Shown here: in pieces, positions 1 to 64,000 of the stretch
How the letters are laid out: every line of letters starts with the position of its first letter
Position numbering within the stretch: position 1 is the stretch's first letter
Origin: Cupriavidus alkaliphilus
Lineage (GTDB): Bacteria > Pseudomonadota > Gammaproteobacteria > Burkholderiales > Burkholderiaceae
NCBI RefSeq assembly: GCF_900094595.1
Contig: NZ_FMAD01000004.1
Coordinates: forward strand, 124,001-188,000
Direction of reading: 5' to 3'
DNA: 64,000 nt
Position numbers and translations under genes: made by a program
Notes under the pieces: generated by a model
What the model was told of the DNA's origin: nothing
The model's input: the letters and a program-made list of their open reading frames with translations, nothing else
Databases searched by the model: none

Positions 1-354
1 ACCTGGTCGGGCGTGGCCGGCGTCAGCAAGAGCTATTACGACGTCGCGCGCACGCTGGGCGCCTCGGGCTGGTTCCTGGTGCTGCGGGTGGCGATCCCGG
101 CGGCGCTGCCGCAGGTGTTTGTCGGCCTGTTCATGGGGCTCGGCGCTTCCTTCTCGGTGCTGGTCACCGCGGAAATGATGGGCGTGAAGTCCGGCCTGGG
201 CTGGTACCTGACCTGGGCCCAGGGCTGGGCCTCGTACGTCAACATGTATGCGGCGCTGATCGTGATGGCGCTGCTGTTCTCGGGCGTGATCACGCTGCTG
301 TTCGCCGCGCGCGACCGCGTGTTGTCGTGGCAGAAGGGGACGGTGAAATGGTGA
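1..354 (+). CDS. ABC transporter permease, C-terminal part (5' end outside window)
   Basis: The inner-membrane subunit of an ABC importer of the nitrate/taurine/sulfonate type. The open frame runs from base 1, so only the last 117 residues are present. The cytoplasmic EAA loop that docks on the ATPase is visible near the start (VARTLGASGW followed by the PAALPQ motif), then hydrophobic segments around VFVGLFMGLGASFSVLV and AALIVMALLFSGVITLLF. The stop overlaps the ATG of the ATPase gene, so the two are translationally coupled. The family assignment rests on the EAA loop and the SsuB/TauB-like partner. The substrate cannot be read from this fragment, but the cytochrome and xsc genes downstream make an organosulfonate such as taurine a reasonable inference. 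Confidence 0.85.
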   Translation, partial: TWSGVAGVSKSYYDVARTLGASGWFLVLRVAIPAALPQVFVGLFMGLGASFSVLVTAEMMGVKSGLGWYLTWAQGWASYVNMYAALIVMALLFSGVITLLFAARDRVLSWQKGTVKW

Positions 355-1226
355 GCGTGGTCGAGCGGTTGAAAGCGTCGGGATCTTTCCCGCGCGTGAA
401 GAAAGCTCCCCTCTCCCGCGCGCGGGAGAGGGGAGTTAACGCGGCGGCAGTTGATGACTCGACAGCACGGACCGGCGCCCGCATCGACATCCGCCAGGTC
501 AGCCACTGGTTCGGCAGCGGCGCCGACCGGCTGCAGGTACTCGACAACGTCGACCTCGCCGTGGCGCCGGGCGAATTCGTCGCCCTGCTCGGCCCCAGCG
601 GCTGCGGCAAGTCCACGCTGCTGCGGCTGGTCGCGGGCCTGGAGCAGCCCTCGTCGGGCGACATCCTGCAGGACGGCGCACCGATTACCGAGCCGGATCC
701 GTCGCGCATCGTGGTGTTCCAGGATCCCACGCTGTACCCGTGGCGCCGTGTCTGGGACAACGTTGCGCTCGGGCTGCAGGCGCAGGGCATCCTCGCCCGG
801 CAGCGCCATCGCGTTGACGACGCGTTGCGCCGCGTAGGGCTGGAATCGTTCGCGCGCGCCTTCCCGCACCAGCTGTCCGGCGGCATGGCGCAGCGCGTGG
901 CGCTGGCGCGCGCGCTGGTCAACGAGCCGCGGCTGCTGGTGCTGGACGAGCCGCTGGGCAAGCTGGATTCGCTGACGCGGCTGGCCATGCAGAGCGACCT
1001 GGTCGAGCTGTGGCAGCGCTCGCGCTTCTCGGCGCTGCTGGTCACGCACGACGTGGAAGAGGCGCTGTTCCTGGCGCAGCGCGTCATCGTGTTCAGCCAG
1101 CGTCCGGCGCGCATCGCGGCCGAGCTCCGGGTCGACCTGCCCTATCCCCGCCATCGCGGCGATCCGCGCCTGACCGCGTTGCGCCATCAAGCGCTGCGCC
1201 ACCTGGGGCTCGACGCCAGCTGGTAA
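348..1226 (+). CDS. ABC transporter ATP-binding protein (nitrate/sulfonate/taurine type)
   Basis: ATPase of the importer whose permease ends just upstream (ATG overlaps that stop by 4 bases). All nucleotide-binding motifs are present in the 292-residue product: Walker A GPSGCGKST at 82-90, Q-loop glutamine in VFQDP near 125, signature LSGGM at 177-181, Walker B LLVLDEP at 196-202 and the H-loop in VTHD near 234. The family normally starts close to the IDIRQVSHWF strand (residue 46 here). The extra N-terminal 45 residues are unusual and include a perfect 30-base REP palindrome translated as roughly APLSRARERG. No start codon lies between the palindrome and the conserved domain, so the palindrome must be translated. 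Substrate probably an organosulfonate, by context only. Confidence 0.9.
   Translation: MVSVVERLKASGSFPRVKKAPLSRARERGVNAAAVDDSTARTGARIDIRQVSHWFGSGADRLQVLDNVDLAVAPGEFVALLGPSGCGKSTLLRLVAGLEQPSSGDILQDGAPITEPDPSRIVVFQDPTLYPWRRVWDNVALGLQAQGILARQRHRVDDALRRVGLESFARAFPHQLSGGMAQRVALARALVNEPRLLVLDEPLGKLDSLTRLAMQSDLVELWQRSRFSALLVTHDVEEALFLAQRVIVFSQRPARIAAELRVDLPYPRHRGDPRLTALRHQALRHLGLDASW
406..435. repeat. REP-like palindrome inside a coding region (copy 1)
   Basis: A perfect 30-base inverted repeat with left arm CTCCCCTCTCCCGCG and its exact complement. Other copies of this family in the window lie between genes. This one lies in frame within the N-terminal extension of the ABC ATPase. Confidence 0.9.
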
Positions 1227-1266
1227 TGACACGCATGGCGCCGTACTTCCCCGCGCGGGCCGCCCG

Positions 1267-2439
1267 ATGAGCGGCCCGCCGCCGCAGGCCTGGCTGAATG
1301 CGCTGCTGGTGCTGGTCGAGGCGCTGCAGCGCGGCCTGCTGTCGCTCTGGCATGCGCTGGGCCTGACCGGCGACAGCCACGGCCAGCCCGCATGGCCGTG
1401 GGCGCGGCGCGTGGCCGGCGAGACCCTGCTGATCGACCTGGGCCTGGCACGCCAGCTCGGCCTGACCCTGTGCGCCCTGGCGGTTGCGGTGCTGGCCGTG
1501 GCGTTGGCGCTGGCCTGGCGCCGCCGCGGCGTGCTGCTTGCAGCCGGCGCGCTGGCACTGGTGGCGGCGCCGTGGCCCAGCACATCGCTGCTGTTCGTGC
1601 CGGCCGCACCGACCAGCTTCCACGCCAGCCCGGCGCGTTTTTCGGTCGACACCATTGCCCTGGGCGCGCGCGTCTATGCGCAGCATTGCGCCAGCTGCCA
1701 CGGCACGGACGGACGCGGCGAAGGGCCGCTCGCCGCCGGCCTGGCGGTGTGGCCGCCCACGCTGGCCGGCCCGCTGCTGGCGCGACGCGCCGACGGCGAG
1801 CTGTTCTGGCACGTGCTGGCCGGCATGCGCGACCGGCGCGGCCGGCCCACCATGCCCGCCTTCCGCGACCGGCTTGGCGATCATGAGGCCTGGGCCGTGA
1901 TCGATTACATGAAGGCGCTATCCGCCGGCAGCGACAGCGCCGGCAACTGGCCCGTACCGCTGCAGCTGCCGGAGATGGCGGTCCGCTGCGCCGGTGCCGC
2001 GCCGATAGCGCTGTCCGTATGGCGCGGCGGGCAGCGCGTGCGGCTGGTGGCGGTCGATGGCGCCACTGCGCTGCCATACGACGATCCCCGCTTCCTGACC
2101 GTGCTGGTCACGCCCGACGGCCGCCCGCCGGCGCAGGTGCCGGCCTTCCGCGCCGGCTGCACCGCGGCCTCCGCGCAGGCCTGGCAGGTGATCGCGGCCA
2201 TCTCTGGCCAACCCCTTGCGCAGCTGGCCGGCACCCAGCTGTTGGCCGACCGCGCCGGCTGGCTGCGCGCGCGCGGCACGCCTGGCCGGCCATGGTCCGA
2301 CGCAGACCTGGTGTGCGTGTCGGGTCCGACCACCGGCATGCCACGCTCGCCCTCGCCTGCGGCCGACGGGCTGACCGCGCTGCTGCTGCGCATGGACGCC
2401 GAGCCGGTGCGCTTCGTCAAGGGCGGCTTCATTCACTGA
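1267..2439 (+). CDS. Membrane-anchored c-type cytochrome with unknown C-terminal domain
   Basis: A 390-residue protein with hydrophobic segments around residues 65-83 and 88-110, then a cytochrome c domain facing the periplasm. The heme motif CASCH is at 141-145 and a plausible axial methionine lies in RPTMPAF near 196. About 170 residues follow that I cannot assign; they contain three cysteines (CAG, GCT, VCV). Downstream of the ABC ATPase (40-base gap) and upstream of xsc. Taurine dehydrogenase (TauXY) is known to pass electrons to cytochrome c, so this protein is a candidate acceptor for tauY encoded at 29-30 kb. That link is an inference from context, not from the sequence. Confidence 0.8.
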   Translation: MSGPPPQAWLNALLVLVEALQRGLLSLWHALGLTGDSHGQPAWPWARRVAGETLLIDLGLARQLGLTLCALAVAVLAVALALAWRRRGVLLAAGALALVAAPWPSTSLLFVPAAPTSFHASPARFSVDTIALGARVYAQHCASCHGTDGRGEGPLAAGLAVWPPTLAGPLLARRADGELFWHVLAGMRDRRGRPTMPAFRDRLGDHEAWAVIDYMKALSAGSDSAGNWPVPLQLPEMAVRCAGAAPIALSVWRGGQRVRLVAVDGATALPYDDPRFLTVLVTPDGRPPAQVPAFRAGCTAASAQAWQVIAAISGQPLAQLAGTQLLADRAGWLRARGTPGRPWSDADLVCVSGPTTGMPRSPSPAADGLTALLLRMDAEPVRFVKGGFIH

Positions 2440-2641
2440 ACTGCCGCCACCAGCCCGCACCGATCCGCGTGCGGTCCGCCTCAGCGACATCCCGATTTCT
2501 TAGCCGCCACCGCTGGGCGTCTTGCCTGCCGGTGGCTGCCGCGCTTCGGTCGCTGGCGCTTCACCCCCCAATAAATGCTGCATAAGGCACCCATAAAGGC
2601 CTTCTGTCTCATTTTTTTATCAATTTCATTCCGTAAACCAA

Positions 2642-2715
2642 AACTTCCTATTGACCAACGGAAGTCTTGCGCCTACATTTCCCCCAACAAGCAATTTTCC
2701 GGAACGCCTTGTTCC
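2642..2715 (+). promoter_or_regulatory. xsc operator pair (AAC-N5-GTT type sites 61 bases apart)
   Basis: AACTTCCTATT at 2642-2652 overlaps the -35 box, and GGAACGCCTTGTTCC, a perfect 5+5 inverted repeat, lies at 2701-2715. Both sites and their 61-base spacing recur at 25310-25383 upstream of the amino acid permease, so a shared regulator is likely. Which regulator binds is not shown by the sequence. Confidence 0.6.
2651..2679 (+). promoter_or_regulatory. Putative sigma-70 promoter of xsc
   Basis: -35 TTGACC (2651-2656), 17-base spacer, -10 TACATT (2674-2679), 67 bases before the xsc start. The same hexamers and spacer occur at 25319-25347. Confidence 0.6.
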
Positions 2716-2746
2716 ACTTTATAACACCTCATCAGGAGACAACGCC

Positions 2747-4603
2747 ATGCGCGACCTCGAAACCACCTCGAATCCCGCCGTTTCCGGTGGCTCGGCCGCC
2801 GCGAAGGACAGCCAGGTGCCGGCCGGCCCGCAGACCATGACCCCGTCCGAAGCCTTTGTCGAAACGCTGGCCGCCAACGGCGTGACCGACATGTTCGGCA
2901 TCATGGGCTCGGCCTTCATGGACGCGATGGACATCTTCGCGCCCGCCGGCATCCGCCTGATCCCGGTGGTGCACGAGCAGGGCGCCGGCCACATGGCCGA
3001 CGGCTACGCCCGCGTGTCGGGCCGCCACGGCGTGGTGATCGGCCAGAACGGCCCCGGCATTTCCAACTGCGTGACCTCCATCGCGGCCGCGTACTGGGCC
3101 CACAGCCCCGTGGTGATCGTCACCCCCGAGGCCGGCACCATGGGCATCGGCCTGGGCGGCTTCCAGGAGGCCAACCAGCTGCCGATGTTCCAGGAGTTCA
3201 CCAAGTACCAGGGCCACGTCACCAACCCGGCGCGCATGGCCGAGTTCACCGCGCGCTGCTTCGACCGCGCCAAGGCCGAAATGGGCCCGACCCAGCTGAA
3301 CATCCCGCGCGACCACTTCTACGGCAAGATCACCGCCGAGATCCCGAAGCCGCAGAACCTTGATCGCGGCCCCGGCGGCGAGCAGAGCCTGAACGAAGCG
3401 GCCGAACTGCTGGCCAACGCCAAGTTCCCGGTGATCATCTCCGGCGGCGGCGTGGTGATGGCCGATGCCATCGAAGAATGCAAGGCCCTGGCCGAGCGCC
3501 TGGGCGCGCCGGTGGTCAACAGCTACCTGCACAACGACTCGTTCCCCGCCAGCCACCCGCTGTGGTGCGGCCCGCTGGGCTACCAGGGCTCGAAGGCGGC
3601 GATGAAGCTGATCTCGCGCGCCGACGTGGTGGTGGCGCTGGGCTCGCGCCTGGGGCCGTTCGGCACGCTGCCGCAACACGGTATGGACTACTGGCCCAAG
3701 ACCGCCAAGATCATCCAGATCGATGCCGACCACAAGATGCTGGGCCTGGTGAAGAAGATCTCGGTGGGCATCTGCGGCGACGCCAAGGCCGCCGCGATCG
3801 CGCTGACCCAGCGCCTGGCCGGCCGCACGCTCGCCTGCGACGCCACCCGCGACGGCCGCGCCACCGACATCGCCAACGAGAAGGCGGCGTGGGAGAAGGA
3901 GCTGGACGACTGGACGCACGAGCGCGACCCGTACAGCCTGGACATGATCGAAGAGCAGAAGAACGAGCGCACGCCCACCGGCGGCCACTACCTGCACCCG
4001 CGCCAGGTGCTGCGCGAGCTGGAAAAGGCCATGCCGGAAGACGTGATGGTGTCCACCGACATCGGCAACATCAACTCGGTGGCCAACAGCTATCTGCGCT
4101 TCGAAAAGCCGCGCAGCTTCTTCGCGGCAATGAGCTGGGGCAACTGCGGCTACGCCTTCCCCACCATCATCGGCGCCAAGGTCGCGGCACCGCACCGCCC
4201 GGCCGTGTCGTACGCCGGTGACGGCGCCTGGGGCATGAGCCTGATGGAAACCATGACCTGCGTGCGCCACAACATCCCGGTGACCGCAGTGGTGTTCCAC
4301 AACCGCCAGTGGGGCGCGGAGAAGAAGAACCAGGTGGACTTCTACAACCGCCGCTTCGTCGCGGGCGAGCTCGACAACCAGAGCTTCGCCGAGATCGCCA
4401 AGGCCATGGGCGCCGAAGGCATCGTGGTGGACCGACTGGAAGACGTGGGCCCGGCACTGAAGCGCGCCATCGACCTGCAGATGAACCACGGCAAGACCAC
4501 CATCATCGAGATCATGTGCACCCGCGAACTGGGCGACCCGTTCCGCCGCGATGCGCTGGCCAAGCCGGTGCGTTACCTGGACAAGTACAAGGATTACGTC
4601 TGA
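2747..4603 (+). CDS. xsc: Sulfoacetaldehyde acetyltransferase
   Basis: Thiamine diphosphate enzyme converting sulfoacetaldehyde plus phosphate to acetyl phosphate and sulfite, the desulfonation step in taurine, isethionate and related sulfonate breakdown. The 618-residue length fits the family. The TPP-activating glutamate is in VVHEQGAGHMADGYAR (E77), and the TPP/Mg motif starts at GDGAWGM and ends at HNRQWG near the C-terminus. The start chosen has a good ribosome site (AGGAGA at 2734-2739); about 25 residues precede the conserved core. It has its own promoter and operator and ends in an intrinsic terminator at 4685-4704 before pta. Soluble cytoplasmic enzyme. Confidence 0.95.
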   Translation: MRDLETTSNPAVSGGSAAAKDSQVPAGPQTMTPSEAFVETLAANGVTDMFGIMGSAFMDAMDIFAPAGIRLIPVVHEQGAGHMADGYARVSGRHGVVIGQNGPGISNCVTSIAAAYWAHSPVVIVTPEAGTMGIGLGGFQEANQLPMFQEFTKYQGHVTNPARMAEFTARCFDRAKAEMGPTQLNIPRDHFYGKITAEIPKPQNLDRGPGGEQSLNEAAELLANAKFPVIISGGGVVMADAIEECKALAERLGAPVVNSYLHNDSFPASHPLWCGPLGYQGSKAAMKLISRADVVVALGSRLGPFGTLPQHGMDYWPKTAKIIQIDADHKMLGLVKKISVGICGDAKAAAIALTQRLAGRTLACDATRDGRATDIANEKAAWEKELDDWTHERDPYSLDMIEEQKNERTPTGGHYLHPRQVLRELEKAMPEDVMVSTDIGNINSVANSYLRFEKPRSFFAAMSWGNCGYAFPTIIGAKVAAPHRPAVSYAGDGAWGMSLMETMTCVRHNIPVTAVVFHNRQWGAEKKNQVDFYNRRFVAGELDNQSFAEIAKAMGAEGIVVDRLEDVGPALKRAIDLQMNHGKTTIIEIMCTRELGDPFRRDALAKPVRYLDKYKDYV

Positions 4604-4638
4604 TCCTGAGCTTGCACAACCCTCGCTTGCGACGGTGT

Positions 4639-4668
4639 GCTCCCTCTCCCGCTTGCGGGAGAGGGAGC
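4639..4668. repeat. REP-like palindrome (copy 2) between xsc and pta
   Basis: Perfect 14+14 inverted repeat, GCTCCCTCTCCCGC with its complement around TT. Same family as copies at 406, 30761, 51927, 59950 and 60049. Confidence 0.85.
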
Positions 4669-4684
4669 CAACCACCAGCATCAC

Positions 4685-4704
4685 AAGGGCTACGGCCCTT
4701 TTTT
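4685..4704 (+). terminator. Intrinsic terminator after xsc
   Basis: Stem AAGGGC / GCCCTT with TACG loop, followed directly by a T run. It lies only 22 bases before the pta start, so pta expression should depend on read-through or another signal. Confidence 0.7.
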
Positions 4705-4726
4705 CAGTTTTACCGAGCCAACCACC

Positions 4727-5761
4727 ATGAAACCCATCCTCCGCATCATCGACCGCGCCCGCGCCGCCCCCCGCCGCATCGTGCTGTGCGAGGCCGAAGA
4801 CCCGCGCATCCTGCTGGCCGCGCAACGCGCCACGCAGGAAGGCATCGCGCGCATCGTGCTGGTTGGCAACCCGCGCCAGATCAACGCCGCCGCGGCCATC
4901 CACGGCATCGCGCTCGATGGCATGACGCTGGTCGACCCCGCCACCTCCGCGCTGACGCCCGCCTTCGCGCAGCAGCTCTTTGCCCTGCGCCAGAAAAAGG
5001 GCATGACGCTTGACGAAGCCAAACGCGCCGTACTGGATCCGCTGTGCTTCGCCAACCTGATGGTGCGCCTGGGCCATGCCGATGGTTCGGTCGCTGGCGC
5101 CGCCCACACCACCGCCGACGTGGTGCGCAACGCGATCCAGCTGATCGGATTGGCGCCGGGCTTCCGGCTGGTGTCGAGCTTCTTCCTGATGATGCTGTGC
5201 GAGCCGTTCCACACGCTCAAGGGCGGGCTGATCTTCTCTGACTGCGGACTGGTGGTCGACCCGGATGCCGAGGCCCTGGCCGATATCGCCATGGCCGCCG
5301 CCGACAGCGCGCGCGCCCTGCTGAACGACGAGCCGCGCGTGGCGATGCTGTCGTTCTCGACCAGCGGCAGCGCCCACCACGCCGCGGTGGACAAGGTCGT
5401 GGCCGCGACCGAGCGCGTGCGCGCGCAGCGCCCCGGCCTGGCCATCGACGGCGACGTGCAGCTCGATGCCGCCATCGTCGCCGAGATCGCGGCGCGCAAG
5501 GTCGCGCATTCGCAGGTCAACGGCCACGCCAACGTGCTGGTGTTCCCCAGCCTCGAAGCCGGCAATATCGGCTACAAGCTGGCCGAGCGCGTCGGCGGCG
5601 CCAAGGCCATCGGCCCGATGCTGCAGGGCCTGAACAAGCCGGCCAACGATCTCTCGCGCGGCTGCAGCGCCGACGACGTGTTCCATGTCATCGCCGTCAC
5701 CGTGGTCCAGGCGCAAGCCACCGCGGCGCAGGCCCCCAAAGGCGAGCAGGCGGCGGCATGA
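4727..5761 (+). CDS. pta: Phosphate acetyltransferase
   Basis: Converts acetyl phosphate made by Xsc into acetyl-CoA. The 344-residue product has the single-domain Pta architecture (no N-terminal P-loop domain) and typical segments: KRAVLDPLCFANLMVRLGHADGSVAGA, FFLMMLCEP, FSDCGL, ALLNDEPRVAMLSFSTSGSA, and C-terminal VLVFPSLEAGNIGYK with RVGGAKAIGPMLQGL. Start at the ATG after the terminator hairpin; the frame is open further upstream but that stretch is REP and terminator sequence. The stop overlaps the next ATG by 4 bases, coupling it to the sulfite exporter. Conserved xsc-pta order is a hallmark of sulfonate clusters. Confidence 0.93.
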   Translation: MKPILRIIDRARAAPRRIVLCEAEDPRILLAAQRATQEGIARIVLVGNPRQINAAAAIHGIALDGMTLVDPATSALTPAFAQQLFALRQKKGMTLDEAKRAVLDPLCFANLMVRLGHADGSVAGAAHTTADVVRNAIQLIGLAPGFRLVSSFFLMMLCEPFHTLKGGLIFSDCGLVVDPDAEALADIAMAAADSARALLNDEPRVAMLSFSTSGSAHHAAVDKVVAATERVRAQRPGLAIDGDVQLDAAIVAEIAARKVAHSQVNGHANVLVFPSLEAGNIGYKLAERVGGAKAIGPMLQGLNKPANDLSRGCSADDVFHVIAVTVVQAQATAAQAPKGEQAAA

Positions 5762-6528
5762 AGGCAGAACTGTTGTTGCCGCTGCTGGGCCTGCAGGCCT
5801 TGCTCGGTGCCGGCACCTATTTCCAGACGGTGACCGGCTTTGGCCTCGGCATGATCGTGATGGGCGCCACCAGCGGGCTAGGTCTGGCGCCGGTTGCCAC
5901 CGTCGCCGCCGTGGTCAGCCTGGTGACGCTGGCCAACAGCGCCTGCGCGCTGCCCGGCAAGTTCCAGCACATCGACTGGCGCGCCGTGGGCGCGGCGGCG
6001 ATCGGCATCCTCCCTTCGGTGCTGGTCGGCGTGCTGGTGCTGGAATACCTGAGCAGCACCGCCGCCACGCTACTACAACTGCTGCTTGGCGCGGTGATCC
6101 TGTACGGCGGCCTCAGCGCCGCCTTCAAACCCGAGCCGCTGCCGCAACGCTCCGGCGACGGCAGCTTCTTCATGAGCGGCGTCTTCGGCGGCTTGCTGAG
6201 CGGCATGTTCGGCGTTTCCGGCCCGCCGCTGATCTTCCAGTTCTACCGGCAGCCGATGAAGCCGGTGGAGATCCGCTGCGCGCTGATCCTGGTGTTCACC
6301 GTGACCTCGTCCGTGCGCACGCTGTTCTCGGCCTGGCAAGGGCAACTCGATGCCACGATCTGGCTGCAGGCCGCTCTCGGGGTGCCGGTGGTAGTGATTG
6401 CCACACTGCTGGGCCGGCGCTTTCCGCCGCCGTTCTCGCCCACCACGACGCGGCGTGTCGCGTTCGGGGTGCTGATCGGGATCGGGGTCAGTTTGATGCT
6501 GCCGGCGTTGACTTCGTGGGCGCGCTGA
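5758..6528 (+). CDS. safE: TSUP (TauE/SafE) family permease, probable sulfite exporter
   Basis: A 256-residue polytopic membrane protein of the TauE/SafE/YfcA family, with about eight hydrophobic segments in two half repeats, each carrying the family GxxG(F/V)xG pattern (TGFGLGMIVMG near the N-terminus and GVFGGLLSGMFGVSGPPL mid-protein). It overlaps the pta stop by 4 bases. In known xsc-pta clusters this position is filled by the exporter that removes the sulfite released by Xsc, hence the call. Family assignment is firm; sulfite as substrate is inferred from the operon. It converges on the AbiE toxin gene 34 bases downstream. Confidence 0.85.
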   Translation: MKAELLLPLLGLQALLGAGTYFQTVTGFGLGMIVMGATSGLGLAPVATVAAVVSLVTLANSACALPGKFQHIDWRAVGAAAIGILPSVLVGVLVLEYLSSTAATLLQLLLGAVILYGGLSAAFKPEPLPQRSGDGSFFMSGVFGGLLSGMFGVSGPPLIFQFYRQPMKPVEIRCALILVFTVTSSVRTLFSAWQGQLDATIWLQAALGVPVVVIATLLGRRFPPPFSPTTTRRVAFGVLIGIGVSLMLPALTSWAR

Positions 6529-6562
6529 GGAAAGCCGCCCTCGCCTCCGGCTGCGCCTGCGG

Positions 6563-7462
6563 TCAGGACAGATTGGATCCCAGCATTGACAAGAACTCCG
6601 CCCGGAACGCGTGCATGCGCGGATAGACCCGCTTCGGGTCCAGGCTGTCGCCGTGCACTGGCTGGTGGTCGCCAAACGCCATGTGCTCGAGCAGCCGACT
6701 AAAGACAATGTCGTCGCCGAGCATGGCAACAAGTTGCCTCGTCACTGCGACGTCGCCGCGAGCCAGTGCAGCGGCATCGCGCGCAAGCAGCCCTGCTGCG
6801 GCGATGTCGAGGTCGAAGCCATATTGCTCCAGCAGGGCAGCTTCCTGCTGGTATAGCCGGTCCTGGTTGCCGGCTGCTTCATAGCTGCATAACAAGGTCA
6901 ACAGGTCCGTGGCGTCGCGCCTGTCGTCACGATGACGGTCGTGCCATGCAAGCAGCTTGAGCATTGCCAGCCCCGGCAGCGAGACAAACGCGACAGTCAG
7001 TCCGTCATCGACAACGATGTGAATCGCCGCATCAAAGGCCTGGCGAAAGCCTGCGACGTTCATCACGGTATCCATGGCCGGCGGCCACGCGATGCTCGCA
7101 GCGGGCCTCTCTATGGCCCCGAACGGAATGATATCGAGCACCATTACACGTTCGCCGCCGAGGTGATAGGTCAGTTTGTGGGCGTTCTTGTCGACCGTTT
7201 GAAATCGGCCGGTAGCGACCAGTTGCCGTCGCAGCGCTTCGTGCTCGGCCCAGTCGGCAATGCAGATCCCAATGTCGATGTCATATGTGCGCCGCGCCGG
7301 CCGGTTGCCGAAGACATTCTCGAGGATCACTTGCCTGGCGGTCGCACCACCAACGAAGTAGGAGATGCCAAGCTGTCGCGCGACGGCGTCCAGGTCGCCC
7401 AGCAAAGCCTTGCTTTCGGCGTCGATCGGCCGCGCCGCCGGAATTTCATGGAGGATAGGCAA
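6563..7462 (-). CDS. AbiEii-type nucleotidyltransferase toxin
   Basis: A 299-residue nucleotidyltransferase-fold protein. The signature is clear: GG at 38-39 (FVGGATAR), the metal-binding D61-x-D63 in YDIDIGI and a third acidic residue D110 in VMVLDIIPFG. A conserved LxxLKLLAWHDR segment follows, as in AbiEii/AbiGii toxins. It is encoded after, and overlaps by 17 bases, a winged-helix AbiEi-like gene, the standard order of type IV AbiE systems in which the nucleotidyltransferase is the toxin and its partner the repressor/antitoxin. AbiE systems are known for growth arrest and abortive phage infection. Codon use is a little less GC-biased than neighbours, which suits an accessory module. Confidence 0.75.
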   Translation of the reverse strand: MPILHEIPAARPIDAESKALLGDLDAVARQLGISYFVGGATARQVILENVFGNRPARRTYDIDIGICIADWAEHEALRRQLVATGRFQTVDKNAHKLTYHLGGERVMVLDIIPFGAIERPAASIAWPPAMDTVMNVAGFRQAFDAAIHIVVDDGLTVAFVSLPGLAMLKLLAWHDRHRDDRRDATDLLTLLCSYEAAGNQDRLYQQEAALLEQYGFDLDIAAAGLLARDAAALARGDVAVTRQLVAMLGDDIVFSRLLEHMAFGDHQPVHGDSLDPKRVYPRMHAFRAEFLSMLGSNLS

Positions 7463-8486
7463 GGTACTGTTCTCTTATCTGTCGCGCGGCCTCGACATTA
7501 CGCGATTCTCCGGTCTCGAGCAGGTCGGCATACACGAGCACCGGGTGCCCAACGGTGGGCGCCACTTCCGTCGCCAGCGCAAGCCCCGCTGGCCAGAAGC
7601 GCTGCACGATCTCCACCTCGCCGCCAGGGTCTGCCTTCAGCCTCGCGTCGAGGATGAGTTCGCGAGGTGTCGCCGAACCCGCGTACAGCGTGATGCGCTC
7701 GGCCCGCAGATTATGCGCGAGCTTCTCTGCTGCCGCCTCGCTTCCAAGGACGGCGTCGTATCGTTGAAGGTCGATGCCCTGCCACCAATCGGGCCGCGTT
7801 GCGCTAAATCGCTTGCTCGCGAGTTTCGGCCGGAGCCGCAACGGATAAAGCGTCGCCCATTCGTCGACGACACGCGCCCAGTCAATGAAGCGACGCTTGC
7901 CGTCATCGCCGGCCCCTACCAGGCTGCGTTTGAGCAGGTCGTCCAGTGCAAGATTGACGGTGCTCAGCGCAACGCCGGCCGCGTTGGCGATGGACCGGTA
8001 CGGAGCGTTCAGCAACCCAGGGTTCGCGATCAGTGCAAACAGGACTGCCAGCTGCTTGGGGCTGGCAGTCCGTGCGCGTCGCTGCGGCACGCCGCCAGCC
8101 GGCGCGCGGCGGCCCACCACGTACAGCAATGCACTGGGCAAGCGCAGGGAAACGTTGCCCGCGGTATCGATGAAGGGGATGTCATGGCTGCGCAGGCGCT
8201 CGGCCATGTCGGGGGACACGTATGACGTGACAAGCAGCACCTTCTGCCCAAGCCGATGCTGCAATTCCACGATCGGGGTCACGGCGGCGAAACGATCCAC
8301 CACGCGCCGCACCATGACCGGCAAAGTGCAGCTGCCGCCTGCGCCCAAATCGAAACGCATCGAGCCGTCCTGCTGGTCGACGCGCATCGATGCCGGCACG
8401 GCCTCCGCGTGCAGCGCAGTCGCGGTACGGAAAGCGCTGGCGGCAGCATGAAGCAGGATTTCGTTGTCTGCAGGCGTCGTATACAT
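7446..8486 (-). CDS. AbiEi-type antitoxin / transcriptional regulator
   Basis: A 346-residue partner of the downstream AbiEii-like toxin. A winged-helix segment lies around residues 142-191 (SPKQLAVLFALIANPGLLNAPYR... followed by STVNLALDDLLKRSLV), and the central part LLVTSYVSPDMAERLRSHDIPFIDTAGNVSLRLP resembles the restriction-like domain seen in this family. Start: GTG at 8489 directly precedes ATG at 8486; I use the ATG, and neither has a strong ribosome site. A 17-base palindrome lies about 30 bases upstream and is a natural autorepression operator. AbiEi proteins are known to repress their own promoters. Confidence 0.7.
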   Translation of the reverse strand: MYTTPADNEILLHAAASAFRTATALHAEAVPASMRVDQQDGSMRFDLGAGGSCTLPVMVRRVVDRFAAVTPIVELQHRLGQKVLLVTSYVSPDMAERLRSHDIPFIDTAGNVSLRLPSALLYVVGRRAPAGGVPQRRARTASPKQLAVLFALIANPGLLNAPYRSIANAAGVALSTVNLALDDLLKRSLVGAGDDGKRRFIDWARVVDEWATLYPLRLRPKLASKRFSATRPDWWQGIDLQRYDAVLGSEAAAEKLAHNLRAERITLYAGSATPRELILDARLKADPGGEVEIVQRFWPAGLALATEVAPTVGHPVLVYADLLETGESRNVEAARQIREQYLAYPP

Positions 8487-8515
8487 CACATGAAAGACGT
8501 TTGATTTTTAGCGTA

Positions 8516-8532
8516 GTACGCGTTACGCGTAC
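8516..8532 (-). promoter_or_regulatory. Palindromic operator candidate of the AbiE module
   Basis: GTACGCGTTACGCGTAC is a perfect 8+1+8 inverted repeat 30 bases upstream of the antitoxin start, in an AT-richer promoter stretch (TTATCTAATAATCAT follows at 8533-8547). Probably bound by the AbiEi-like repressor. The rest of 8490-8762 shows no convincing gene. Confidence 0.55.
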
Positions 8533-8762
8533 ATTATCTAATAATCATACAGGACCTGCCGTTTGCGTACGAACTTCCGGGCCCAACGCGACACGCGTTC
8601 ATGGGCGACCGGTTCGACGCTGCTGGAACGTCGCCTTTTGCGGGTCAGCTTGGTGCTGCTGCCGGCCATCTCGAAATGCGTGTGGCAAGCCATGCGGCCG
8701 CGCGCTTCAGCGCGCGACCTGCAGCCGATCGGCCTTGCCGGCACCTTCAGCCAAGTGCTGGT

Positions 8763-10067
8763 TCAGGCCACCGTCCCCGCCGGCCGCGCCAGCGGCGCGG
8801 CGTCTTCCTTGCCGCCGCTGCCGCCCGCCTGCTCCAGGTCCATGCCAGTGGTTTCGGGCAGCAGCGCCGCGGCCACCACCACCATCGCATAGCCGATCCC
8901 CGCGACGATCGCGATCGCGGTCGGCAGCGAGGTGTGCCCCGAACTGAGCCATCCCACCGACAGCGGGAACAGCGAGCCGATCACGCGGCCCGCGTTGTAC
9001 GAGACGCCATACCCGGTCGCGCGGATATCGTTGGGATAGGACTCGGCAATGGTTGCGCCGATGCCGGCAAACACGCCCTGCATCAGCACACCCAGCGGGA
9101 AGCCGAGGAACAGCATGGAGGTATTGGACACCGGGATCACCATGTAGACCAGCGCGGCGATGAACGCGCCCGCGGCGAATACGATGTAGGTCAGCCGCCG
9201 GCCCCAGCGGTCGGTGGCATAGGCGCCCGCCACGTAGCCGGCCAGCGAGCCGATGATGGTGACGGTCAGGTAGGAACTGGTGCCGAACACCGACAGCCCG
9301 CGCTCGGTCTTGAGGAAGGTTGGCAGCCACGTGGCGATGGCGTAGTACGCCCCCAGCATGCCGCCGGACAGCAGGCTGCACAGCAGCGTCTTGGCCAGCA
9401 GAGGCCCGCGGAACAGCCGGCCCAGCCCCGCCAGCGCCGAACCCTGGTTGCCGGCGGCGCGGCTCTTCAGGAAGATCTCGGGCTCTTCGAGGTTGCGGCG
9501 CAGGTAGATCACGACCAGCGCCGGCAGGATGCCGAGGAAGAAGCAGACGCGCCATGCCGTCTCCGCCGGCAGCACGCTGAACGTGATCGCATACACGATC
9601 GCCGCCGCACCCCAGCCGAAGGAATAGCTGCTCGCGGTAAAGCCCGAGTATTTGCCGCGGTGCGCCGGGTTGCGAATCATCTCGGTCACCAGCACCATGC
9701 ACAGCGACGACTCACCGCCGAACCCCAACCCCTGGATCATGCGGAATACCATCAGCTGCTCCGGCGACTGCGCCAGCCCGCACAGGAAGCAGGCGCCCGC
9801 GAACACGATGATGGTCCAGCGCAGCACGCGCACGCGGCCGTAGCGATCGGCCAGGATGCCGGCGCCGATAGCCCCGACCAGCGACGACACCAGCGTCCAG
9901 GTGACGATCGCCCCGGCCGTCGATTTGCTCATGCCCCACTGCCCCAGCAGCGTGGAGATGAGGAAGGAATAGATCATGAAGTCGAACACGTCGACCGCAT
10001 GCCCCAGGAACGCGCCATAGAATCCCTTGCGCTCCATGCGCGACAAATCACGGAACCAATCGAACAT
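8763..10067 (-). CDS. Major facilitator superfamily transporter (aromatic/organic acid:H+ symporter-like)
   Basis: A 434-residue MFS protein with twelve expected membrane segments. The loop 2-3 motif appears as GAGILADRYGRVRVLRW and its repeat in loop 8-9 as GAYATDRWGRRL; the N-terminal stretch GFYGAFLGHAVDVFDFMIYSFLI and the GLGFGGESSLCMVLVTEM segment are typical of the sialate/aromatic acid symporter families. The start at 10067 has a strong ribosome site (AGGGGAGGGG). It follows the amidase gene by 44 bases in the same direction, so it is probably transcribed with it from the GntR-type promoter at 11.69 kb. It likely imports the substrate handled by the amidase or the oxygenase cluster; substrate unknown. 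Confidence 0.85.
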   Translation of the reverse strand: MFDWFRDLSRMERKGFYGAFLGHAVDVFDFMIYSFLISTLLGQWGMSKSTAGAIVTWTLVSSLVGAIGAGILADRYGRVRVLRWTIIVFAGACFLCGLAQSPEQLMVFRMIQGLGFGGESSLCMVLVTEMIRNPAHRGKYSGFTASSYSFGWGAAAIVYAITFSVLPAETAWRVCFFLGILPALVVIYLRRNLEEPEIFLKSRAAGNQGSALAGLGRLFRGPLLAKTLLCSLLSGGMLGAYYAIATWLPTFLKTERGLSVFGTSSYLTVTIIGSLAGYVAGAYATDRWGRRLTYIVFAAGAFIAALVYMVIPVSNTSMLFLGFPLGVLMQGVFAGIGATIAESYPNDIRATGYGVSYNAGRVIGSLFPLSVGWLSSGHTSLPTAIAIVAGIGYAMVVVAAALLPETTGMDLEQAGGSGGKEDAAPLARPAGTVA

Positions 10068-10111
10068 GATCCCCTCCCCTGTGGTGTGTGATGTGTTGTG
10101 GTTGGTTGTGG

Positions 10112-11602
10112 TCAGTTGTGGTCCGCCGCTGACTGCGGCGGCACTGGCGGCCGGTACGCATAGCCTGCTTCCTCCAGCAGGCAGGCAAAGCGCAAGGCGG
10201 TGAGATCCTGGTAGCGGCCGGCGACGATCTGCACCCCGACCGGCAGCCCGCCGGCACCGGGCCCGATCGGCGCCACGGCGGAGGGCAATCCGCAAAGCCC
10301 GGAGTGGCCGGCCCAGAACAACTGCGTGGTCATCCGCTGCGGGCGGCCGTTGACGGTGAGCGTGCGTTGCCACGGCTCGCCGGCCTCGTCGAGCGCAAAC
10401 GCCGTGGTGGCGGCGGCCGGGCACAGCAGCACGTCATAGCGGGTGAAGAAGCTGCGCCATGCGGCGGCAAAGCGTTCGCGCGCCACCTGCAGGCGCAGCC
10501 AGTCGCGGTGGCGCAGCGTCGCGCCGGTGTACTGCAGGGTCGCGTAGTCATGATCGCCGGCGGTGGCGGTGGCACTGCGGGCCAGCGCATCGGCGAAGGC
10601 CGCGTCGTCCATGTGCACCGAGGTGGTGGCGCGCAGCAGCGTCACGTAGGCATGCCACAACTCGCCGGGGTCGAAGTCTGGCCGTTCATGCCAGCCGACA
10701 TGGGCACCTTGCTCCGCCAGCCAGTGGCCCAGCTGCTCGATCTGCGCGGCGACCTCGCGGTCCGCTTCGGCCTGGGCATGGGTGGGCAGCACGGCGATGC
10801 GGAAATCGGCGAGCCGGCGGTGCGGGCATTCCGGCCACTGCAGGCGGTATGGCAGCGCGTCGTCACCGTCCGGGCCCGCGATCACGCGCAATACCGGTTC
10901 CAGGTCGCGCGCGCTGCGCGCCAGCGGGCCGGCGACATTGATGTCCTGCTCGCCGAAGCGCGCGTCACCGGTGCCGTGGCCGGCCAGCGGCACCAGCCCG
11001 TGGCTCGGCTTGAGCGAAAAAATGCCGCAGTAGTGCGCCGGATTGCGCAGCGAGGAACCGATGTCGGAACCCACGTCGAAGAACGACAGGCCGGCGCAGA
11101 CCGCCGCGGCGCTGCCGCCCGACGAGCCGCCCGGCGTGCGGGTCGGATCGTGCGGGTTGCGGGTGGTGCCGTAGATCGCGTTATAGCTCTGCCAGTCGCG
11201 CAGGCCGAGCGGGACGTTGGTCTTGCCGAGCAAGATCGCGCCGGCGTCGCGCAGCCGCTGCACTACCACCGCGTCGCGCCCGGGCACCTGATTGCGCAGG
11301 GCCGGATTGCCGCAGGTGGTGGGCCAGCCCGCGACGTCGAACGACTCCTTGACCGAGAACGGCACGCCGTCGAGCATGCCGCGCGCGTGCCCGGCACGGC
11401 GGCGCTGGTCGCTGTCGCGCGCGGCCGCGCGGGCCGCATCGAAATCCGATAGCACCAGCGCATTGATGGTGCCGTGCCATTGCCGCTGCGCCGCCTCGCA
11501 GGCATCCACCAGATGCTCCGACGACACCGTGCCAGCGGCAAGCCGCTGTGCCACCTCCCATAGCGGCGGAAAGCCGCCAGTCGTCCAGTCCGGCAAGTTC
11601 AC
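10112..11602 (-). CDS. Amidase signature family hydrolase
   Basis: A 496-residue amidase of the Ser-cisSer-Lys class, hydrolysing a carboxamide. The catalytic lysine is K85 in GVPFSVKESFDV, the cis-serine lies in TPGGSSGGSAAAV (about 160-161) and the nucleophile is S184 in GSDIGSSLRNPAHYCG. GTG at 11602 is chosen because AAGGAG lies 8 bases before it; the frame is open to 11650 but no better start is seen. First gene after a promoter carrying the GTATAC operator, followed by an MFS transporter. Context suggests it feeds an amine- or acid-containing product into the oxygenase pathway; its true substrate is not readable. Confidence 0.9.
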   Translation of the reverse strand: MNLPDWTTGGFPPLWEVAQRLAAGTVSSEHLVDACEAAQRQWHGTINALVLSDFDAARAAARDSDQRRRAGHARGMLDGVPFSVKESFDVAGWPTTCGNPALRNQVPGRDAVVVQRLRDAGAILLGKTNVPLGLRDWQSYNAIYGTTRNPHDPTRTPGGSSGGSAAAVCAGLSFFDVGSDIGSSLRNPAHYCGIFSLKPSHGLVPLAGHGTGDARFGEQDINVAGPLARSARDLEPVLRVIAGPDGDDALPYRLQWPECPHRRLADFRIAVLPTHAQAEADREVAAQIEQLGHWLAEQGAHVGWHERPDFDPGELWHAYVTLLRATTSVHMDDAAFADALARSATATAGDHDYATLQYTGATLRHRDWLRLQVARERFAAAWRSFFTRYDVLLCPAAATTAFALDEAGEPWQRTLTVNGRPQRMTTQLFWAGHSGLCGLPSAVAPIGPGAGGLPVGVQIVAGRYQDLTALRFACLLEEAGYAYRPPVPPQSAADHN

Positions 11603-11682
11603 ATCGGCTCCTTGTCGTGATCCGCGCTCGCGCGGCGCGGTGGGGGGCATGTCAGGGGCTCAGGCGTGCTTCGTCTTCGTTG

Positions 11683-11714
11683 GTATACTATATTCCGTAT
11701 CGCGCGCAGTGCAA
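11683..11714 (-). promoter_or_regulatory. Promoter with GntR-type operator (amidase-MFS operon)
   Basis: Read on the minus strand: -35 TTGCAC (11714-11709), 16-base spacer, -10 TATAGT (11692-11687) overlapping GTATAC (11683-11688). The 15 bases GGAATATAGTATACC are identical to the promoter at 18892-18906 on the other strand. Confidence 0.7.
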
Positions 11715-11822
11715 GGACAATGCGCGAGCGGACACCGCGCGGGCGGCGTGCGAAGGTTTTGGGATGACCGGAACAAATGGCCCGCAGGACGCGTGCCAGG
11801 GAGGAAGGCGGGAACAGCCAGG

Positions 11823-11848
11823 GCGCGCGGCGGGGCTCCGCCGCGCGT
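11823..11848 (-). terminator. GC-rich hairpin downstream of the small ORF
   Basis: Inverted repeat with 10 paired bases, CGCGCGGCGG / CCGCCGCGCG around GGCT. No T run, so a factor-independent terminator is only possible. Confidence 0.4.
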
Positions 11849-11861
11849 CATTCAGCAAGGG

Positions 11862-12050
11862 TCAGCAATGGCCGCGGCGAGGCGCACGGCCGCCCAGCGC
11901 AAGGAAAAAGCGGCCGATATCGCGCAGCCGCAGCGGCACCAGCGGGGTGGCATGGCGCACCGCATCGCGCGCGGCAAAGTGGCCGAGCAACTGCTGGCCG
12001 ACGGGTTGCGAAAGGTAGCGTTGTTCGGACGACTGCATGGCAAATCTCAT
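11862..12050 (-). CDS. Small hypothetical ORF, 62 residues
   Basis: Not recognised. The product begins MRFAMQSSEQRYLSQPVG and has codon use like its neighbours (mostly G/C third positions). AAGG lies 5 bases before the ATG. It is preceded at 12.07 kb by a GTATAC site with a TATACT -10-like box and is followed by a strong hairpin, so it has the outline of a small independent gene in the GntR regulon. It could equally be the remnant of a longer gene, since the sequence ends abruptly with a basic tail (GRAPRRGHC). No membrane segment or known motif. Confidence 0.35.
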   Translation of the reverse strand: MRFAMQSSEQRYLSQPVGQQLLGHFAARDAVRHATPLVPLRLRDIGRFFLALGGRAPRRGHC

Positions 12051-12065
12051 GACCTTGAATGACTA

Positions 12066-12077
12066 CAGTATACACTT
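12066..12077 (-). promoter_or_regulatory. GTATAC operator/-10 element upstream of the small ORF
   Basis: GTATAC at 12068-12073. On the minus strand it reads AAGTGTATACTGTAG, giving TATACT as a -10-like hexamer 17 bases before the ATG of the 62-residue ORF. The -35 region is weak. Confidence 0.5.
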
Positions 12078-12204
12078 AATTGGTGCAGTGCGTCATATCG
12101 GGGCACGTCATGCCCTGCTCAAGGGCATCCATGCATGCAGGTCCGGGATACGGCCGGGCTGCCGGGGCAACGACGGAGCGGCCGAGAGAAGGCAGCCGGC
12201 GCGC

Positions 12205-12915
12205 TCAGGCCGCCTGCGCCGCGCTGCCCTGCCCTTCCACCGGCAGGTCAGCAGCCTTGGCGGCACTGTAGACGTGGCGCGCGGCCAGCAGTGCCGCGAG
12301 GTCGGCGTCGCCGGCGATCACCGCCTGCAGGATCTGCGCGTGCTCGTCCCAGTTCTGGCGCGCGCGCACCACGTTGGCCGGGCCGAACAGCACTGCGGTG
12401 CGCTCGCGCAGCGAACGCATCATTTCCTGCAGCACGCTGTTGGCCGCGATGGTGCCGAGCACCTCGTGGAAGCGCGTATTGAGCGCCAGCAGCTCATCCG
12501 CGCGGCCCTGGGCCGCGGCCTCCATGCCCTGCCGCAACACGGTTTCCAGCTCCGCCACCAGCGCCGGGTCGCGCCGCTGCGCGGCGAGCTTGGCGTTAAG
12601 CCCCTCCAGCGTGGCGCGTACTTCGACCATCTCGCGCGCAATCACCGGCGACAGGCTGGCCACGGTCGCGCCGCGGCGCGGCTCGATCACCACCAGCCCT
12701 TCGCTGGCGAGCGCGCGCAGCGCCTCGCGCACCGGGATGCGCGATACGCCCAGCTCCGCCGAAAGCTTGTTCTCCACCAGCCGTTCGCCCGGGGCGTATT
12801 TGCCGTTCAGGATGCCTTCGCGCAGCTTGTCGGTGACAAGGGCGAACAACGGCGAGTGGCTGGCACCGAGGCTCAGCGGCTCGGCGTGCGCGGCAGGAGG
12901 CGGAGTGAGGGACAT
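12205..12915 (-). CDS. GntR-family transcriptional regulator, FadR/FCD subfamily
   Basis: A 236-residue regulator with an N-terminal winged helix (about 22-85: LREGILNGKYAPGERL, then ELGVSRIPVREALRALASEGLV) and a C-terminal all-helical FCD ligand domain (about 90-220). Candidate metal/ligand residues of the FCD pocket are present: N146, H150 in NTRFHEVLG, H192 in WDEHAQIL and H214 in ARHVYSA. A GTATAC site lies just upstream of its own start and five more lie upstream of neighbouring transcription units, so it is the obvious local regulator, probably a repressor released by a pathway acid. FCD regulators typically bind TGTATACA-like palindromes, which fits. Confidence 0.9.
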   Translation of the reverse strand: MSLTPPPAAHAEPLSLGASHSPLFALVTDKLREGILNGKYAPGERLVENKLSAELGVSRIPVREALRALASEGLVVIEPRRGATVASLSPVIAREMVEVRATLEGLNAKLAAQRRDPALVAELETVLRQGMEAAAQGRADELLALNTRFHEVLGTIAANSVLQEMMRSLRERTAVLFGPANVVRARQNWDEHAQILQAVIAGDADLAALLAARHVYSAAKAADLPVEGQGSAAQAA

Positions 12916-12951
12916 GGGTCGGCAGAGGCGTAAGCGGAGAGGCTGGCGTCA

Positions 12952-12961
12952 TTGTATACCA
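12952..12961 (-). promoter_or_regulatory. GTATAC operator upstream of the GntR gene
   Basis: TTGTATACCA with GTATAC at 12954-12959, 39 bases before the regulator start; likely autoregulation. Confidence 0.55.
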
Positions 12962-12985
12962 GCCGTTTATGCCTACCGCCATGTC

Positions 12986-13987
12986 TTAACAAGGGTGCTG
13001 GAACGTAAAGCTGTCGGCGTACAGGTGGCCGGGACTGGCCCCATGCGCGAGAAAGGCGGCACGCGCGTCACGGATCATGTCGGGCGAGCCGCACAGGTAG
13101 ATCGCGTATTCGCTCAGGTCGCCCAGGTCGGCCAGCGCCGCGTCGTGCACATAGCCGCGCCGGCCCTGCCAGTCCGCGCCGGCGCGCGACAGCACCGGCG
13201 CGTAACGGAACTCGTAGAGCCGCTCGCCCCAGGCCGCGATCTCGCGGTCCAGGTACAGGTCCTGCGCCTGCCGCATGCCCCAGTACAACGACACCGGCGG
13301 ACAGTCGGGATCGTCCATCAGCGATTCCAGGATAGCCTTGATCGGTGCCAGCCCGGTGCCGGTGGCCACCATCAGCAGCGGCCGGTAGTCGCTCGCGCGG
13401 TAGAAGAAGGCGCCCAGCGGCAACTCCACCTCGATCGCATCGCCGGCGCGCATGCGCGGCAGGATGCCATCGGTAAAGGCGCCGCCGGGAATGCGCCGCA
13501 CGTGCAGGTCGATGCGCCCGTCGCGCGGCAGCGAAGCCATCGAGAAGCTGCGCGCGAGTCCTTCGCCGCTCAACAGCTTCAGATACTGGCCAGGTCGGTA
13601 GTCCAGCGCACCCGCGCCAGGCACCTCGAGCGCGACGTGCATGACGTCGGCCGACAGCTGGCGCACCGCCCGCACCACCGCGCGATGGCGTGCCGGTTCG
13701 GCGCAGGCTTCGTCGTCGCGCGCCGTGCTGATGACCAGGTCGGCCTGCGGCTGCGCCTGGCATGCCAGCGCGAAGCCGGCAGCGGCCTCGTCGGGGGCCA
13801 GGCCGAACGGTTCCTCGTCGTAGCGCACCTGTCCGTCGAGCAGGCGGATGCGGCAGGTGCCGCAGCCGCCCAGCTGGCAGTCGTGGCGCAAGGCAACGCC
13901 GGCGCGCTGCGCGGCCTGCAGCAGCGTCTCGCCGCGCTCGACAAAGAAGACCTGCTCCGTTTCGGCGACCTGGATGCGGTACGACAT
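12986..13987 (-). CDS. Oxygenase reductase: [2Fe-2S] ferredoxin fused to FAD/NAD(P) reductase
   Basis: A 333-residue electron-transfer protein. The N-terminal plant-type ferredoxin domain has cluster cysteines C37, C42, C45 (DCQLGGCGTC) and C76 (LACQ). An FAD-binding barrel follows (RSFSMAS motif, preceded by YRPGQYLKL), then an NAD(P)-binding domain (VATGTGLAPIKAI and the terminal CGSPDMIRDA). This matches reductases that feed NADH electrons to ring-hydroxylating or diiron oxygenases. Last gene of the HDO-ALDH-GlcG-reductase operon, 22 bases after the GlcG-like gene. The most likely partners are the HDO candidate at 15989-16720 and the two ferredoxins at 20.6-21.6 kb; no conventional oxygenase alpha subunit is encoded nearby. 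Confidence 0.88.
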   Translation of the reverse strand: MSYRIQVAETEQVFFVERGETLLQAAQRAGVALRHDCQLGGCGTCRIRLLDGQVRYDEEPFGLAPDEAAAGFALACQAQPQADLVISTARDDEACAEPARHRAVVRAVRQLSADVMHVALEVPGAGALDYRPGQYLKLLSGEGLARSFSMASLPRDGRIDLHVRRIPGGAFTDGILPRMRAGDAIEVELPLGAFFYRASDYRPLLMVATGTGLAPIKAILESLMDDPDCPPVSLYWGMRQAQDLYLDREIAAWGERLYEFRYAPVLSRAGADWQGRRGYVHDAALADLGDLSEYAIYLCGSPDMIRDARAAFLAHGASPGHLYADSFTFQHPC

Positions 13988-14009
13988 GGAACCTCCCCGG
14001 CAAGCGTGC

Positions 14010-14489
14010 TTATTTCTTGATGTCGGCCTGCACCAGCACGCGCAGGTCCTGCGCTGCCAGCAGTTCGGCCAGCGCCTGCAGCGCGGCCAGGCCGGCCTGC
14101 GTGTCCTGCTCGCCGTTGCCGCCGGACAGGCCGATGCCGCCGATCACTTCGTCGTTAACCACGATCGGGAAGCCGCCGACAAAGGCGGCGAACTTGCCCT
14201 CGAAGCTCCACTGGATACCGAAGGCCTCGTTGCCGGGCAGCGCCGGCCCGTTCGGCGGCGTGGTGAACAGGTGCGTCGAGCGCTTGTGGCCGGCGGCGGT
14301 GAACGCCTTGTTCCACGCGATCTGCGGACCGGTGATGCGGGCGCCGTCCATGCGCTCGAGCGCGAGCGGATAGCCGCCCTCGTCGACCACGCAGATCGAC
14401 TCCAGCACGCCGATCTCTTCCGAGCGCCGGATCGCGGCGGCAACCATATGGCGCGCTTCGCGCAGTTCCAGCTTGATGGCTTTCTTCAT
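14010..14489 (-). CDS. GlcG/HbpS family protein
   Basis: A 159-residue single-domain protein of the GlcG/HbpS (former DUF336) family. Typical features are the N-terminal helix with AVAAAIRRSEEIG-like sequence, the strand CVVDEGGYPLALERMDGA and the glycine-rich C-terminal part FPIVVNDEVIGGIGLSGGNGEQD. Members bind heme or small ligands, or are accessory proteins in catabolic operons; a biochemical role is often unknown. No signal peptide. Lies between the aldehyde dehydrogenase and reductase genes in one operon (28- and 22-base gaps), so it probably acts in the same pathway. Confidence 0.85.
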   Translation of the reverse strand: MKKAIKLELREARHMVAAAIRRSEEIGVLESICVVDEGGYPLALERMDGARITGPQIAWNKAFTAAGHKRSTHLFTTPPNGPALPGNEAFGIQWSFEGKFAAFVGGFPIVVNDEVIGGIGLSGGNGEQDTQAGLAALQALAELLAAQDLRVLVQADIKK

Positions 14490-14517
14490 GACGATGACTC
14501 CTTGCTGCGGGACGGGC

Positions 14518-15963
14518 TCATGCGCCCCGGTAGACGGTCTTGACCTGCGTATAGAACTCCAGCCCGGTGCGGCCCGATTCGCGGAAGGTCGACGTGCTCG
14601 ACCGCTTCAGCCCGCCGAACGGCGCGTTGACCAGGTTGCCGGTAGTGGTGCGGTTGATCTTGACCGTGCCCGCCTCGATGTCGTTGGCGAAGTGGTGGAT
14701 GTAGCGCGGGTTGCTGGTGACGATGGCGGCAGCCAGGCCGTATTCGGTATCGTTGGCCTTGGCGATGGCGTCGGCATAGTCAGTGAACCCGAGGATGGCG
14801 ATCACCGGGCCGAAGATCTCCTCGCGCGCGATCCGCATCCGCGGGGTCACGTCGGCAAACACGGTCGGCGCGACGTAGTAGCCCTTGTCGTAGTCGCCGC
14901 CGCTCAGCCGCGCGCCGCCGCACAACAACGTCGCCTCGGCCTTGCCGATGTCTATGTAGCGCAGCACCGTTTCCAGCTGCTTGTGCGAGGCCAGCGGCCC
15001 GAGATCCATCCCCGGCGTCATGCCGCTGCCGAGCTTGAGCGTGGCGACTTTCGCCAGCAGGCGTTCGGTGTACGCCGCCTTCACGGCTTCGGCCACCAGC
15101 ACGCGGCTGGTGCCGGTGCACGCCTGCCCCGACAGCGAGAAGCCGCCCTTGATGGTCAGGTCGACCGCGCGGTCGAGGTCGGCATCCTCCATCACGATCA
15201 GCGGGTTCTTGCCGCCCAGTTCCATCTGTGTGCGCGTGGTCAGCGGCACCGCCCGGTGGATCTGCTCGCCCGCGCGCGACGAGCCGGTGAACGAGATCGC
15301 GCGCACCGCAGGCGCCTCGGTGATGGCGGCGCCGATCTCGCCGGCGCTGCCGGTGATGAAGTTGAGCACGCCCTTGGGCAGCCCGGCCTGGACCAGCGCC
15401 TCGGCCAGGCGATAGCCCGACAGCGGCGCCTCGGACGACGGCTTGAACACCACCGTGTTGCCGGTAATCAGCGCCGGCGCGATCTTGCGCGCGGGAATCG
15501 ACACCGGGAAGTTCCACGGCGCGATCACCGTCACCACCCCGAGCGGCTCGCGCTGGCTGTAGACCAGTTGGTCGGGATCGTCGTTGGGATACACCTCGCC
15601 GGTGAAGGTCTGCCCTTCCACGGCATAGAAGCGCAGCGTCTGGGCCGAGCGCAGCACCTCGTCGCGCGCCAGCGCCAGCGCCTTGCCTTCCTCGCGCGTC
15701 AGTTCGGCCGCGATGCTGTCGGCATTGGCTTCGAGGTGGTCCGCGGCGCGGTTGAGCATGGCCGCGCGCTTGCCGACCGGCGTCTTCTTCCAGCCGGCAA
15801 AGGCCGCTGCCGCGGCCGCCACGGCCGCCTGCGCGTCCACCGCGGACGACGCCTGGAAGCGGCCCACGATGTCGGCGGTGTCGGCCGGGTTGACGTTGTC
15901 GAAGGTCCGGCCCGACTGGCAGGCCGTCCATTCGCCGTCGATATGGTTGAGGAACACAGTCAT
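14518..15963 (-). CDS. NAD(P)-dependent aldehyde dehydrogenase
   Basis: A 481-residue ALDH oxidising an aldehyde to a carboxylic acid. Key residues are visible: N151 in APWNFPVS, K174 in VVFKPSSEAP, catalytic E248 in MELGGKNPL and nucleophile C282 in GQACTGTS. Overall it resembles semialdehyde dehydrogenases of the alpha-ketoglutaric semialdehyde or vanillin type, but the substrate cannot be fixed. It follows the HDO candidate by 25 bases and precedes a GlcG-like gene, so it probably oxidises an aldehyde released by the oxygenase step. Confidence 0.92.
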   Translation of the reverse strand: MTVFLNHIDGEWTACQSGRTFDNVNPADTADIVGRFQASSAVDAQAAVAAAAAAFAGWKKTPVGKRAAMLNRAADHLEANADSIAAELTREEGKALALARDEVLRSAQTLRFYAVEGQTFTGEVYPNDDPDQLVYSQREPLGVVTVIAPWNFPVSIPARKIAPALITGNTVVFKPSSEAPLSGYRLAEALVQAGLPKGVLNFITGSAGEIGAAITEAPAVRAISFTGSSRAGEQIHRAVPLTTRTQMELGGKNPLIVMEDADLDRAVDLTIKGGFSLSGQACTGTSRVLVAEAVKAAYTERLLAKVATLKLGSGMTPGMDLGPLASHKQLETVLRYIDIGKAEATLLCGGARLSGGDYDKGYYVAPTVFADVTPRMRIAREEIFGPVIAILGFTDYADAIAKANDTEYGLAAAIVTSNPRYIHHFANDIEAGTVKINRTTTGNLVNAPFGGLKRSSTSTFRESGRTGLEFYTQVKTVYRGA

Positions 15964-15988
15964 CGTCGATCCCGTTGCGTGGCGCCGC

Positions 15989-16720
15989 TCAGGCCGCCAT
16001 GTCCAGTTCGGGCAGCGGCAGCTCCTGCTCGACGTAGTCGTGATAGAGCGCGGTCGTGTACAGCAGGCGCATCTGCGCGCCGATCTCGCAGATCTTCAGG
16101 CAGCGCTGCTGCAGTTCCGGCGTATTGGCGTGCTCCAGCACGATCTGGTAGCCGCGCTCGCCGTGGATCTCATCCGAGACGATATGCAGGTCGAAGAACT
16201 CGACCTCTTCGTCGGTGAACTGGTACTTGTCGCGCAGCGTCGGCGTCTGCTTGCGGTAGATCGACGGCACCTGCGATTCCAGCCCCACCACCAGGCCGGC
16301 CACGGCCACGATCGGGTCCTCGCGCATCGCCACCGCGTAGCACCAGCTCTGCAGGCCGCGCGTGGTAGGCGACATATTGTCCGGGTCGATCACGCGTTCG
16401 CGCGTGGTGCCGCAGGCTTCGGCAAAGCGGATCAGCAGGTCGGTGTGGCGGTCGCCGCCGATCTCTTCCTCGTACATATTGGCCAGCAGGAAGTCCTTGG
16501 CTTCGGTATAGCGGTCCGGCGTGCGCGCATAGATGTAGCCAAGGTAATCCGCGAACGGCCCGACGTAGTGGTAGTGGTTCTCGGCCCAGCGCGCGAGATG
16601 GGCGCGGGTCAGCTTGCCGCTGGCCCAGGCCACGCTGAACGGCGCCTGGTTGGCGCTCTTGCCTTTGATCGCTTGTTCGAGGGCGGCACGGAATGCTTCG
16701 CGGTTCATCAGTTCGGCCAT
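15989..16720 (-). CDS. Heme-oxygenase-like diiron oxygenase (HDO) candidate, TenA/PqqC superfamily
   Basis: A 243-residue all-helical protein of the iron-containing redox enzyme/TenA-like superfamily. A full set of diiron ligands can be placed: E85 and H92 (EEEIGGDRH), E148 (GLVVGLESQ) and H179, D183, H186 (LHIVSDEIHG). The E-x6-H ... E ... H-x3-D-x2-H pattern and the gaps between motifs are close to those of Chlamydia CADD and other HDO enzymes, which use O2 for N-oxygenation, decarboxylation or C-C cleavage. Nothing suggests thiamin or PQQ biosynthesis in the neighbourhood. First gene of an operon with an aldehyde dehydrogenase, a GlcG-like protein and a ferredoxin reductase, behind a GntR-type promoter. 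I infer it is the terminal oxygenase of the cluster; substrate unknown. Confidence 0.75.
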   Translation of the reverse strand: MAELMNREAFRAALEQAIKGKSANQAPFSVAWASGKLTRAHLARWAENHYHYVGPFADYLGYIYARTPDRYTEAKDFLLANMYEEEIGGDRHTDLLIRFAEACGTTRERVIDPDNMSPTTRGLQSWCYAVAMREDPIVAVAGLVVGLESQVPSIYRKQTPTLRDKYQFTDEEVEFFDLHIVSDEIHGERGYQIVLEHANTPELQQRCLKICEIGAQMRLLYTTALYHDYVEQELPLPELDMAA

Positions 16721-16803
16721 GACGGGCTCCTGGTTGTCGGTGTGGGGCGATGCGAGTGGGTGGGATGCCGGAAAAGCCTGCTTCGATGCCGTCCCGGCAT
16801 GGT

Positions 16804-16836
16804 TGTATACTATATACAGTTGATCAACGCCGACAA
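16804..16836 (-). promoter_or_regulatory. Promoter with GntR-type operator (HDO operon)
   Basis: Minus strand: -35 TTGTCG (16836-16831), 16-base spacer, -10 TATAGT (16814-16809). The -10 lies inside a perfect inverted repeat TGTATA-CTA-TATACA (16804-16818), the most symmetrical form of the GTATAC site here. Confidence 0.7.
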
Positions 16837-16892
16837 GGGCTCTGTTGACTCGTCACGTCAGTGTTTACCCGAGAGCGTCGGCGCCGCGAGCG

Positions 16893-17825
16893 TCAGTCGG
16901 CGCGGCGAACCGCCCCGCCCGCGATGCGCGACCATGCGTATCCCGCCAGTGCGACGTCTTCCAGTCCCACGCCGACCGACTTGTAGATCACGATGTCGTC
17001 ATCGCGCTGCCGCGGCGACACCTTGCTGAGCACCACGTCGGCCAGTTCGACGATTTTTTCCGGCGGCAGCGCGCCGGGACCGGCCAGCACGATATCGCCG
17101 GCCTCGCGGGTCGATTGCGGCCGCCACTCCACCACCACGGCGGCGGCGCGGCGCAGCGCGGTGTCGTCGAGCTCGCGCGTGTGGGGCAGGCTCGAGCCGA
17201 TCGCGGCGACGAACGCGCCTGGCCGGATCGCCGCACCGGAGAACAGCGGCGTGGTGGCGCGCGAGGCCGTGACGATGATGTCGGCCTCGGCCACCGCGGC
17301 ATCGGGCTCGGCCAGCGCAACGGGAATGCCGCACTGCGCCGACAGCCGTTCCGGCATGCCGGCGTCGGCATGCGGATCGGACACCAGGATGCGCGCGAGT
17401 CCGAGTGCGGCGCTGAGCTGGCGCGCGTGCTGCGCGCCCTGCGTGCCGGCACCGAACAAGGCCAGCGTGCGTGCGCCGGCGCAGGCCAGCCGTTGCGCCG
17501 CCAGCGTGGTGCAGGCCGCGGTGCGCAGCCGCGTGATGGCGCCGGCGTCGAGCGAAGCGAGCGGGCGACCGTCTGCGGACGAGAAGATCAGGATGACGAA
17601 GGAAAACTGGCCGTTGATGGTGGTGTAGACCTTGGCGCCGGCCACGCCCTGCTGCGGGATCACCGCGCCCAGCGTCGACAGCTTGACGCCGCCCGCCTCG
17701 GTGCGGATCCGCGCCTGCATCGCGGCATCGCCGCGCCCGAAGCTGGAAAACGCGGACGCCATGACCTCGAGGGCAGCTTCCGGGGTGACATGGGCGTCGA
17801 TCATGGCGTCTGTGATGTGCTGCAT
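16893..17825 (-). CDS. Ornithine cyclodeaminase / mu-crystallin family protein
   Basis: A 310-residue NAD(P)-dependent enzyme of the OCD/mu-crystallin/alanine dehydrogenase-like family. The Rossmann nucleotide motif is LALFGAGTQGAQHARQL, and the family motifs GGVKLSTLGAVIPQQG (substrate-binding Arg/Lys region), GAITRLRTAACTTLAAQRLA and ASRATTPLF are present. Members either deaminate ornithine to proline or reduce cyclic imines and ketimines; this sequence does not decide between them. Start at 17825 with GCGGAG upstream rather than the longer frame to 17891. Follows the TSUP permease gene by 58 bases in the same direction. A ketimine or imino acid intermediate in the pathway is a reasonable inference. 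Confidence 0.85.
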   Translation of the reverse strand: MQHITDAMIDAHVTPEAALEVMASAFSSFGRGDAAMQARIRTEAGGVKLSTLGAVIPQQGVAGAKVYTTINGQFSFVILIFSSADGRPLASLDAGAITRLRTAACTTLAAQRLACAGARTLALFGAGTQGAQHARQLSAALGLARILVSDPHADAGMPERLSAQCGIPVALAEPDAAVAEADIIVTASRATTPLFSGAAIRPGAFVAAIGSSLPHTRELDDTALRRAAAVVVEWRPQSTREAGDIVLAGPGALPPEKIVELADVVLSKVSPRQRDDDIVIYKSVGVGLEDVALAGYAWSRIAGGAVRRAD

Positions 17826-17883
17826 GGAAACTCCGCTGGTGGGTTGGTTGGGAAAGCCAGGAAATCCGCGTGGGCACGCCGCC

Positions 17884-18651
17884 TCAGGCAAACGCCGCGC
17901 GGCCGAGCACGCCCAGCGCGCCGGCCGCGCACAGGCCCAGCAGCAAGCGGCGCACGGTGTGGGCGGAAACGCGCCCGCGCAGCCGGTTCGACAGCGCGAA
18001 ACCGGCCAGCAGGAACGGCGCGAGCGCCAGCGCCAGTAAAAGCTGCGGCGTGCCGAAGCGCCCGGCCAGCGTCAGCATGGCCAGCGACAGCACGGCGCCG
18101 CCCGACAGGATGCAGCCCATGGTCGCGCGCATCGGCGCGGGCGGCATGTGCTGCATGACGAGCGCGAACGGCGGCGCGCCGGCCGAGGTAATGGTCCCCA
18201 TGAAGCCGGACAGCGTGCCGGCGATCACCACGTTGCGGGCACCCGGCAGCAGCCGCCAGCCGAGCAGGCTCAGCGCCACCGCGGCCAGGATCGACAGCGA
18301 GAACAGCACCGCCAGCGGCCCCGGCGCCAGCCAGGCCATGGTCAGCACCGCGGCCGCGCCGCCGACTGCCCGCCCCACCAGGGCAAAGCCCGCCACCGGC
18401 CAGACGATGGCTTCGCGCTCGCGCAGCGCCCCCATCAGCGACAGGCAGCACCCCATCGCCAGCAGCGGCCCAGGCACCAGTTCCGGAAAAAAGATCGCGC
18501 CCAGCGGCGCGCACAGCATCGCAAAGCCGATCCCGCCTACCCCCTGCAGGCAGGCGCCGGCCAGGATGAGCGCGCCCATCCACAGGTAGTCCGGAGCAGA
18601 AAGACCTGGAGGCAGCAACGTCAGCAAGGCGGCGGGCATGGCGTCGGTCAT
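17884..18651 (-). CDS. TSUP (TauE/SafE) family permease
   Basis: A 255-residue membrane protein with about eight hydrophobic segments. The half-repeat motifs GACLQGVGGIGFAMLCAPLG near residue 32 and GTLSGFMGTITSAGAPPFAL near 145 mark the TauE/SafE/YfcA family, which exports sulfite, sulfonates or small organic anions. It differs clearly from the sulfite exporter at 5758-6528. First gene of a two-gene unit with the ornithine cyclodeaminase homologue, behind a perfect CTGTATACAG palindrome, so it belongs to the GntR cluster and not to the xsc pathway. Substrate unknown. Confidence 0.85.
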   Translation of the reverse strand: MTDAMPAALLTLLPPGLSAPDYLWMGALILAGACLQGVGGIGFAMLCAPLGAIFFPELVPGPLLAMGCCLSLMGALREREAIVWPVAGFALVGRAVGGAAAVLTMAWLAPGPLAVLFSLSILAAVALSLLGWRLLPGARNVVIAGTLSGFMGTITSAGAPPFALVMQHMPPAPMRATMGCILSGGAVLSLAMLTLAGRFGTPQLLLALALAPFLLAGFALSNRLRGRVSAHTVRRLLLGLCAAGALGVLGRAAFA

Positions 18652-18715
18652 GGGCAGGGGAACAACATGGCGGCGGGGCGGCGGGAGTGCATCACCGGTT
18701 TTCAGTGGACCTAAT

Positions 18716-18725
18716 CTGTATACAG
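18716..18725 (-). promoter_or_regulatory. GTATAC palindrome upstream of the TSUP-OCD unit
   Basis: CTGTATACAG, a perfect 10-base palindrome 65 bases before the TSUP start and shared with the divergent permease promoter region. Confidence 0.6.
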
Positions 18726-18873
18726 TCTACTTATTGACATGACCGTAGGCAACTTCCGGGGCAACCGATGCACCATCGAAAAGCCCTCGACGACCGGTTA
18801 ATCCCCGTAAATGTGCGGCCTACAGCCACATTGCACCGAACCGGAGTCCGCGTAAGTCCGGACGAAAAATCGC

Positions 18874-18905
18874 TTGGCGCGGAACTACGCTGGAATATAG
18901 TATAC
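18874..18905 (+). promoter_or_regulatory. Promoter with GntR-type operator (permease-ferredoxin operon)
   Basis: -35 TTGGCG (18874-18879), 16-base spacer, -10 TATAGT (18896-18901) overlapping GTATAC (18900-18905). The run GGAATATAGTATACC is identical to the amidase promoter on the opposite strand. Confidence 0.7.
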
Positions 18906-18967
18906 CGTCACGGACCAACGCAGTCCGGTGAAATCGCCCCCAACCCCTCCGCCCCCAGGGAGTCTTC

Positions 18968-20506
18968 ATGTCACAACACGTCGTGATCGGTGCCGCGCAC
19001 TGGATCTATCTGTCAGGGGTAGCAGTCATCGTGCTGACGATGATCCTGCGCGCCAATGTCGTCGTCCCGTCGATCGTCGGCACCGCGCTGGTCGTGTTTG
19101 CGCTGACCGGCAGCCCGGTGTCGGCGCTGGCCGGGGTGTTTTCGGCCAGCCTGGTCGCCGCGCGGGAGCTGTTCAACATCTTCCTGGTGATCGCCTTCAT
19201 GACGGCGCTGCTCAATGCGCTCAAGACGCTGCGCTCCGACATCCGCATGGTCGAGCCCTTCCGCGTGGTGATGAAGAACGGGCATTCCGCGTTCTTTATC
19301 CTGGCCGGCATCACCTACCTGATCTCGCTGTTCTTCTGGCCAACGCCGGCGGTGCCGCTGGTGTCGGCCATCCTGCTGCCGGCCGCGATCGCTGCCGGGC
19401 TGCCGCCGCTGGCGGGCGCGATGGCGATTGCCATCGCCGGGCAGGGCATGGCGCTGTCGTCGGACTATGTGATCGGCGTCGCGCCAGGCATCAGCGCCAA
19501 GGCCGCCGGCGCGGCGGTCAGCGCGGCGGTGGTGGCCGACCGCGCGCTGGCGTTGTCGCTGATCACCGGCGGCATTGCGCTGTGCCTGGCCTACCTGTCG
19601 ATGCGCAAGCACATCGTGCCGGCCTGCGGCACCCTGCTCGATCGCTGGCAGGCGCGCGCCGGCGGCAGCGCCGAAGCCATCGATGGCGGCATCACCTTCG
19701 ACAAGGCCGAGATCGCGAAGGGCACCGCCCACGCCGAACCGCTCGCCACCGACAGCAATATCGAAGCCAGCCTGTCGATGGTCGCGCGGCGGCGGGTGAA
19801 GTGGTCCAAGTGCTTTGCCATCGTGACGCCGCTGGCCTTTCTTGCGGTGGTCGCCGTGATGGTGCTGCCCAAGCTCGGCGCCGGGGTGCAGGACCTGAAG
19901 GGCGGCGAGGCCGCCGCGCTGGTGGGCGGGGTCGCCGCGGTGCTGATGATGCTGGCGACGCTGGCCGCGGAAGGCCCGCGCCGCATGCTGGATGTCTGCC
20001 CCGAGCACATCACCGACGGCTTTGTCTTTGCCTTCAAGGCCATGGGGTCGGTGCTGCCGATCGCGGGCTTCTTCTTCGTCGGCGCCGGCGAGACCGCGGC
20101 GCACATCCTTGGCCTGCCGCCGGGCAAGGCGCCCAGCCTGCTGTTCGAGCTGATCCAGGCCTACCAGCACCTGATCCCCGACAACCACATGCTGGTCGCC
20201 TTCGGCGTGCTGCTGGTCGGCATGATCACCGGCATCGACGGCTCCGGCTTCGCCGGCCTGCCGCTGACCGGCACGCTGGCCGGCGCACTGGGCCCGGTGG
20301 TCGGCTTCGACCCCGCAACGCTGGCGGCGGTCGGCCAGATGGGCGCGGTCTGGACCGGCGGCGGCACGCTGGTGGCGTGGTCGTCTCTGATCGCGGTGGC
20401 CGGCTTTGCCCGCGTGCCGGTGCTCGAAGCGGTGCGCGCGCTGCTGATCCCGGTGCTGATCGGGCTGGCCTGCTCCACCGTGGCGGCGATGGTGCTGTGG
20501 TCGTAG
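18968..20506 (+). CDS. Polytopic permease, ion-transporter superfamily-like
   Basis: A 512-residue membrane protein with ten or more hydrophobic segments and a hydrophilic central loop of about 60 residues (around 225-285, rich in charged residues). The halves have glycine/proline-rich re-entrant-like segments, LPPLAGAMAIAIAGQGMALSSD in the first and MITGIDGSGFAGLPLTGTLAG in the second, as in dicarboxylate/citrate and Na+/H+ type transporters. I do not recognise the exact family. First gene of an operon with two ferredoxins, driven by a GntR-type promoter, so it probably imports the acid or amide substrate of the oxygenase pathway. Start ATG follows a weak AGGGAG site. Confidence 0.7.
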   Translation: MSQHVVIGAAHWIYLSGVAVIVLTMILRANVVVPSIVGTALVVFALTGSPVSALAGVFSASLVAARELFNIFLVIAFMTALLNALKTLRSDIRMVEPFRVVMKNGHSAFFILAGITYLISLFFWPTPAVPLVSAILLPAAIAAGLPPLAGAMAIAIAGQGMALSSDYVIGVAPGISAKAAGAAVSAAVVADRALALSLITGGIALCLAYLSMRKHIVPACGTLLDRWQARAGGSAEAIDGGITFDKAEIAKGTAHAEPLATDSNIEASLSMVARRRVKWSKCFAIVTPLAFLAVVAVMVLPKLGAGVQDLKGGEAAALVGGVAAVLMMLATLAAEGPRRMLDVCPEHITDGFVFAFKAMGSVLPIAGFFFVGAGETAAHILGLPPGKAPSLLFELIQAYQHLIPDNHMLVAFGVLLVGMITGIDGSGFAGLPLTGTLAGALGPVVGFDPATLAAVGQMGAVWTGGGTLVAWSSLIAVAGFARVPVLEAVRALLIPVLIGLACSTVAAMVLWS

Positions 20507-20567
20507 GCGGACGCAGCACCGCGACGTTTTCCCTGCCCTGATTTCGTGATCCTTGCCCAGACCAACG

Positions 20568-20903
20568 ATGCCAAAAGTCATCCTGCACAAGTCCGGCCAG
20601 ACCTTTACCGGCGAGGTCGGCCCCAGCACCAACCTGGTGGTCCGCGCCGGCATCCGGCAGTTCCCCTACCCCAACCTGCGCTACGAATGCGGCATGGGCA
20701 AATGCTCGAAGTGCGCGTGCCGCGTGATCGCCGGCGCGGAGCACCTGCCGCCGCCCAACTGGAAGGAAAAGAAGCAGCTTGGCGAACGGCTCGAACAAGG
20801 CTACCGGCTGGCCTGCCAGCTGTGGATCGAGCATGACGTCGAACTGGCCCAGGACGATGTGCCGGCCGCGGCCGCGCTGGCCGGGGCAAGCGCGGGGGCC
20901 TGA
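20568..20903 (+). CDS. [2Fe-2S] ferredoxin (first copy)
   Basis: A 111-residue plant-type ferredoxin with cluster cysteines C41, C46, C49 (ECGMGKCSKC) and C83 (LACQLW). It has an extra cysteine at 51 and an acidic, alanine-rich tail. ATG at 20568 is chosen over an upstream TTG. It lies 61 bases after the permease and is separated by a single base from the next gene. Likely electron carrier between the reductase at 12.99 kb and the HDO candidate; the second ferredoxin in the operon is only distantly similar, suggesting different partners. Confidence 0.85.
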   Translation: MPKVILHKSGQTFTGEVGPSTNLVVRAGIRQFPYPNLRYECGMGKCSKCACRVIAGAEHLPPPNWKEKKQLGERLEQGYRLACQLWIEHDVELAQDDVPAAAALAGASAGA

Positions 20904-20904
20904 C

Positions 20905-21222
20905 ATGTTCGTGCTGCTGACCAGCCGCCCCGGCCAGTTCCGTACCGAGCCCACCGACGGCCTGACCGCCGTCGAGGCCTACGACTACCTCTTCTACGGC
21001 AAGGCCACCGCCCGCTTCGTCATTGCCGAGCTGGCCGCGGAGACCAGGGTCCGCATCCGGGAGGAAACGCCGCCCGGCATCGTCAACCTGGTCTCGACGC
21101 GTTTCCTCGACAAGTACGCCACGCTCGAAGCCGCCCGCGACGCGCTGCACCAGCTGGCCAGCTTCGGCAGCATGGACATCGCCCTGGTGCCCGCGCCGGT
21201 CACCGTGGACGGCCGCTCCTGA
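20905..21222 (+). CDS. Small conserved-looking protein between two ferredoxins
   Basis: Not recognised. A 105-residue soluble protein without cysteines, starting MFVLLTSRPGQFRTEP and containing YDYLFYGKATARFVIAEL, then ETPPGIVNLVSTRFLDKY. The mix of strands and helices suggests a small alpha/beta domain. It starts one base after the stop of ferredoxin 1 and ends 34 bases before ferredoxin 2, so all three are almost certainly translated together. The position suggests a small oxygenase subunit, effector or assembly factor for an iron-sulfur protein, but nothing in the sequence proves a function. Confidence 0.75.
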   Translation: MFVLLTSRPGQFRTEPTDGLTAVEAYDYLFYGKATARFVIAELAAETRVRIREETPPGIVNLVSTRFLDKYATLEAARDALHQLASFGSMDIALVPAPVTVDGRS

Positions 21223-21256
21223 AGCCTCACGCCTGCAACGCCAGGCATCTATCGCC

Positions 21257-21586
21257 ATGATCCAGATCACCTTCCTCACCAACCACGGCAAGACCGTCAC
21301 TGCACCGGTCAACAGCAACCTGCTGCGCGTGTCGCTGCGCGAACAGGGTGGCATCCCGTTCAAATGCGGCGGCGGCCTGTGCGGCACCTGCAAATGCCGC
21401 ATCGAGCAAGGCCGCGAGCATACCGATGCGGTCAAGCCGAAGGAACGGAAGCTGCTGACGGAAGCGGAACTGGCCGATGGCTTCCGGCTGGCATGCCAGA
21501 CTTTCATGGCCGGCGATGTCGCGGTCTCGTGGCAGCCGAAGGCGACGGCCGGGCGGCCGCAGCCGGCCGCCGCCAGCGGCGACTAG
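21257..21586 (+). CDS. [2Fe-2S] ferredoxin (second copy)
   Basis: A 109-residue plant-type ferredoxin with cluster cysteines C37, C42, C45 (KCGGGLCGTC) and C80 (LACQTF). It is closer to the ferredoxin domain of the reductase (CQLGGCGTC) than to ferredoxin 1. Last gene of the permease operon; it converges on the CobT-like gene, whose stop lies 13 bases away. Probable electron donor in the same oxygenase system. Confidence 0.85.
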   Translation: MIQITFLTNHGKTVTAPVNSNLLRVSLREQGGIPFKCGGGLCGTCKCRIEQGREHTDAVKPKERKLLTEAELADGFRLACQTFMAGDVAVSWQPKATAGRPQPAAASGD

Positions 21587-21599
21587 GCGCGCGGTGCCG

Positions 21600-23321
21600 C
21601 TAGCGCCGCCTCGCCCCCACCAGCCCCGCCACCTCGTCCAGCATCGCCATATCCACCGGCTGCGACAGGTCCAGGGCGAGCGTGTGCCGGTAATACGGGC
21701 TCAGGTCCAGGCCGACTCCCAGCCCTAGTATTTCGACATCCCGCAGCGCCTCGTGCCGCGCCACCACGGCCTTCAGGTGGTTGTCGAGGTAGCAGGCGTC
21801 GTTGGCCTGCCCGGTCGCGGTATCCATCGGGCTGCCGTCGGACACCACCACCAGGATGCGGCGCGCCTTGCCGCTGGCATGCAGGCGCGCGCAGGCCCAC
21901 TCGACCGCCTCGCCGTCGACGCCTTCGCGGAACAGGTCGGCCTTCAGCAACGCCGTGATCTCGGTGCGGGCGCGGCGCCAGCTGCGCTGCGCGTCCTTGA
22001 ACACCATGTGGCAGGTTTCGTTGAGCCGGCCAGGATGCTGCGGGCGGCCGCGCGCGAGCCAGTCGCTGCGCGCGCGGCCGCCGTTCCACGCGTTGGTGGT
22101 AAAGCCCAGCACCTCGGTGGCGACGCCGGCCTGGTCCAGCGCGCGGGCAAGCAGGTCGACCAGCAGGGTCAGCGGCTCGGCCTGCGCCTTCATCGAGCCG
22201 GAGCAGTCGATCAGGAAGCCGACCACGCAATCGGCATGGGCCTTGTGCGCTTCCTGCCGGAACAGCCGGCGCTCGGCGGGCGAGCTGACCAGCTGCGCCA
22301 GGCGGCGGCCGTCGATACGGCCGCTTTCCTCGCCGAACGACCAGCCGTCCACGCGCGGCTGCGACAGCGCGGCGCGCAGCCGGCGCGCCAGCCGGGCAAC
22401 GTTCACGCCCGCGCGCGCGATGCGCGCGTCCAGCCGCGTGCGGTACTCGTCCAGCAAGGCGCGGCGCACCAGCGTGGCGGCGCGCACTTCGCGGTCGTAG
22501 CGGGTGGTGTAGATGCGGTAGCCGTCGGTGGCGTCGGCAAGCACGCGGCTATGGCCGCTGTCGGCCAGGGCGAAATCCTCCGCGGGCGGTTCGTCGAAGT
22601 CGAGCCACAGCGCAAACCCGGCGCGCGCGGCCGAGGCGGCATTATCGTCGTCTTCGCCGGCCCGGGGCGCTTCGGTGCGGATCATCTGCGCCACCGCATG
22701 CGCCAGCGCCAGCGCGTGCACGGCGTACGCAGCCTGGTCGTGGCGTTGCGCGCGCAGCCCCGCCAGCTGGGCGCCCAGCATCGGCACGATGGCAGCGCGC
22801 GTGGCCTCGATCAGGTCTTCGGTTTCTTCCAGCACCGGCTCGCCGCTCAGGCGAGACCACGCCACCTGCGCCACGGTATAGAGCAGGATGCCGAGATGCC
22901 CGTCGGTCAGCCCGGATCGATGGAAGGCTTGCGACCACGCCAGGAAGCGATGGCGCAGGTTGGCCTCGACGCCAGCCATGCCGCGCGGCAGGCGCGTTTC
23001 GCAGCGCAACTGTTCGAGCAGCTCGAACACCAGGCGCTCGACCGCGTCGGCCGGGCACAGCCGCCGATGCAGCGCGGCGTCGGAATGCGCCTGGCGCAGC
23101 GCGGCGCCATCGGCGGCGCCGCGCAGGCAGGTGGCGCTGTCGGTGTCGAGGTCGGTGCGCAGGTGCGGCGCACGTTGCGGCACCGGGCGCAGCGCGCGCC
23201 AGAGCTGGCCATCGCGGAAATGCAGCGCCGCATCGCCGGTGAGCGCGCGCACGGCCGCGCCGGACAGCTCATCCTGCCGCTGGCGCCGGCGCAAGCGCAG
23301 GGCGAGCGCCGCCGCATTCAT
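21600..23321 (-). CDS. cobT: CobT-like protein with C-terminal VWA domain
   Basis: A 573-residue homologue of the cobaltochelatase subunit CobT. The C-terminal von Willebrand A domain carries a MIDAS motif D372-x-S374-x-S376 (FLIDCSGSMK). The N-terminal and central part (NLRHRFLAWSQAF, then EESGRIDGRRLAQLV) follows the family, although the long acidic linker typical of CobT is short here (GEDDDNAAS near 222). It overlaps the CobS-like gene by 4 bases. CobS and CobT form an AAA+/VWA complex that drives metal insertion by CobN, but no cobN or other cobalamin gene is in the window, so a metal-insertion or remodelling role for another enzyme is possible. Confidence 0.8.
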   Translation of the reverse strand: MNAAALALRLRRRQRQDELSGAAVRALTGDAALHFRDGQLWRALRPVPQRAPHLRTDLDTDSATCLRGAADGAALRQAHSDAALHRRLCPADAVERLVFELLEQLRCETRLPRGMAGVEANLRHRFLAWSQAFHRSGLTDGHLGILLYTVAQVAWSRLSGEPVLEETEDLIEATRAAIVPMLGAQLAGLRAQRHDQAAYAVHALALAHAVAQMIRTEAPRAGEDDDNAASAARAGFALWLDFDEPPAEDFALADSGHSRVLADATDGYRIYTTRYDREVRAATLVRRALLDEYRTRLDARIARAGVNVARLARRLRAALSQPRVDGWSFGEESGRIDGRRLAQLVSSPAERRLFRQEAHKAHADCVVGFLIDCSGSMKAQAEPLTLLVDLLARALDQAGVATEVLGFTTNAWNGGRARSDWLARGRPQHPGRLNETCHMVFKDAQRSWRRARTEITALLKADLFREGVDGEAVEWACARLHASGKARRILVVVSDGSPMDTATGQANDACYLDNHLKAVVARHEALRDVEILGLGVGLDLSPYYRHTLALDLSQPVDMAMLDEVAGLVGARRR

Positions 23322-24307
23322 TGCGCCGGCTCCGACGCCGCGCTGACGCCGGCCGCCTCGCCCGGCAGGTGGCCGAAGCAACGCTGGTAGTACTCCGCCA
23401 CCACCGGGCGCTCGGCCTCTTCGCACTTGTTCAGGAAGGTCAGCCGGAACGCGAGCGCGGGGTCGCGGAAGATCTGGCAGTTCTCGGCCCAGCTGATCAC
23501 GGTGCGCGGCGACATCAGCGCCGACACATCGCCCGCGGCAAAGCCGCGCCGGGTCAGGCCGGCCAGCGCCACCATGGCATCGACCAGCGCGCGCCCGTCC
23601 GCGTGATCCAGCTCGGGCACGCGTGCCAGCACGATGCCGGCCTCTTCGTCGTGCGGCAGGTAGTCCAGCGTCGCCACCACGTTCCAGCGGTCGATCTGCG
23701 CGTGGTTGAGCAGCTGCGTGCCGTGATAGAGCCCGTTGACGTTGCCCAGCCCCACGGTGTTGGAGGTGGCAAAGAGACGGAACGAAGGATGGGGACGGAT
23801 CACGCGGTTCTGGTCCAGCAGCGTGAACTTGCCATCGCGCTCCAGGATGCGCTGGATCACGAACATCACGTCGGGCCGGCCCGCGTCGTATTCGTCGAAG
23901 ATCAGCGCCACCGGGCGCTGCAGCGCCCACGGCACGATGCCTTCCTGGAACTCGGTGACCTGGCGGCCGTCGCGCACCACGATGGCATCCTTGCCGACCA
24001 GGTCGAGCCGGCTGATGTGGCCGTCCAGGTTGACGCGCACGCAGGGCCAGTTCAGCCGCGCGGCCACCTGTTCGATATGGGTCGACTTGCCGCTGCCGTG
24101 CAGGCCCTGCACCATCACGCGCCGGTCGCGCATGAAGCCCGACAGGATCGCCAGCGTCACCTCCGGCTGGAAGCGGTAGGCCGGATCGATCTCCGGCACA
24201 TGGTCGTCGCGCTGGCTGAAGGCCGGCACCATCAGGCCGGAATCGATGCCAAACACGCTGCGCACCGGAATCATCCGGTCCGGCTTGCCAAACTGCTCTT
24301 GCGTCAC
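23318..24307 (-). CDS. cobS: CobS-like AAA+ ATPase
   Basis: A 329-residue MoxR/CobS-type AAA+ protein. Walker A is GLHGSGKST (68-76), Walker B LIFDEYD (135-141), and a sensor-like segment LFATSNTVGLGN follows; the N-terminal PEIDPAYRFQPEVTLAIL stretch is characteristic of CobS. GTG at 24307 has GAGGAG upstream; a longer frame to 24373 exists but lacks a good ribosome site. Overlaps cobT by 4 bases (ATGA). No GTATAC site precedes it, so it may be expressed independently of the GntR cluster it adjoins. Confidence 0.82.
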   Translation of the reverse strand: MTQEQFGKPDRMIPVRSVFGIDSGLMVPAFSQRDDHVPEIDPAYRFQPEVTLAILSGFMRDRRVMVQGLHGSGKSTHIEQVAARLNWPCVRVNLDGHISRLDLVGKDAIVVRDGRQVTEFQEGIVPWALQRPVALIFDEYDAGRPDVMFVIQRILERDGKFTLLDQNRVIRPHPSFRLFATSNTVGLGNVNGLYHGTQLLNHAQIDRWNVVATLDYLPHDEEAGIVLARVPELDHADGRALVDAMVALAGLTRRGFAAGDVSALMSPRTVISWAENCQIFRDPALAFRLTFLNKCEEAERPVVAEYYQRCFGHLPGEAAGVSAASEPAQ

Positions 24308-24403
24308 CTTGTGCTCCTCGTTGCCTCGCTGCCTCATTGCTTCGGCCATGCCATGCCATCGGCACGGCGGCAAGCGGAGCGGTTCCGCGTAACGCCGTGC
24401 CTG

Positions 24404-25252
24404 CTATTCGTCCTCTTCCGCCGCGTCCGGGGCCTCGGCGCCGCCCTGCCAGCTGCCCGCGCTGTCGGCCTCGATCGCCGCCAGCGCCGCCGCCGCGCGC
24501 TGCAGCGCGGGCAGCAGCTGCACCGCCTTGTCGCGCGACACCCGCATCACCGGGGCCTGCAGCGCCAGCCCCAGGTTGGACTTGCCGCCGTCGGCGGCCG
24601 GCACCAGCACGCCGATGCAGACCAGCCCCGGCAGGAATTCCTCGTAGTCCATGGCGTAGCCGTCGCGCTTGACGCGCTCCAGCTCCGACTCCAGCTGCGC
24701 ATGGTCGGTCAGCGTGTTCTGCGTGTAGCGCTCCAGCTCCACGTTGGCCAGCAGCCGCTGCCGCTGCGCCGGCGCCAGCTGCGCCAGGAACAGCTTGCCG
24801 GTGGCCGAGCAGTGCGCCGGCACGCGCGAACCCGGATGCAGGTAGAAGCGCAGCGGCGCCGCGGTCTCGACGCGATCCAGGTACAGCACCTCGCCGCCGG
24901 AAAACGCGGTCAGGTTGCAGCTCTCGCCCACCTCTTCCACCAGCCGGCGCAGCACCATGTGGCGCGCGCCGTGCGAGGTGCTGTTGAGCAACAGGTTCTC
25001 CGCCAGCCGGCGCAGCCGCAGGCCGGTGCCGTATTGCCGCCCGTCGCCGTTGCGCTGGATCAGTCCGGCCGCCTCGAGCTGCTGCAGCATGCGGTGCAGC
25101 GTGGGCTTGGGCAGGCCGGTCTCTTCCACCAGCGCCTGCAGGTTGAAGGACTGGTCCTTCTCCGCGATGACCTCGAGCAGGCCGAACAAGCGCAGCGCCG
25201 GCGTGTCTCCGTCCGGCCTGGCTTCACTTTTGGCGAGGCGCATATCGTTCAT
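24404..25252 (-). CDS. IclR-family transcriptional regulator
   Basis: A 282-residue regulator with an N-terminal winged helix (about 15-75: ALRLFGLLEVIAEKDQSFNLQALVEETGLPKPTLHRMLQQLEA, abbreviated family pattern) and a C-terminal effector domain with the family segments LYLDRVETAAPLRFYLHPG, VPAHCSATGKLFLA and GYAMDYEEFLPGLVCIGVLV. ATG at 25252 is preferred because GGAG lies 6 bases upstream; ATGs at 25264 and 25267 are alternatives. It is divergent from the amino acid permease and faces the operator pair at 25310-25383, which is duplicated upstream of xsc. I infer that it may control both sulfonate loci. Confidence 0.88.
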   Translation of the reverse strand: MNDMRLAKSEARPDGDTPALRLFGLLEVIAEKDQSFNLQALVEETGLPKPTLHRMLQQLEAAGLIQRNGDGRQYGTGLRLRRLAENLLLNSTSHGARHMVLRRLVEEVGESCNLTAFSGGEVLYLDRVETAAPLRFYLHPGSRVPAHCSATGKLFLAQLAPAQRQRLLANVELERYTQNTLTDHAQLESELERVKRDGYAMDYEEFLPGLVCIGVLVPAADGGKSNLGLALQAPVMRVSRDKAVQLLPALQRAAAALAAIEADSAGSWQGGAEAPDAAEEDE

Positions 25253-25309
25253 GCCTGGCTCCATCATAGGTAAGTTTCATTTTCAGAGTCAAATCATATC
25301 AATTATCGA

Positions 25310-25383
25310 AACTTCTGGTTGACCTTCCGGCTCCAACGGCCTACATTCCGGTTAAACCATAATTTTTTGGAACTTCTGGTTCC
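25310..25383 (+). promoter_or_regulatory. Promoter and operator pair matching the xsc promoter
   Basis: AACTTCTGGTT occurs at 25310-25320 and again at 25371-25381, the second inside the inverted repeat GGAACTTCTGGTTCC (25369-25383). -35 TTGACC (25319-25324), 17-base spacer and -10 TACATT (25342-25347) lie between them. Every offset equals that at 2642-2715 upstream of xsc. Confidence 0.65.
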
Positions 25384-25415
25384 ATTTTTTAAGCGAACAC
25401 CGGAGACAAGTCGAC

Positions 25416-25427
25416 ATGTACGGATAA
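25416..25427 (+). other. Three-codon mini-ORF or relic start after the promoter
   Basis: GGAGACAAG followed by ATG TAC GGA TAA. The ribosome site and start lie at the same distance from the GTTCC arm as the xsc start does at its locus (32 against 31 bases), but the frame stops after three codons. It may be a leader peptide or the remains of a lost gene. The permease starts 159 bases further on. Confidence 0.45.
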
Positions 25428-25586
25428 GCCATCCTCTCCCGGGGATTGCAATTACTGAACGACCACGGCCCAGGCTGGCATTTACTGCCCTGCCGCCTAT
25501 ACCGAAGAGAAGCCGTGGCGCCTGCCTTAAACGCTGGACTGCTTGCAACGCAGTGCCGACAGCAAGCGCAGCACAGGAGACACAAC

Positions 25587-27023
25587 ATGATCCAACAATC
25601 ACCGTCCGGCAACGGACTATCCCACGGCCTCAAGCAACGCCACATGACCATGATCGCCCTCGGCGGCGTGATCGGCGCGGGGCTCTTTGTCGGCAGCGGC
25701 GTCGTCATCAAGTCGGCCGGTCCGGCCGCGGTCCTTTCCTTCCTGATCACCGGCCTTCTCGTGGTGCTGGTGATGCGCATGCTGGGCGAGATGGCCTGCG
25801 CCATGCCCGGCGGCGGCGGCTTCTACGAGTATGCACGCGAAGCTTGGCGCGATCGCCCCGCGGTCGGCAACCTGGCCGGCTTCCTGACCGGCTGGATGTA
25901 CTGGTACTTCTGGGTCATCGTGGTGGCGCTGGAAGCGGTGGCGGGCGCGGACCTGGTGCGCTACTGGCTGCCGGACGTGCCCAACTGGATCATCAGCCTG
26001 GTGCTGCTGGTGATGCTGACCCTGACCAACCTGGTATCGGTCAAGTCATTCGGCGAGTTCGAATTCTGGTTCGCCTCGATCAAGGTGGCCGCGATCATGG
26101 TGTTCCTGTTCGTCGCCGGCGTCTACGTGCTGGGCCTGGCTCCCGGGTCGCACGGCATGGAAGTGGCCAACCTGACCGCCAACGGCGGCTTCATGCCCAA
26201 CGGCATCGTGCCGGTGCTGACCGGCGCGGTAGCGGCCACCGGCTTCTACTTCGGCGCCGAAATCGTCACCATCGCCGCCGCCGAGACCGCCGAACCGCAG
26301 AAGGCCGTGGCCAAGGCCACCAGCTCGGTGATCACGCGCGTGCTGGTGTTCTATGTCGGCTCGATCCTGCTGGTGGTGTGCCTGGTGCCGTGGAACTCCA
26401 CCAGCATCGCCACGCCGTACGTCAGCGCGCTGAACGTGATGGGCGTGCCGGCGGCCGCGCAGATCATGAACGCGATCGTGCTGACCGCGGTGCTGTCGGC
26501 ACTCAACTCGGGCCTGTACGCCTCGTCGCGCATGCTGTTTGCGCTGACCCGCCGTGGCGACGCGCCGCAGTCGCTGGCCCGCGTCAGCCGCAACGGCGTG
26601 CCGGTGCGCGCGATCCTGGTGGCGACGCTGTTCGGCTATGGCGCGGTGGTGATGTCCTATGTCTCGCCCGATACCGTGTTCGCCTTCCTGGTGAACTCGT
26701 ACGGCACGGTGGCGATCTTCGTCTACATCCTGATCGCGATCTCGCAGCTGCGCCTGCGCTCGCGGCTGGAGCGCGAGGCGCCGGGCCAGCTGCGCGTGCG
26801 CATGTGGTGCTATCCGTACCTCACCTATGTGGCGATCCTCGGCATGCTCGGCATCGTGGTGGCGATGGCCTTCATTCCCGACCAGCGCACGCCCCTGGCG
26901 CTGGGCGTGGTGAGCCTGGCGATCCTGCTGCTGGCCTACGCGGCGCGCCAGTTGTTTCGGCGTGGCGTGGATCCAGTAGTACCGCTGGCGGAACTGCCGC
27001 GCCGCGACCTGCGCAAGTACTGA
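25587..27023 (+). CDS. APC-family amino acid permease (GABA permease-like), possible taurine uptake
   Basis: A 478-residue amino acid/polyamine/organocation transporter with twelve hydrophobic segments. The helix 1 motif GGVIGAGLFVGSG, helix 3 region GEMACAMPGGGGFYEYA and helix 6/7 stretch GFYFGAEIVTIAAAETAEP are typical of the AAT/GabP group. ATG at 25587 has CAGGAGA upstream. It shares its promoter layout with xsc and precedes tauR-tauX-tauY, so uptake of taurine or a related amino acid is a sensible inference; related permeases carry GABA and beta-alanine. Its 5' leader would be about 235 bases, unusually long. Confidence 0.85.
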   Translation: MIQQSPSGNGLSHGLKQRHMTMIALGGVIGAGLFVGSGVVIKSAGPAAVLSFLITGLLVVLVMRMLGEMACAMPGGGGFYEYAREAWRDRPAVGNLAGFLTGWMYWYFWVIVVALEAVAGADLVRYWLPDVPNWIISLVLLVMLTLTNLVSVKSFGEFEFWFASIKVAAIMVFLFVAGVYVLGLAPGSHGMEVANLTANGGFMPNGIVPVLTGAVAATGFYFGAEIVTIAAAETAEPQKAVAKATSSVITRVLVFYVGSILLVVCLVPWNSTSIATPYVSALNVMGVPAAAQIMNAIVLTAVLSALNSGLYASSRMLFALTRRGDAPQSLARVSRNGVPVRAILVATLFGYGAVVMSYVSPDTVFAFLVNSYGTVAIFVYILIAISQLRLRSRLEREAPGQLRVRMWCYPYLTYVAILGMLGIVVAMAFIPDQRTPLALGVVSLAILLLAYAARQLFRRGVDPVVPLAELPRRDLRKY

Positions 27024-27138
27024 AGCGCGCAAGCGATGACTGGCGTCGAGATGCCAGAAGCAACTGAACCATGACTGACGGGGCGCGCCGGTGCGGTATG
27101 CTGGCGCGCTTCGCCGTTCAGGAAACGCCCCCGGTCCC

Positions 27139-28701
27139 ATGAGCCTGAAGTCTCCCACCACCCTCTGGTCGCAGCTGTTCCAGCAGCATGTGCATTCGGG
27201 CCTGAGCCTGCAGGGCAAGATCCGGCAGATGCTGGTCTCGGCCATCCTCGACGAGCAGCTGCCGCAAGGCGAGCCGCTGCCCAGCAGCCGCGAGCTGTCG
27301 GCGCAGCTGCGGGTGGCGCGCAACACGGTGGTGCTGGCGTACCAGCAGCTGGTCGACGAAGGCTACCTGGTAGCGCGCGAGCGCAGCGGCTACTTCGTCA
27401 ACCCCGAGATCCTCGGCACCCGCGTCAGCGGCGTGGCCTCGCTGCGCGGCGAGCCGGTGCCGGCGCGCGCGGGCGAGCCCGACTGGGAACGGCGCTTCGT
27501 GTTCCGCCCCACGCAGCAGCGCAATATCGTCAAGCGCGCCAACTGGCGCGACTATCCCTACCCCTTTATCTACGGCCAGTACGACCCGGCGCTGTTCCCC
27601 ACCGCGGATTGGCGCGAATGCTGCCTGAAGGCGCTGAGCGTGCTCGACATCCATGACTGGGCCCAGGACATGATCCTGCGCGACGACGAGTCGCTGGTGC
27701 AGCAGATCCGCACCCGTGTGCTGCCGCGCCGCGGCGTCTGGGCCGGCACCGACGAGATCGTGATCACGGTGGGCGCGCAGCAGGCGCTGTACCTGCTGGC
27801 CGACCTGCTGGTCAGCCCCGACACGCCGGTGGGCATCGAGGACCCCGGCTACCCGGACGCGCGCAATATCTTCGGCTCGCACACGTCGAACCTGGTGCCG
27901 CTGCCGGTCGATGAGCAGGGCCTGACGCTGTCCGACGCGCAGCGCGCGTGCGACTACGTCTACGTGACTCCCGGCCACCAGTGCCCGACCACCGTCACCA
28001 TGCCGCTGGCGCGCCGCCAGGCGCTGCTGCGGCAGGCCGAGGAAGCCGACTTCGTGCTGATCGAGGACGACTACGAGGCCGAGAGCCGCTTCGAGGGCGA
28101 TCCCACGCCCACGCTCAAGAGCCTGGACCGCAGCAACCGCGTGATCTACGTCGGCAGCCTGTCCAAGAGCCTGGCGCCGGGGCTGCGCATCGGCTACATC
28201 GTCGGCCCCGCGGCGCTGATCGCCGAACTGCGCGGCGCGCGCCGGCTGATGCTGCGGCACCCGTCGGCGTATATCCAGCGCGCGTTCTCGCTGTTCCTGT
28301 CGCTCGGCCACTATGACGCGCACCTGCGCCGGCTCGCCGCCGCGCACCGCGAGCGCGCCGAAGCGGTGCTGGCGGCATTGGCCACGCATATGCCTGACTT
28401 CCGCGCGGTGCCGATCGCCGGCGGCGCCTCCTGCTGGATCGAAGGGCCGTCCTGGCTCGACGCCGATGCGCTGGCGCGGCTGGCGGAACTGCAGGGCGTG
28501 CTGATCGAGCCCGGCAGCGTCTTCTTCATGGCCGAGCCCGCGCCGCGCAACGGCTTCCGGCTGGGCTACTCGTCGATCTCGCTGGACCGCATCGAGCCCG
28601 GCATCCGCGTGCTGGCCGGCGTCGCGCGTGAACTGCAGGCCACCGCCGGCAGCGCAAAGGCCCCCGCCGCCATCACTTCCCGGGCCCGCCCCGCCGCCTG
28701 A
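27139..28701 (+). CDS. tauR: MocR/GabR-type regulator, probable taurine regulator TauR
   Basis: A 520-residue fusion of an N-terminal GntR winged helix (about 20-90: LPSSRELSAQLRVARNTVVLAYQQLVDEGYL, abbreviated pattern) and a class I aminotransferase-like domain with a PLP-binding lysine in YVGSLSKSLAPGLRIGY. MocR-type TauR proteins are the known activators of taurine catabolism, and the gene sits next to tauX and tauY, so I assign tauR. Other MocR regulators (GabR, PdxR) share the architecture, so the symbol rests on context. ATG at 27139 begins MSLKSPTTLWSQLF; a longer open frame upstream lacks a ribosome site. Confidence 0.75.
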   Translation: MSLKSPTTLWSQLFQQHVHSGLSLQGKIRQMLVSAILDEQLPQGEPLPSSRELSAQLRVARNTVVLAYQQLVDEGYLVARERSGYFVNPEILGTRVSGVASLRGEPVPARAGEPDWERRFVFRPTQQRNIVKRANWRDYPYPFIYGQYDPALFPTADWRECCLKALSVLDIHDWAQDMILRDDESLVQQIRTRVLPRRGVWAGTDEIVITVGAQQALYLLADLLVSPDTPVGIEDPGYPDARNIFGSHTSNLVPLPVDEQGLTLSDAQRACDYVYVTPGHQCPTTVTMPLARRQALLRQAEEADFVLIEDDYEAESRFEGDPTPTLKSLDRSNRVIYVGSLSKSLAPGLRIGYIVGPAALIAELRGARRLMLRHPSAYIQRAFSLFLSLGHYDAHLRRLAAAHRERAEAVLAALATHMPDFRAVPIAGGASCWIEGPSWLDADALARLAELQGVLIEPGSVFFMAEPAPRNGFRLGYSSISLDRIEPGIRVLAGVARELQATAGSAKAPAAITSRARPAA

Positions 28702-28768
28702 GCGGGGCCACCGCTGCGCCTGCGCCGCTGGCCCAAGCGATAGTCCCGAACTGGCGCTACAGCGCCGC

Positions 28769-28806
28769 GGCCGGTTTCCCTATCCTCGAGTCATGGCCGG
28801 TTCCCC
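28769..28806 (+). promoter_or_regulatory. Direct repeats upstream of tauX, candidate TauR site
   Basis: GGCCGGTTTCCC (28769-28780) and GGCCGGTTCCCC (28795-28806), 26 bases apart. MocR-type regulators commonly bind direct repeats in the promoters they activate. No clear -10 box seen. Confidence 0.4.
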
Positions 28807-28841
28807 ACGGACCGGCACACAACACTCACGGAGACCAAGCC

Positions 28842-29243
28842 ATGTCCAAGGACAACACCGCCGCCGGCATTGAACTGCTGCAAGCCTTCAACGACGCCTG
28901 GAACCGCCACGACATCGACGCGCTGATGGCCTGCATGGCCGACGACTGCGTGTTCCATGGCGTGGCCGGCCCCGACCTGCTGGGCCGCAGCTTCGTCGGC
29001 CGCGAGGCGGTGCGCGAAGGCTTCCAGCTGGCCTGGCAGACCTTCCCCGATGCGCAATGGGTCGATGGCGACCACTTCGTCGTCGGCGACCGCGGCGTCA
29101 GCGAATCCACCTTCCGCGGCACCCGCGCCGACGGCGCCCGCATCGAGGCGCGCATGGTCGACGTGTTCACCTTCCGCGGCGGCAAGATCGCGGTGAAGAA
29201 CGCCTACCGCAAGGACCGCCCGCCGGTGGTGGCCGCAGCCTGA
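28842..29243 (+). CDS. tauX: NTF2/SnoaL-like protein, probable taurine dehydrogenase small subunit TauX
   Basis: A 133-residue protein with the NTF2/SnoaL cone fold: N-terminal helix AFNDAWNRHDIDALMACMADDCVFH, then GREAVREGFQLAWQTFPDA and a C-terminal sheet ending VFTFRGGKIAVKNAYRK. It lies 16 bases before the FAD dehydrogenase gene and after tauR. Taurine dehydrogenase is known to be encoded by a small gene tauX next to the flavoprotein gene tauY, which this arrangement matches. On fold alone it could be any SnoaL-like protein. Confidence 0.65.
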   Translation: MSKDNTAAGIELLQAFNDAWNRHDIDALMACMADDCVFHGVAGPDLLGRSFVGREAVREGFQLAWQTFPDAQWVDGDHFVVGDRGVSESTFRGTRADGARIEARMVDVFTFRGGKIAVKNAYRKDRPPVVAAA

Positions 29244-29259
29244 AGCGAGGAGACGCGCC

Positions 29260-30705
29260 ATGCAAGCCGTAGCTCCCCGCAGCAGCCTCCTGGCCGGCGA
29301 GCAGTCGACCGCGCCGACCCGGCCGTACGACCCCGCCTACGACCCCCTGCACACGCCCACGCCCGGCCACGGCCGGGAGTACGCCCCGACCTACTGGATC
29401 GGCACCGCGGGCGAGCCGCCCGCCGACGACGGCCCGATCACGCACGATATCGACGTCGACGTGGCCATCATCGGCTCTGGCTTTACCGGCCTGACCTGCG
29501 CCATCTTCCTGGCGCAGGAATACGGCATCAAGGCCACCGTGCTCGAGGCCAACCGCGTCAGCTGGGGCTGCAGCACGCGCAATGGCGGCCAGGCGCAATG
29601 CGCGTCGGGCCGGCTCAAGCGCTCGCAGTGGATCCAGCGCTACGGGCTCGATACCGCGCTGCGCCTGCACCAGGAGGTCTGCGACGGCATGGAGACCTTC
29701 AAGGGGCTGATCAAGGACATCGACTGCGATCCGCAGCCCGGCGGCCACCTCTATATCGCGCACCGCGACAAGGTGATGCCCGCCCTGGAGAAGGAGGCGA
29801 AGATCCTGCGCGAAGTGTTCAACTACGACGCGCGCATCCTCGACGCCGACACCGTGCGGCGCGAATACGTCGACGACAAGGAAGCCGCGGGCGCCATGCA
29901 CGAGCCCGAAGGCATCGGCATCCATGCCGGCAAGCTCGCCTTCGGCTACCTGCGCCGCGCGCGCGCACTGGGCGCGAAGGTGCATCCGTCGAGCCCCGTG
30001 ACGGGCTGGGAAACGCGCAACGGCGTGCACTACCTGCGCACCCCCGGCGGCATCGTGCGCGCCCGCGCCGTGGGCGTGGCCACCGGCGGCTACACCTCGC
30101 AATCCCTGCACCGCGAGCTGAAGAACCGGCTGTTCCCGATCCTGTCGAACTCCATCGTCACGCGTCCGCTCACCGCCGACGAACTGGCAGCGTGCAACTT
30201 CCGCACCACCCAGGTCATCACCGACACCCGCATCCTGCGCCACTACTACCGGCTGATGCCCGACGGCCGCCTGCAGATCGGCAGCCGCAGCGCCATCACC
30301 GGCAACGACGCGCCGCAGGACCAGTACAAGCAGAAGCTGATTGCCGACATGCACCGCAAATTCCCGGCGCTGCAGGGCATCCAGATCGACTATTCGTGGT
30401 GGGGCTGGGTCGACGTCAGCCACGACATGATGCCGCGCATCACCCAGCCCGACCCGGCGCAGTCGATCTACTACGCCATGGGCTACGGCGGCAACGGCGT
30501 GATGTACTCCGCCCAGGCCGGCAAGCGCCTGGCCGCGCTGATCGCCGGCAAGTCGTCGGGGCTGCCGGAACTGCCGATCTTCCGCTCGCCGCTGCCGTTC
30601 CCGAATGTGCGCGAGATGGTGGAATCGCAGATGTTCGCGCCGTTCCGGCGGATGGGGCAGCGGGTGCTGTACCACTGGTACCACTGGAAGGATGATGTGT
30701 TTTGA
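29260..30705 (+). CDS. tauY: FAD-dependent dehydrogenase, probable taurine dehydrogenase large subunit TauY
   Basis: A 481-residue flavoprotein of the DadA/glycine oxidase-like DAO family. The FAD-binding motif is DVAIIGSGFTGLTCAIFLAQ, followed by the R-N-GGQ segment STRNGGQAQCASG and a C-terminal GYGGNGVMYSAQAGKRLA loop. It oxidatively deaminates an amine; next to tauR and tauX, and with xsc-pta in the window, taurine to sulfoacetaldehyde plus ammonium is the expected reaction, with electrons going to cytochrome c. No signal peptide is seen, so the soluble partner and site of electron transfer are open. Good ribosome site GAGGAGA. Confidence 0.72.
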   Translation: MQAVAPRSSLLAGEQSTAPTRPYDPAYDPLHTPTPGHGREYAPTYWIGTAGEPPADDGPITHDIDVDVAIIGSGFTGLTCAIFLAQEYGIKATVLEANRVSWGCSTRNGGQAQCASGRLKRSQWIQRYGLDTALRLHQEVCDGMETFKGLIKDIDCDPQPGGHLYIAHRDKVMPALEKEAKILREVFNYDARILDADTVRREYVDDKEAAGAMHEPEGIGIHAGKLAFGYLRRARALGAKVHPSSPVTGWETRNGVHYLRTPGGIVRARAVGVATGGYTSQSLHRELKNRLFPILSNSIVTRPLTADELAACNFRTTQVITDTRILRHYYRLMPDGRLQIGSRSAITGNDAPQDQYKQKLIADMHRKFPALQGIQIDYSWWGWVDVSHDMMPRITQPDPAQSIYYAMGYGGNGVMYSAQAGKRLAALIAGKSSGLPELPIFRSPLPFPNVREMVESQMFAPFRRMGQRVLYHWYHWKDDVF

Positions 30706-30760
30706 GGGTGGCGCGGTACTGCTTGCCGGCCATGCTTGAGCTCGCCAACGCCGCCTGGGC

Positions 30761-30791
30761 GCTCCCTCTCCCGCAGGCGGGAGAGGGGAGC
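30761..30791. repeat. REP-like palindrome (copy 3)
   Basis: GCTCCCTCTCCCGC and its near-complement GCGGGAGAGGGGAGC (one extra G) in the gap between tauY and the repair operon. The remaining bases of 30706-30952 show no gene. Confidence 0.8.
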
Positions 30792-30952
30792 AAACCCGCC
30801 GCCTCTCGCAAGCTTCTTGTCGGACCCTCACCGACACCCGAACCAGCCCTCACCGCCTCCACACCCTGCGCAACGCCGCAGTATGATGCCCAGGTCTCCC
30901 TCCGCGGGAGCATCGCGGCCACGCCCCGGCCGCAGTGCATCAGGAGGCACGC

Positions 30953-32059
30953 TTGGACCCGATCCGACCGCTCCCGTCCGAACCCGCCCGCCCCGGCGAC
31001 CTCATCGTCGCCCGGCCGGAAGGCCTCTATTGCCCGCCCGGCGACTTCTACATCGATCCGTGGCGCCCGGTCGAACGCGCCGTCATCACCCATGCCCATT
31101 CCGATCACGCGCGCTTCGGGCACGCGCACTACCTGTGCGCTGAGCCCGGCCGCGGCGTGCTGCTGGCGCGGCTGCCCGGGATCCACCTGAACACGCTGCG
31201 CTACGGCGAGCGCATCACGCACCACGGCGTCACGCTGAGCCTGCATCCGGCCGGCCACGTGCTCGGTTCCGCGCAGGTGCGGCTGGAGCACGGCGGGCAG
31301 GTCTGGGTGGCCTCGGGCGACTACAAGCTGGAAGCAGACGGCACCTGCGACCCGTTCGAGCCGGTGCCCTGCGACACCTTCATCACCGAAAGCACGTTCG
31401 GCCTGCCGATCTACCGGTGGCCGCCGCAGGCGACGCTGATGGCCGAGATCTTCGACTGGTGGCAGGCCAATGCCCGTGCCGGGCGCGCCAGCGTCGTCTA
31501 CGCCTATACCTTCGGCAAGGCGCAGCGCATCCTGCACGGCCTGCTGCGGCATGCCGGCGCCGATGGCATGCCCGGCCCGGTGATCGTGCATGGCGCGCTG
31601 ACGCAGCTCAACGCCGCCTATGCCGGGGCCGGCGTCGCGCTGCCGCCCACGGCACTGGTCTCGGATCTGCCGGCGCGCAGCCCGCTGCTGCGCCAGGCGC
31701 TGGTGGTGGCGCCGCCGTCGGCACAGCGCTCGCCGTGGCTGCGGCGTTTCGGCGATGCCTCCGACGCCTTCGCCAGCGGCTGGATGCAGCTGCGCGGCAC
31801 GCGCCGGCGGCGCGGCGTCGACCGCGGCTTTGCGCTGTCCGACCATGCCGACTGGCCGGGGCTGCTGCAGGCGATCAGCGCCACCGGCGCGGGCCGCATC
31901 ATCGTGACCCATGGCAACGTGCCGGTGATGGTGCGCTATCTGAGCGAGCGCGGCTGGCTGGCGCAGGCGTTCGACACCGAGTACGGCGACGACGATGAAG
32001 CCGCGCACCCGGACCCGGCGGTGCCCGCCGAAGCGGGCCAGGAAGAGGCTGCGCCATGA
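30953..32059 (+). CDS. Ligase-associated MBL-fold DNA exonuclease
   Basis: A 368-residue metallo-beta-lactamase/beta-CASP protein. The metal motif H47-A-H49-S-D51-H52 (VITHAHSDHARFG) is intact, and the later GDYKLEAD, ITESTFGLP and ALSDHADWPG segments supply further ligands. This family is the exonuclease linked to bacterial ATP-dependent ligases. A TTG start at 30953 is chosen because AGGAGG ends 5 bases before it. First gene of a four-gene repair operon in which each later gene overlaps the previous stop by 4 bases. Confidence 0.88.
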   Translation: MDPIRPLPSEPARPGDLIVARPEGLYCPPGDFYIDPWRPVERAVITHAHSDHARFGHAHYLCAEPGRGVLLARLPGIHLNTLRYGERITHHGVTLSLHPAGHVLGSAQVRLEHGGQVWVASGDYKLEADGTCDPFEPVPCDTFITESTFGLPIYRWPPQATLMAEIFDWWQANARAGRASVVYAYTFGKAQRILHGLLRHAGADGMPGPVIVHGALTQLNAAYAGAGVALPPTALVSDLPARSPLLRQALVVAPPSAQRSPWLRRFGDASDAFASGWMQLRGTRRRRGVDRGFALSDHADWPGLLQAISATGAGRIIVTHGNVPVMVRYLSERGWLAQAFDTEYGDDDEAAHPDPAVPAEAGQEEAAP

Positions 32060-33729
32060 AGGCCTTCGCCGATCTCTACGCCGCGCTGGACGGCACCACC
32101 TCGACCAAGGCCCGCCTGGCCGCGCTGGTCGATTACCTGCGCATCACGCCGCCCGCGGATGCCGCCTGGGCCGTCTATTTCCTGGCGGGCGGCAAGCCGC
32201 GCCAGATCGTGCCGGTATCGCTGCTGCGCGACCTCGCACGGCAGGCCGCCGACCTGCCCGACTGGCTCTTCGAAGAGAGCTACCAGGCCGTCGGCGATCT
32301 CGCCGAAACCATCGCGCTGCTGCTGCCGGACCCGCGGGATGCCGACCACGCCGGCCTGGCCGAATGGGTCGAGCAGCGCCTGCTGCCGTTGCGCGGGCTG
32401 GCGCCGGAAACGCTGCTGCCGCGCCTCGACGCGCTATGGCGCCCGCTCGACGCGCACGGCCGGCTGGTGTTGTTCAAGCTGATCACCGGTGCCTTCCGCG
32501 TGGGCGTGTCGCGCCTGCTGGTCACGCGCGCGCTGGGCGAGGTGGCCGGCATCGATCCCAAGCGCGTGGCCGAGCGCATGGTCGGCTACACCGACCTGTC
32601 GGCCCGGCCCGACGCGGCGCGCTTCCTCGCCCTGCTGGCGCCCGAGGACCAAGACGACCGCGCGCTGCGCGCCGGCGGCCAGCCGTATCCGTTCTTCCTG
32701 GCCCATCCGCTGCAGGCTCCGGTGGAACAGTTCGACACCGTGCTGGGCGCGCCCGGCGCGTGGCTGGTCGAGTGGAAGTGGGACGGCATCCGCGCGCAAC
32801 TGGTGCGGCGCGGCGGCCAGACCTGGCTGTGGTCGCGTGGCGAGGAACTGATCACCGAGCGCTTCCCGGAACTGCTGCAGGCCGCCGCGCCGCTGCCGGA
32901 CGGCACCGTGCTCGACGGCGAGATCGTGATCTGGCAGCAGGGCCGCGTGCAGCCGTTCGCGTTGCTGCAGCAGCGCATCGGCCGCAAGACGCTGAGCGCA
33001 AAGCTGCTGCGCGAGGCGCCGGCGATCCTGATGGCCTATGACCTGCTCGAGTGGCAGGGCGAGGACTGGCGTACCCGCCCGCAGGCCGAACGGCGCGCCC
33101 GGCTGGAGCAGGTGGTGGCGGCTCACGTCCACCCCGCGCTGGAACTGAGCCCGCTGGTGGAAGCCGGCGACTGGGAGCACTATGCCCGCCTGCGCGACGC
33201 GTCGCGCGAGCTGGGGGTCGAGGGCTTCATGCTGAAGGCCGCCGGCGCGGCCTACGGCGCGGGCCGCACCAAGGATGTCGGGGTCTGGTGGAAGTGGAAG
33301 ATCGACCCGTACTCGGTCGATGCCGTGCTGGTCTACGCGCAGCGCGGCCACGGCCGCCGCGCCAGCCTCTACACCGATTTCACCTTCGCGGTCTGGAACG
33401 GCCCGCCCGGTACGCCGGACCGCGCGCTGGTGCCCTTCGCCAAGGCCTATTCCGGCCTGACCGACGCCGAGATGCGCGCGGTCGACGCCATCGTCCGCCG
33501 CACCACGGTCGAGAAGTTCGGGCCGGTGCGCAGCGTCGAACCGACCCAGGTGTTCGAGCTCGGCTTCGAAGGCATTGCCCGCAGCGGCCGCCACAAGAGC
33601 GGCATCGCCGTGCGCTTTCCGCGCATGCTGCGCTGGCGCACCGACAAGCCGATCGACGAGGCCGACACGCTGGCCACGCTCGAAGCGATGCTGCCGGCCA
33701 CCGGCGCGGCGCGGGAGGATGCGGCATGA
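32056..33729 (+). CDS. ATP-dependent DNA ligase
   Basis: A 557-residue ligase of the LigB-like, Lhr-associated class. Adenylation lysine K241 is in motif [11 protein letters not shown]; motif III (DGEIVIW), motif IV (EGFMLKAAG) and motif V (WWKWKIDP) follow, with an N-terminal helical DNA-binding domain (residues 1-215) and a C-terminal OB fold ([17 protein letters not shown]...). Expected to seal nicks during repair, beside the replicative NAD ligase encoded elsewhere. ATGA overlaps with both neighbours indicate tight coupling to the exonuclease and helicase. Confidence 0.93.
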
Positions 33730-36431
33730 GCCCGCCGCGCGGCGCGCGCCGGCCCGCGATCGATCCGGCGCCCACCCCAGCCCCATTGACCGTTGCCCAG
33801 GGCATGCAGGCGCTGTTCGACGCGCGCGGCTGGCAGCCCTTCGCCTTCCAGCGCGAAGTCTGGACCGCGATCGCGCGCGGCCAGAGCGGACTGCTGCATG
33901 CCACCACCGGCACCGGCAAGACCTATGCGGCGTGGCTCGGCGCGCTGATGGCATTCGCCACGCCGCGCGCGGCGCCGTCGCACGACAAGCCCGCGCCGCC
34001 GCTGACCGTGCTGTGGCTGACGCCGATGCGCGCGCTGGCGGCCGACACCACGCGCGCGCTGCAGGCGCCGCTGGCCGAGCTCGACCTCGACTGGACCGTC
34101 GCGCTGCGCACCGGCGACACCGGCAGCGCCGAGCGCGCGGCGCAGCAGCGGCGCTTGCCGACCGCACTGGTGACCACGCCCGAAAGCCTGACGCTGATGC
34201 TGACCCGCGCCGACGCGCACGACACCCTGCGGCGCGTGCGCATGGTGGTGGTCGACGAATGGCACGAGCTGCTCGGCAACAAGCGCGGCGTGCAGGTGCA
34301 GCTGGCACTGGCACGGCTGCGGCAATGGCAGCCCGCGCTGATGGTGTGGGGGTTGTCGGCCACGCTCGGCAACCTGCCGCACGCGGCCGAGGTGCTGCTG
34401 AGCGGCGTGCCCGGCGAGCGGCGCACGCTGGTGCACGGCCATACGCCGAAGACCCTGGTGATCGACACGCTGCTGCCCGACAACGCCAGCCGCTTTCCGT
34501 TTGCCGGCCACCTGGGCCTGTCGATGCTGCCCCACGTGGTGGAAGAACTGGCGCACGGCGGCACCACGCTGGTGTTCCTCAATACCCGCTCGCAGGCCGA
34601 GCTGTGGTACCAGGCGCTGCTCGACGCGCGCCCGGAGTGGGCGGGCGAGATCGCCCTGCACCACGGCTCGCTCGACCGCGCGGTGCGCGAATGGGTCGAG
34701 CTGAACCTCAAGAACGGCGCGCTGCGCGCGGTGGTGTGCACCTCCAGCCTGGACCTTGGCGTCGATTTCCTGCCGGTGGAGCGCGTGCTGCAGGTCGGAT
34801 CGCCCAAGGGGGTGGCGCGCCTGCTGCAGCGCGCGGGGCGTTCCGGCCATGCGCCGGGCCGCGCCTCGCGCGTGACGGTGGTGCCCACGCACAGCCTGGA
34901 ACTGGTCGAGGCCGTGGCCGCGCGGCATGCGGTGCAGGCAGGACGGATCGAGGCGCGCGAGTCGCCCGACAAACCGCTCGACGTGCTGGTGCAGCACCTG
35001 GTGACGGTGGCGCTGGGCGGCGGCTTCCGGCCCGAAGCGTTGCTGGCCGAGGTGCGCTCCGCCTGGGCCTACCGCGGCCTGAGCGGCGAGGAATGGCAGT
35101 GGTGCCTGGACTTCGTGCGCCAGGGCGGGGCCACGCTGTCGGCATACCCGGACTTCCGCCGCGCGGTGCCCGACGACGAAGGCGTCTGGCGCGTGCCGGA
35201 CGCGGGGCTGGCACGGCGCCACCGCATGAGCGTGGGCACCATCGTCAGCGATGCCACCATGCAGGTGCGCTACTGGAGCCGCGCGGGCACCGGCGGCGCC
35301 TCGCTGGGCTCGGTGGAAGAAGGCTTTATCGCGCGGCTGGCGCCCGACGACTGCTTCCTGTTCGGCGGCCGGCTGCTGGAGCTGGTACGCGTGCAGGAGA
35401 TGACCGCGTTCGTGCGCCGCGCCACCGGCAGGCGCCCGGTGGTGCCGCGCTGGAACGGCGGCAAGATGCCGATGTCGACCGAACTGGCCGAGGCCGTGAT
35501 CGACACGCTCGCCGCCGCCGCGGTGGGCCGGCTGGATCCGCGCGACACCCCCGAGCTGCCGCTGATCCAGCCGCTGGTGGACCTGCAGGCGCAGTGGTCC
35601 GCGCTGCCCTCGCGCCATACCCTGCTCGCCGAATCGCTGCATTCGCGCGAGGGCTGGCACCTGTTCCTCTATCCGTTCGCCGGGCGCTCGGTCCATCTTG
35701 GCCTGGGCAGCCTGCTGGCATGGCGGCTGGGACAACAGGTGCCGGCCACGTTCTCGGTGGCGGTCAACGACTACGGGCTGGAACTGCTGGCGTCGGCGCC
35801 AGTGGACTGGGGCCGCTGGCTGCCGCAGGTATTGGCCGACGAGCGCCGGCGCGACCTGGCCGCCGACGTGCTGGGCAGCCTGAATGCGGGCGAACTGTCG
35901 TTGCGGCGTTTTCGCGAGATTGCCCGCATCGCGGGGCTGATCTTCCAGGGCTACCCCGGCGCGCCCAAGAGCGCGCGCCAGCTGCAGGCGTCGTCCAGCC
36001 TGTTCTACGAGGTCTTCCGCAAGCACGACCCCGGCAACCTGCTGCTGGGCCAGGCCGAACGCGAAGTGCTGATGCAGGAGCTGGACGCGCACCGGCTCGC
36101 CGCGACGCTGGAGCGCCTGTCCGCGCTGAAGCTGGACCTGCACGCGCTGAAGCGGCCCACGCCGCTGTCGTTCCCGCTGGTGGTCGAATTCCTGCGCGAG
36201 AAGCTCAGCACCGAAAAGCTCGCCGACCGCATCGCACGGATGCTGGCCGACCTGGAACTGGCGGCCGGGCCCGAGCCCGGCGAAGCCGCCGGCATGCCGG
36301 CCGAGATCATGGCCGATGCCGTGGCCGAAGCCGCGCGCTTCGGCATGGCCGACCATGCCGGCCCGTCGGCCCGCACCGCGCGCCGGCCGCGGCGCCCGCG
36401 CAAGCCGTCGAAGCCGTTGCCGCTGCTATGA
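33726..36431 (+). CDS. Ligase-associated DEXH-box helicase (Lhr-core type)
   Basis: A 901-residue superfamily 2 DNA helicase. Walker A is ATTGTGKT (59-66), motif II DEWH lies near residue 176, and motifs III (GLSATLGN), V ([11 protein letters not shown]) and VI (QRAGRSGH) are in order, followed by the winged-helix and Lhr-specific core domains. It moves 3' to 5' on DNA in characterised relatives and works with the neighbouring nuclease, ligase and phosphoesterase in damage response. Start ATG overlaps the ligase stop. The 20 residues before the core are proline-rich and basic. Confidence 0.93.
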
Positions 36432-37135
36432 ATCCCGACGCCCGCACTTTGGAGCAGGGTGGCGCGATGGCGGTGGCGGCCGCCGGCGAGACCCTGTGGC
36501 TGCTGCCCGAACACGCGCTGTGGTGGCCGGCGGCCGGCATGCTGATGGTGGCCGACGTCCACTTCGGCAAGGCCGCGGCGTTCCGCGCGCTGGGGCAGCC
36601 GGTGCCGCACGGCACCACCGGCGACAACCTGTCAGTCCTGACCCGTCTGGTGCGGCAACTGCCGGTCGATGAACTGGTATTCCTCGGCGACTTCCTGCAC
36701 GCGCGCGCCTCGCGCACGCCAGCGGTGCTGCAGGCCTTGTACGACTGGCGCCAGGACCTGCCCGCGCCGTTGCGCTGCACGCTGGTGCGCGGCAACCACG
36801 ACGCGCGCGCGGGTGATCCGCCCGCGTCGCTTGGCATTGCCGTGGTGTCCGAGCCCGCGCTGGCGGGCCCGTTCGCGCTCTGCCATATGCCCGGCACCTC
36901 GCCGCTGGGCTATGTGCTGGCGGGCCACCTGCATCCGGCCTGCCGCCTGCGCGGCAGCGGCGCCGACAGCCTGCGCCTGCCCTGCTTCCTGTTCGGGCCG
37001 CGCGGTGCCATCCTGCCTGCGTTCGGCGCCTTCACCGGCCATGCCACGGTGCGGCCGCAGGCCGACGAGCGCGCCTATGTGGTCGGCGGCGGCAGGGTCT
37101 GGCCGGTGGGCCCGGCGCGTCAGAACAGCGTATAG
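36428..37135 (+). CDS. pdeM: Ligase-associated metallophosphoesterase PdeM
   Basis: A 235-residue calcineurin-like phosphoesterase. The metal-binding motifs are complete: VADVHFG, GDFLHAR, RGNHD and AGHLHP. This small phosphoesterase is the regular fourth member of the Lhr-ligase-exonuclease operon. Overlaps the helicase stop by 4 bases; its last 16 bases overlap the convergent SDR gene. Confidence 0.9.
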
Positions 37136-37893
37136 CCGCCGTCGATGACGAAGGTATCGCCGGTGTGGTAGGCCGAGGCCGGGCTCATCAGGTAGACCGC
37201 GATGCCGGCGAAGTCGCTGCCCTCGCCCCAGCGGCGCATCGGCACGCGCTTGTGCACCATCTCCTGGAAGGCATCGTTGCCCTGCGCCGCGCTGGTCATC
37301 TCGGTCTTGATCCAGCCCGGCAGGATCGAATGGGCGCGGATGCCCTTGCGCGCATACTCGACCGCGAGCCCGCGCATCATCGAGATCACGCCGCCCTTGG
37401 TGGCGGCGTAGTGCTCGGCGCGCGGCGCGCCTTCGATGGCGGCGACCGAGGCCGTGCTGCACAGCACGCCGCCGTCGCCCTGCGCCAGCATCTGCCGCAC
37501 CGCCGCGCGCAGCGTAAAGAAAGCGCCGTCGAGGTTGACGCGCAGGGTCCGGCGCCAGGCTTCGGTCTCGAGCTGGTCAAACGGTGCCTTGCTGCCGCTG
37601 CCGACGCCGGCGTTGGCAAAGCAGCCGTCGATGCGGCCGAGCGCCGCCGCGGTGCGCGCCATCGCGGCGTCGACCGCCTGCTCGTCGCCCACATCGCAAA
37701 GCTCCGTATGCACCTTGCGCCCGTGCCGGCCCAGCCGGTCCGCCGCGGCGGCGTTCTTGTCCGCGCTGGTGCCCCAGATCGCGATATCGGCACCGGCCGC
37801 GGCCAGCCCTTCGGCAATGCCCAGGCCGATGCCGCCATTACCGCCGGTCACCAGTGCCACCTTGCCGGTCAGGTCGAACGGATGCGTGCTCAT
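37120..37893 (-). CDS. SDR-family oxidoreductase
   Basis: A 257-residue classical short-chain dehydrogenase. Cofactor motif TGGNGGIG near the N-terminus, NAGVG, catalytic Ser in CSTASVAA, and YAATKGG catalytic Tyr/Lys; C-terminal IDGGYTLF is typical of FabG-like members. ATG at 37893 has GAGGAGA upstream. Stands alone and converges on the repair operon with a 16-base overlap. Substrate unknown. Confidence 0.88.
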   Translation of the reverse strand: MSTHPFDLTGKVALVTGGNGGIGLGIAEGLAAAGADIAIWGTSADKNAAAADRLGRHGRKVHTELCDVGDEQAVDAAMARTAAALGRIDGCFANAGVGSGSKAPFDQLETEAWRRTLRVNLDGAFFTLRAAVRQMLAQGDGGVLCSTASVAAIEGAPRAEHYAATKGGVISMMRGLAVEYARKGIRAHSILPGWIKTEMTSAAQGNDAFQEMVHKRVPMRRWGEGSDFAGIAVYLMSPASAYHTGDTFVIDGGYTLF

Positions 37894-38121
37894 GTCTGTC
37901 TCCTCGGATGGTTTGTCGCTGTCTTGGCAGGACATTGTTGGCAGGACACGCGCGAAGGCTCGTCGTCGGAACAGATGAAATTTGCTCTGCGGAAAGAAAA
38001 CAGGAAAGCGGGCGTGGCGCTGCCACGCCGCACTGCAGCAAGGGCATCATGCGATGCCCGCGGTACGCGCATGCCCCGACGGCCGTGCCGTGGCGCTGCG
38101 CGGTACGCTACGCGATGTGGC

Positions 38122-38193
38122 CTAGCGCAAGCCGAAGAAGCTGAGTACCGCGAGAATGATGACTACGGCTCCAACAAGCCAGACGATATTCAT
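38122..38193 (-). CDS. 23-residue single-pass membrane peptide
   Basis: A tiny ORF: ATG at 38193, stop TAG at 38122, with AAGGAG 8 bases before the start. The peptide begins MNIVWLVGAVVIILAV and ends LSFFGLR, one hydrophobic helix with a positive C-terminus. Similar minute membrane proteins are common in Burkholderiales but I cannot name a family. It has its own ribosome site and no overlap with a longer gene, so expression is likely. Confidence 0.6.
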   Translation of the reverse strand: MNIVWLVGAVVIILAVLSFFGLR

Positions 38194-38624
38194 GACAGCT
38201 CTCCTTGTCCCAAAGGTCCCGACGCGGCCTCTACCGACGCCTTGTGGCGGGTGGATGGTCGACCCGGTCACATGACTCTCGGGCCAGCGATATACCCATC
38301 GCTGTCAGGACTTGCCGCAACATTCGTGCCTTGGTTTACCGGTGCCTCGGGCGGCGCATCGGTGGCCGCTCCCGGCCAGCGCACCTACCGCTGGCGCCAC
38401 CAGTCCATGGATTACAAAGACAGCCAGCGCCTTAATTACAAACGCATGACAGGCGCGGCAATGCGTTGTCCAGCGGAGTGGTCCGTCGTGCTGCGCTCCA
38501 TCCTGCGCACCGCAATGCGGGCGCGTCCTTCGGATCGGGCACCCGATGGCGCACCGGGGCCTTGCCCTCGATCGGTCATGAGTGGCGCTATGATGGCCGC
38601 CTCCCCATCCTCTGGTTGCCAGTC
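38194..38624. other. 431-base gap with a repeated ATTACAAA
   Basis: No supportable gene. ATTACAAA occurs at 38411-38418 and 38435-38442, 24 bases apart, about 185 bases before the LysR start, and could be a regulator site. The open frames here have poor codon use. Confidence 0.35.
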
Positions 38625-39554
38625 ATGGACAAGGCCCGGGTCCTCACCCTCTTCCTCGGCGTGGTGCGCGCCGGCAGCTTCCGGCGCGCCGCGGTCGAGG
38701 CCGGGGTCACGCCGCAGGCGGCGAGCAAGGCGGTGCGCACGCTCGAGGCCCATCTGGGCGTGCGCCTGCTGCACCGGACCACGCGCAAGCTCAGCCTGAC
38801 CGAGGAAGGCGCGCGCCTGTTCGAACTGACCGCGCCCGGCATGCGCCAGCTCGACGAAGCGCTCGAGCAGGTCCGCGCCAGCCGCGGCGACGACGACGGG
38901 CTGATCCGCCTGACCGCGCCGCCGTCGCTCGGCAGCCGCGTGCTGGTGCCGCTGGTCAAGGGCTTCCGCGAGCAGCATCCCGGCATCGGCTTCGACGTGG
39001 TGCTGAGCGACCTCTTCACCGACCTGGTCGAAGCCAGGATCGACGTGGGCTTCCGCGTCGGCACCAGCCCCGGCCAGAACCTGGTGGCGCGGCGCCTGTG
39101 CGACCTGCCGCTGGTGATCTGCGCCGCGCCGGAGTACCTGGCGCGGCACGGCGAGCCGGCCACGCTCGACGACCTGCTGCGGCACCAGTGCACCGGCTTC
39201 CGCCGCCCCGCCACCGGCCGCATGGTGCCGTGGGAACTGCAGGTGGACGGCAACCTCGTGTACCAGGAGCTGCCCGCGGTGGCCAGCTTCAACGATGTGG
39301 AAACCGAGGTCGAGGCGGTACGCGCCGGCATCGGCATCGGCCAGCTGCCTGCCTACATGGTCCATGCCGACCTGGTCAGCGGACGGCTCAGCGCAATCCT
39401 GACCGGATACAGCAGCAGCCAGGTCGGGCTGTACATGTACTACCCGCACCGCAGCCAGATGCCGGTGCGGGTCCGGCGCTTCATCGACTTCGTGGTGGCG
39501 GCCTCGCGCGGCGCGGAGCAGTCGTTGTCGCGGCTGGTGGGGGTGGTGGACTGA
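38625..39554 (+). CDS. LysR-family transcriptional regulator
   Basis: A 309-residue LTTR with an N-terminal winged helix (LTLFLGVVRAGSFRRAAVEAGVTPQAASKAVRTLE, split by normal spacing) and a periplasmic-binding-like effector domain (VDVGFRVGTSPGQ, then GIGIGQLPAYMV). ATG at 38625 opens MDKARVLTLF; the upstream frame has no better start. It lies 231 bases before the CoA-thioester operon in the same direction, and may control it or the divergent peptide. Confidence 0.88.
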   Translation: MDKARVLTLFLGVVRAGSFRRAAVEAGVTPQAASKAVRTLEAHLGVRLLHRTTRKLSLTEEGARLFELTAPGMRQLDEALEQVRASRGDDDGLIRLTAPPSLGSRVLVPLVKGFREQHPGIGFDVVLSDLFTDLVEARIDVGFRVGTSPGQNLVARRLCDLPLVICAAPEYLARHGEPATLDDLLRHQCTGFRRPATGRMVPWELQVDGNLVYQELPAVASFNDVETEVEAVRAGIGIGQLPAYMVHADLVSGRLSAILTGYSSSQVGLYMYYPHRSQMPVRVRRFIDFVVAASRGAEQSLSRLVGVVD

Positions 39555-39785
39555 GACACCCGTCACCGGCTGGTGCCACGGCGCCAGTAGCCGGCGCGAT
39601 TACCCTCCCGCATGCATCAGGGGCCAGAAACGGCCTGTCGTCCTCCCGGGCCTGACTGCCACGCCCATCCCTCTTTCCGTTGCCTTTCGCTTGACTTTTT
39701 CTCAACCGAAAGCGCCTGAAATATCGTTTGTCGCGCGGCACGCCGGCGACAACCATTACACCAGGCCCAACCGCAGGAGACAGCC

Positions 39786-40139
39786 ATGTCAGACCAGCCC
39801 TATCCGCTCTGGAGCGCGGACCCCGTCCCCCATCTGCTTGCCTCGCGCGAGCGCGCCACCGGCGCCTGGATCTTCCCGGCGCTGCCCGCCGACTCGCCGC
39901 TGGCCGAGAGCTATGAGGCCGTCGCCATCGCTGGCACGGGCACGCTCTACAGCTATACCGTGATCCACCCCGCGCCCAAGACCGGGCAGCCGCCTTACGC
40001 GCTCGGCTATGTCGATTTCGTCGGCCCGGTGCGCATCTTCGGCCGCCTGCAGGGCGCGGCGCGCCCAGTCATCGGCGCGCGCTACGCGCCGCGGCATGAC
40101 GCCGAACTTGGCTATGTGTTCGAAGCCGTCACGGCCTGA
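39786..40139 (+). CDS. OB-fold (DUF35-type) thiolase partner lacking the zinc ribbon
   Basis: A 117-residue protein of the DUF35/OB-fold family that pairs with SCP2-like thiolases and may hold the acyl-CoA. The OB-fold part (GTGTLYSYTVIH..., GYVDFVGPVRIFGRL) is present, but the N-terminal zinc-ribbon cysteines usual in the family are absent; the protein has no cysteine at all. First gene of the seven-gene operon, with a good ribosome site (CAGGAGA) and 30 bases before the thiolase. Confidence 0.75.
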   Translation: MSDQPYPLWSADPVPHLLASRERATGAWIFPALPADSPLAESYEAVAIAGTGTLYSYTVIHPAPKTGQPPYALGYVDFVGPVRIFGRLQGAARPVIGARYAPRHDAELGYVFEAVTA

Positions 40140-40169
40140 ACGATCGCAAGAAGGGAAAAGGTAAGCACC

Positions 40170-41315
40170 ATGCAGGACATCTACATCCACGGCGGCGCGA
40201 TGACGCCGTTCGGCCGCTATCCCGGCGTGCTGGCGCCGGAGCTGGCGCAACAGGCCATCCTGAAGGCACTGGCCGACGCCGACGTGCCGGCCGGCCGCAT
40301 CCAGGCGGTTTACTGCGCCAACGTGCTGGGCGGCATGATCCTCGGCCAGCTCGTCGTGCGCGACCTGGGGCTCAAGGGCATCCCGGTCTACAACGTCGAG
40401 AACGCCTGCGCCAGCGGCGCCACCGGCGTGCACCTGGCGCGGCACGCGCTGCTGGCCGGGCAATACGACACGGTGCTGGTGTTCGGCATCGAGCAGCTCA
40501 CCGCGCTCGGCGGCGGCACCATCCCGCTGCAGCGCAATGACCACAAGACCGAGCTCTATGCCAGATCCGGCATGGTGCTGCCCGCGGTCTACGCGATGCG
40601 GGGCACGCGCTTCCTGTACGAGCGCGACGCGTCGCCCGCCGAGCTAGCGGAAGTGGCGGTCAAGAACCGCTACAACGGCTCGCTCAACCCATATGCGCAG
40701 CAGCGCAAGGCCACCACCGTGGAAGAAGTGCTCGGCTCGCGCATGATCGCCGACCCCCTGACGCTGCTGCAGTGCTGCCCGTCGCAGGTCGATGGCGCCG
40801 CCGCGGTGGTGCTGAGCACGCGCCGCGCAGCGCAGGCGCGTCCGGTCAAGGTACTGTCGTCGGTGGTGGTGTCCGGCCTGCGCGAGGAGGCCGATGACGA
40901 CATCCTCGATGCCGAAATCACCGCGCGTGCCGCGCGCCAGGCCTATGAACAGGCCGGGCTGGGGCCGCAGGACGTCGACGTGGTCGAGCTGCACGACGCC
41001 TTCACCATCGCCGAACTGCTCTACTACGAAGCGCTGGGCCTCGCCTCACAAGGCGAAGCGGTGTCGCTGCTGAAGTCCGGCGCGACCCGGCTGGGCGGCC
41101 GCGTGCCGGTCAACCCCAGTGGCGGCCTGCTGGCCAAGGGTCACCCGCTCGGCGCCACCGGCGTGGCGCAGATGGTGGAGATCCTGTGGCACCTGCAAGG
41201 GCGCGCCGGCGAGCGCCAGGTCGACAACGCGCGCGTGGGCCTGACGCAATGCACCGGCGGCGGCATCGCGGGCGTCGACCACGCCGCGTCTTCCGTCCAC
41301 CTGCTGGGAGTCTGA
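40170..41315 (+). CDS. Thiolase-family protein (SCP2/acetyl-CoA acetyltransferase type)
   Basis: A 381-residue thiolase of the non-canonical SCP2-like group. Nucleophile C80 is in NVENACASGATG, and the C-terminal active-site elements are ELHDAFTIAE, GHPLGATGVAQ and CTGGG. With the preceding OB-fold partner it should cleave a 3-ketoacyl-CoA in the last step of the operon's pathway. Its stop is one base before the SDR start. Confidence 0.88.
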   Translation: MQDIYIHGGAMTPFGRYPGVLAPELAQQAILKALADADVPAGRIQAVYCANVLGGMILGQLVVRDLGLKGIPVYNVENACASGATGVHLARHALLAGQYDTVLVFGIEQLTALGGGTIPLQRNDHKTELYARSGMVLPAVYAMRGTRFLYERDASPAELAEVAVKNRYNGSLNPYAQQRKATTVEEVLGSRMIADPLTLLQCCPSQVDGAAAVVLSTRRAAQARPVKVLSSVVVSGLREEADDDILDAEITARAARQAYEQAGLGPQDVDVVELHDAFTIAELLYYEALGLASQGEAVSLLKSGATRLGGRVPVNPSGGLLAKGHPLGATGVAQMVEILWHLQGRAGERQVDNARVGLTQCTGGGIAGVDHAASSVHLLGV

Positions 41316-41316
41316 A

Positions 41317-42081
41317 ATGAGTACGCAACGATTCGATCCCACCCATGTGGCGGTGGTCACCGGTGCCGCGCGCGGCATCGGCCTGGGTATCGCCACGCAA
41401 CTCGCGCGGCAAGGACTGACCGTGGCGCTGCTGGACCGCGATGGCGGTGCGCTGGACGAGGCCGTCGGCACGCTCGCCGCCGCAGGGCTGAATGCCTTTG
41501 GCGCCACCGCCGACCTGACCGATTCCGCCGCGGTCAACGACGCCTTTGCGCAAGTCGCGGCACGCGCCGGCCGCGTCGACTACCTCGTCAACAACGCGGG
41601 GGCCGTGCGCGACATGCGCTTCCTGAAGATGAGCGACGACGACTGGGACCTGGTCATCGATACCAACCTGCGCTCGCAGTTCCTGTGCTGCCGCGCGGCG
41701 CTGCCCGGCATGGTCGGGCGTGGCTACGGGCGCGTGGTCAATATCTCGTCGCGGGCCTGGCTGGGCGGCTTCGGACAGGCCAACTACTCCGCGGCCAAGG
41801 GTGGCGTGGTCAGCCTGACGCGCTCGCTGGCGATCGAGTTCGCGGCCAAGGGCATCACCGTCAACGCGGTCGCGCCCGGCATTGTCGATACGCCGCTGTT
41901 CCGCGGCTTTGCGCCGGAGGTGCAGGCGCGGTTGCAGAAATCGGTGCCGGTGCAGCGTATCGGCACCGCTGACGATATCGCCAATGCGGTCAGCTTCTTC
42001 CTCGACCCGCAGTCGTCGTACGTGACCGGCCAGACGCTCTACGTCTGCGGCGGGCGCAGCCTGTCGTCGCCCAGCGTGTAA
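41317..42081 (+). CDS. SDR-family 3-hydroxyacyl-CoA dehydrogenase-like enzyme
   Basis: A 254-residue classical SDR: cofactor motif TGAARGIGLG, NNAG, NISSRAWLGG with catalytic Ser, and YSAAKGG. FabG-like C-terminus (YVCGGRSL). Between thiolase and enoyl-CoA hydratase genes, so oxidation of a 3-hydroxyacyl-CoA to the ketoacyl-CoA is the likely job. Confidence 0.88.
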   Translation: MSTQRFDPTHVAVVTGAARGIGLGIATQLARQGLTVALLDRDGGALDEAVGTLAAAGLNAFGATADLTDSAAVNDAFAQVAARAGRVDYLVNNAGAVRDMRFLKMSDDDWDLVIDTNLRSQFLCCRAALPGMVGRGYGRVVNISSRAWLGGFGQANYSAAKGGVVSLTRSLAIEFAAKGITVNAVAPGIVDTPLFRGFAPEVQARLQKSVPVQRIGTADDIANAVSFFLDPQSSYVTGQTLYVCGGRSLSSPSV

Positions 42082-42091
42082 GGAGGCCATC

Positions 42092-42895
42092 ATGACCATC
42101 CAACGCCATATCGAAGGCGCGGTCGCGGTGCTGACCATCGACCGGCCCGACGCGCTCAATGCGCTCGACGTGACCACGCTGCGCGAACTGCGCGCGCACC
42201 TGGCCGAGGTGCGCGACCGCGACGACCTGCGCGTCGCGGTGCTGACCGGCGCCGGCACGCGCGCCTTCTGCGCCGGGGCGGACCTGAAGGGCACGCGCAC
42301 CTCATCCGCCACCTACCCCGAGGCGCTGTTCCGCGCGCCGGAGCAGGCCGCGGACCTGGGGCTCTATATCCGGCTGATGGACCTTAGCGACCTCGGCCTC
42401 GGCAAGCCGCTGGTCGCGGCGGTCAACGGACACTGCCTCGGCGCGGGGCTGGAGATCGCGCTGCAGTGCGACTTGCGGATTGCGTCGACGCAGGCCACCT
42501 TCGGCCTGCCCGAAGTCGCGGTCGGCTCGATCCCGGCGGTGTCCGGCCTGCACCGGCTGCTCAAGGCCGTGCCCGCGGCGCATGCGATGCAGATGGTGCT
42601 GACCGGCGAACGCATCGATGCCGCGCACGCCGCGCGCATCGGCCTGGTCACCGAGACCATGGCGCCCGACGCCTTGCCCGGCCGCGCGCTGGCGCTGGCC
42701 GTGCGCATCGCCGCCAACGCGCCGCTCGCGGTGCAGGCGGTCAGGAAGCTGTCGCGCCAGACCAGCCACCTCAGCGAAACCGACGCGCAGCAGCTCACCG
42801 AACTCTACTGGGGCGTGCTGCGCGACACCGCCGACCGCGTTGAAGGCCGCCAGGCCTTCGCCGAAAAGCGCCAGCCCCACTACACAGGCCGCTGA
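42092..42895 (+). CDS. Enoyl-CoA hydratase/isomerase (crotonase) family protein
   Basis: A 267-residue crotonase. The oxyanion-hole segment is AFCAGADLKG, and both catalytic glutamates of hydratases can be placed, in GAGLEIALQCD and GLPEVAVGS. Probably hydrates an enoyl-CoA before the SDR and thiolase steps of this operon. Ribosome site AAGGAGG and a 10-base gap after the SDR. Confidence 0.9.
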   Translation: MTIQRHIEGAVAVLTIDRPDALNALDVTTLRELRAHLAEVRDRDDLRVAVLTGAGTRAFCAGADLKGTRTSSATYPEALFRAPEQAADLGLYIRLMDLSDLGLGKPLVAAVNGHCLGAGLEIALQCDLRIASTQATFGLPEVAVGSIPAVSGLHRLLKAVPAAHAMQMVLTGERIDAAHAARIGLVTETMAPDALPGRALALAVRIAANAPLAVQAVRKLSRQTSHLSETDAQQLTELYWGVLRDTADRVEGRQAFAEKRQPHYTGR

Positions 42896-42927
42896 GCGGC
42901 CCGACAACAACCACGCAGGAGACAACC

Positions 42928-43911
42928 ATGGCAGAAATCCTTCGAATCATGCGCGCGGCAATGGCCGGCGTGCTGGCAGCCACCGCGCTGGGCGCGGCAG
43001 CACAGTCACCCTATCCCACGCAGAAGCCGATCACGCTGGTCGTGCCGTTCGCGCCGGGCGGTGGCAACGACATCCTGGCACGCGCCATCGCGCCGAAGAT
43101 GGGCCAGCTGCTGGGCCAGACCATCGTGATCGAGAACAAGCCCGGCGCCGGCGGCAACCTGGGCGCCGATTACGTGGCGCATGCCGCGGCGGATGGCTAT
43201 ACGCTGGTAATCGCGTCGAGCCAGATCACGATGAACCCGTTCCTCGGCATGAAGGTCCCGTTCCAGGTCGAGCGCGACTTCGAGCCGGTCGGCCGGATCG
43301 CGTCGGTACCGATCATGCTGGTTGCCAATCCCGACCAACCCTTCCGCACGCTGCAGGAATTCATCCAGTACACCCGCGCCAACCCGGGCAAGCTCAGCTA
43401 CAGCAGCCCGGGACCCGGCACCCCGCAGCACCTGGCGGGCGAGGTCTTCGCCAAGCTGAACAAGACCGAGCTGCTGCACGTGCCTTACCGCGGCACCGGC
43501 CCGTCGATCAGCGACCTGATGGGCGGCCAGGTGCAGATCTCGTTCGCCACCTTTGCTTCGTCGATCCAGTTCGTGCGCGCCGGCAAGCTGCGCGCGCTCG
43601 GCATCGCCGGCAAGAAGCGCAGCGCGCTGATGCCAGACCTGCCGACCTTTGCCGAAGCCGGCATCGTTGGCTACGACGCGGAGCTCTGGTACAGCCTGCT
43701 GGCGCCGGCACGCACGCCCAGGGCCGTGGTCGACAAGGTCAACGCCGCACTGGTGGCTGCGCTGAAGTCGCCCGACGTTGCCGTGCAGCTGGCAAAGCAG
43801 GGCTTCGAGCCGCAGGCCTCCACGCCGGACGAACTGAAGGCGTATATCGGCAAGGAGATGTCGCGCTGGCAGCGCGTGATCCAGGACAACAACATCAAGG
43901 TGGCGCTGTGA
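42928..43911 (+). CDS. Bug/TctC-family periplasmic solute-binding protein
   Basis: A 327-residue tripartite tricarboxylate transporter receptor. A signal peptide is visible (ATALGAAAQS, cleavage about residue 26), then YPTQKPITLVVPFAPGGGNDILAR and GAGGNLGADYVA, hallmarks of Bug proteins in Cupriavidus and Bordetella. No TctA/TctB membrane genes are nearby, as is usual for orphan Bug genes. Likely binds the carboxylate degraded by the surrounding enzymes. Confidence 0.92.
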   Translation: MAEILRIMRAAMAGVLAATALGAAAQSPYPTQKPITLVVPFAPGGGNDILARAIAPKMGQLLGQTIVIENKPGAGGNLGADYVAHAAADGYTLVIASSQITMNPFLGMKVPFQVERDFEPVGRIASVPIMLVANPDQPFRTLQEFIQYTRANPGKLSYSSPGPGTPQHLAGEVFAKLNKTELLHVPYRGTGPSISDLMGGQVQISFATFASSIQFVRAGKLRALGIAGKKRSALMPDLPTFAEAGIVGYDAELWYSLLAPARTPRAVVDKVNAALVAALKSPDVAVQLAKQGFEPQASTPDELKAYIGKEMSRWQRVIQDNNIKVAL

Positions 43912-44360
43912 ACGCGCCCGCCGCCCTCGTCGATCGCGTCGAGCCCGCCGACCGCGCCATGCTGCCGCCCACCGACAACCCGCTGCTGGACTACCTTGGC
44001 ATCCGCCTGGCCAGCGTCGGCGACGGCCGCTGCACCTTCGAGCTCGACATCGAACCGCGCCACCTGAACCGGCAGGGCAACGTGCAGGGCGGCGTGACCG
44101 CCACGCTGCTCGACGCCGCGTGCGGTTACGCCGGCCTGCCGACCGGCGTCGATGGCGCCCTCGGCCACGCCGTGACGGTGATGCTGGCCATCAGCTACCT
44201 CAGCAAGGCGAGCGCGGGCCGGCTGCGCGCTACTGCCACGGTGAGCCGCGCCGGCAAGAGCCTGTACTTTGCCTCGGCCGAACTGGCCACCGATGCTGGC
44301 GTGCTGGTCGCCACGGCGCAAGGCACGTTCAAACGATCCCGCATCCTTCCGGAGGCCTGA
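43908..44360 (+). CDS. Hotdog-fold thioesterase, PaaI-like
   Basis: A 150-residue hotdog protein with the PaaI pattern RHLNRQGNVQGGVTATLLDAACG. The usual histidine of the HGG motif is replaced by glutamine (QGG), while the aspartate that acts as base is kept (LLDAA). GTG at 43908 overlaps the TGA of the preceding gene. May release CoA from a stalled intermediate. Confidence 0.78.
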   Translation: MNAPAALVDRVEPADRAMLPPTDNPLLDYLGIRLASVGDGRCTFELDIEPRHLNRQGNVQGGVTATLLDAACGYAGLPTGVDGALGHAVTVMLAISYLSKASAGRLRATATVSRAGKSLYFASAELATDAGVLVATAQGTFKRSRILPEA

Positions 44361-44361
44361 C

Positions 44362-45588
44362 ATGCTGCGCGACGCACTGGACGGCCTGACCGTCATCGAC
44401 TTCACCCAGATCGGCGCCGGCCCGACCTGCACCATGCTGCTGGCCGACATGGGCGCCAGGGTCATCAAGGCAGAGCCGCCCGGCGGCGAACTGGGCCGCG
44501 GGCTCGGCCCCGGCTGGCTGGGCGACGACAGCGCGCTGTTCCACGGCTTCAACCGCAACAAGCTGGGCGTGGCGCTGGACCTGAAATCCCCCGACGGACT
44601 CGCGGTGGCGCGCCGGATGGTCTCGGACGCCGACATCGTGGTAGAGAGCATGCGCCCCGGCGTAATGGAGCGCCTCGGGCTGGGCCATGCCGAGCTGTCG
44701 GCGCTGAACCCGTCGCTGGTCTACTGCTCCATCTCCGCCTATGGCCAGGAAGGCCCGTATGCCGGCCGTGCCGGCGTCGACGGCATCATCCAGGCCGATT
44801 CCGGGCTGATGAGCCTGATCGGCCTGCCCGACGGCGAGCCGTGCAAGGTGCAGGCGCCGGTGGTCGACGTGATGACCGGCTATGTCGCCTGCGTCGGCAT
44901 CCTGGGCAAGCTGGCGCAACGGGCGCGCGACGGCCAGGGCGGGCATCTCGACGTCAGCCTGCTCAACGCCGCGCTGGCGCTGCAGCAATCGTCGCTCACC
45001 AGCTATTGCGCCGACGGACAGCTGCCGGAACGCGCTGGCAGCGCGGCGCCCTACTCTGCGCCCAACCAGGCCTTCCGCACTGCGGACGGATGGATCATGG
45101 TGGCCGCCTACATGCCCGAGCGCTGGCGCCGGCTGTGCGACGTGCTGGGCCTGCCGACGCTCGCCGACGATCCGCGCTTCGCCACTTCGCCGCTGCGCGT
45201 GGCCAACCGTGCAGCAATGGTCGAGGCACTGACCAGCGTGTTCGTGACCCGCTCCACCGACGCGTGGCTGGCGTTGCTGCAGGACGCCGACATCCTGTGC
45301 GCCCGCGTCGCCACCTATGAAGACCTGATGGCACACCCGCAGGTGGCGGCCAACCGCATGGTGCAGCGCATCCCGCACGAGGCGCTGGGCGAGGTCCGCA
45401 TGCCCGGCTTCCCGATCAACAGTGCCCAGGAAAACGCGCTGCCGGCGCGGCCGGCGCCGGCGTGCGGGCAGCACACGCGAGCGGTACTGGCTGATTTCGG
45501 CTACACCCGCGCACAGATTGCCGCGCTGCAGACGCGGGGCGCGATCCACTGCGCCGAGGTTCAGCCGCTTGCCACCTCCACGGCCTGA
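44362..45588 (+). CDS. Class III CoA-transferase (CaiB/BaiF family)
   Basis: A 408-residue family III CoA-transferase that would activate the operon's carboxylate substrate. N-terminal GLTVIDFTQIGAGPTCTMLLADMGARVIKAE is diagnostic; NRNKLGVALDLKS and the active-site aspartate region AGVDGIIQADSG follow. One base after the thioesterase stop; ribosome site GGAGG. Last gene of the operon and convergent with a LysR gene. Confidence 0.9.
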   Translation: MLRDALDGLTVIDFTQIGAGPTCTMLLADMGARVIKAEPPGGELGRGLGPGWLGDDSALFHGFNRNKLGVALDLKSPDGLAVARRMVSDADIVVESMRPGVMERLGLGHAELSALNPSLVYCSISAYGQEGPYAGRAGVDGIIQADSGLMSLIGLPDGEPCKVQAPVVDVMTGYVACVGILGKLAQRARDGQGGHLDVSLLNAALALQQSSLTSYCADGQLPERAGSAAPYSAPNQAFRTADGWIMVAAYMPERWRRLCDVLGLPTLADDPRFATSPLRVANRAAMVEALTSVFVTRSTDAWLALLQDADILCARVATYEDLMAHPQVAANRMVQRIPHEALGEVRMPGFPINSAQENALPARPAPACGQHTRAVLADFGYTRAQIAALQTRGAIHCAEVQPLATSTA

Positions 45589-45604
45589 CTGGCGTGCACG
45601 GGCG

Positions 45605-46501
45605 CTAGCCCTGCGTCTCGCATTGCGCCAGCAGCCACTCGCGGAACACCGCCATGCTGGCGCTTTCCTTGCGGTCCGCCGGCGTCACCAGGTAGTAGGT
45701 GAAATCGCCCATGTCGACGGTCTGGCGGAACGGCGCGACCAGCCGCCCGGCCTCCAGGTCGGTCGCGACAAGGAAGCGCTGGGCGATGGCGAAGCCCTGC
45801 CCTTCCATGGCCGCCGCGTATGCCATGGCCGAGCTCTGGAAGGTCATGCCGCTGCGCGCATCGACCTGCGCGTCGGCCCGCGCGGCCTTAAGCCAGTGCG
45901 CCCAGTCGTCCGGACGCGCGATCGAATGCAGCAGCGTCTGGTGCTGCAGGTCGGCAGGCTTCTTCACCTTCGGGCTGCCGGCGGCAACGCCAGGGCTGCA
46001 CACCGGCACCAGGATGTTGGACACCAGCCGGTGGGTATTCACGCCGCTCCACTTGCCGTCGCCGAGACGGATCGCGCCGTCGATGTCTTCCTTGCGGAAA
46101 TCGACCGGGTCCAGCGACGCGGTCAGCAGCACCTCGATGCCGGGATTGGCCGCATGGAAGCTCGACAGCCGCGGGATCAGCCAGCGCATGGCGAAGGTGG
46201 TATAGGCGCGCACCTTGAGCTGCCTGCGCCGGGCGCGCTTGCTCAGCCGGCGCGTGGCTTCGCGCAGGTCGTCCATCGCCCGCGTCACGGCGCGGTAGTA
46301 GTCCTCGCCGGTGCGGGTCAGGGAGATCTGCCGGTGGCCACGATGCAGCAACTGCACGCCCAGGCCCAGCTCCAGCGCGCGGATCTGGCGGCTGACGGCG
46401 CCAGGCGTGACGTGCAGCTCTTCGGCCGCGACGGTGATGCTGAGATGCCGCGCCGCCGCCTCGAAGGCGCGCAACGCGTTCAGCGGGGGCAGTTTGTCCA
46501 T
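45605..46501 (-). CDS. LysR-family regulator (GcvA-like)
   Basis: A 298-residue LTTR of the GcvA/AmpR subgroup: PPLNALRAFEAAARHLSITVAAEELHVTPGAVSRQIR (split pattern) then LLHRGHRQISLT. ATG at 46501 is preferred to a TTG at 46537. Divergent from the SDR gene at 46694, with a GCAAC-N5-GTTGC inverted repeat between them. Confidence 0.88.
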   Translation of the reverse strand: MDKLPPLNALRAFEAAARHLSITVAAEELHVTPGAVSRQIRALELGLGVQLLHRGHRQISLTRTGEDYYRAVTRAMDDLREATRRLSKRARRRQLKVRAYTTFAMRWLIPRLSSFHAANPGIEVLLTASLDPVDFRKEDIDGAIRLGDGKWSGVNTHRLVSNILVPVCSPGVAAGSPKVKKPADLQHQTLLHSIARPDDWAHWLKAARADAQVDARSGMTFQSSAMAYAAAMEGQGFAIAQRFLVATDLEAGRLVAPFRQTVDMGDFTYYLVTPADRKESASMAVFREWLLAQCETQG

Positions 46502-46561
46502 GCCGGCGAGTCTGCCATACGGTTGAGGTTTGCTCAATCGAAGCAGACACGACGGTAATTA

Positions 46562-46576
46562 GCAACTCCTGGTTGC
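46562..46576. promoter_or_regulatory. LysR-type inverted repeat between divergent genes
   Basis: GCAACTCCTGGTTGC, a perfect 5+5 inverted repeat with N5 centre, 60 bases upstream of the LysR start; likely binding site of that regulator. Confidence 0.45.
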
Positions 46577-46693
46577 CATTAAAACGCCATTGTGGTGGCT
46601 AGTGTTGCTGGCTGCGCCAGCCTAAATTTGTCTCCGTGGCCCCCGCCATCAAACCTCGAAGTCAAACCGAGCACTACGTCAAGGAGATTCACC

Positions 46694-47590
46694 ATGTCCG
46701 CCAACACCACCATCACTGCCAACACCTTCGCCAACGCCACCAACGCCACCGGCAAGGTGTGGTTCATCACCGGCGCCTCGCGCGGCTTCGGCCTCGAGCT
46801 GACCCGCGCCGCGCTGGCCCGCGGCGACCGCGTCGTCGCCACGGCGCGCAACCCGCAGGCCGTGATCGGCGCCGTGGGCGGGCATGATCACCTGCTCGCC
46901 GTGGCGCTGGACGTGACCAGCGAAGCCCAGGCCATCGCCGCCGCCGAGGCCGCGGTGGCGCGCTTCGGTCGCATCGACGTGCTGGTCAACAACGCTGGCT
47001 ACGGCCTGCTGGGCGCGGTGGAAGAAGCGTCGGCCAGGGAGGTCGAACAGCAGTTCGCCACCAACGTGTTCGGCGTGCTGGCGGTGACGCGCGCGGTGCT
47101 GCCGCAGATGCGCCGCCAGCGCAGCGGCCATATCGTCAATATCTCGTCGATCGGCGGCTATGCGGCCTATCCGGGCTGGGGCGTCTACGGTGCCACCAAG
47201 TTCGCGGTCGAAGGACTGACCGAAGCGCTGTCGGCCGAACTGGCGCCGCTGGGCATCCACGCCACGGTGGTCGAGCCCGGCTTCTTCCGCACCGATTTCC
47301 TCGATGCCAGTTCGCTGGTGCGCGTCGGCACGGAGATCGGCGAATACGCGCAGACGGTCGGCGCCATGCGCACGCACATGGCCTCGGCCAACCACCAGCA
47401 GCCCGGCGACCCGGCCCGGCTGGCCGCGGCCCTGCTCGCGCTTGCCGACAGCGACACGCCGCCGGTGCGGCTGCCGCTGGGTTCCGACACGGTCGCCCGC
47501 ATCGCCGACAAGCACCGCAAGGTGGAAAGCGAGCTGGCCGCGTGGCACGCGCTGGCGGTGTCGACCGACCACGCCGACGCGCACGCGTGA
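46694..47590 (+). CDS. SDR-family oxidoreductase
   Basis: A 298-residue extended-length classical SDR: WFITGASRGFGLELTRAAL, NNAGYGLLG, NISSIGGYAAY and VYGATKFAVEG. This subgroup (about 280-300 residues with a variable C-terminus) usually reduces ketones or quinones of unknown identity. AAGGAG precedes the ATG by 8 bases. Divergent from the LysR gene that probably controls it. Confidence 0.88.
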   Translation: MSANTTITANTFANATNATGKVWFITGASRGFGLELTRAALARGDRVVATARNPQAVIGAVGGHDHLLAVALDVTSEAQAIAAAEAAVARFGRIDVLVNNAGYGLLGAVEEASAREVEQQFATNVFGVLAVTRAVLPQMRRQRSGHIVNISSIGGYAAYPGWGVYGATKFAVEGLTEALSAELAPLGIHATVVEPGFFRTDFLDASSLVRVGTEIGEYAQTVGAMRTHMASANHQQPGDPARLAAALLALADSDTPPVRLPLGSDTVARIADKHRKVESELAAWHALAVSTDHADAHA

Positions 47591-47645
47591 GCCTGCGCCG
47601 CGCACGGTTTGCTGCACTGCAGCCAAGCCGGGCGCCTCTCTACAG

Positions 47646-47668
47646 GAGGCCGGCGGAGCGCCGGCCTC
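47646..47668. terminator. Strong hairpin after the SDR gene
   Basis: Perfect 10-base-pair stem GAGGCCGGCG / CGCCGGCCTC with GAG loop. No T run. Confidence 0.45.
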
Positions 47669-47787
47669 ACCACTTGCAGGGGCACTTGCGTCGGGCATTG
47701 CACGGTATCGGCACGCATATATGTCGCTTCCGCCGAATTTCGCCAATAATGCCCAGAGAGTCATTGCCGGACGAACCGAGAGCCACC

Positions 47788-49851
47788 ATGCACGAGAGTC
47801 CCGATGCCATCCGCACTGTCGCCCTGCTCGGGCACGCAGGAAGCGGCAAGACCTCGCTGGTCGAGGCGCTGCTGCACAAGGGCGGTGCGGTGCACACGCC
47901 TGGCAGCGTCGAGCGCGGATCCACCGTGTGCGACAACGATCCGCTCGAGCGCAAGTACAAGCGCTCGCTCAGCGCCGCGGTCGCGCACCTGGAGTACCGC
48001 GACACCCGCATCTACCTGATCGACACCCCCGGCTACCCGGACTTCTCCGGGCACGCCATCAGTGCGCTGGCCGCGGTGGAAACCGCGGCCATCGTCATCA
48101 ATGCGCAGACCGGCATCGAGATGACCACGCGCCGCGCCATGGCCTGGGCGCAGGCGCGCCAGTTGTGCCGGATGATCATCATCAACGGCATCGACGGCGA
48201 GAAGGTCGACCTGCCCGCGCTGCTGGCGGAGATCCAGGAGGCCTTCGGCAAGGAATGCCTGCCCATCAACCTGCCGGCCGACCACGGCGGCAAGGTGGTC
48301 GACTGCTTCTTCAATCCGGCCGGCGAGTCGGATTTTTTATCGGTGGCGTCCGCGCACGACGCGCTGATCGACCAGGTGATCGAGATCGACCCCGAGCTGA
48401 TGGAGCTGTACCTGGAGCAAGGCGAAGCCATCACCCCGGAGCAACTGCACGCGCCGTTCGAGCGCGCGCTGCGCGAAGGCCACCTGGTGCCGATCTGCTT
48501 TACCTCGGCCGTCACCGGCGCCGGCATCGAAGCGTTGCTGGACGTATTCGTGCGGCTGCTGCCCAACCCCACCGAAGGCAACCCGCCGCTGTTCTACCGC
48601 TCCACCGGCGCGGATGCCGAGGGCACGGAACAGCGCCAGGCGGTGCGCGCCGAGCCCGTCCCGGACAAGCATGTGCTGGCGCACGTGTTCAAGGTGGTGA
48701 TCGATCCCTATGTCGGCAAGCTGGCGATATTCCGCATCCATCAGGGCACGGTCACGCGCGACAGCCAGCTCTATATCGGCGAAGGACGCCAGCCGTTCAA
48801 GGTGGCGCACCTGCTGCGGCTGCAGGGCAAGGAGACCCAGGAAGTGCCGCGTGCCGGCCCGGGCGATATCTGCGCGGTGGCCAAGGTCGATGAACTTGGC
48901 TTCGACGCAGTGCTGCACGATGCCACCGAGGACGGCAACATCCACCTGACCCCGCTGGAATTCCCCACGCCGATCTATGGCCTGGCGATCGAGCCGGCGC
49001 GGCGCGGCAACGAGCAGCGCCTGGCCGAGGTGCTGCACAAGCTCAGCGCGGAAGACCCGTGCCTGCGCGTCGAGCACCCGGCCGGCACCAACGAGACCGT
49101 GGTGTTCGGCCTGGGCGAGTTCCACCTGCGCTGCGCGCTGGAGCGGCTGACCGAGCAGTACAAGCTGGACGTGGCGACGCGCCCGCCCAAGATCGCCTAT
49201 CGCGAAACCATCGGCGCCAGGGCCGAAGGCCATCACCGGCACAAGAAGCAGACCGGCGGCGCCGGCCAGTTCGGCGAAGTGATGCTGCGCATCGAGCCGC
49301 TGGCACGCGGCGCGGGTTTCGATTTCGTCGATGCGGTCAAGGGCGGCGCGATTCCCGGGCAGTTCATCCCGGCGGTCGAGAAAGGCATCCGGCAGGCGCT
49401 GGACAGCGGCCCGCTGGCGGGGTTTCCGATGCAGGACGTGCGCGTGACCGTGTACGACGGCAAGAGCCACCCGGTCGATTCCAAGGAAGTCGCGTTCGCC
49501 ACCGCGGGACGCAAGGCCTTTATCGACGCGGTGCTCAAGGCCAGGCCGAGCGTGCTCGAACCGATCGTCGATATCGAGGTCACGGCACCGGGCAACGCCA
49601 TGGGCGATATCATCGGCGACCTCTCGACCAAGCGCGGCCAGGTCCATGGCACGCGCACCGCGGCCGGCAATACGGTGATCGTCGCCGGGCAGGTGCCGCT
49701 GTCGGAGCTGAACGACTACCAGTCACGGCTGAACAGCATCACCGGCGGGCATGGCAGCTACACCATCCAGTTCAGCCATTACGACAACGTGCCGCCGGCG
49801 CAGCAGGAGAAGATGGCGTCCCGCCACAAGGCGCAGCAGGACACCGAGTGA
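47788..49851 (+). CDS. Elongation factor G-like GTPase (EF-G paralogue)
   Basis: A 687-residue translational GTPase with the five EF-G domains. G1 GHAGSGKT (15-22), G3 DTPGY (79-83) and G5-like TSAVTG are visible; the G4 guanine-recognition motif, normally NKxD, reads N133-G-I-D136. The effector region RGSTVCDNDPLERKYKRSLS is that of the EF-G-like family, and domain IV has the GGAGQFGEVMLRI stretch. Members are stand-alone paralogues of EF-G with unclear roles in translation or ribosome recycling. ATG at 47788 chosen; an in-frame ATG at 47749 is possible. Confidence 0.88.
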   Translation: MHESPDAIRTVALLGHAGSGKTSLVEALLHKGGAVHTPGSVERGSTVCDNDPLERKYKRSLSAAVAHLEYRDTRIYLIDTPGYPDFSGHAISALAAVETAAIVINAQTGIEMTTRRAMAWAQARQLCRMIIINGIDGEKVDLPALLAEIQEAFGKECLPINLPADHGGKVVDCFFNPAGESDFLSVASAHDALIDQVIEIDPELMELYLEQGEAITPEQLHAPFERALREGHLVPICFTSAVTGAGIEALLDVFVRLLPNPTEGNPPLFYRSTGADAEGTEQRQAVRAEPVPDKHVLAHVFKVVIDPYVGKLAIFRIHQGTVTRDSQLYIGEGRQPFKVAHLLRLQGKETQEVPRAGPGDICAVAKVDELGFDAVLHDATEDGNIHLTPLEFPTPIYGLAIEPARRGNEQRLAEVLHKLSAEDPCLRVEHPAGTNETVVFGLGEFHLRCALERLTEQYKLDVATRPPKIAYRETIGARAEGHHRHKKQTGGAGQFGEVMLRIEPLARGAGFDFVDAVKGGAIPGQFIPAVEKGIRQALDSGPLAGFPMQDVRVTVYDGKSHPVDSKEVAFATAGRKAFIDAVLKARPSVLEPIVDIEVTAPGNAMGDIIGDLSTKRGQVHGTRTAAGNTVIVAGQVPLSELNDYQSRLNSITGGHGSYTIQFSHYDNVPPAQQEKMASRHKAQQDTE

Positions 49852-49864
49852 GCTGGCGGCTGGC

Positions 49865-51529
49865 TCAGTGCTGGCTGGCACCGGCCGCGCCGATGCCGGT
49901 CATGGCGCGCACGAACTGCGCGCCGTAGCGCTGCCGCTCGGCGCTCGCCTGCGCCGAGCGGTCCAGCACCGATGCCAGCCAGGCGGCGGCGAAGGCCAGC
50001 GTCATCGAGAACAGCGCCGGGTTGGCGTACGGGAAGATCGCCTGCTGGTGCTTGAGAATTCCCACCCACACCGTCGGGCCCAGCACCAGCAGCACCACCG
50101 CCGACACCAGCCCCGCCAGGCTACCCGCCACCGCGCCGCGCGTGGTCAGACCCTTCCAGAACATCGACAGGAACAGCACCGGGAAGTTGACCGACGCGGC
50201 AATCGCCAGCACCAGCCCGGACAGGAAGGCGATGTTCTGCTTCTCGAACATCACACCCAGCACCATCGCCAGCAGGCCGATCACCAGCGTGGCGATCTTC
50301 GACACGCGGATCTCGTCTTTCTCGCTGGCCTGCCCGCGGCGGAACACGTTGGCGTAGAGGTCATGCGACACCGCCGACGCGCCCGACAGCGCCAGCCCCG
50401 CCACCACCGCCAGGATGGTCGCGAACGCCACCGCCGAGATAAAGCCGAGGAACAGGTCGCCGCCGATCACGTGCGACAGGTGCACGGCCACCATGTTGCT
50501 GCCGCCGATCAGCTTGCCCGCGGCATCGCGATAGGCCGGATCGGCGCCCACCATCACGATCGCCCCGAAGCCTACCACCAGGATCAGCACGTAGAAGTAG
50601 CCGATGAAGCCGGTGGCGTAGAGCACGGACTTGCGCGCTTCCCTCGCATCCGCCACGGTGAAGAAGCGCATCAGGATGTGCGGCAGGCCGGCGGTGCCGA
50701 ACATCATGCCGACGCCCAGCGAGATCGCATCGATCGGGTTGGACACCAAACCGCCCGGCGACAGGATCGCTGCGCCCTTGTCATGCACCTTGGCCGCGCT
50801 GGCAAACATGGCTTCGGGGCTGAAGCCGAAATAGGCCAGCACCATCACCGCCATGAAGGTCACGCCACCGAGCAGCAGCACCGCCTTGATGATCTGCACC
50901 CAGGTCGTCGCCAGCATGCCGCCGAACATCACGTACAGCACCATCAGCGCGCCGACGATGACCACCGCCGATTCATAGCTGGTGCCGAACAGCAGCTCGA
51001 TCAGCTTGCCGGCGCCGACCATCTGCGCGACCAGATACATGATCACGACCGTCAGCGTGCCGCATGCGGCGGTGATGCGCACCGGCTTCTGCGAGAGGCG
51101 GTACGAGACCACGTCGGCAAAGGTGTAGCGACCGAGGTTGCGCAGGCGTTCGGCGACGATGAACAGGATGATCGGCCATCCGGCCACCACGCCGAGCGCG
51201 TAGATCAGTCCATCGTAGCCCTTGTCGAACATCATGGCCGAGATGCCGAGGAACGACGCGGCCGACACCATGTCGCCGGCGATCGCCAGGCCATTCTGGA
51301 AGCCGGTGAGGCCGCCGCCGGCCGCATAGAAGTCCGACGCCGAGCGCGTGCGCCGCGCGGCCCAGCGGGTGATGCCGAGGGTGAACAGCACGAACAGCAG
51401 GAACATCACGATGGCGCTCCAGTTCAGCGGCCGCTGCGCGGCTTCGCCCTGGATCGCGGGGGCCGCGGTCGCAGCAGTGGCTACCAGCCCGCACAGGGCG
51501 GCGCCGAGGAAACGGTGTACCGGCTTCAT
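49865..51529 (-). CDS. actP: Acetate/cation symporter, SSS family
   Basis: A 554-residue sodium:solute symporter closely resembling ActP throughout: N-terminal signal-like helix, [58 protein letters not shown] and [25 protein letters not shown] (abbreviated landmarks). Thirteen expected membrane segments. Overlaps the DUF485 gene stop by 4 bases, the usual yjcH-actP pair. Because it lies next to the paa operon, a role in phenylacetate uptake, as for the related SSS permease PaaL, is an alternative. Confidence 0.88.
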
Positions 51530-51834
51530 GCTTCGCACTCCTTGCGCACGCGTTCGTTGAGTGGGTCCAGGTCGCGGTTGGCGCGGTGGACGTAGATGGC
51601 GGTCAGCAGCACGGCGGCCACGATCACCGCCACGCCGACTGGGATCCCGACCGTCATCACGCCTCCGGCGACCGGCGTGCCGAGCGTGGCGGGCGAGAAG
51701 GCCAGCAGCAGGATGAAGCCGAAGTAGACCGCCAGCATGATCAGCGTCAGCGACCAGCCCAGGCGCGTGCGCCCGTGGGTCAGGCGGATAAAGTCGGGGT
51801 GGTTCTGGATGGCTTCCAGTTGTTGTGCGTCCAT
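51526..51834 (-). CDS. yjcH: DUF485 membrane protein (YjcH-like)
   Basis: A 102-residue protein with two membrane segments ([18 protein letters not shown] and [18 protein letters not shown]) and the DUF485 N-terminus [17 protein letters not shown]. Regular partner of ActP-type symporters. Ribosome site AAAGGAGAC upstream of ATG. Confidence 0.9.
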
Positions 51835-51926
51835 GGTTGTCTCCTTTGGCGCAGGGGGGATGTGGCGGCTCTGGGTGGCTGCCATCAGTTGGATTTCGTT
51901 CGTTATGTCTTGAATGCCGCCGGTTT

Positions 51927-51958
51927 GCTCCCCTCTCCCGCAAGCGGGAGAGGGGAGC
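51927..51958. repeat. REP-like palindrome (copy 4)
   Basis: Perfect 15+15 inverted repeat GCTCCCCTCTCCCGC around AA, between yjcH and the paaK stop. Confidence 0.88.
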
Positions 51959-51991
51959 CCTTGCCAGGGGTGTGGGTGAAAAGCAGCGCTG

Positions 51992-53341
51992 TCAGATCGC
52001 GCCGACCGGCTGTTCGTGCGTGACCTTCGGCCGCATGTCCAGCACGCGCCGTGCCTTGCCGACCGTGGTGCGCTCGATCCCCTCGGCCGCCACCACCTGC
52101 ACCCGCGTGGTCACGCCGACATAGGTCTTGATCTGGTCCTTCAGATTCCGCTCCAGCGCCGCCCGGTCATCCGCCGACAGCGACGAAGACCGCTCCGGCC
52201 GCGCCTCGACCCGCACCTCCAGCTTGTCGAGGTGCCCGTCGCGCGTCACCACCAGCTGGTACTGCGGCGCCAGCGCCGGCGCCTTCAGGATCAGTTCCTC
52301 GATCTGCGACGGGAATACGTTGACGCCACGGATAATCAACATGTCGTCCGAGCGTCCGGTGATCTTGCCGATGCGGCGCATCGAACGGGAAGTCGGCGGC
52401 AGCAGACGCGTCAGGTCGCGCGTGCGGTAGCGGATCACCGGCAGCGCTTCCTTGGTCAGAGAGGTGAACACCAGCTCGCCCTCTGAGCCATCGGGCAACA
52501 CCTCGCCGGTCACCGGGTCGATGATCTCGGCATAGAAATGGTCTTCCCAGATCACCGGGCCATCCTTGCTCTCGATGCATTCGCACGCCACGCCCGGCCC
52601 CATCACCTCGGACAGGCCATAGATGTCCACCGCGTCGATGCCGGCGCGCGCCTCGATCTCCGCGCGCATCGCGTCGGTCCACGGCTCGGCGCCGAAGATG
52701 CCGACCTTCAGCGAGCTTTCCGACGGGTCCATGCCCTGGCGCTCCATTTCTTCGATCAGGTTCAGCATGTACGACGGCGTCACCATGATGATGTTGGGCT
52801 GGAACTCGCGGATCAGCTGTACCTGTTTCTCGGTCTGCCCGCCCGACATCGGGATCACCGTGCAACCCGCCTTCTCGGCGCCGTAGTGCGCGCCCAGTCC
52901 GCCGGTGAACAGCCCGTAGCCATAGCTGACATGCACCAGATCCCCGGCGCGCCCGCCCGCGGCGCGGATCGAGCGCGCCACCACGCTGGCCCAGGTATCG
53001 ATATCCTTCGCGGTATAGCCGACCACGGTCGGCTTGCCGGTGGTGCCGCTCGACGCATGCACGCGTGCCACCTGCTCGCGCGGCACCGCGAACATGCCGA
53101 AGGGATAGTTGTCGCGCAGATCCTGCTTGGTCAGGAACGGAAACTTCGACAGGTCCGACAGCGACTTCAGGTCGTCCGGATGCACCCCCGCCGCCGCAAA
53201 CGCCTTGCGGTAGTGCGGGACGTTGTCATAGGCATGGCGCACGCTCCATTTGAGCCGTTGCAGCTGCAGCGCCTGCAGTTGGTCGCGGCTGGCGCGCTCG
53301 ATCGGCTCCAGCTCGTCAGGGTTGGGGTTGCGTTGCACCAT
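51992..53341 (-). CDS. paaK: Phenylacetate-CoA ligase
   Basis: A 449-residue AMP-forming ligase that makes phenylacetyl-CoA, the entry to the paa pathway. P-loop HASSGTTGKPTVVGYT, substrate/AMP segment GAEPWTDAMR, DIYGLSEVMGPG and RTRDLTRLLPP, hinge GRSDDMLIIRGVNVFPSQIEE are all typical. Last gene of the paaABCDE-N-K operon. Its in-pathway product is the substrate of PaaABCE. Confidence 0.95.
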   Translation of the reverse strand: MVQRNPNPDELEPIERASRDQLQALQLQRLKWSVRHAYDNVPHYRKAFAAAGVHPDDLKSLSDLSKFPFLTKQDLRDNYPFGMFAVPREQVARVHASSGTTGKPTVVGYTAKDIDTWASVVARSIRAAGGRAGDLVHVSYGYGLFTGGLGAHYGAEKAGCTVIPMSGGQTEKQVQLIREFQPNIIMVTPSYMLNLIEEMERQGMDPSESSLKVGIFGAEPWTDAMRAEIEARAGIDAVDIYGLSEVMGPGVACECIESKDGPVIWEDHFYAEIIDPVTGEVLPDGSEGELVFTSLTKEALPVIRYRTRDLTRLLPPTSRSMRRIGKITGRSDDMLIIRGVNVFPSQIEELILKAPALAPQYQLVVTRDGHLDKLEVRVEARPERSSSLSADDRAALERNLKDQIKTYVGVTTRVQVVAAEGIERTTVGKARRVLDMRPKVTHEQPVGAI

Positions 53342-53414
53342 TGTCTACTCCATCTCGTTATGATGGCGCCGCGTGCGAAGGGGGGCCGGCGCCGGGGTAC
53401 TGCAGGTATTGCGA

Positions 53415-55079
53415 TCAGATATGCGAGCGGCTCTGGACCACGCGGAAGCGGTTGGCGACGAAGGCCGCATCGGACAGCGAAGCATTGGCTGCCGGATTGG
53501 CGCCGGTGGCGTGGAAATCGCTGAACGCGGCCGACTGGTTGACGAACACGCCGCCGGTCAGGTTGAGCGACAGCGCCACGCCCGCATCTTCAGCGGCGTC
53601 GCGGATGCTTTCGGTCACGCCGGCATCGATGGTGTAGGCCGACAGCGTCAGCGCGCCGTGCGTCTTCGCGCCGCGGTGCGCCAGTTCGATGCTGTGCGCG
53701 GTGCTGTCGGTCGCCACGACGAAGGAGATCGGGCCGAACAGTTCCTGCATGATCTTCGCTTCGTCGCTGGCATCGACCTTCAGCACCAGCGGCGTGCGGA
53801 TGCGGGCATCCGGAAACTCCGGATGCGCCAGCGCGCGGCTGTCGGCAACGATCTCGCCCAGCGCACGCGACGCTTCGATCCGTTCGACCACGCCGTCGTT
53901 CTGGATCGCACCGATCAGTTCCACCGCCTTGGCCGGATCGCCTGTCAGCTTGCTGACGGCTTCGCCGATCGCCGCGGCAACGTGGTCGAAGCCGATGCGC
54001 CCTTCCGGCGTATCGATGCCGTCCTTCGGCACGTAGATGTTCTGCGGCGCCGTGCACATCTGGCCCGAGTACAGCGACAGCGAGAAAGCGATATTGCGCA
54101 CCATCCCCTTGAAGTCGGCGGTGGAGTCGATCACGATCTGGTTGACGCCAGCCTTCTCCGTGTACACCTGCGCCTGGTGCGCGTTGCGCTCCAGCCAGTC
54201 GCCGTTGGCAGTGCTGCCGGTGAAGTCGATCAGGCGCACTTCGGGGCGCAGCGCCAGCTTCGACGCCATGCGCTCGCTCGGGTCGTTGGCCACCAGCATG
54301 ACGATATTCGGGTCGAAGCCGGCTTCCTGCAGCACTTCGCGCGCCACCTCGACGGTGATCGCCAGCGGCAGGATCGCGCCCGGGTGCGGCTTGACCACCA
54401 CCGCATTGCCGGTCGCCAGGCTGGCGAACAGGCCCGGATAGCCGTTCCACGTCGGGAAAGTGCAGCAGCCAATCACCAGGCCCACGCCGCGCGGCACCAC
54501 GGTGTAGCGCTTTTCCATGCGCAGCGGCTCGTTCTTGCCCTGCGGCTTCTCCCACGTGGCCTGCTTCGGGATGCGGCGCAGTTCGTCCCACGCGTAGGCC
54601 ACGGCTTCCAGGCCGCGGTCCTGCGCGTGCGGGCCGCCGGCCTGGAACGCCATCATGAAGGCCTGGCCGGTGGTGTGCATGACCGCGTAGGCAATCTCGA
54701 AGCTGCGTCGGTTCAGGCGCTGCAGGATTTCCAGCGACACGCCCACCCACGCTTCCGGCCCAGCCTTGCGCCATGCTGGCATGCCCTTGGCCACGCCGGC
54801 AAAGAGCTGGTCGAGGTCTGGCTTGGGATAGGTGACACCCAGTTCCGCGCCGTACGGAGAGACTTCCTTGCCGGCCTGGCCGACGGTGCCCGGCTGCGAC
54901 AGCGCGAACGGCTGGTTCAGGCGTGCCTCGAAGGCAGCCTTGCCGTCGGCGTTGGCGGTCTCGCCATAGACCTTGGGGCTCGGCATTTCGGCGAACGGGC
55001 TCCAGTAGCCGCGCGTGGCGATGGCTTGGGTGGCTTGTTCCAGCAGCGCCTGATGGCGTTCGAAAAACGGATGGGACAC
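53415..55079 (-). CDS. paaN: Phenylacetate degradation protein PaaN (aldehyde dehydrogenase domain only)
   Basis: A 554-residue ALDH-fold protein. NAD-binding and active-site landmarks: GCCTFPTWNGYPGLFASLATGNAVVVKPHP (split), FTGSTANG, the glutamate in VYTEKAGVN and nucleophile cysteine in SGQMCTAPQNI. It lacks the C-terminal MaoC-type hydratase domain of PaaZ (about 680 residues), so it can oxidise the ring-opened semialdehyde but another enzyme must hydrolyse oxepin-CoA. GTG start at 55079 with GGAG upstream. Between paaE and paaK. Confidence 0.92.
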   Translation of the reverse strand: MSHPFFERHQALLEQATQAIATRGYWSPFAEMPSPKVYGETANADGKAAFEARLNQPFALSQPGTVGQAGKEVSPYGAELGVTYPKPDLDQLFAGVAKGMPAWRKAGPEAWVGVSLEILQRLNRRSFEIAYAVMHTTGQAFMMAFQAGGPHAQDRGLEAVAYAWDELRRIPKQATWEKPQGKNEPLRMEKRYTVVPRGVGLVIGCCTFPTWNGYPGLFASLATGNAVVVKPHPGAILPLAITVEVAREVLQEAGFDPNIVMLVANDPSERMASKLALRPEVRLIDFTGSTANGDWLERNAHQAQVYTEKAGVNQIVIDSTADFKGMVRNIAFSLSLYSGQMCTAPQNIYVPKDGIDTPEGRIGFDHVAAAIGEAVSKLTGDPAKAVELIGAIQNDGVVERIEASRALGEIVADSRALAHPEFPDARIRTPLVLKVDASDEAKIMQELFGPISFVVATDSTAHSIELAHRGAKTHGALTLSAYTIDAGVTESIRDAAEDAGVALSLNLTGGVFVNQSAAFSDFHATGANPAANASLSDAAFVANRFRVVQSRSHI

Positions 55080-55134
55080 GGCTTGCTCCGGGGGCGAAAT
55101 TGAATCTGGGTATTTGGGATGGCAGGAGAACGCT

Positions 55135-56211
55135 TCAGGTTTCCTGATCGAAATTGATCACCAGCCTGTCGCTGACGGCGTAGCTCTGGCAGCTCAGGAT
55201 GAAGCCGCGCGCGACCTCGTAGTCTTCCAGCGCGAAGTTGACGTCCATGTCGACCTCGCCTTCGATGCGCTTGCAGCGGCAGGTCGAGCAGACGCCGCCC
55301 TTGCATGAGTACGGCAGTTCGATGCCCTGCGCCAGCGCGGCGTCGAGCACCGTTTCCTTGTTCTTCTCCAGCGTGAAGGAACGGGTACGGCCATCCTGGA
55401 TCACGGTCACTTCGCACTGCTGCTGGCCGACCTGCTTGTGCGCATGCGCGGCGGGCCGCGCCGACGGGATGCTGGTGGCAAACAGCTCGCGCTTGATGCG
55501 GGTCTTGTCGACGCCGTTATCGAGCAGCGCCTGCGAGACCTCTTCCATCATCGAATGCGGGCCGCAGATAAAGGCGACGTCGATGTCCTGCGGCCTGACC
55601 CAATGCTGCAGCAGCGCATTGGCCTTGGCGCCGTCGATGCGGCCGTTGAACAGGTCGATGTCGAGCTGCTCGCGGCTGAGCACAAACACCAGGTTGAAGC
55701 GCTGCAGGTAGGTATCCTTCAGGTCTTCCAGCTCTTCCTTGAACAGCACCGACGACGAGGCGCGGTTGCCGTAGAACAGCGTAAAGCGGCTGTCCGGCTC
55801 CGCCTGCAACGTGGTCTTGATGATCGACAGCATCGGCGTGATGCCGCTGCCGGCGGCGAAGGCGACATAGTGCTTCGCGTGCGTGGCGGACAGCGGCACG
55901 TGGAAATGGCCGGACGGCGGCATCACTTCCAGCTTCATGCCGGGCTGCAGCTGCTCGTTGGCCCAGTTGGAGAACAGCCCGCCGTCGACGCGCTTGATCG
56001 CCACGCGCAGCTGCGCGTCCTGCACCGCGGAGCAGATCGAGTAAGAGCGGCGCACGTCCTCGCCATCGATGCCGGTGCGCAGCGTCAGGTGCTGGCCCTG
56101 GACGTAGCGGTAGGTGTCGGCCAGTTCGTCCGGCACGGCGAAGGTCACGGCTACCGCATCGCGGGTCTCGCGCGTGACCGAGGCCACCGTCAATTCATGG
56201 AATTTGCTCAT
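55135..56211 (-). CDS. paaE: Phenylacetyl-CoA epoxidase reductase subunit
   Basis: A 358-residue reductase: FAD domain (RRSYSICS), NADPH domain (FAAGSGITPMLSI, FICGPHSMMEE) and a C-terminal plant-type [2Fe-2S] domain (YSCKGGVCSTCRC and LSCQSY). It transfers electrons to the PaaA diiron centre. The domain order is the reverse of the reductase at 12986-13987. 17 bases after paaD. Confidence 0.95.
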   Translation of the reverse strand: MSKFHELTVASVTRETRDAVAVTFAVPDELADTYRYVQGQHLTLRTGIDGEDVRRSYSICSAVQDAQLRVAIKRVDGGLFSNWANEQLQPGMKLEVMPPSGHFHVPLSATHAKHYVAFAAGSGITPMLSIIKTTLQAEPDSRFTLFYGNRASSSVLFKEELEDLKDTYLQRFNLVFVLSREQLDIDLFNGRIDGAKANALLQHWVRPQDIDVAFICGPHSMMEEVSQALLDNGVDKTRIKRELFATSIPSARPAAHAHKQVGQQQCEVTVIQDGRTRSFTLEKNKETVLDAALAQGIELPYSCKGGVCSTCRCKRIEGEVDMDVNFALEDYEVARGFILSCQSYAVSDRLVINFDQET

Positions 56212-56228
56212 CTCCCCACTTTTCCTTC

Positions 56229-56753
56229 TCAGTGAGCCTTGAAGTAGTCGAACGGCTCTTTGCAGTCGCCGCAGCGGTACAGCGCCTTGCACGCGGTCGA
56301 GCCGAACTGGCTGACCAGCCGCGTATGGCGCGAGCCGCAGTGCGGGCAGGCCACCACCAGCGCGGCCGGTCCCCCACCCCCCTTGCGGCTGATGCCGCTG
56401 ATATCGATCACCTGCTGCGCCGGCGGCGCGATGCCGTAGCCGGCGAGGCTGGCCTTGCCGCGCGGGGTCATCCAGTCGGTGGTCCAGGCCGGCGCCAGCC
56501 GGGTCTGCACGCGGACCTTGTCCACGCCCTGCGCGGCGAGCGCGCTTTCGATACCCTCGCGGATCACGGTCATGGCCGGGCAGCCGGAATACGTTGGCGT
56601 GATGGTGACGACGCAGGCATCGCCTTCCCATGCCACGTCGCGCACGATGCCGAGATCCACCACGGAGATCACGGGGATTTCGGGGTCGGGCACCGTGTCG
56701 AGCCAGGTCCAGACCTGCTCCACGGCGGCACGATCCAGCGCTTGCGCGGTCAT
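56229..56753 (-). CDS. paaD: Phenylacetyl-CoA epoxidase assembly factor PaaD
   Basis: A 174-residue MIP18/SufT-like protein (VPDPEIPVISVVDLGIVR and TPTYSGCPAM) with a C-terminal zinc ribbon (ACPHCGS and YRCGDCKEPF). Thought to help mature the epoxidase metal centres. ATG at 56753 used; GTG at 56762, which overlaps the paaC stop as GTGA, is equally possible. Confidence 0.92.
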   Translation of the reverse strand: MTAQALDRAAVEQVWTWLDTVPDPEIPVISVVDLGIVRDVAWEGDACVVTITPTYSGCPAMTVIREGIESALAAQGVDKVRVQTRLAPAWTTDWMTPRGKASLAGYGIAPPAQQVIDISGISRKGGGGPAALVVACPHCGSRHTRLVSQFGSTACKALYRCGDCKEPFDYFKAH

Positions 56754-56758
56754 GATGC

Positions 56759-57523
56759 TCACCACTGTGCGCCGGGATAGGCGCGCTGCAGGAACTGCAT
56801 CTCGGCCAGCAGGTAGCCAAGGTGTTCGGTATGACGGCCGTGGCGGCCGCCGCGCTGCGCCCACTGGCCGGCGGGCACGCGCAGCGTGGCTTCTTCCAGC
56901 ACCTCGCTGACGTGGCGTTGCCAGGGCTCGGCCAGCGTGGCGGGATCGGGGATCACGCCGTCGCGCGCCAGCGCGGCTTCGGCCGCATCGGCTTCAAACA
57001 GTTCGCCGGTGAACATCCACAGCTCGTCGAACGCCTCCTGCATGCGGCGATGGCTTTCCTCGCTGCCATCGCCCAGCCGCACCACCAGGTCGGCGCTGCG
57101 GCGCACGTGGTAGGTCACTTCCTTTAGCGACTTGGCGGCAATCTCGGCGATGCGCGCGTCGGTCGAGCGCTGCAGCGCTTCGAGCTGGAAGTAGTGCCAC
57201 GTATCGAACAGGAACTGGCGCGCCAGCGTATCGGCATAGCTGCCGTTGGGCTGTTCCGCCAGCAGCAGGTTGCGGAACTGGTGCACATCGCGCAGGAATG
57301 CCAGCTGGTCGGCGGTGCGCCCGGCGCCCTCCACTTCGGCGGCATAGCCGAGCCACAGGCGGGTCTGGCCGATCAGGTCGAGCGCGACGTTGGTCAGCGC
57401 AATGTCCTCTTCCAGCGCCGGGCCGCGGCCGCACCATTCCGACAGGCGCTGGCCGAGCACCAGCGTGGAATCGCCGAGGCGCAGCAGATACTCGTGGAGA
57501 TGAGCGAGCTTGTGGTTGTCCAT
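56759..57523 (-). CDS. paaC: Phenylacetyl-CoA epoxidase structural subunit
   Basis: A 254-residue ferritin-like subunit that pairs with PaaA but has lost the metal site. LRLGDSTLVLGQRLSEWCGRGPALEEDIALTN (split) and LAEMQFLQRAYPGAQW at the C-terminus are typical. 13 bases after paaB. Confidence 0.94.
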   Translation of the reverse strand: MDNHKLAHLHEYLLRLGDSTLVLGQRLSEWCGRGPALEEDIALTNVALDLIGQTRLWLGYAAEVEGAGRTADQLAFLRDVHQFRNLLLAEQPNGSYADTLARQFLFDTWHYFQLEALQRSTDARIAEIAAKSLKEVTYHVRRSADLVVRLGDGSEESHRRMQEAFDELWMFTGELFEADAAEAALARDGVIPDPATLAEPWQRHVSEVLEEATLRVPAGQWAQRGGRHGRHTEHLGYLLAEMQFLQRAYPGAQW

Positions 57524-57536
57524 GGTCCGGGCCGTC

Positions 57537-57818
57537 TCAGATGTGCTTGACCGCTTCCGGCATCGGGAAGAACGTCGGGTGGCGGTAGACCTTGCTGTTG
57601 GCGGGCTCGAACAGCGGGCCCTTGTCGCCGGGGCTGCTCGCCATCACGTCGCTGGCCTTCACCACCCAGACGCTGACGCCTTCGTTGCGGCGCGTGTAGA
57701 CGTCGCGGGCGTTGTTGATCGCCATTTCGCCATCCGGTGCGTGCAGGCTGCCCACGTGCTTGTGGGCCAGGCCGTGCTGGCTGCGGATAAAGATCTCCCA
57801 AAGCGGCCACTCTTTCAT
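57537..57818 (-). CDS. paaB: Phenylacetyl-CoA epoxidase subunit PaaB
   Basis: A 93-residue protein, MKEWPLWEIFIRSQHGLAHKH at the start and VYRHPTFFPMPEAVKHI near the end, matching PaaB. It bridges PaaAC heterodimers. Ribosome site AGGAGG. Confidence 0.95.
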   Translation of the reverse strand: MKEWPLWEIFIRSQHGLAHKHVGSLHAPDGEMAINNARDVYTRRNEGVSVWVVKASDVMASSPGDKGPLFEPANSKVYRHPTFFPMPEAVKHI

Positions 57819-57875
57819 GGCAACCTCCTGTGTAAAGCGATTCGATGTGGGGAGCGGCGCGCTGCGCCGCATGGG

Positions 57876-58874
57876 TCAGGCCGCGGCTTGCTGCGCCTGC
57901 TGGCCGGCCTGCTTTTCCGCATGCGCCACCAGCGCGTCGCGGAACCATGCGCCGTCGTCCCAGGCCTTGACGCGGGTGCGCAGGCGGTCGCGGTTGCACG
58001 GGCCGTTGCCCTGGATCACGTTGTAGAACTCGGACCAGTCGATTTCACCGAAGTCATAGTGGCCGCGTTCGTCGTTCCACTTGAGTTCCGGATCGGGAAT
58101 GGTCAGGCCCAGGTACTCGGCCTGCGGCACGGTCTGGTCGACCATCTTCTGGCGCAGCTCGTCGTTGGAGAACAGCTTGATGCGCCATTGCATCGACTGC
58201 GCGCTGTTGGGCGAATCGCCGTCGGACGGGCCGAACATCATCAGCGCAGGCCACCACCAGCGATCGAGCGCGTCCTGCGCCATCTGCTTCTGCTCGGCCG
58301 TGCCGTTGCACAGCTTCAGCAGGATGTCGTAGCCCTGGCGCTGGTGGAACGACTCTTCCTTGCATACGCGCACCATGGCGCGCGCATACGGGCCGTACGA
58401 GCAGCGGCACAGCGGCACCTGGTTGATGATGGCCGAGCCGTCGACCAGCCAGCCGATCATGCCGATGTCGGCCCAGGACAGCGTGGGGTAGTTGAAGATG
58501 CTGGAATACTTGGCCTTGCCCGAATGCAGGTCGCCCAGCATCTGGTCGCGCGACACGCCCAGCGTTTCGGCGGCGCTGTACAGGTACAGGCCGTGGCCGG
58601 CTTCATCCTGGATCTTGGCCAGCAGCACCGCCTTGCGCTCCAGCGTAGGGGCTCGGGTCACCCAGTTGCCTTCCGGCAGCTGGCCGACGATCTCCGAATG
58701 CGCATGCTGCGAGATTTGGCGGACCAGGGTCTTGCGATAGGCCTCGGGCATCCAGTCCTTGGCCTCGATCTTGATGCCATCATCCACACGGGACTGGAAC
58801 GCGCGCTCCTGCGGGTCCATCTCTTCCATCGCGCGGAGCCTTGTTGCTCCTGTCTCCACCAGCTGTGCGTACAT
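57876..58874 (-). CDS. paaA: Phenylacetyl-CoA epoxidase catalytic subunit
   Basis: A 332-residue diiron ferritin-like oxygenase subunit that epoxidises the ring of phenylacetyl-CoA. Metal-binding helices are recognisable: [20 protein letters not shown] and [17 protein letters not shown] at 58874 (MYAQLVETG) with GGAGC upstream gives the family length; the frame continues upstream to 58967. First gene of the operon, divergent from paaX. Confidence 0.96.
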
Positions 58875-58947
58875 GCCTGCTCCGGCTTTTGTTGAGGCCC
58901 GCTCGGGGTCTTGATTTACGTCAATTGCGTCAGTTGCAATGCATGGT

Positions 58948-58990
58948 AGTGATACAATTTGATTCAAGCAATCGACGAATGTGTATCACT
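58948..58990. promoter_or_regulatory. Inverted repeat between paaA and paaX, candidate PaaX operator
   Basis: AGTGATACA (58948-58956) and TGTATCACT (58982-58990), perfect 9-base arms separated by 25 bases that include TTTGATTC, similar to the core of known PaaX sites. Between the divergent genes. Confidence 0.55.
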
Positions 58991-59003
58991 TCAAGGGACT
59001 GCG

Positions 59004-59927
59004 ATGGCGACTTCACCTGATCCGGAACAACCCTCCGCGCGCCTTGGCCGGCTGGCGCGCGGGCTCAAGCTGGGGGCCAATTCCTTGCTGGTGACGCTGT
59101 TCGGCGACGTGGTCGCGCCACGGCCGCAGGCGGTGTGGCTGGGGAGCCTGATCCGCCTCGCGGCACCGTTCGGCATCAACGACCGGCTGGTGCGCACGGC
59201 CACCTTCCGGCTGACCGCGGACGACTGGCTGAGCGCCACCAGGATCGGACGGCGCAGCTACTACGGGCTGTCGGAAGCCGGACTGCAGCGCGTGCTCCAC
59301 GCCGGCAAGCGCATCTATGCGGGCGAAGCGCAGGAATGGGATGGCCGCTGGACCATGGTGATGGTGCGCGGTGACGTACGCGCAACGGTGCGGCAAAAGC
59401 TGAAGCGCGAATTGCTGTGGGAGGGCTTTGGCGCGATCGCGCCGGGGGTGATGGCGCATCCCAATGCAGACCTGGGGTCGCTGCGCGAGATCATCGGCGC
59501 GGCGCGCGCGCAGGAGTACGTCGCGGTGATGGAGGCAAGCAGCCTGGAAGCGTTCCCGATCCAGCCGCTGCAGGCGCTGATGCACCAGACCTTCAAGCTG
59601 GGCGACGTGGCGGACGCGTGGCAGGCGCTGTTGAAACGGTTTTCACCGCTGGCGCAAGAGGCGGCGCAACTACCGCCGGCCGACGCCTATTTCGTGCGGA
59701 CGCTGCTGGTACATGAATACCGGCGCGTGCTGCTGCGCGATCCCAACCTGCCGGAGGCGCTGCTGCCGCAGGACTGGCCCGGGCGCACGGCGCGGGAGAT
59801 GTGCAGCGCGATGTATGGTTCGCTGCTGGCGGCGAGCGAGGATTACCTGCAGCGCACGGTGGAGGTGGCGGAGGGGTCGTTGATGCATGCGGAAAGGGTG
59901 CTGCGCAGGCGGTTCATGCATGGCTGA
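59004..59927 (+). CDS. paaX: PaaX-family transcriptional repressor
   Basis: A 307-residue PaaX-like regulator: winged helix at about 25-95 (SLLVTLFGDVVAPRPQAVWLGSLIRLAAPFGIN, split), then RTATFRLTADDWL and RRSYYGLSEAG, and the C-terminal domain ending DWPGRTAREMC. PaaX represses paa operons and is released by phenylacetyl-CoA. ATG at 59004 has AAGGGA upstream. Divergent from paaA. Confidence 0.88.
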   Translation: MATSPDPEQPSARLGRLARGLKLGANSLLVTLFGDVVAPRPQAVWLGSLIRLAAPFGINDRLVRTATFRLTADDWLSATRIGRRSYYGLSEAGLQRVLHAGKRIYAGEAQEWDGRWTMVMVRGDVRATVRQKLKRELLWEGFGAIAPGVMAHPNADLGSLREIIGAARAQEYVAVMEASSLEAFPIQPLQALMHQTFKLGDVADAWQALLKRFSPLAQEAAQLPPADAYFVRTLLVHEYRRVLLRDPNLPEALLPQDWPGRTAREMCSAMYGSLLAASEDYLQRTVEVAEGSLMHAERVLRRRFMHG

Positions 59928-59949
59928 ACACGTCAGCCCGCGCTTGTTT

Positions 59950-60072
59950 GCTCCCCTCTCCCGCCTGCGGGAGAGGGGCCGGGGGTGAGGGCAGGCACCC
60001 CCACGAAGTGAGGGCCGGCGCCCTTGCATGCGCCGGCCCTCACCCCAACCCTCTCCCGCAAGCGGGAGAGGG
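59950..60072. repeat. Composite REP cluster between paaX and boxA (copies 5 and 6 plus a large hairpin)
   Basis: Copy 5 at 59950-59978 and copy 6 at 60049-60072 (CCCTCTCCCGC-AA-complement). Between them a hairpin with perfect 13-base arms, GTGAGGGCCGGCG (60008-60020) and its complement (60031-60043). Lies between convergent genes and may act as a two-way terminator. Confidence 0.8.
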
Positions 60073-60119
60073 AGCACGCCCGGGGGAATAGATAATGCTT
60101 CGCGTCGATGGACAGGCCC

Positions 60120-61400
60120 TCAATACGTCTCCAAGTGCAACCTCCCGTCCCGCTTCAACCCTTCCGCCAGCGCCTCCCAATGCAGTCCCGCCTGCTGTGC
60201 CACCTCGCGCAGCGCCAGCACCACGCCCTCCTCCATGCTCTTCAGCCCGCAGACATAGAAGTACGTATCCGGTGATGCCAGCAGCGCCGCCAGGTCCGCC
60301 GCGCGCTCGCGCATCAGGTCCTGCACGTAACGCTTGGGCTGCCCCGGCGTGCGCGAGAACGCCAGGTTGATGTCGATGAAATCCTTCGGCAGGTTCTGCA
60401 GCGGCCCGAAGTACGGCAGCTCTTCCTTGCTGCGCGCGCCGAAGAACAGCATCAGCTTGCCGCCATCGAACTTGCCGGCCTTGCGCAGCCGCCTGCGCCA
60501 TTCTGTCATCGCCCGCATCGGCGCGCTGCCGGTGCCCGTGCAGATCATCACGATGTTCGAGCGCGGGTGATTCGGCATCAGGAAGCTGGCGCCGAACGGG
60601 CCGATCACTTCTACCTTGTCGCCCACCTTCAGGTCGCACATGTAGTTCGAGCCCACGCCGCGCACGGGGTTGCCGTCGTGGTCCTGCAGCACGCGCTTGA
60701 TCGTCAGCGACAGGTTGTTGTAGCCCGGCCGCTCGCCGTTGCGCGCGCTGGCGATGGAGTACTGGCGCGCATGGTGCGGGCGGCCGCCGGCGTCGGTGCC
60801 GGGCGGCACGATGCCGATAGACTGGCCTTCGAGCACCGGGAACGGCGTCGTGCCGAAGTCCAGCACGATGTGGTGCGTGTCGTATTCGCGGCCGACCTCG
60901 GTCACGCGCACGTTGCCGGTCACCGTGGCAGTGATGGTCTTCTGCGCGGACTTGGCGCCATAGAGGTTAGTGTAGGCATGCGCGGCGGACCACGGCGGCA
61001 CGGTGGCGCCGTAGCGGGCGCTGTTGAAGGCTTCCTCGGCAGTGCCGGACAGTGGCGACGCCGCGGGAAGTTCCGGCGCGGCGGTCTGCAGGTCGGCGCC
61101 TGGCGCCAGGTCGGCCAGCTGTTCGGGCGACAGTGCTTCCGGCAGCGTGTCCCACGTGAGCTGTTCCTCAATGCTGTAGGCGCGCAGTTTCGGCATGTCG
61201 CGCCAGTTGTCGATCGATCCGGTCGGACACGGGGCAATGCAGGCCATGCACAGGTTGCACTTGTCGGCATCGACCACGTAGTTGCGCGAGTCGTGCGTGA
61301 TCGCACCCACCGGGCAGGTGGCTTCGCAGGTATTGCAGCGGATGCAGATCTCGGGATCGATCAAGTGCTGCTTGATGACTTGAATTTCTGCCATGTCCAT
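60120..61400 (-). CDS. boxA: Benzoyl-CoA 2,3-epoxidase reductase subunit
   Basis: A 426-residue NADPH-dependent reductase. Two [4Fe-4S] motifs at the N-terminus, C19, C22, C25, C29 ([11 protein letters not shown]) and C48, C51, C54, C58 ([11 protein letters not shown]), then a ferredoxin-NADP reductase module ([35 protein letters not shown]). Supplies electrons to BoxB. ATG at 61400 follows GGAGA by 5 bases; ATG at 61394 is an alternative. 113 bases from boxB with a degenerate REP between. Confidence 0.95.
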
Positions 61401-61454
61401 GGCGGTCTCCACAAATCAGAGGACTTCCGGGCATGCATCCCGTGCCATCGGTGT

Positions 61455-61481
61455 TCCCCTCTCCCCTCAGTGGAGAGGGGA
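61455..61481. repeat. Degenerate REP-like inverted repeat (copy 7)
   Basis: TCCCCTCTCC and GGAGAGGGGA arms around a 7-base centre in the boxB-boxA gap. Confidence 0.6.
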
Positions 61482-61513
61482 GAAAACCGGCGGCACGGAA
61501 GCAGCCATGTCGA

Positions 61514-62941
61514 TCAGTTAAACCGCACGTACTCGAAATCCACCGGCTGGCGGTTGATGCCCATCACCGGCGGCGCGATCCAGTTGGCGAACTTGCCGGG
61601 CTCGACCACGCGGCCCATCAGGCTGGCGACGAAGGCGCGGTCGCCTTCGGTGGGCAGCCACTGGTCGCGGAAGTCGCGCCATTCGGCGTCGGAAATCACG
61701 CGGCCGTCCGGCGATACCTTCACGCCGGCGAGCGCGCCGATGTTGCGGTGGAACGCCTTGTGCGGCACCTTCAGGCGGAACGGGATCCCGGCCTTCTCGA
61801 TCACCTTGTTCCAGCGCTCGACGCCGGCCATGCTGTCCTTGATGTAGTCATCGCGCAGGACTTCGTTGAGCGCGTTGAGCATCGGCACTTCCTTCTCGGT
61901 CAGCTGGCCGTTCTGCGCCTGCAGGATGCGGTAGGTCTGGCCCTTGAGCACGTGGTCGTCCATGCGCTTGCCTTCTTCGTAGCGGCCCTTCAGGCCGGTG
62001 CTGTAGAAGGTGGCGGCGTTGCTCGACTCATCCGCGCCGAACAGGTCGATGGTGACGCTGTAGTGGAAGTTCAGGTAGCGCTGGATGGTCGGCAGGTCGA
62101 TCACGCCGGCCGCGCGCAGCTTCGCCGGATCGTCAGTCTTCAGCTCGTTCATCACCTGGCAGGTGCGCTGGATCACGCGCGACACGCCCGATTCGCCGAC
62201 GAACATGTGGTGCGCTTCCTCGGTCAGCATGAATTTGGTGGTCCGTGCCAGCGGGTCGAACGCGCTCTCGGCCAGCGCGCACAGCTGGAACTTGCCGTCG
62301 CGGTCGGTGAAGTAGGTGAACATGAAGAACGACAGCCAGTCGGGCGTCTGCTCGTTGAACGCCTGCAGGATGCGCGGGTTGTCCTGCTGGCCGCTGCGGC
62401 GCTCCAGCAGTGCTTCGCCCTCTTCCCGGCCGTCGCGGCCGAAGTACTTGTGCAGCAGGTAGACCATGGCCCACAGGTGGCGGCCCTCTTCCACGTTTAC
62501 CTGGAACAGGTTGCGCAGGTCGTACATGCTGGGCGCGGTCAGGCCAAGGTGGCGCTGCTGCTCGACCGACGCGGGCTCGGTATCGCCCTGCGTCACGATG
62601 ATGCGGCGCAGGTTGGCGCGATATTCCCCGGGAATGTCCTGCCACGCGTCCTCGCCCTTGTGGTCGCCGAAGTGGATCTTGCGGTTGGCCTCGGCGGGGT
62701 TCAGGAAGATGCCCCAGCGGTAGTCCGGCATCTTGACGTGGCCGAAGTGGGCCCAGCCCTGCGGATCGACGCTGATCGCGGTGCGCAGGTAGATGTCATG
62801 GCTGTGCGAGCCCTCCGGGCCCATGTCGTTCCACCAGCTCAGGTAGTTGGGCTGCCATTGCTCGAGCGCGCGCTGCAGGGTGCGGTCTTCGCTGAGGTTG
62901 ACGTTGTTGGGGATCTTGTCGCTGTAGTTGATGCCGGACAT
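61514..62941 (-). CDS. boxB: Benzoyl-CoA 2,3-epoxidase oxygenase subunit
   Basis: A 475-residue diiron oxygenase that epoxidises benzoyl-CoA. Metal-ligand helices can be seen around VNVEEGRHLWAM and TEEAHHMFVGESG. Start MSGINYSDKIPNNV with AGGAGA upstream. 44 bases after boxC in the order boxC-boxB-boxA. Confidence 0.96.
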   Translation of the reverse strand: MSGINYSDKIPNNVNLSEDRTLQRALEQWQPNYLSWWNDMGPEGSHSHDIYLRTAISVDPQGWAHFGHVKMPDYRWGIFLNPAEANRKIHFGDHKGEDAWQDIPGEYRANLRRIIVTQGDTEPASVEQQRHLGLTAPSMYDLRNLFQVNVEEGRHLWAMVYLLHKYFGRDGREEGEALLERRSGQQDNPRILQAFNEQTPDWLSFFMFTYFTDRDGKFQLCALAESAFDPLARTTKFMLTEEAHHMFVGESGVSRVIQRTCQVMNELKTDDPAKLRAAGVIDLPTIQRYLNFHYSVTIDLFGADESSNAATFYSTGLKGRYEEGKRMDDHVLKGQTYRILQAQNGQLTEKEVPMLNALNEVLRDDYIKDSMAGVERWNKVIEKAGIPFRLKVPHKAFHRNIGALAGVKVSPDGRVISDAEWRDFRDQWLPTEGDRAFVASLMGRVVEPGKFANWIAPPVMGINRQPVDFEYVRFN

Positions 62942-62985
62942 GGTGGTCTCCTGGGAGGACGATTCGGTTGTCGTTAGGTGCTGGA

Positions 62986-64000
62986 TCAGACGCGGTTCCA
63001 GTCGAAGGCAGCCTTGTCGCCCTTGCCGTAGACCTTGAGCGCACCCCTGTCGCCGACGGCGTTGGGGCGCTGGAAGATCCAGTTCTGCCACGCGGTCAGG
63101 CGGCCGAAGATGCGGGTGAACATGTTTTCCTGGCCGTTGAAGCGCAGGTTGGCTTCCATGCCGGTGAGCGCATCGGGCGACATCGCCACGCGCTCTTCCA
63201 ACGCGATGCGGACTTCATCGGTCCAGTCGATGTCGTCCGGGTTGGCGGTGACCAGGCCCAGCGCCCAGGCGGCGTCGGCATCGAGCGGCTGCCCTGCCCT
63301 GGCGCGCACGGCATCGAGCGCGGGCTGTTCGTCGTAGAAGCGGCGTCCCAGGCGGCTCTGGCCGGTGGCCATCGGGTACAGGCCGAAGTTGACGTCCGCC
63401 ACGGTGATCTTCGGCGCGCGCGCCTCGTCGTCAGGCAGCGCCAGGTGGTAGCTGCGGTCGCACGCCAGCGCCAACTCCAGGAAGGTGCCGGCAAAGCACG
63501 AATCCGGCTCGATCAGCGCGAACAGGCTGCGCGACGACACGTCCAGCCGGCTCAGCGTGCGGCGCAGCAGGCCGATGGTCTCGCGCACCAGCCAGTGGTC
63601 CTGGTGGGCTAGCAGCGTGGCGTCGGTGCCCAGCACCGCGGCGGCGTCGCCGCTGGTCTTGATCAGCCAGGTGCCGATATCCAGCTCGTTGGTGCGCATC
63701 GACAGGATCGCGTCTTCCAGTTCGCGCGCCAGCTGCAGCGGATACCAGCCGGCGCCGGCCTGCATGATCGCGTCGATGTCCTGCGGCTGCGCGCCGGTCG
63801 GTGCCTTCACCGTAAAGGTGGCGGTGCGGCCGGCCCGGTCGATCTCGACCGTGACGTGCGCATAGCGCAGCGCATCCGCTTCGATCACGCGCTCGATCGG
63901 CGCGAGCGCGACGCCCTGCGCATCGGCCGGGCGATCGCTCTGCGCGGCCAGCGCCAGCGCGCGTTCCCGCACCTTCTGCGCAAACACCGCGGGCTTGGCG
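62986..64000 (-). CDS. boxC: Benzoyl-CoA-dihydrodiol lyase, C-terminal part (5' end outside window)
   Basis: 338 residues of BoxC, a double-crotonase protein of about 550 residues that hydrolyses and opens the ring of benzoyl-CoA epoxide with release of formate. Landmarks: ELEDAILSMRTNELDIGTWL, EPDSCFAGTFLELALACDRSY and KITVADVNFGLYPMATGQSRLG (split). The frame stays open to the right edge; roughly the first 200 residues are missing from the window. Confidence 0.94.
   Translation of the reverse strand, partial: AKPAVFAQKVRERALALAAQSDRPADAQGVALAPIERVIEADALRYAHVTVEIDRAGRTATFTVKAPTGAQPQDIDAIMQAGAGWYPLQLARELEDAILSMRTNELDIGTWLIKTSGDAAAVLGTDATLLAHQDHWLVRETIGLLRRTLSRLDVSSRSLFALIEPDSCFAGTFLELALACDRSYHLALPDDEARAPKITVADVNFGLYPMATGQSRLGRRFYDEQPALDAVRARAGQPLDADAAWALGLVTANPDDIDWTDEVRIALEERVAMSPDALTGMEANLRFNGQENMFTRIFGRLTAWQNWIFQRPNAVGDRGALKVYGKGDKAAFDWNRV

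Follow-up and report, generated by a model that had tools for sequence, protein, structure and literature searches.

At sites that overlap -10 boxes, the VanR-group GntR regulator Atu1419 of Agrobacterium fabrum binds ATGTATACAT, the G being read by Arg45 (PMC7797058), and the FCD-GntR protein NanR of E. coli acts on closely repeated GTATA-containing hexamers at several operons (PMC8012715). The sites of the Cupriavidus locus analysed here invite comparison with both, and in the open-licence PMC literature no paper was recognised as describing its regulon. A sequence-only reading of the window (the whole 64-kb stretch of DNA analysed) had proposed that GTATAC-centred sites upstream of six transcription units define a compact GntR regulon. 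All six sites are present, the units are as it described them, and its 'small ORF' proves to be a conserved coding gene (Table 1). We conclude that the six sites are very probably the operators of one conserved regulon, itself probably catabolic, whose regulator would be the VanR-group FCD GntR protein of the same cluster.

Table 1. Genes and putative operators of the six units, in window coordinates
Feature	Position	Strand	Details
MFS transporter, second gene of amidase unit	8763..10067	-	start inferred
Amidase	10112..11650 (ORF limits)	-	NCBIfam PRK06170 above cut-off
Amidase-MFS putative operator GAATATAGTATAC	11683..11695	-	-10 TATAGT 11687-11692; -35 TTGCAC 11709-11714
Conserved 58-residue protein beginning MQSSEQRYL	11862..12038	-	conserved coding frame
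Small-protein gene putative operator GTATACTGTAGTC	12061..12073	-	GTATAC overlapping TATACT -10-like box
GntR regulator with FCD domain; effector domain of six helices (VanR group)	12205..12915	-	Pfam FCD and GntR; predicted model
gntR putative autoregulatory site CGTCATTGTATAC	12947..12959	+	single clear hexamer 12954-12959
2Fe-2S ferredoxin reductase, last in HDO operon	12986..13987	-	BenC-like architecture
HbpS/GlcG-like protein	14010..14489	-	
Aldehyde dehydrogenase	14518..15963	-	
HDO, heme-oxygenase-like iron enzyme	15989..16720	-	Pfam Haem_oxygenas_2
HDO operon putative operator GTATATAGTATAC	16805..16817	-	-10 TATAGT 16809-16814; -35 TTGTCG 16831-16836
Ornithine cyclodeaminase-family protein (OCD)	16893..17825	-	start inferred
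TSUP/TauE-family permease, first gene of TSUP-OCD unit	17884..18651	-	
TSUP-OCD putative operator GTAGACTGTATAC	18718..18730	-	
Permease-ferredoxin putative operator GAATATAGTATAC	18893..18905	+	-10 TATAGT 18896-18901; -35 TTGGCG 18874-18879
512-residue permease	18968..20506	+	predicted fold weakly like TRAP and DASS carriers
Ferredoxin (Fer2), small protein without Pfam match, second ferredoxin (Fer2)	20568..21586	+	

By its relation to solved HDO enzymes, the nearest being CADD-type 4-aminobenzoate synthases (2.3e-17), the product of 15989-16720 is predicted to be a heme-oxygenase-like diiron oxidase (HDO); against the CADD model TIGR04305 it scores 94.8 bits, below the cut-off of 200. DtpC of Acinetobacter, considered as a described relative, proved to be a general HDO-family protein, and the excerpt of its source makes no mention of Cupriavidus (PMC13232832). 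A Pfam search with the 512-residue permease returned no match. The 58-residue protein likewise matched no family in Pfam or NCBIfam; its gene shows a median pN/pS of 0.22 in frame versus 1.17 and 1.99 in the shifted frames (55 loci), and it adjoins gntR in Cupriavidus and HDO in Achromobacter.

GTATAC occurs seven times in the window versus 1.41 expected, a number reached in none of 100 shuffles; an AbiEi-like ORF has the seventh copy (8479) at its 5' end. Since the whole genome holds 94 copies in 6,125,055 bases, 0.11 would be expected per 7.2 kb (Poisson P(>=6) = 2.3e-9), though this null is too simple because local GTATAC clusters exist elsewhere in the genome, with eight sites at C8:243719-244475 and four at C10:181031-181084, in different contexts. 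The earlier reading had named frequent GTATAC elsewhere as something that would count against it. This holds for the bare hexamer, which its 94 copies rule out as a genome-wide signature, but not for the longer pattern GWAKAYNGTATAC: its exact matches in the genome number four and every one falls in the cluster, a count that is partly circular because the pattern was drawn from these sites. Among six stretches of the same genome inspected outside the cluster, five carry GTATAC sites, of which, by eye, a single one is tandem with a second half that is clear, GTAAACCGTATAC in L161. The classical TTGTATACAA was rejected as the motif: its one exact place in the genome is outside the cluster, and two cluster sites differ from it by one mismatch.

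Trained on sites from other genera (44 distinct ones, each required to contain the GTATAC core), a matrix places the six sites ahead of every other distinct place in the window (26.6, 24.4, 22.6, 22.5, 15.4 and 9.7; next 9.06), with the small-protein and gntR sites scoring no higher than the best of 20 shuffles (16.8) and the gntR site, at 9.73, barely over the background. That the sites are a few AT-rich palindromes left by chance or composition in a GC-rich genome might be suggested by the unrelated local GTATAC clusters, but this ranking contradicts it, as do the conservation within Cupriavidus and across genera and the displaced amidase sites described below, and we find such an origin scarcely credible.

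The candidate operator is the 13-base GTATAC-N-GTATAC, and a bare GTATAC is half of it. One hexamer is usually perfect and its partner degenerate, at 7 bases centre to centre. A 1-base gap gives the best fit for the second hexamer (n=217), with a mean of 4.29/6 matches versus 1.59-2.47 for the 15 remaining gaps within 0 to 15. The second hexamer at this gap is degenerate in many sites, and none is clear at gntR. The sites of the amidase, HDO and permease units overlap a -10 box, forming the pairs TTGCAC-16-TATAGT, TTGTCG-16-TATAGT and TTGGCG-16-TATAGT, respectively. The overlap with TATAGT and the 16-base spacer to a -35 box claimed earlier are thus borne out, each -35 being a TTG box; the sequence claimed to be shared on opposite strands, GGAATATAGTATACC, does occur once per strand, at 18892 (+) and 11682 (-). 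Across 61 Cupriavidus loci, 59/63 GAATATAGTATAC sites and 32/33 GTATATAGTATAC sites retain TTG at spacer 16, and no other spacer from 10 to 24 accounts for more than six sites. This retention, together with the three TATAGT overlaps, is what would be expected were the sites shared sigma-70 -10 boxes (TATAGT/TATACT) with no operator role. However, conservation exceeds the -10 box, spanning the whole GTATAC and the second hexamer at the 1-base gap, TATAGT is absent from the TSUP-OCD site and from many sites of foreign genera, and no exact copy of the 13-base pattern turns up anywhere else in the 6.1 Mb of the genome, so that we regard a pure promoter role as very improbable.

The reading as operators of a GntR regulon draws support from conservation of the site at unit starts and its rarity at control genes. 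In 61 gntR-centred Cupriavidus loci, with a site scored if within 300 bp upstream, it precedes the amidase gene in 29/30 cases, the small-protein gene in 55/55, HDO in 49/52, TSUP in 27/27 and the permease in 49/50. Control genes in the same loci had it in one case (fd1, 1/49) and otherwise in none (MFS 0/31, fdr 0/53, glcG 0/52, aldh 0/51, fdX 0/49, fd2 0/49, vwa 0/20, moxR 0/12, iclR 0/5). Three HDO copies are without an exact site: one shows a one-base change, and in two HDO lies close behind OCD with no site between. GTATAC also occurs within the coding sequence of HDO in 15 loci and of OCD in six; we read these copies as coding sequence, not operators.

Exact GWAKAYNGTATAC is present in 56/60 genomes of the genus, and the four that lack it (G001, G014, G024 and G058) are the four lacking HDO among 40 sampled; as the target genes too are missing from the site-less genomes, this pattern does not point to the regulator in particular. 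Among the matches listed, GAATATAGTATAC occurs outside the cluster 19 times, on each occasion just upstream of amidase-MFS; 18 displaced cases remain because that of G023 is probably due to a contig break. Another pattern match outside the cluster, G016:C3:665395, has no cluster gene within the fetched 10 kb, and the matches listed include five more out-of-cluster ones, two in G036 and three in G040 (one beside cluster sites). The regulon is thus compact, as had been claimed, only in close relatives, because amidase-MFS is found elsewhere in many species. The amidase operon carrying its site when displaced, the matrix from other genera and the co-occurrence with gntR lend further support to the GntR regulon. 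Sequence alone shows the operators and how well they are conserved, shows that the amidase operon has one at each of its locations, and shows that co-occurrence.

Beyond Cupriavidus, the site is found upstream of HDO in all 58 loci examined, and in these loci also upstream of the amidase gene (16/16), TSUP (27/28) and the permease (39/47). HDO is at least 87% identical to that of the window in all of the best 80 loci, which range from Cupriavidus to Bradyrhizobium. The record of the laboratory strain Cupriavidus metallidurans CH34 includes HDO as well. The earlier inclusion of gntR itself among the targets stands in Cupriavidus, where 56/62 copies have the site, but not generally in other genera (1/17 and 5/55 in two counts). 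Within Cupriavidus it is missing from five clustered copies (L085, L086, L088, L089 and L090) and from one of the two copies in L061. Autoregulation, which may operate in Cupriavidus and rarely elsewhere, is the weakest part of the model.

The predicted regulator matches the Pfam GntR wHTH and FCD families at 71.9 and 88.7 bits (cut-offs 27 and 24.3), and its predicted model has six C-terminal helices (90-114, 117-136, 139-157, 160-177, 182-201 and 204-221). An effector domain of six rather than seven helices distinguishes the VanR group (PMC7797058); going by sequence and model, then, the protein is a predicted VanR-group FCD GntR regulator. Recognition residues S58, R59 and R63 are invariant in 16 sequences, as are the putative metal-site residues N146, H150, H192 and H214; some members of the VanR group are reported to have a metal site made up of three His and an Asp or Asn. 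R59, which aligns with the recognition helix of Atu1419, is a candidate reader of the G in the GT...AC site.

Real operators could also be read by a different regulator, elsewhere or nearby, such as the IclR-type protein encoded at 24404-25267, or an FCD GntR paralogue. The genome indeed holds 29 matches to the GntR protein at E<=0.001, and in most other genera gntR is without the site. Yet gntR is present at 45% identity or more in 55/58 non-Cupriavidus loci, whereas IclR at 85% identity or more is confined to close relatives among the fetched loci, with weaker matches elsewhere; the recognition helix is invariant and the operators are conserved alongside it; and Atu1419 provides a VanR-group precedent for reading the same core (PMC7797058). 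A different reader therefore seems to us improbable, and the GntR protein of the cluster the favoured one.

We infer that this GntR binds the sites and acts by repression, not activation. Without inducer it would sit on the operator as one or more dimers, two on a full operator, and block RNA polymerase. GntR may then be released once its effector domain, where the metal-site residues lie, binds a compound of the HDO pathway, either substrate or intermediate, which would lead to joint induction of the uptake genes, oxidase, electron carriers, aldehyde dehydrogenase and amidase. A Mimosa root-exudate transcriptome, considered as a clue to the inducer, was set aside: of five terms, the excerpt contains only GntR, once and in general words (PMC5789663). 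Operators in divergent regions are spaced 175 apart in the window and mostly 104-190 in others; looping via helically phased operator pairs was rejected, helical phasing being unsupported because vector lengths R are at most 0.18 at periods 10.0-11.5 (52 distinct region-spacing pairs). More tentatively, and with rather more doubt than confidence, we suggest an undescribed HDO catabolic pathway under a VanR-group repressor, with two dimers binding cooperatively to GTATAC-N-GTATAC and the 58-residue protein as a dedicated part (e.g. an anti-repressor or oxidase assembly factor). The operator would outline the borders of an uncharacterised, very conserved pathway. Operator-bearing genes are candidate members, which brings in the family-less small gene and, where it is on another contig, the amidase-MFS operon.

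How far do the described systems match this picture? Atu1419 shares with it the six-helix FCD fold, the SRxPVREA recognition helix and the residues of a three-His metal site, as well as a TGTATACA-like core over -10 boxes and catabolic targets (PMC7797058). It differs in binding a single 10-bp palindrome, its tetramer being able to loop DNA, where two conserved hexamers with a 7-bp pitch are found here, and in contacting DNA through Thr46, the equivalent of which here is Ile, Val or Asn (PMC7797058). NanR differs in that its repeats are of (GGTATA), a hexamer distinct from the present one, to which two or three dimers bind by way of an N-terminal extension (PMC8012715); the regulator scores 62.2 bits against the NCBIfam NanR model NF003011 (cut-off 260), and NanR falls below VanR-group structures in a fold search with the predicted GntR model. 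The best matches of that search include PmiR (7xp0) and McbR/YncC (4p9f), with 31% and 25% identity, together with Atu1419.

All six GTATAC sites that the sequence-only reading had placed upstream of the gene units around the GntR-family regulator are present in the window, which contains seven. Shuffled windows carry 1.41 copies on average, and seven were reached in none of 100 shuffles. The C. alkaliphilus genome (6,125,055 bases, 34 contigs) holds 94 copies; at this rate the Poisson probability of six within 7.2 kb is 2.3e-9, a value that is indicative only, since GTATAC clusters of different context exist elsewhere in the genome. The proposed promoter geometry (-10 box, -35 box and spacer) was exact on re-reading of the sequence. 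Judged by strand and spacing, the genes of each unit appear to be co-transcribed.

Features of the window, with transcription direction or strand and the two operator halves
Feature	GTATAC site	Gene position	Direction	Operator halves
xsc (sulfoacetaldehyde acetyltransferase), then phosphate acetyltransferase		2747-5761	+	
AbiEi-type regulator (Pfam AbiEi_2)	8479 (5' end)	7446-8489	-	
Amidase-MFS	11683		leftwards	GAATAT-a-GTATAC
Small protein	12068	11862-12038	leftwards	GTATAC-t-GTAGTC
gntR	12954	12205-12915	leftwards	one clear hexamer only
HDO (heme-oxygenase-like iron enzyme)-aldehyde dehydrogenase-HbpS/GlcG-like-ferredoxin reductase	16805	15989-16720 (HDO)	leftwards	GTATAT-a-GTATAC
TSUP (TauE-family permease)-OCD (ornithine cyclodeaminase family)	18718		leftwards	GTAGAC-t-GTATAC
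Permease-ferredoxin-small protein-ferredoxin	18900	18968-20506 (permease)	rightwards	GAATAT-a-GTATAC
CobS-like AAA ATPase and adjoining long ORF		21600-24373	-	

Alignments reveal a second, degenerate hexamer flanking GTATAC on one side, and outside Cupriavidus it is common for both hexamers to be perfect (GTATACCGTATAC and similar). Across 217 sites in 58 non-Cupriavidus loci, the neighbouring hexamer at a 1-base gap matches GTATAC at 4.29 of six positions, against 1.59-2.47 at 15 other gaps between 0 and 15; five or six matches occur at gap 1 in 50% of sites and at each other gap in at most 1%. From this excess we conclude that the element is GTATAC-N-GTATAC. Two clusters, L086 and L090, carry two HDO copies each, with sites flanked on both sides (GTAGATTGTATACTATCTAC) at both copies in L090 and at one of two in L086; in these genomes the clustered gntR has no site and a solo copy (L065, L070) retains it.

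The degenerate pattern GWAKAYNGTATAC occurs exactly at four places in the genome, all in this cluster; allowing a single mismatch adds the small-protein site, though still not that of gntR. Exact matches were found in 56 of 60 genus genomes, and the four without (G001, G014, G024 and G058) are also the four lacking HDO among 40 sampled. Outside the cluster, at least 19 GAATATAGTATAC sites were found among the matches listed (genomes up to G041), and each of the 19 fetched immediately precedes an amidase-MFS operon, the pattern having located them before the genes behind them were known. One, at a contig end in G023 and adjoining the small gene, probably reflects the usual gene order interrupted by an assembly break; the fetched flanks of the other 18 contain no gntR. 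In five assemblies with no more than eight contigs (G002, G006, G015, G016, G029) this operon is on another contig or at least 200 kb from the cluster's exact sites; the remaining 13 come from draft assemblies. When a matrix was trained on 44 distinct sites (74 in total, GTATAC core required) from 20 loci of other genera (L091-L110), the six sites came out as the window's six highest-scoring distinct places. Four exceed the best of 20 shuffles (16.8); the small-protein (15.4) and gntR (9.73) sites fall below it, the latter barely over the next background place (9.06).

Upstream of the outside amidase operators, by some 140-225 bases, lies a second GTATAC, often CAAACGGTATAC (L139-L147, L149-L157). 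Six of the 19 stretches (L144, L146, L147, L149, L152, L157) also contain TGGCAY-N5-CTGC, which is similar to a sigma-54 -24/-12 promoter, accompanied by TGCACCA/GGTGCA elements reminiscent of NtrC half-sites. The small-protein promoter bears a conserved TTGGTGCA, and together these elements suggest nitrogen control.

A close gntR orthologue is present in 57 of 60 genus genomes, with distant matches only in G001, G014 and G024. The genus set comprised 60 stretches, covering every listed close gntR match except G045 and including solo gntR genes without the cluster. Beyond the genus, HDO (E<=1e-60) occurs in 61 of 299 genomes and 5 of 25 genera of a family sample. A scan of 84,980 species, one genome each, yielded 463 stretches encoding an HDO relative, of which the best 80 were made into loci. 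Leaving out 22 (L168-L188 from Cupriavidus, and L190 from C. basilensis, set aside because it repeats L090), 58 were analysed, from Achromobacter, Pandoraea, Paraburkholderia, Bordetella, Candidimonas, Bradyrhizobium, Azospirillum and others; at least six records are shared with L091-L110.

Genes with an upstream site
Gene	Cupriavidus (60 stretches + window)	L091-L110	58 loci
Amidase	29/30	14/14	16/16
Small protein	55/55		
gntR	56/62	1/17	5/55
HDO	49/52	19/21	58/58
TSUP	27/27		27/28
OCD	21/48	9/12	8/14
Permease	49/50	3/5	39/47
First ferredoxin	1/49	16/20	19/56
Aldehyde dehydrogenase	0/51	0/18	24/56
MFS	0/31	0/14	0/16
Ferredoxin reductase	0/53	0/18	0/45
HbpS/GlcG-like	0/52	0/18	0/57
Small protein between ferredoxins	0/49	0/12	0/55
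Second ferredoxin	0/49	0/20	0/56
vwa	0/20		
moxR	0/12		
iclR	0/5		

In Cupriavidus, the genes listed from the first ferredoxin down to iclR served as controls. The low OCD count arises because TSUP intervenes between OCD and the site in many species; of the three HDO exceptions, one has a site that differs at a single base, and in the other two the HDO gene sits close after OCD, the gap between them lacking a site. The regulator gene is present at 45% identity or more in 55 of the 58 loci; as so few of these copies have a site, autoregulation is a Cupriavidus feature at best. Among those listed, L038, L042, L044, L045 and L049-L052 carry a further GTATAC between the ferredoxin reductase gene and gntR, 18-19 bases away from the gntR site and close to the reductase gene's end; in L061, a single cluster contains two tandem gntR copies (89% and 68% identity).

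The 58-residue small protein matches no Pfam or NCBIfam family. In a closer set (253 pairs, pS >0.05 counted) its in-frame median pN/pS is 0.22, against 1.17 and 1.99 in the shifted frames; over 1481 usable pairs from all 55 loci the in-frame value is 0.54. Of the 299 genomes in the family sample, 37 encode it, every one of them Cupriavidus; G001, G014 and G024 lack it, and G058 has it and a solo gntR, without HDO. A core, P[VI]GQQLLxHYAxRDAVRHATPL, is encoded adjoining HDO in 25/25 Achromobacter loci, and Bordetella has a variant of it; a motif search detected it neither in the 33 other loci searched from the HDO scan nor in the 20 of L091-L110. The small protein's neighbour is gntR in Cupriavidus and HDO in Achromobacter.

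The closest solved structures to the HDO product are CADD-type 4-aminobenzoate synthases (2.3e-17), and it falls below the cut-off of the CADD model. The 512-residue permease, kept across genera, matches no Pfam family; its modelled fold (mean pLDDT 69) has a weak similarity to TRAP and DASS carriers. Taken by family names only, the transporters, oxidase with reductase and ferredoxins, aldehyde dehydrogenase, amidase and OCD suggest oxidative catabolism of a nitrogen-containing compound. Given xsc and phosphate acetyltransferase, part of a sulfonate pathway adjoins the cluster. The AbiEi-type gene may belong to a type IV toxin-antitoxin pair. The CobS-like ATPase scores 532.8 bits, narrowly missing the cut-off of 558.55, and the long ORF beside it has a VWA-like end; among fetched loci, only closer relatives match this pair.

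The proposal that the six sites form one GntR regulon is thus supported and refined, by a longer operator and by conservation at the same genes, and we regard it as very likely correct. Without inducer, the GntR protein would cover the -10 region by occupying the tandem operator and repress all units, and a substrate or intermediate of the HDO pathway would release it; we infer repression from operator position and VanR-group precedents.

The regulator carries GntR and FCD domains and is of a known type, as is this kind of regulon; the regulon itself, a tandem operator for a VanR-group protein and the small protein look new within the literature examined. In 16 sequences, recognition-helix residues S58, R59, P61, R63, E64 and A65 and the N/H/H/H metal-site residues are invariant. 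Fold matches of the predicted model include PmiR, McbR and Atu1419, and its effector domain is predicted to have six helices (mean pLDDT 83.5), the count that PMC7797058 gives for the VanR group. There, in Atu1419, a precedent whose structure with bound DNA is solved, Arg45 reads ATGTATACAT, which overlaps -10 boxes; Arg45 is kept here, whereas the neighbouring Thr46 is not. E. coli NanR, described in PMC8012715, is a precedent for GTATA hexamers repeated at close spacing.
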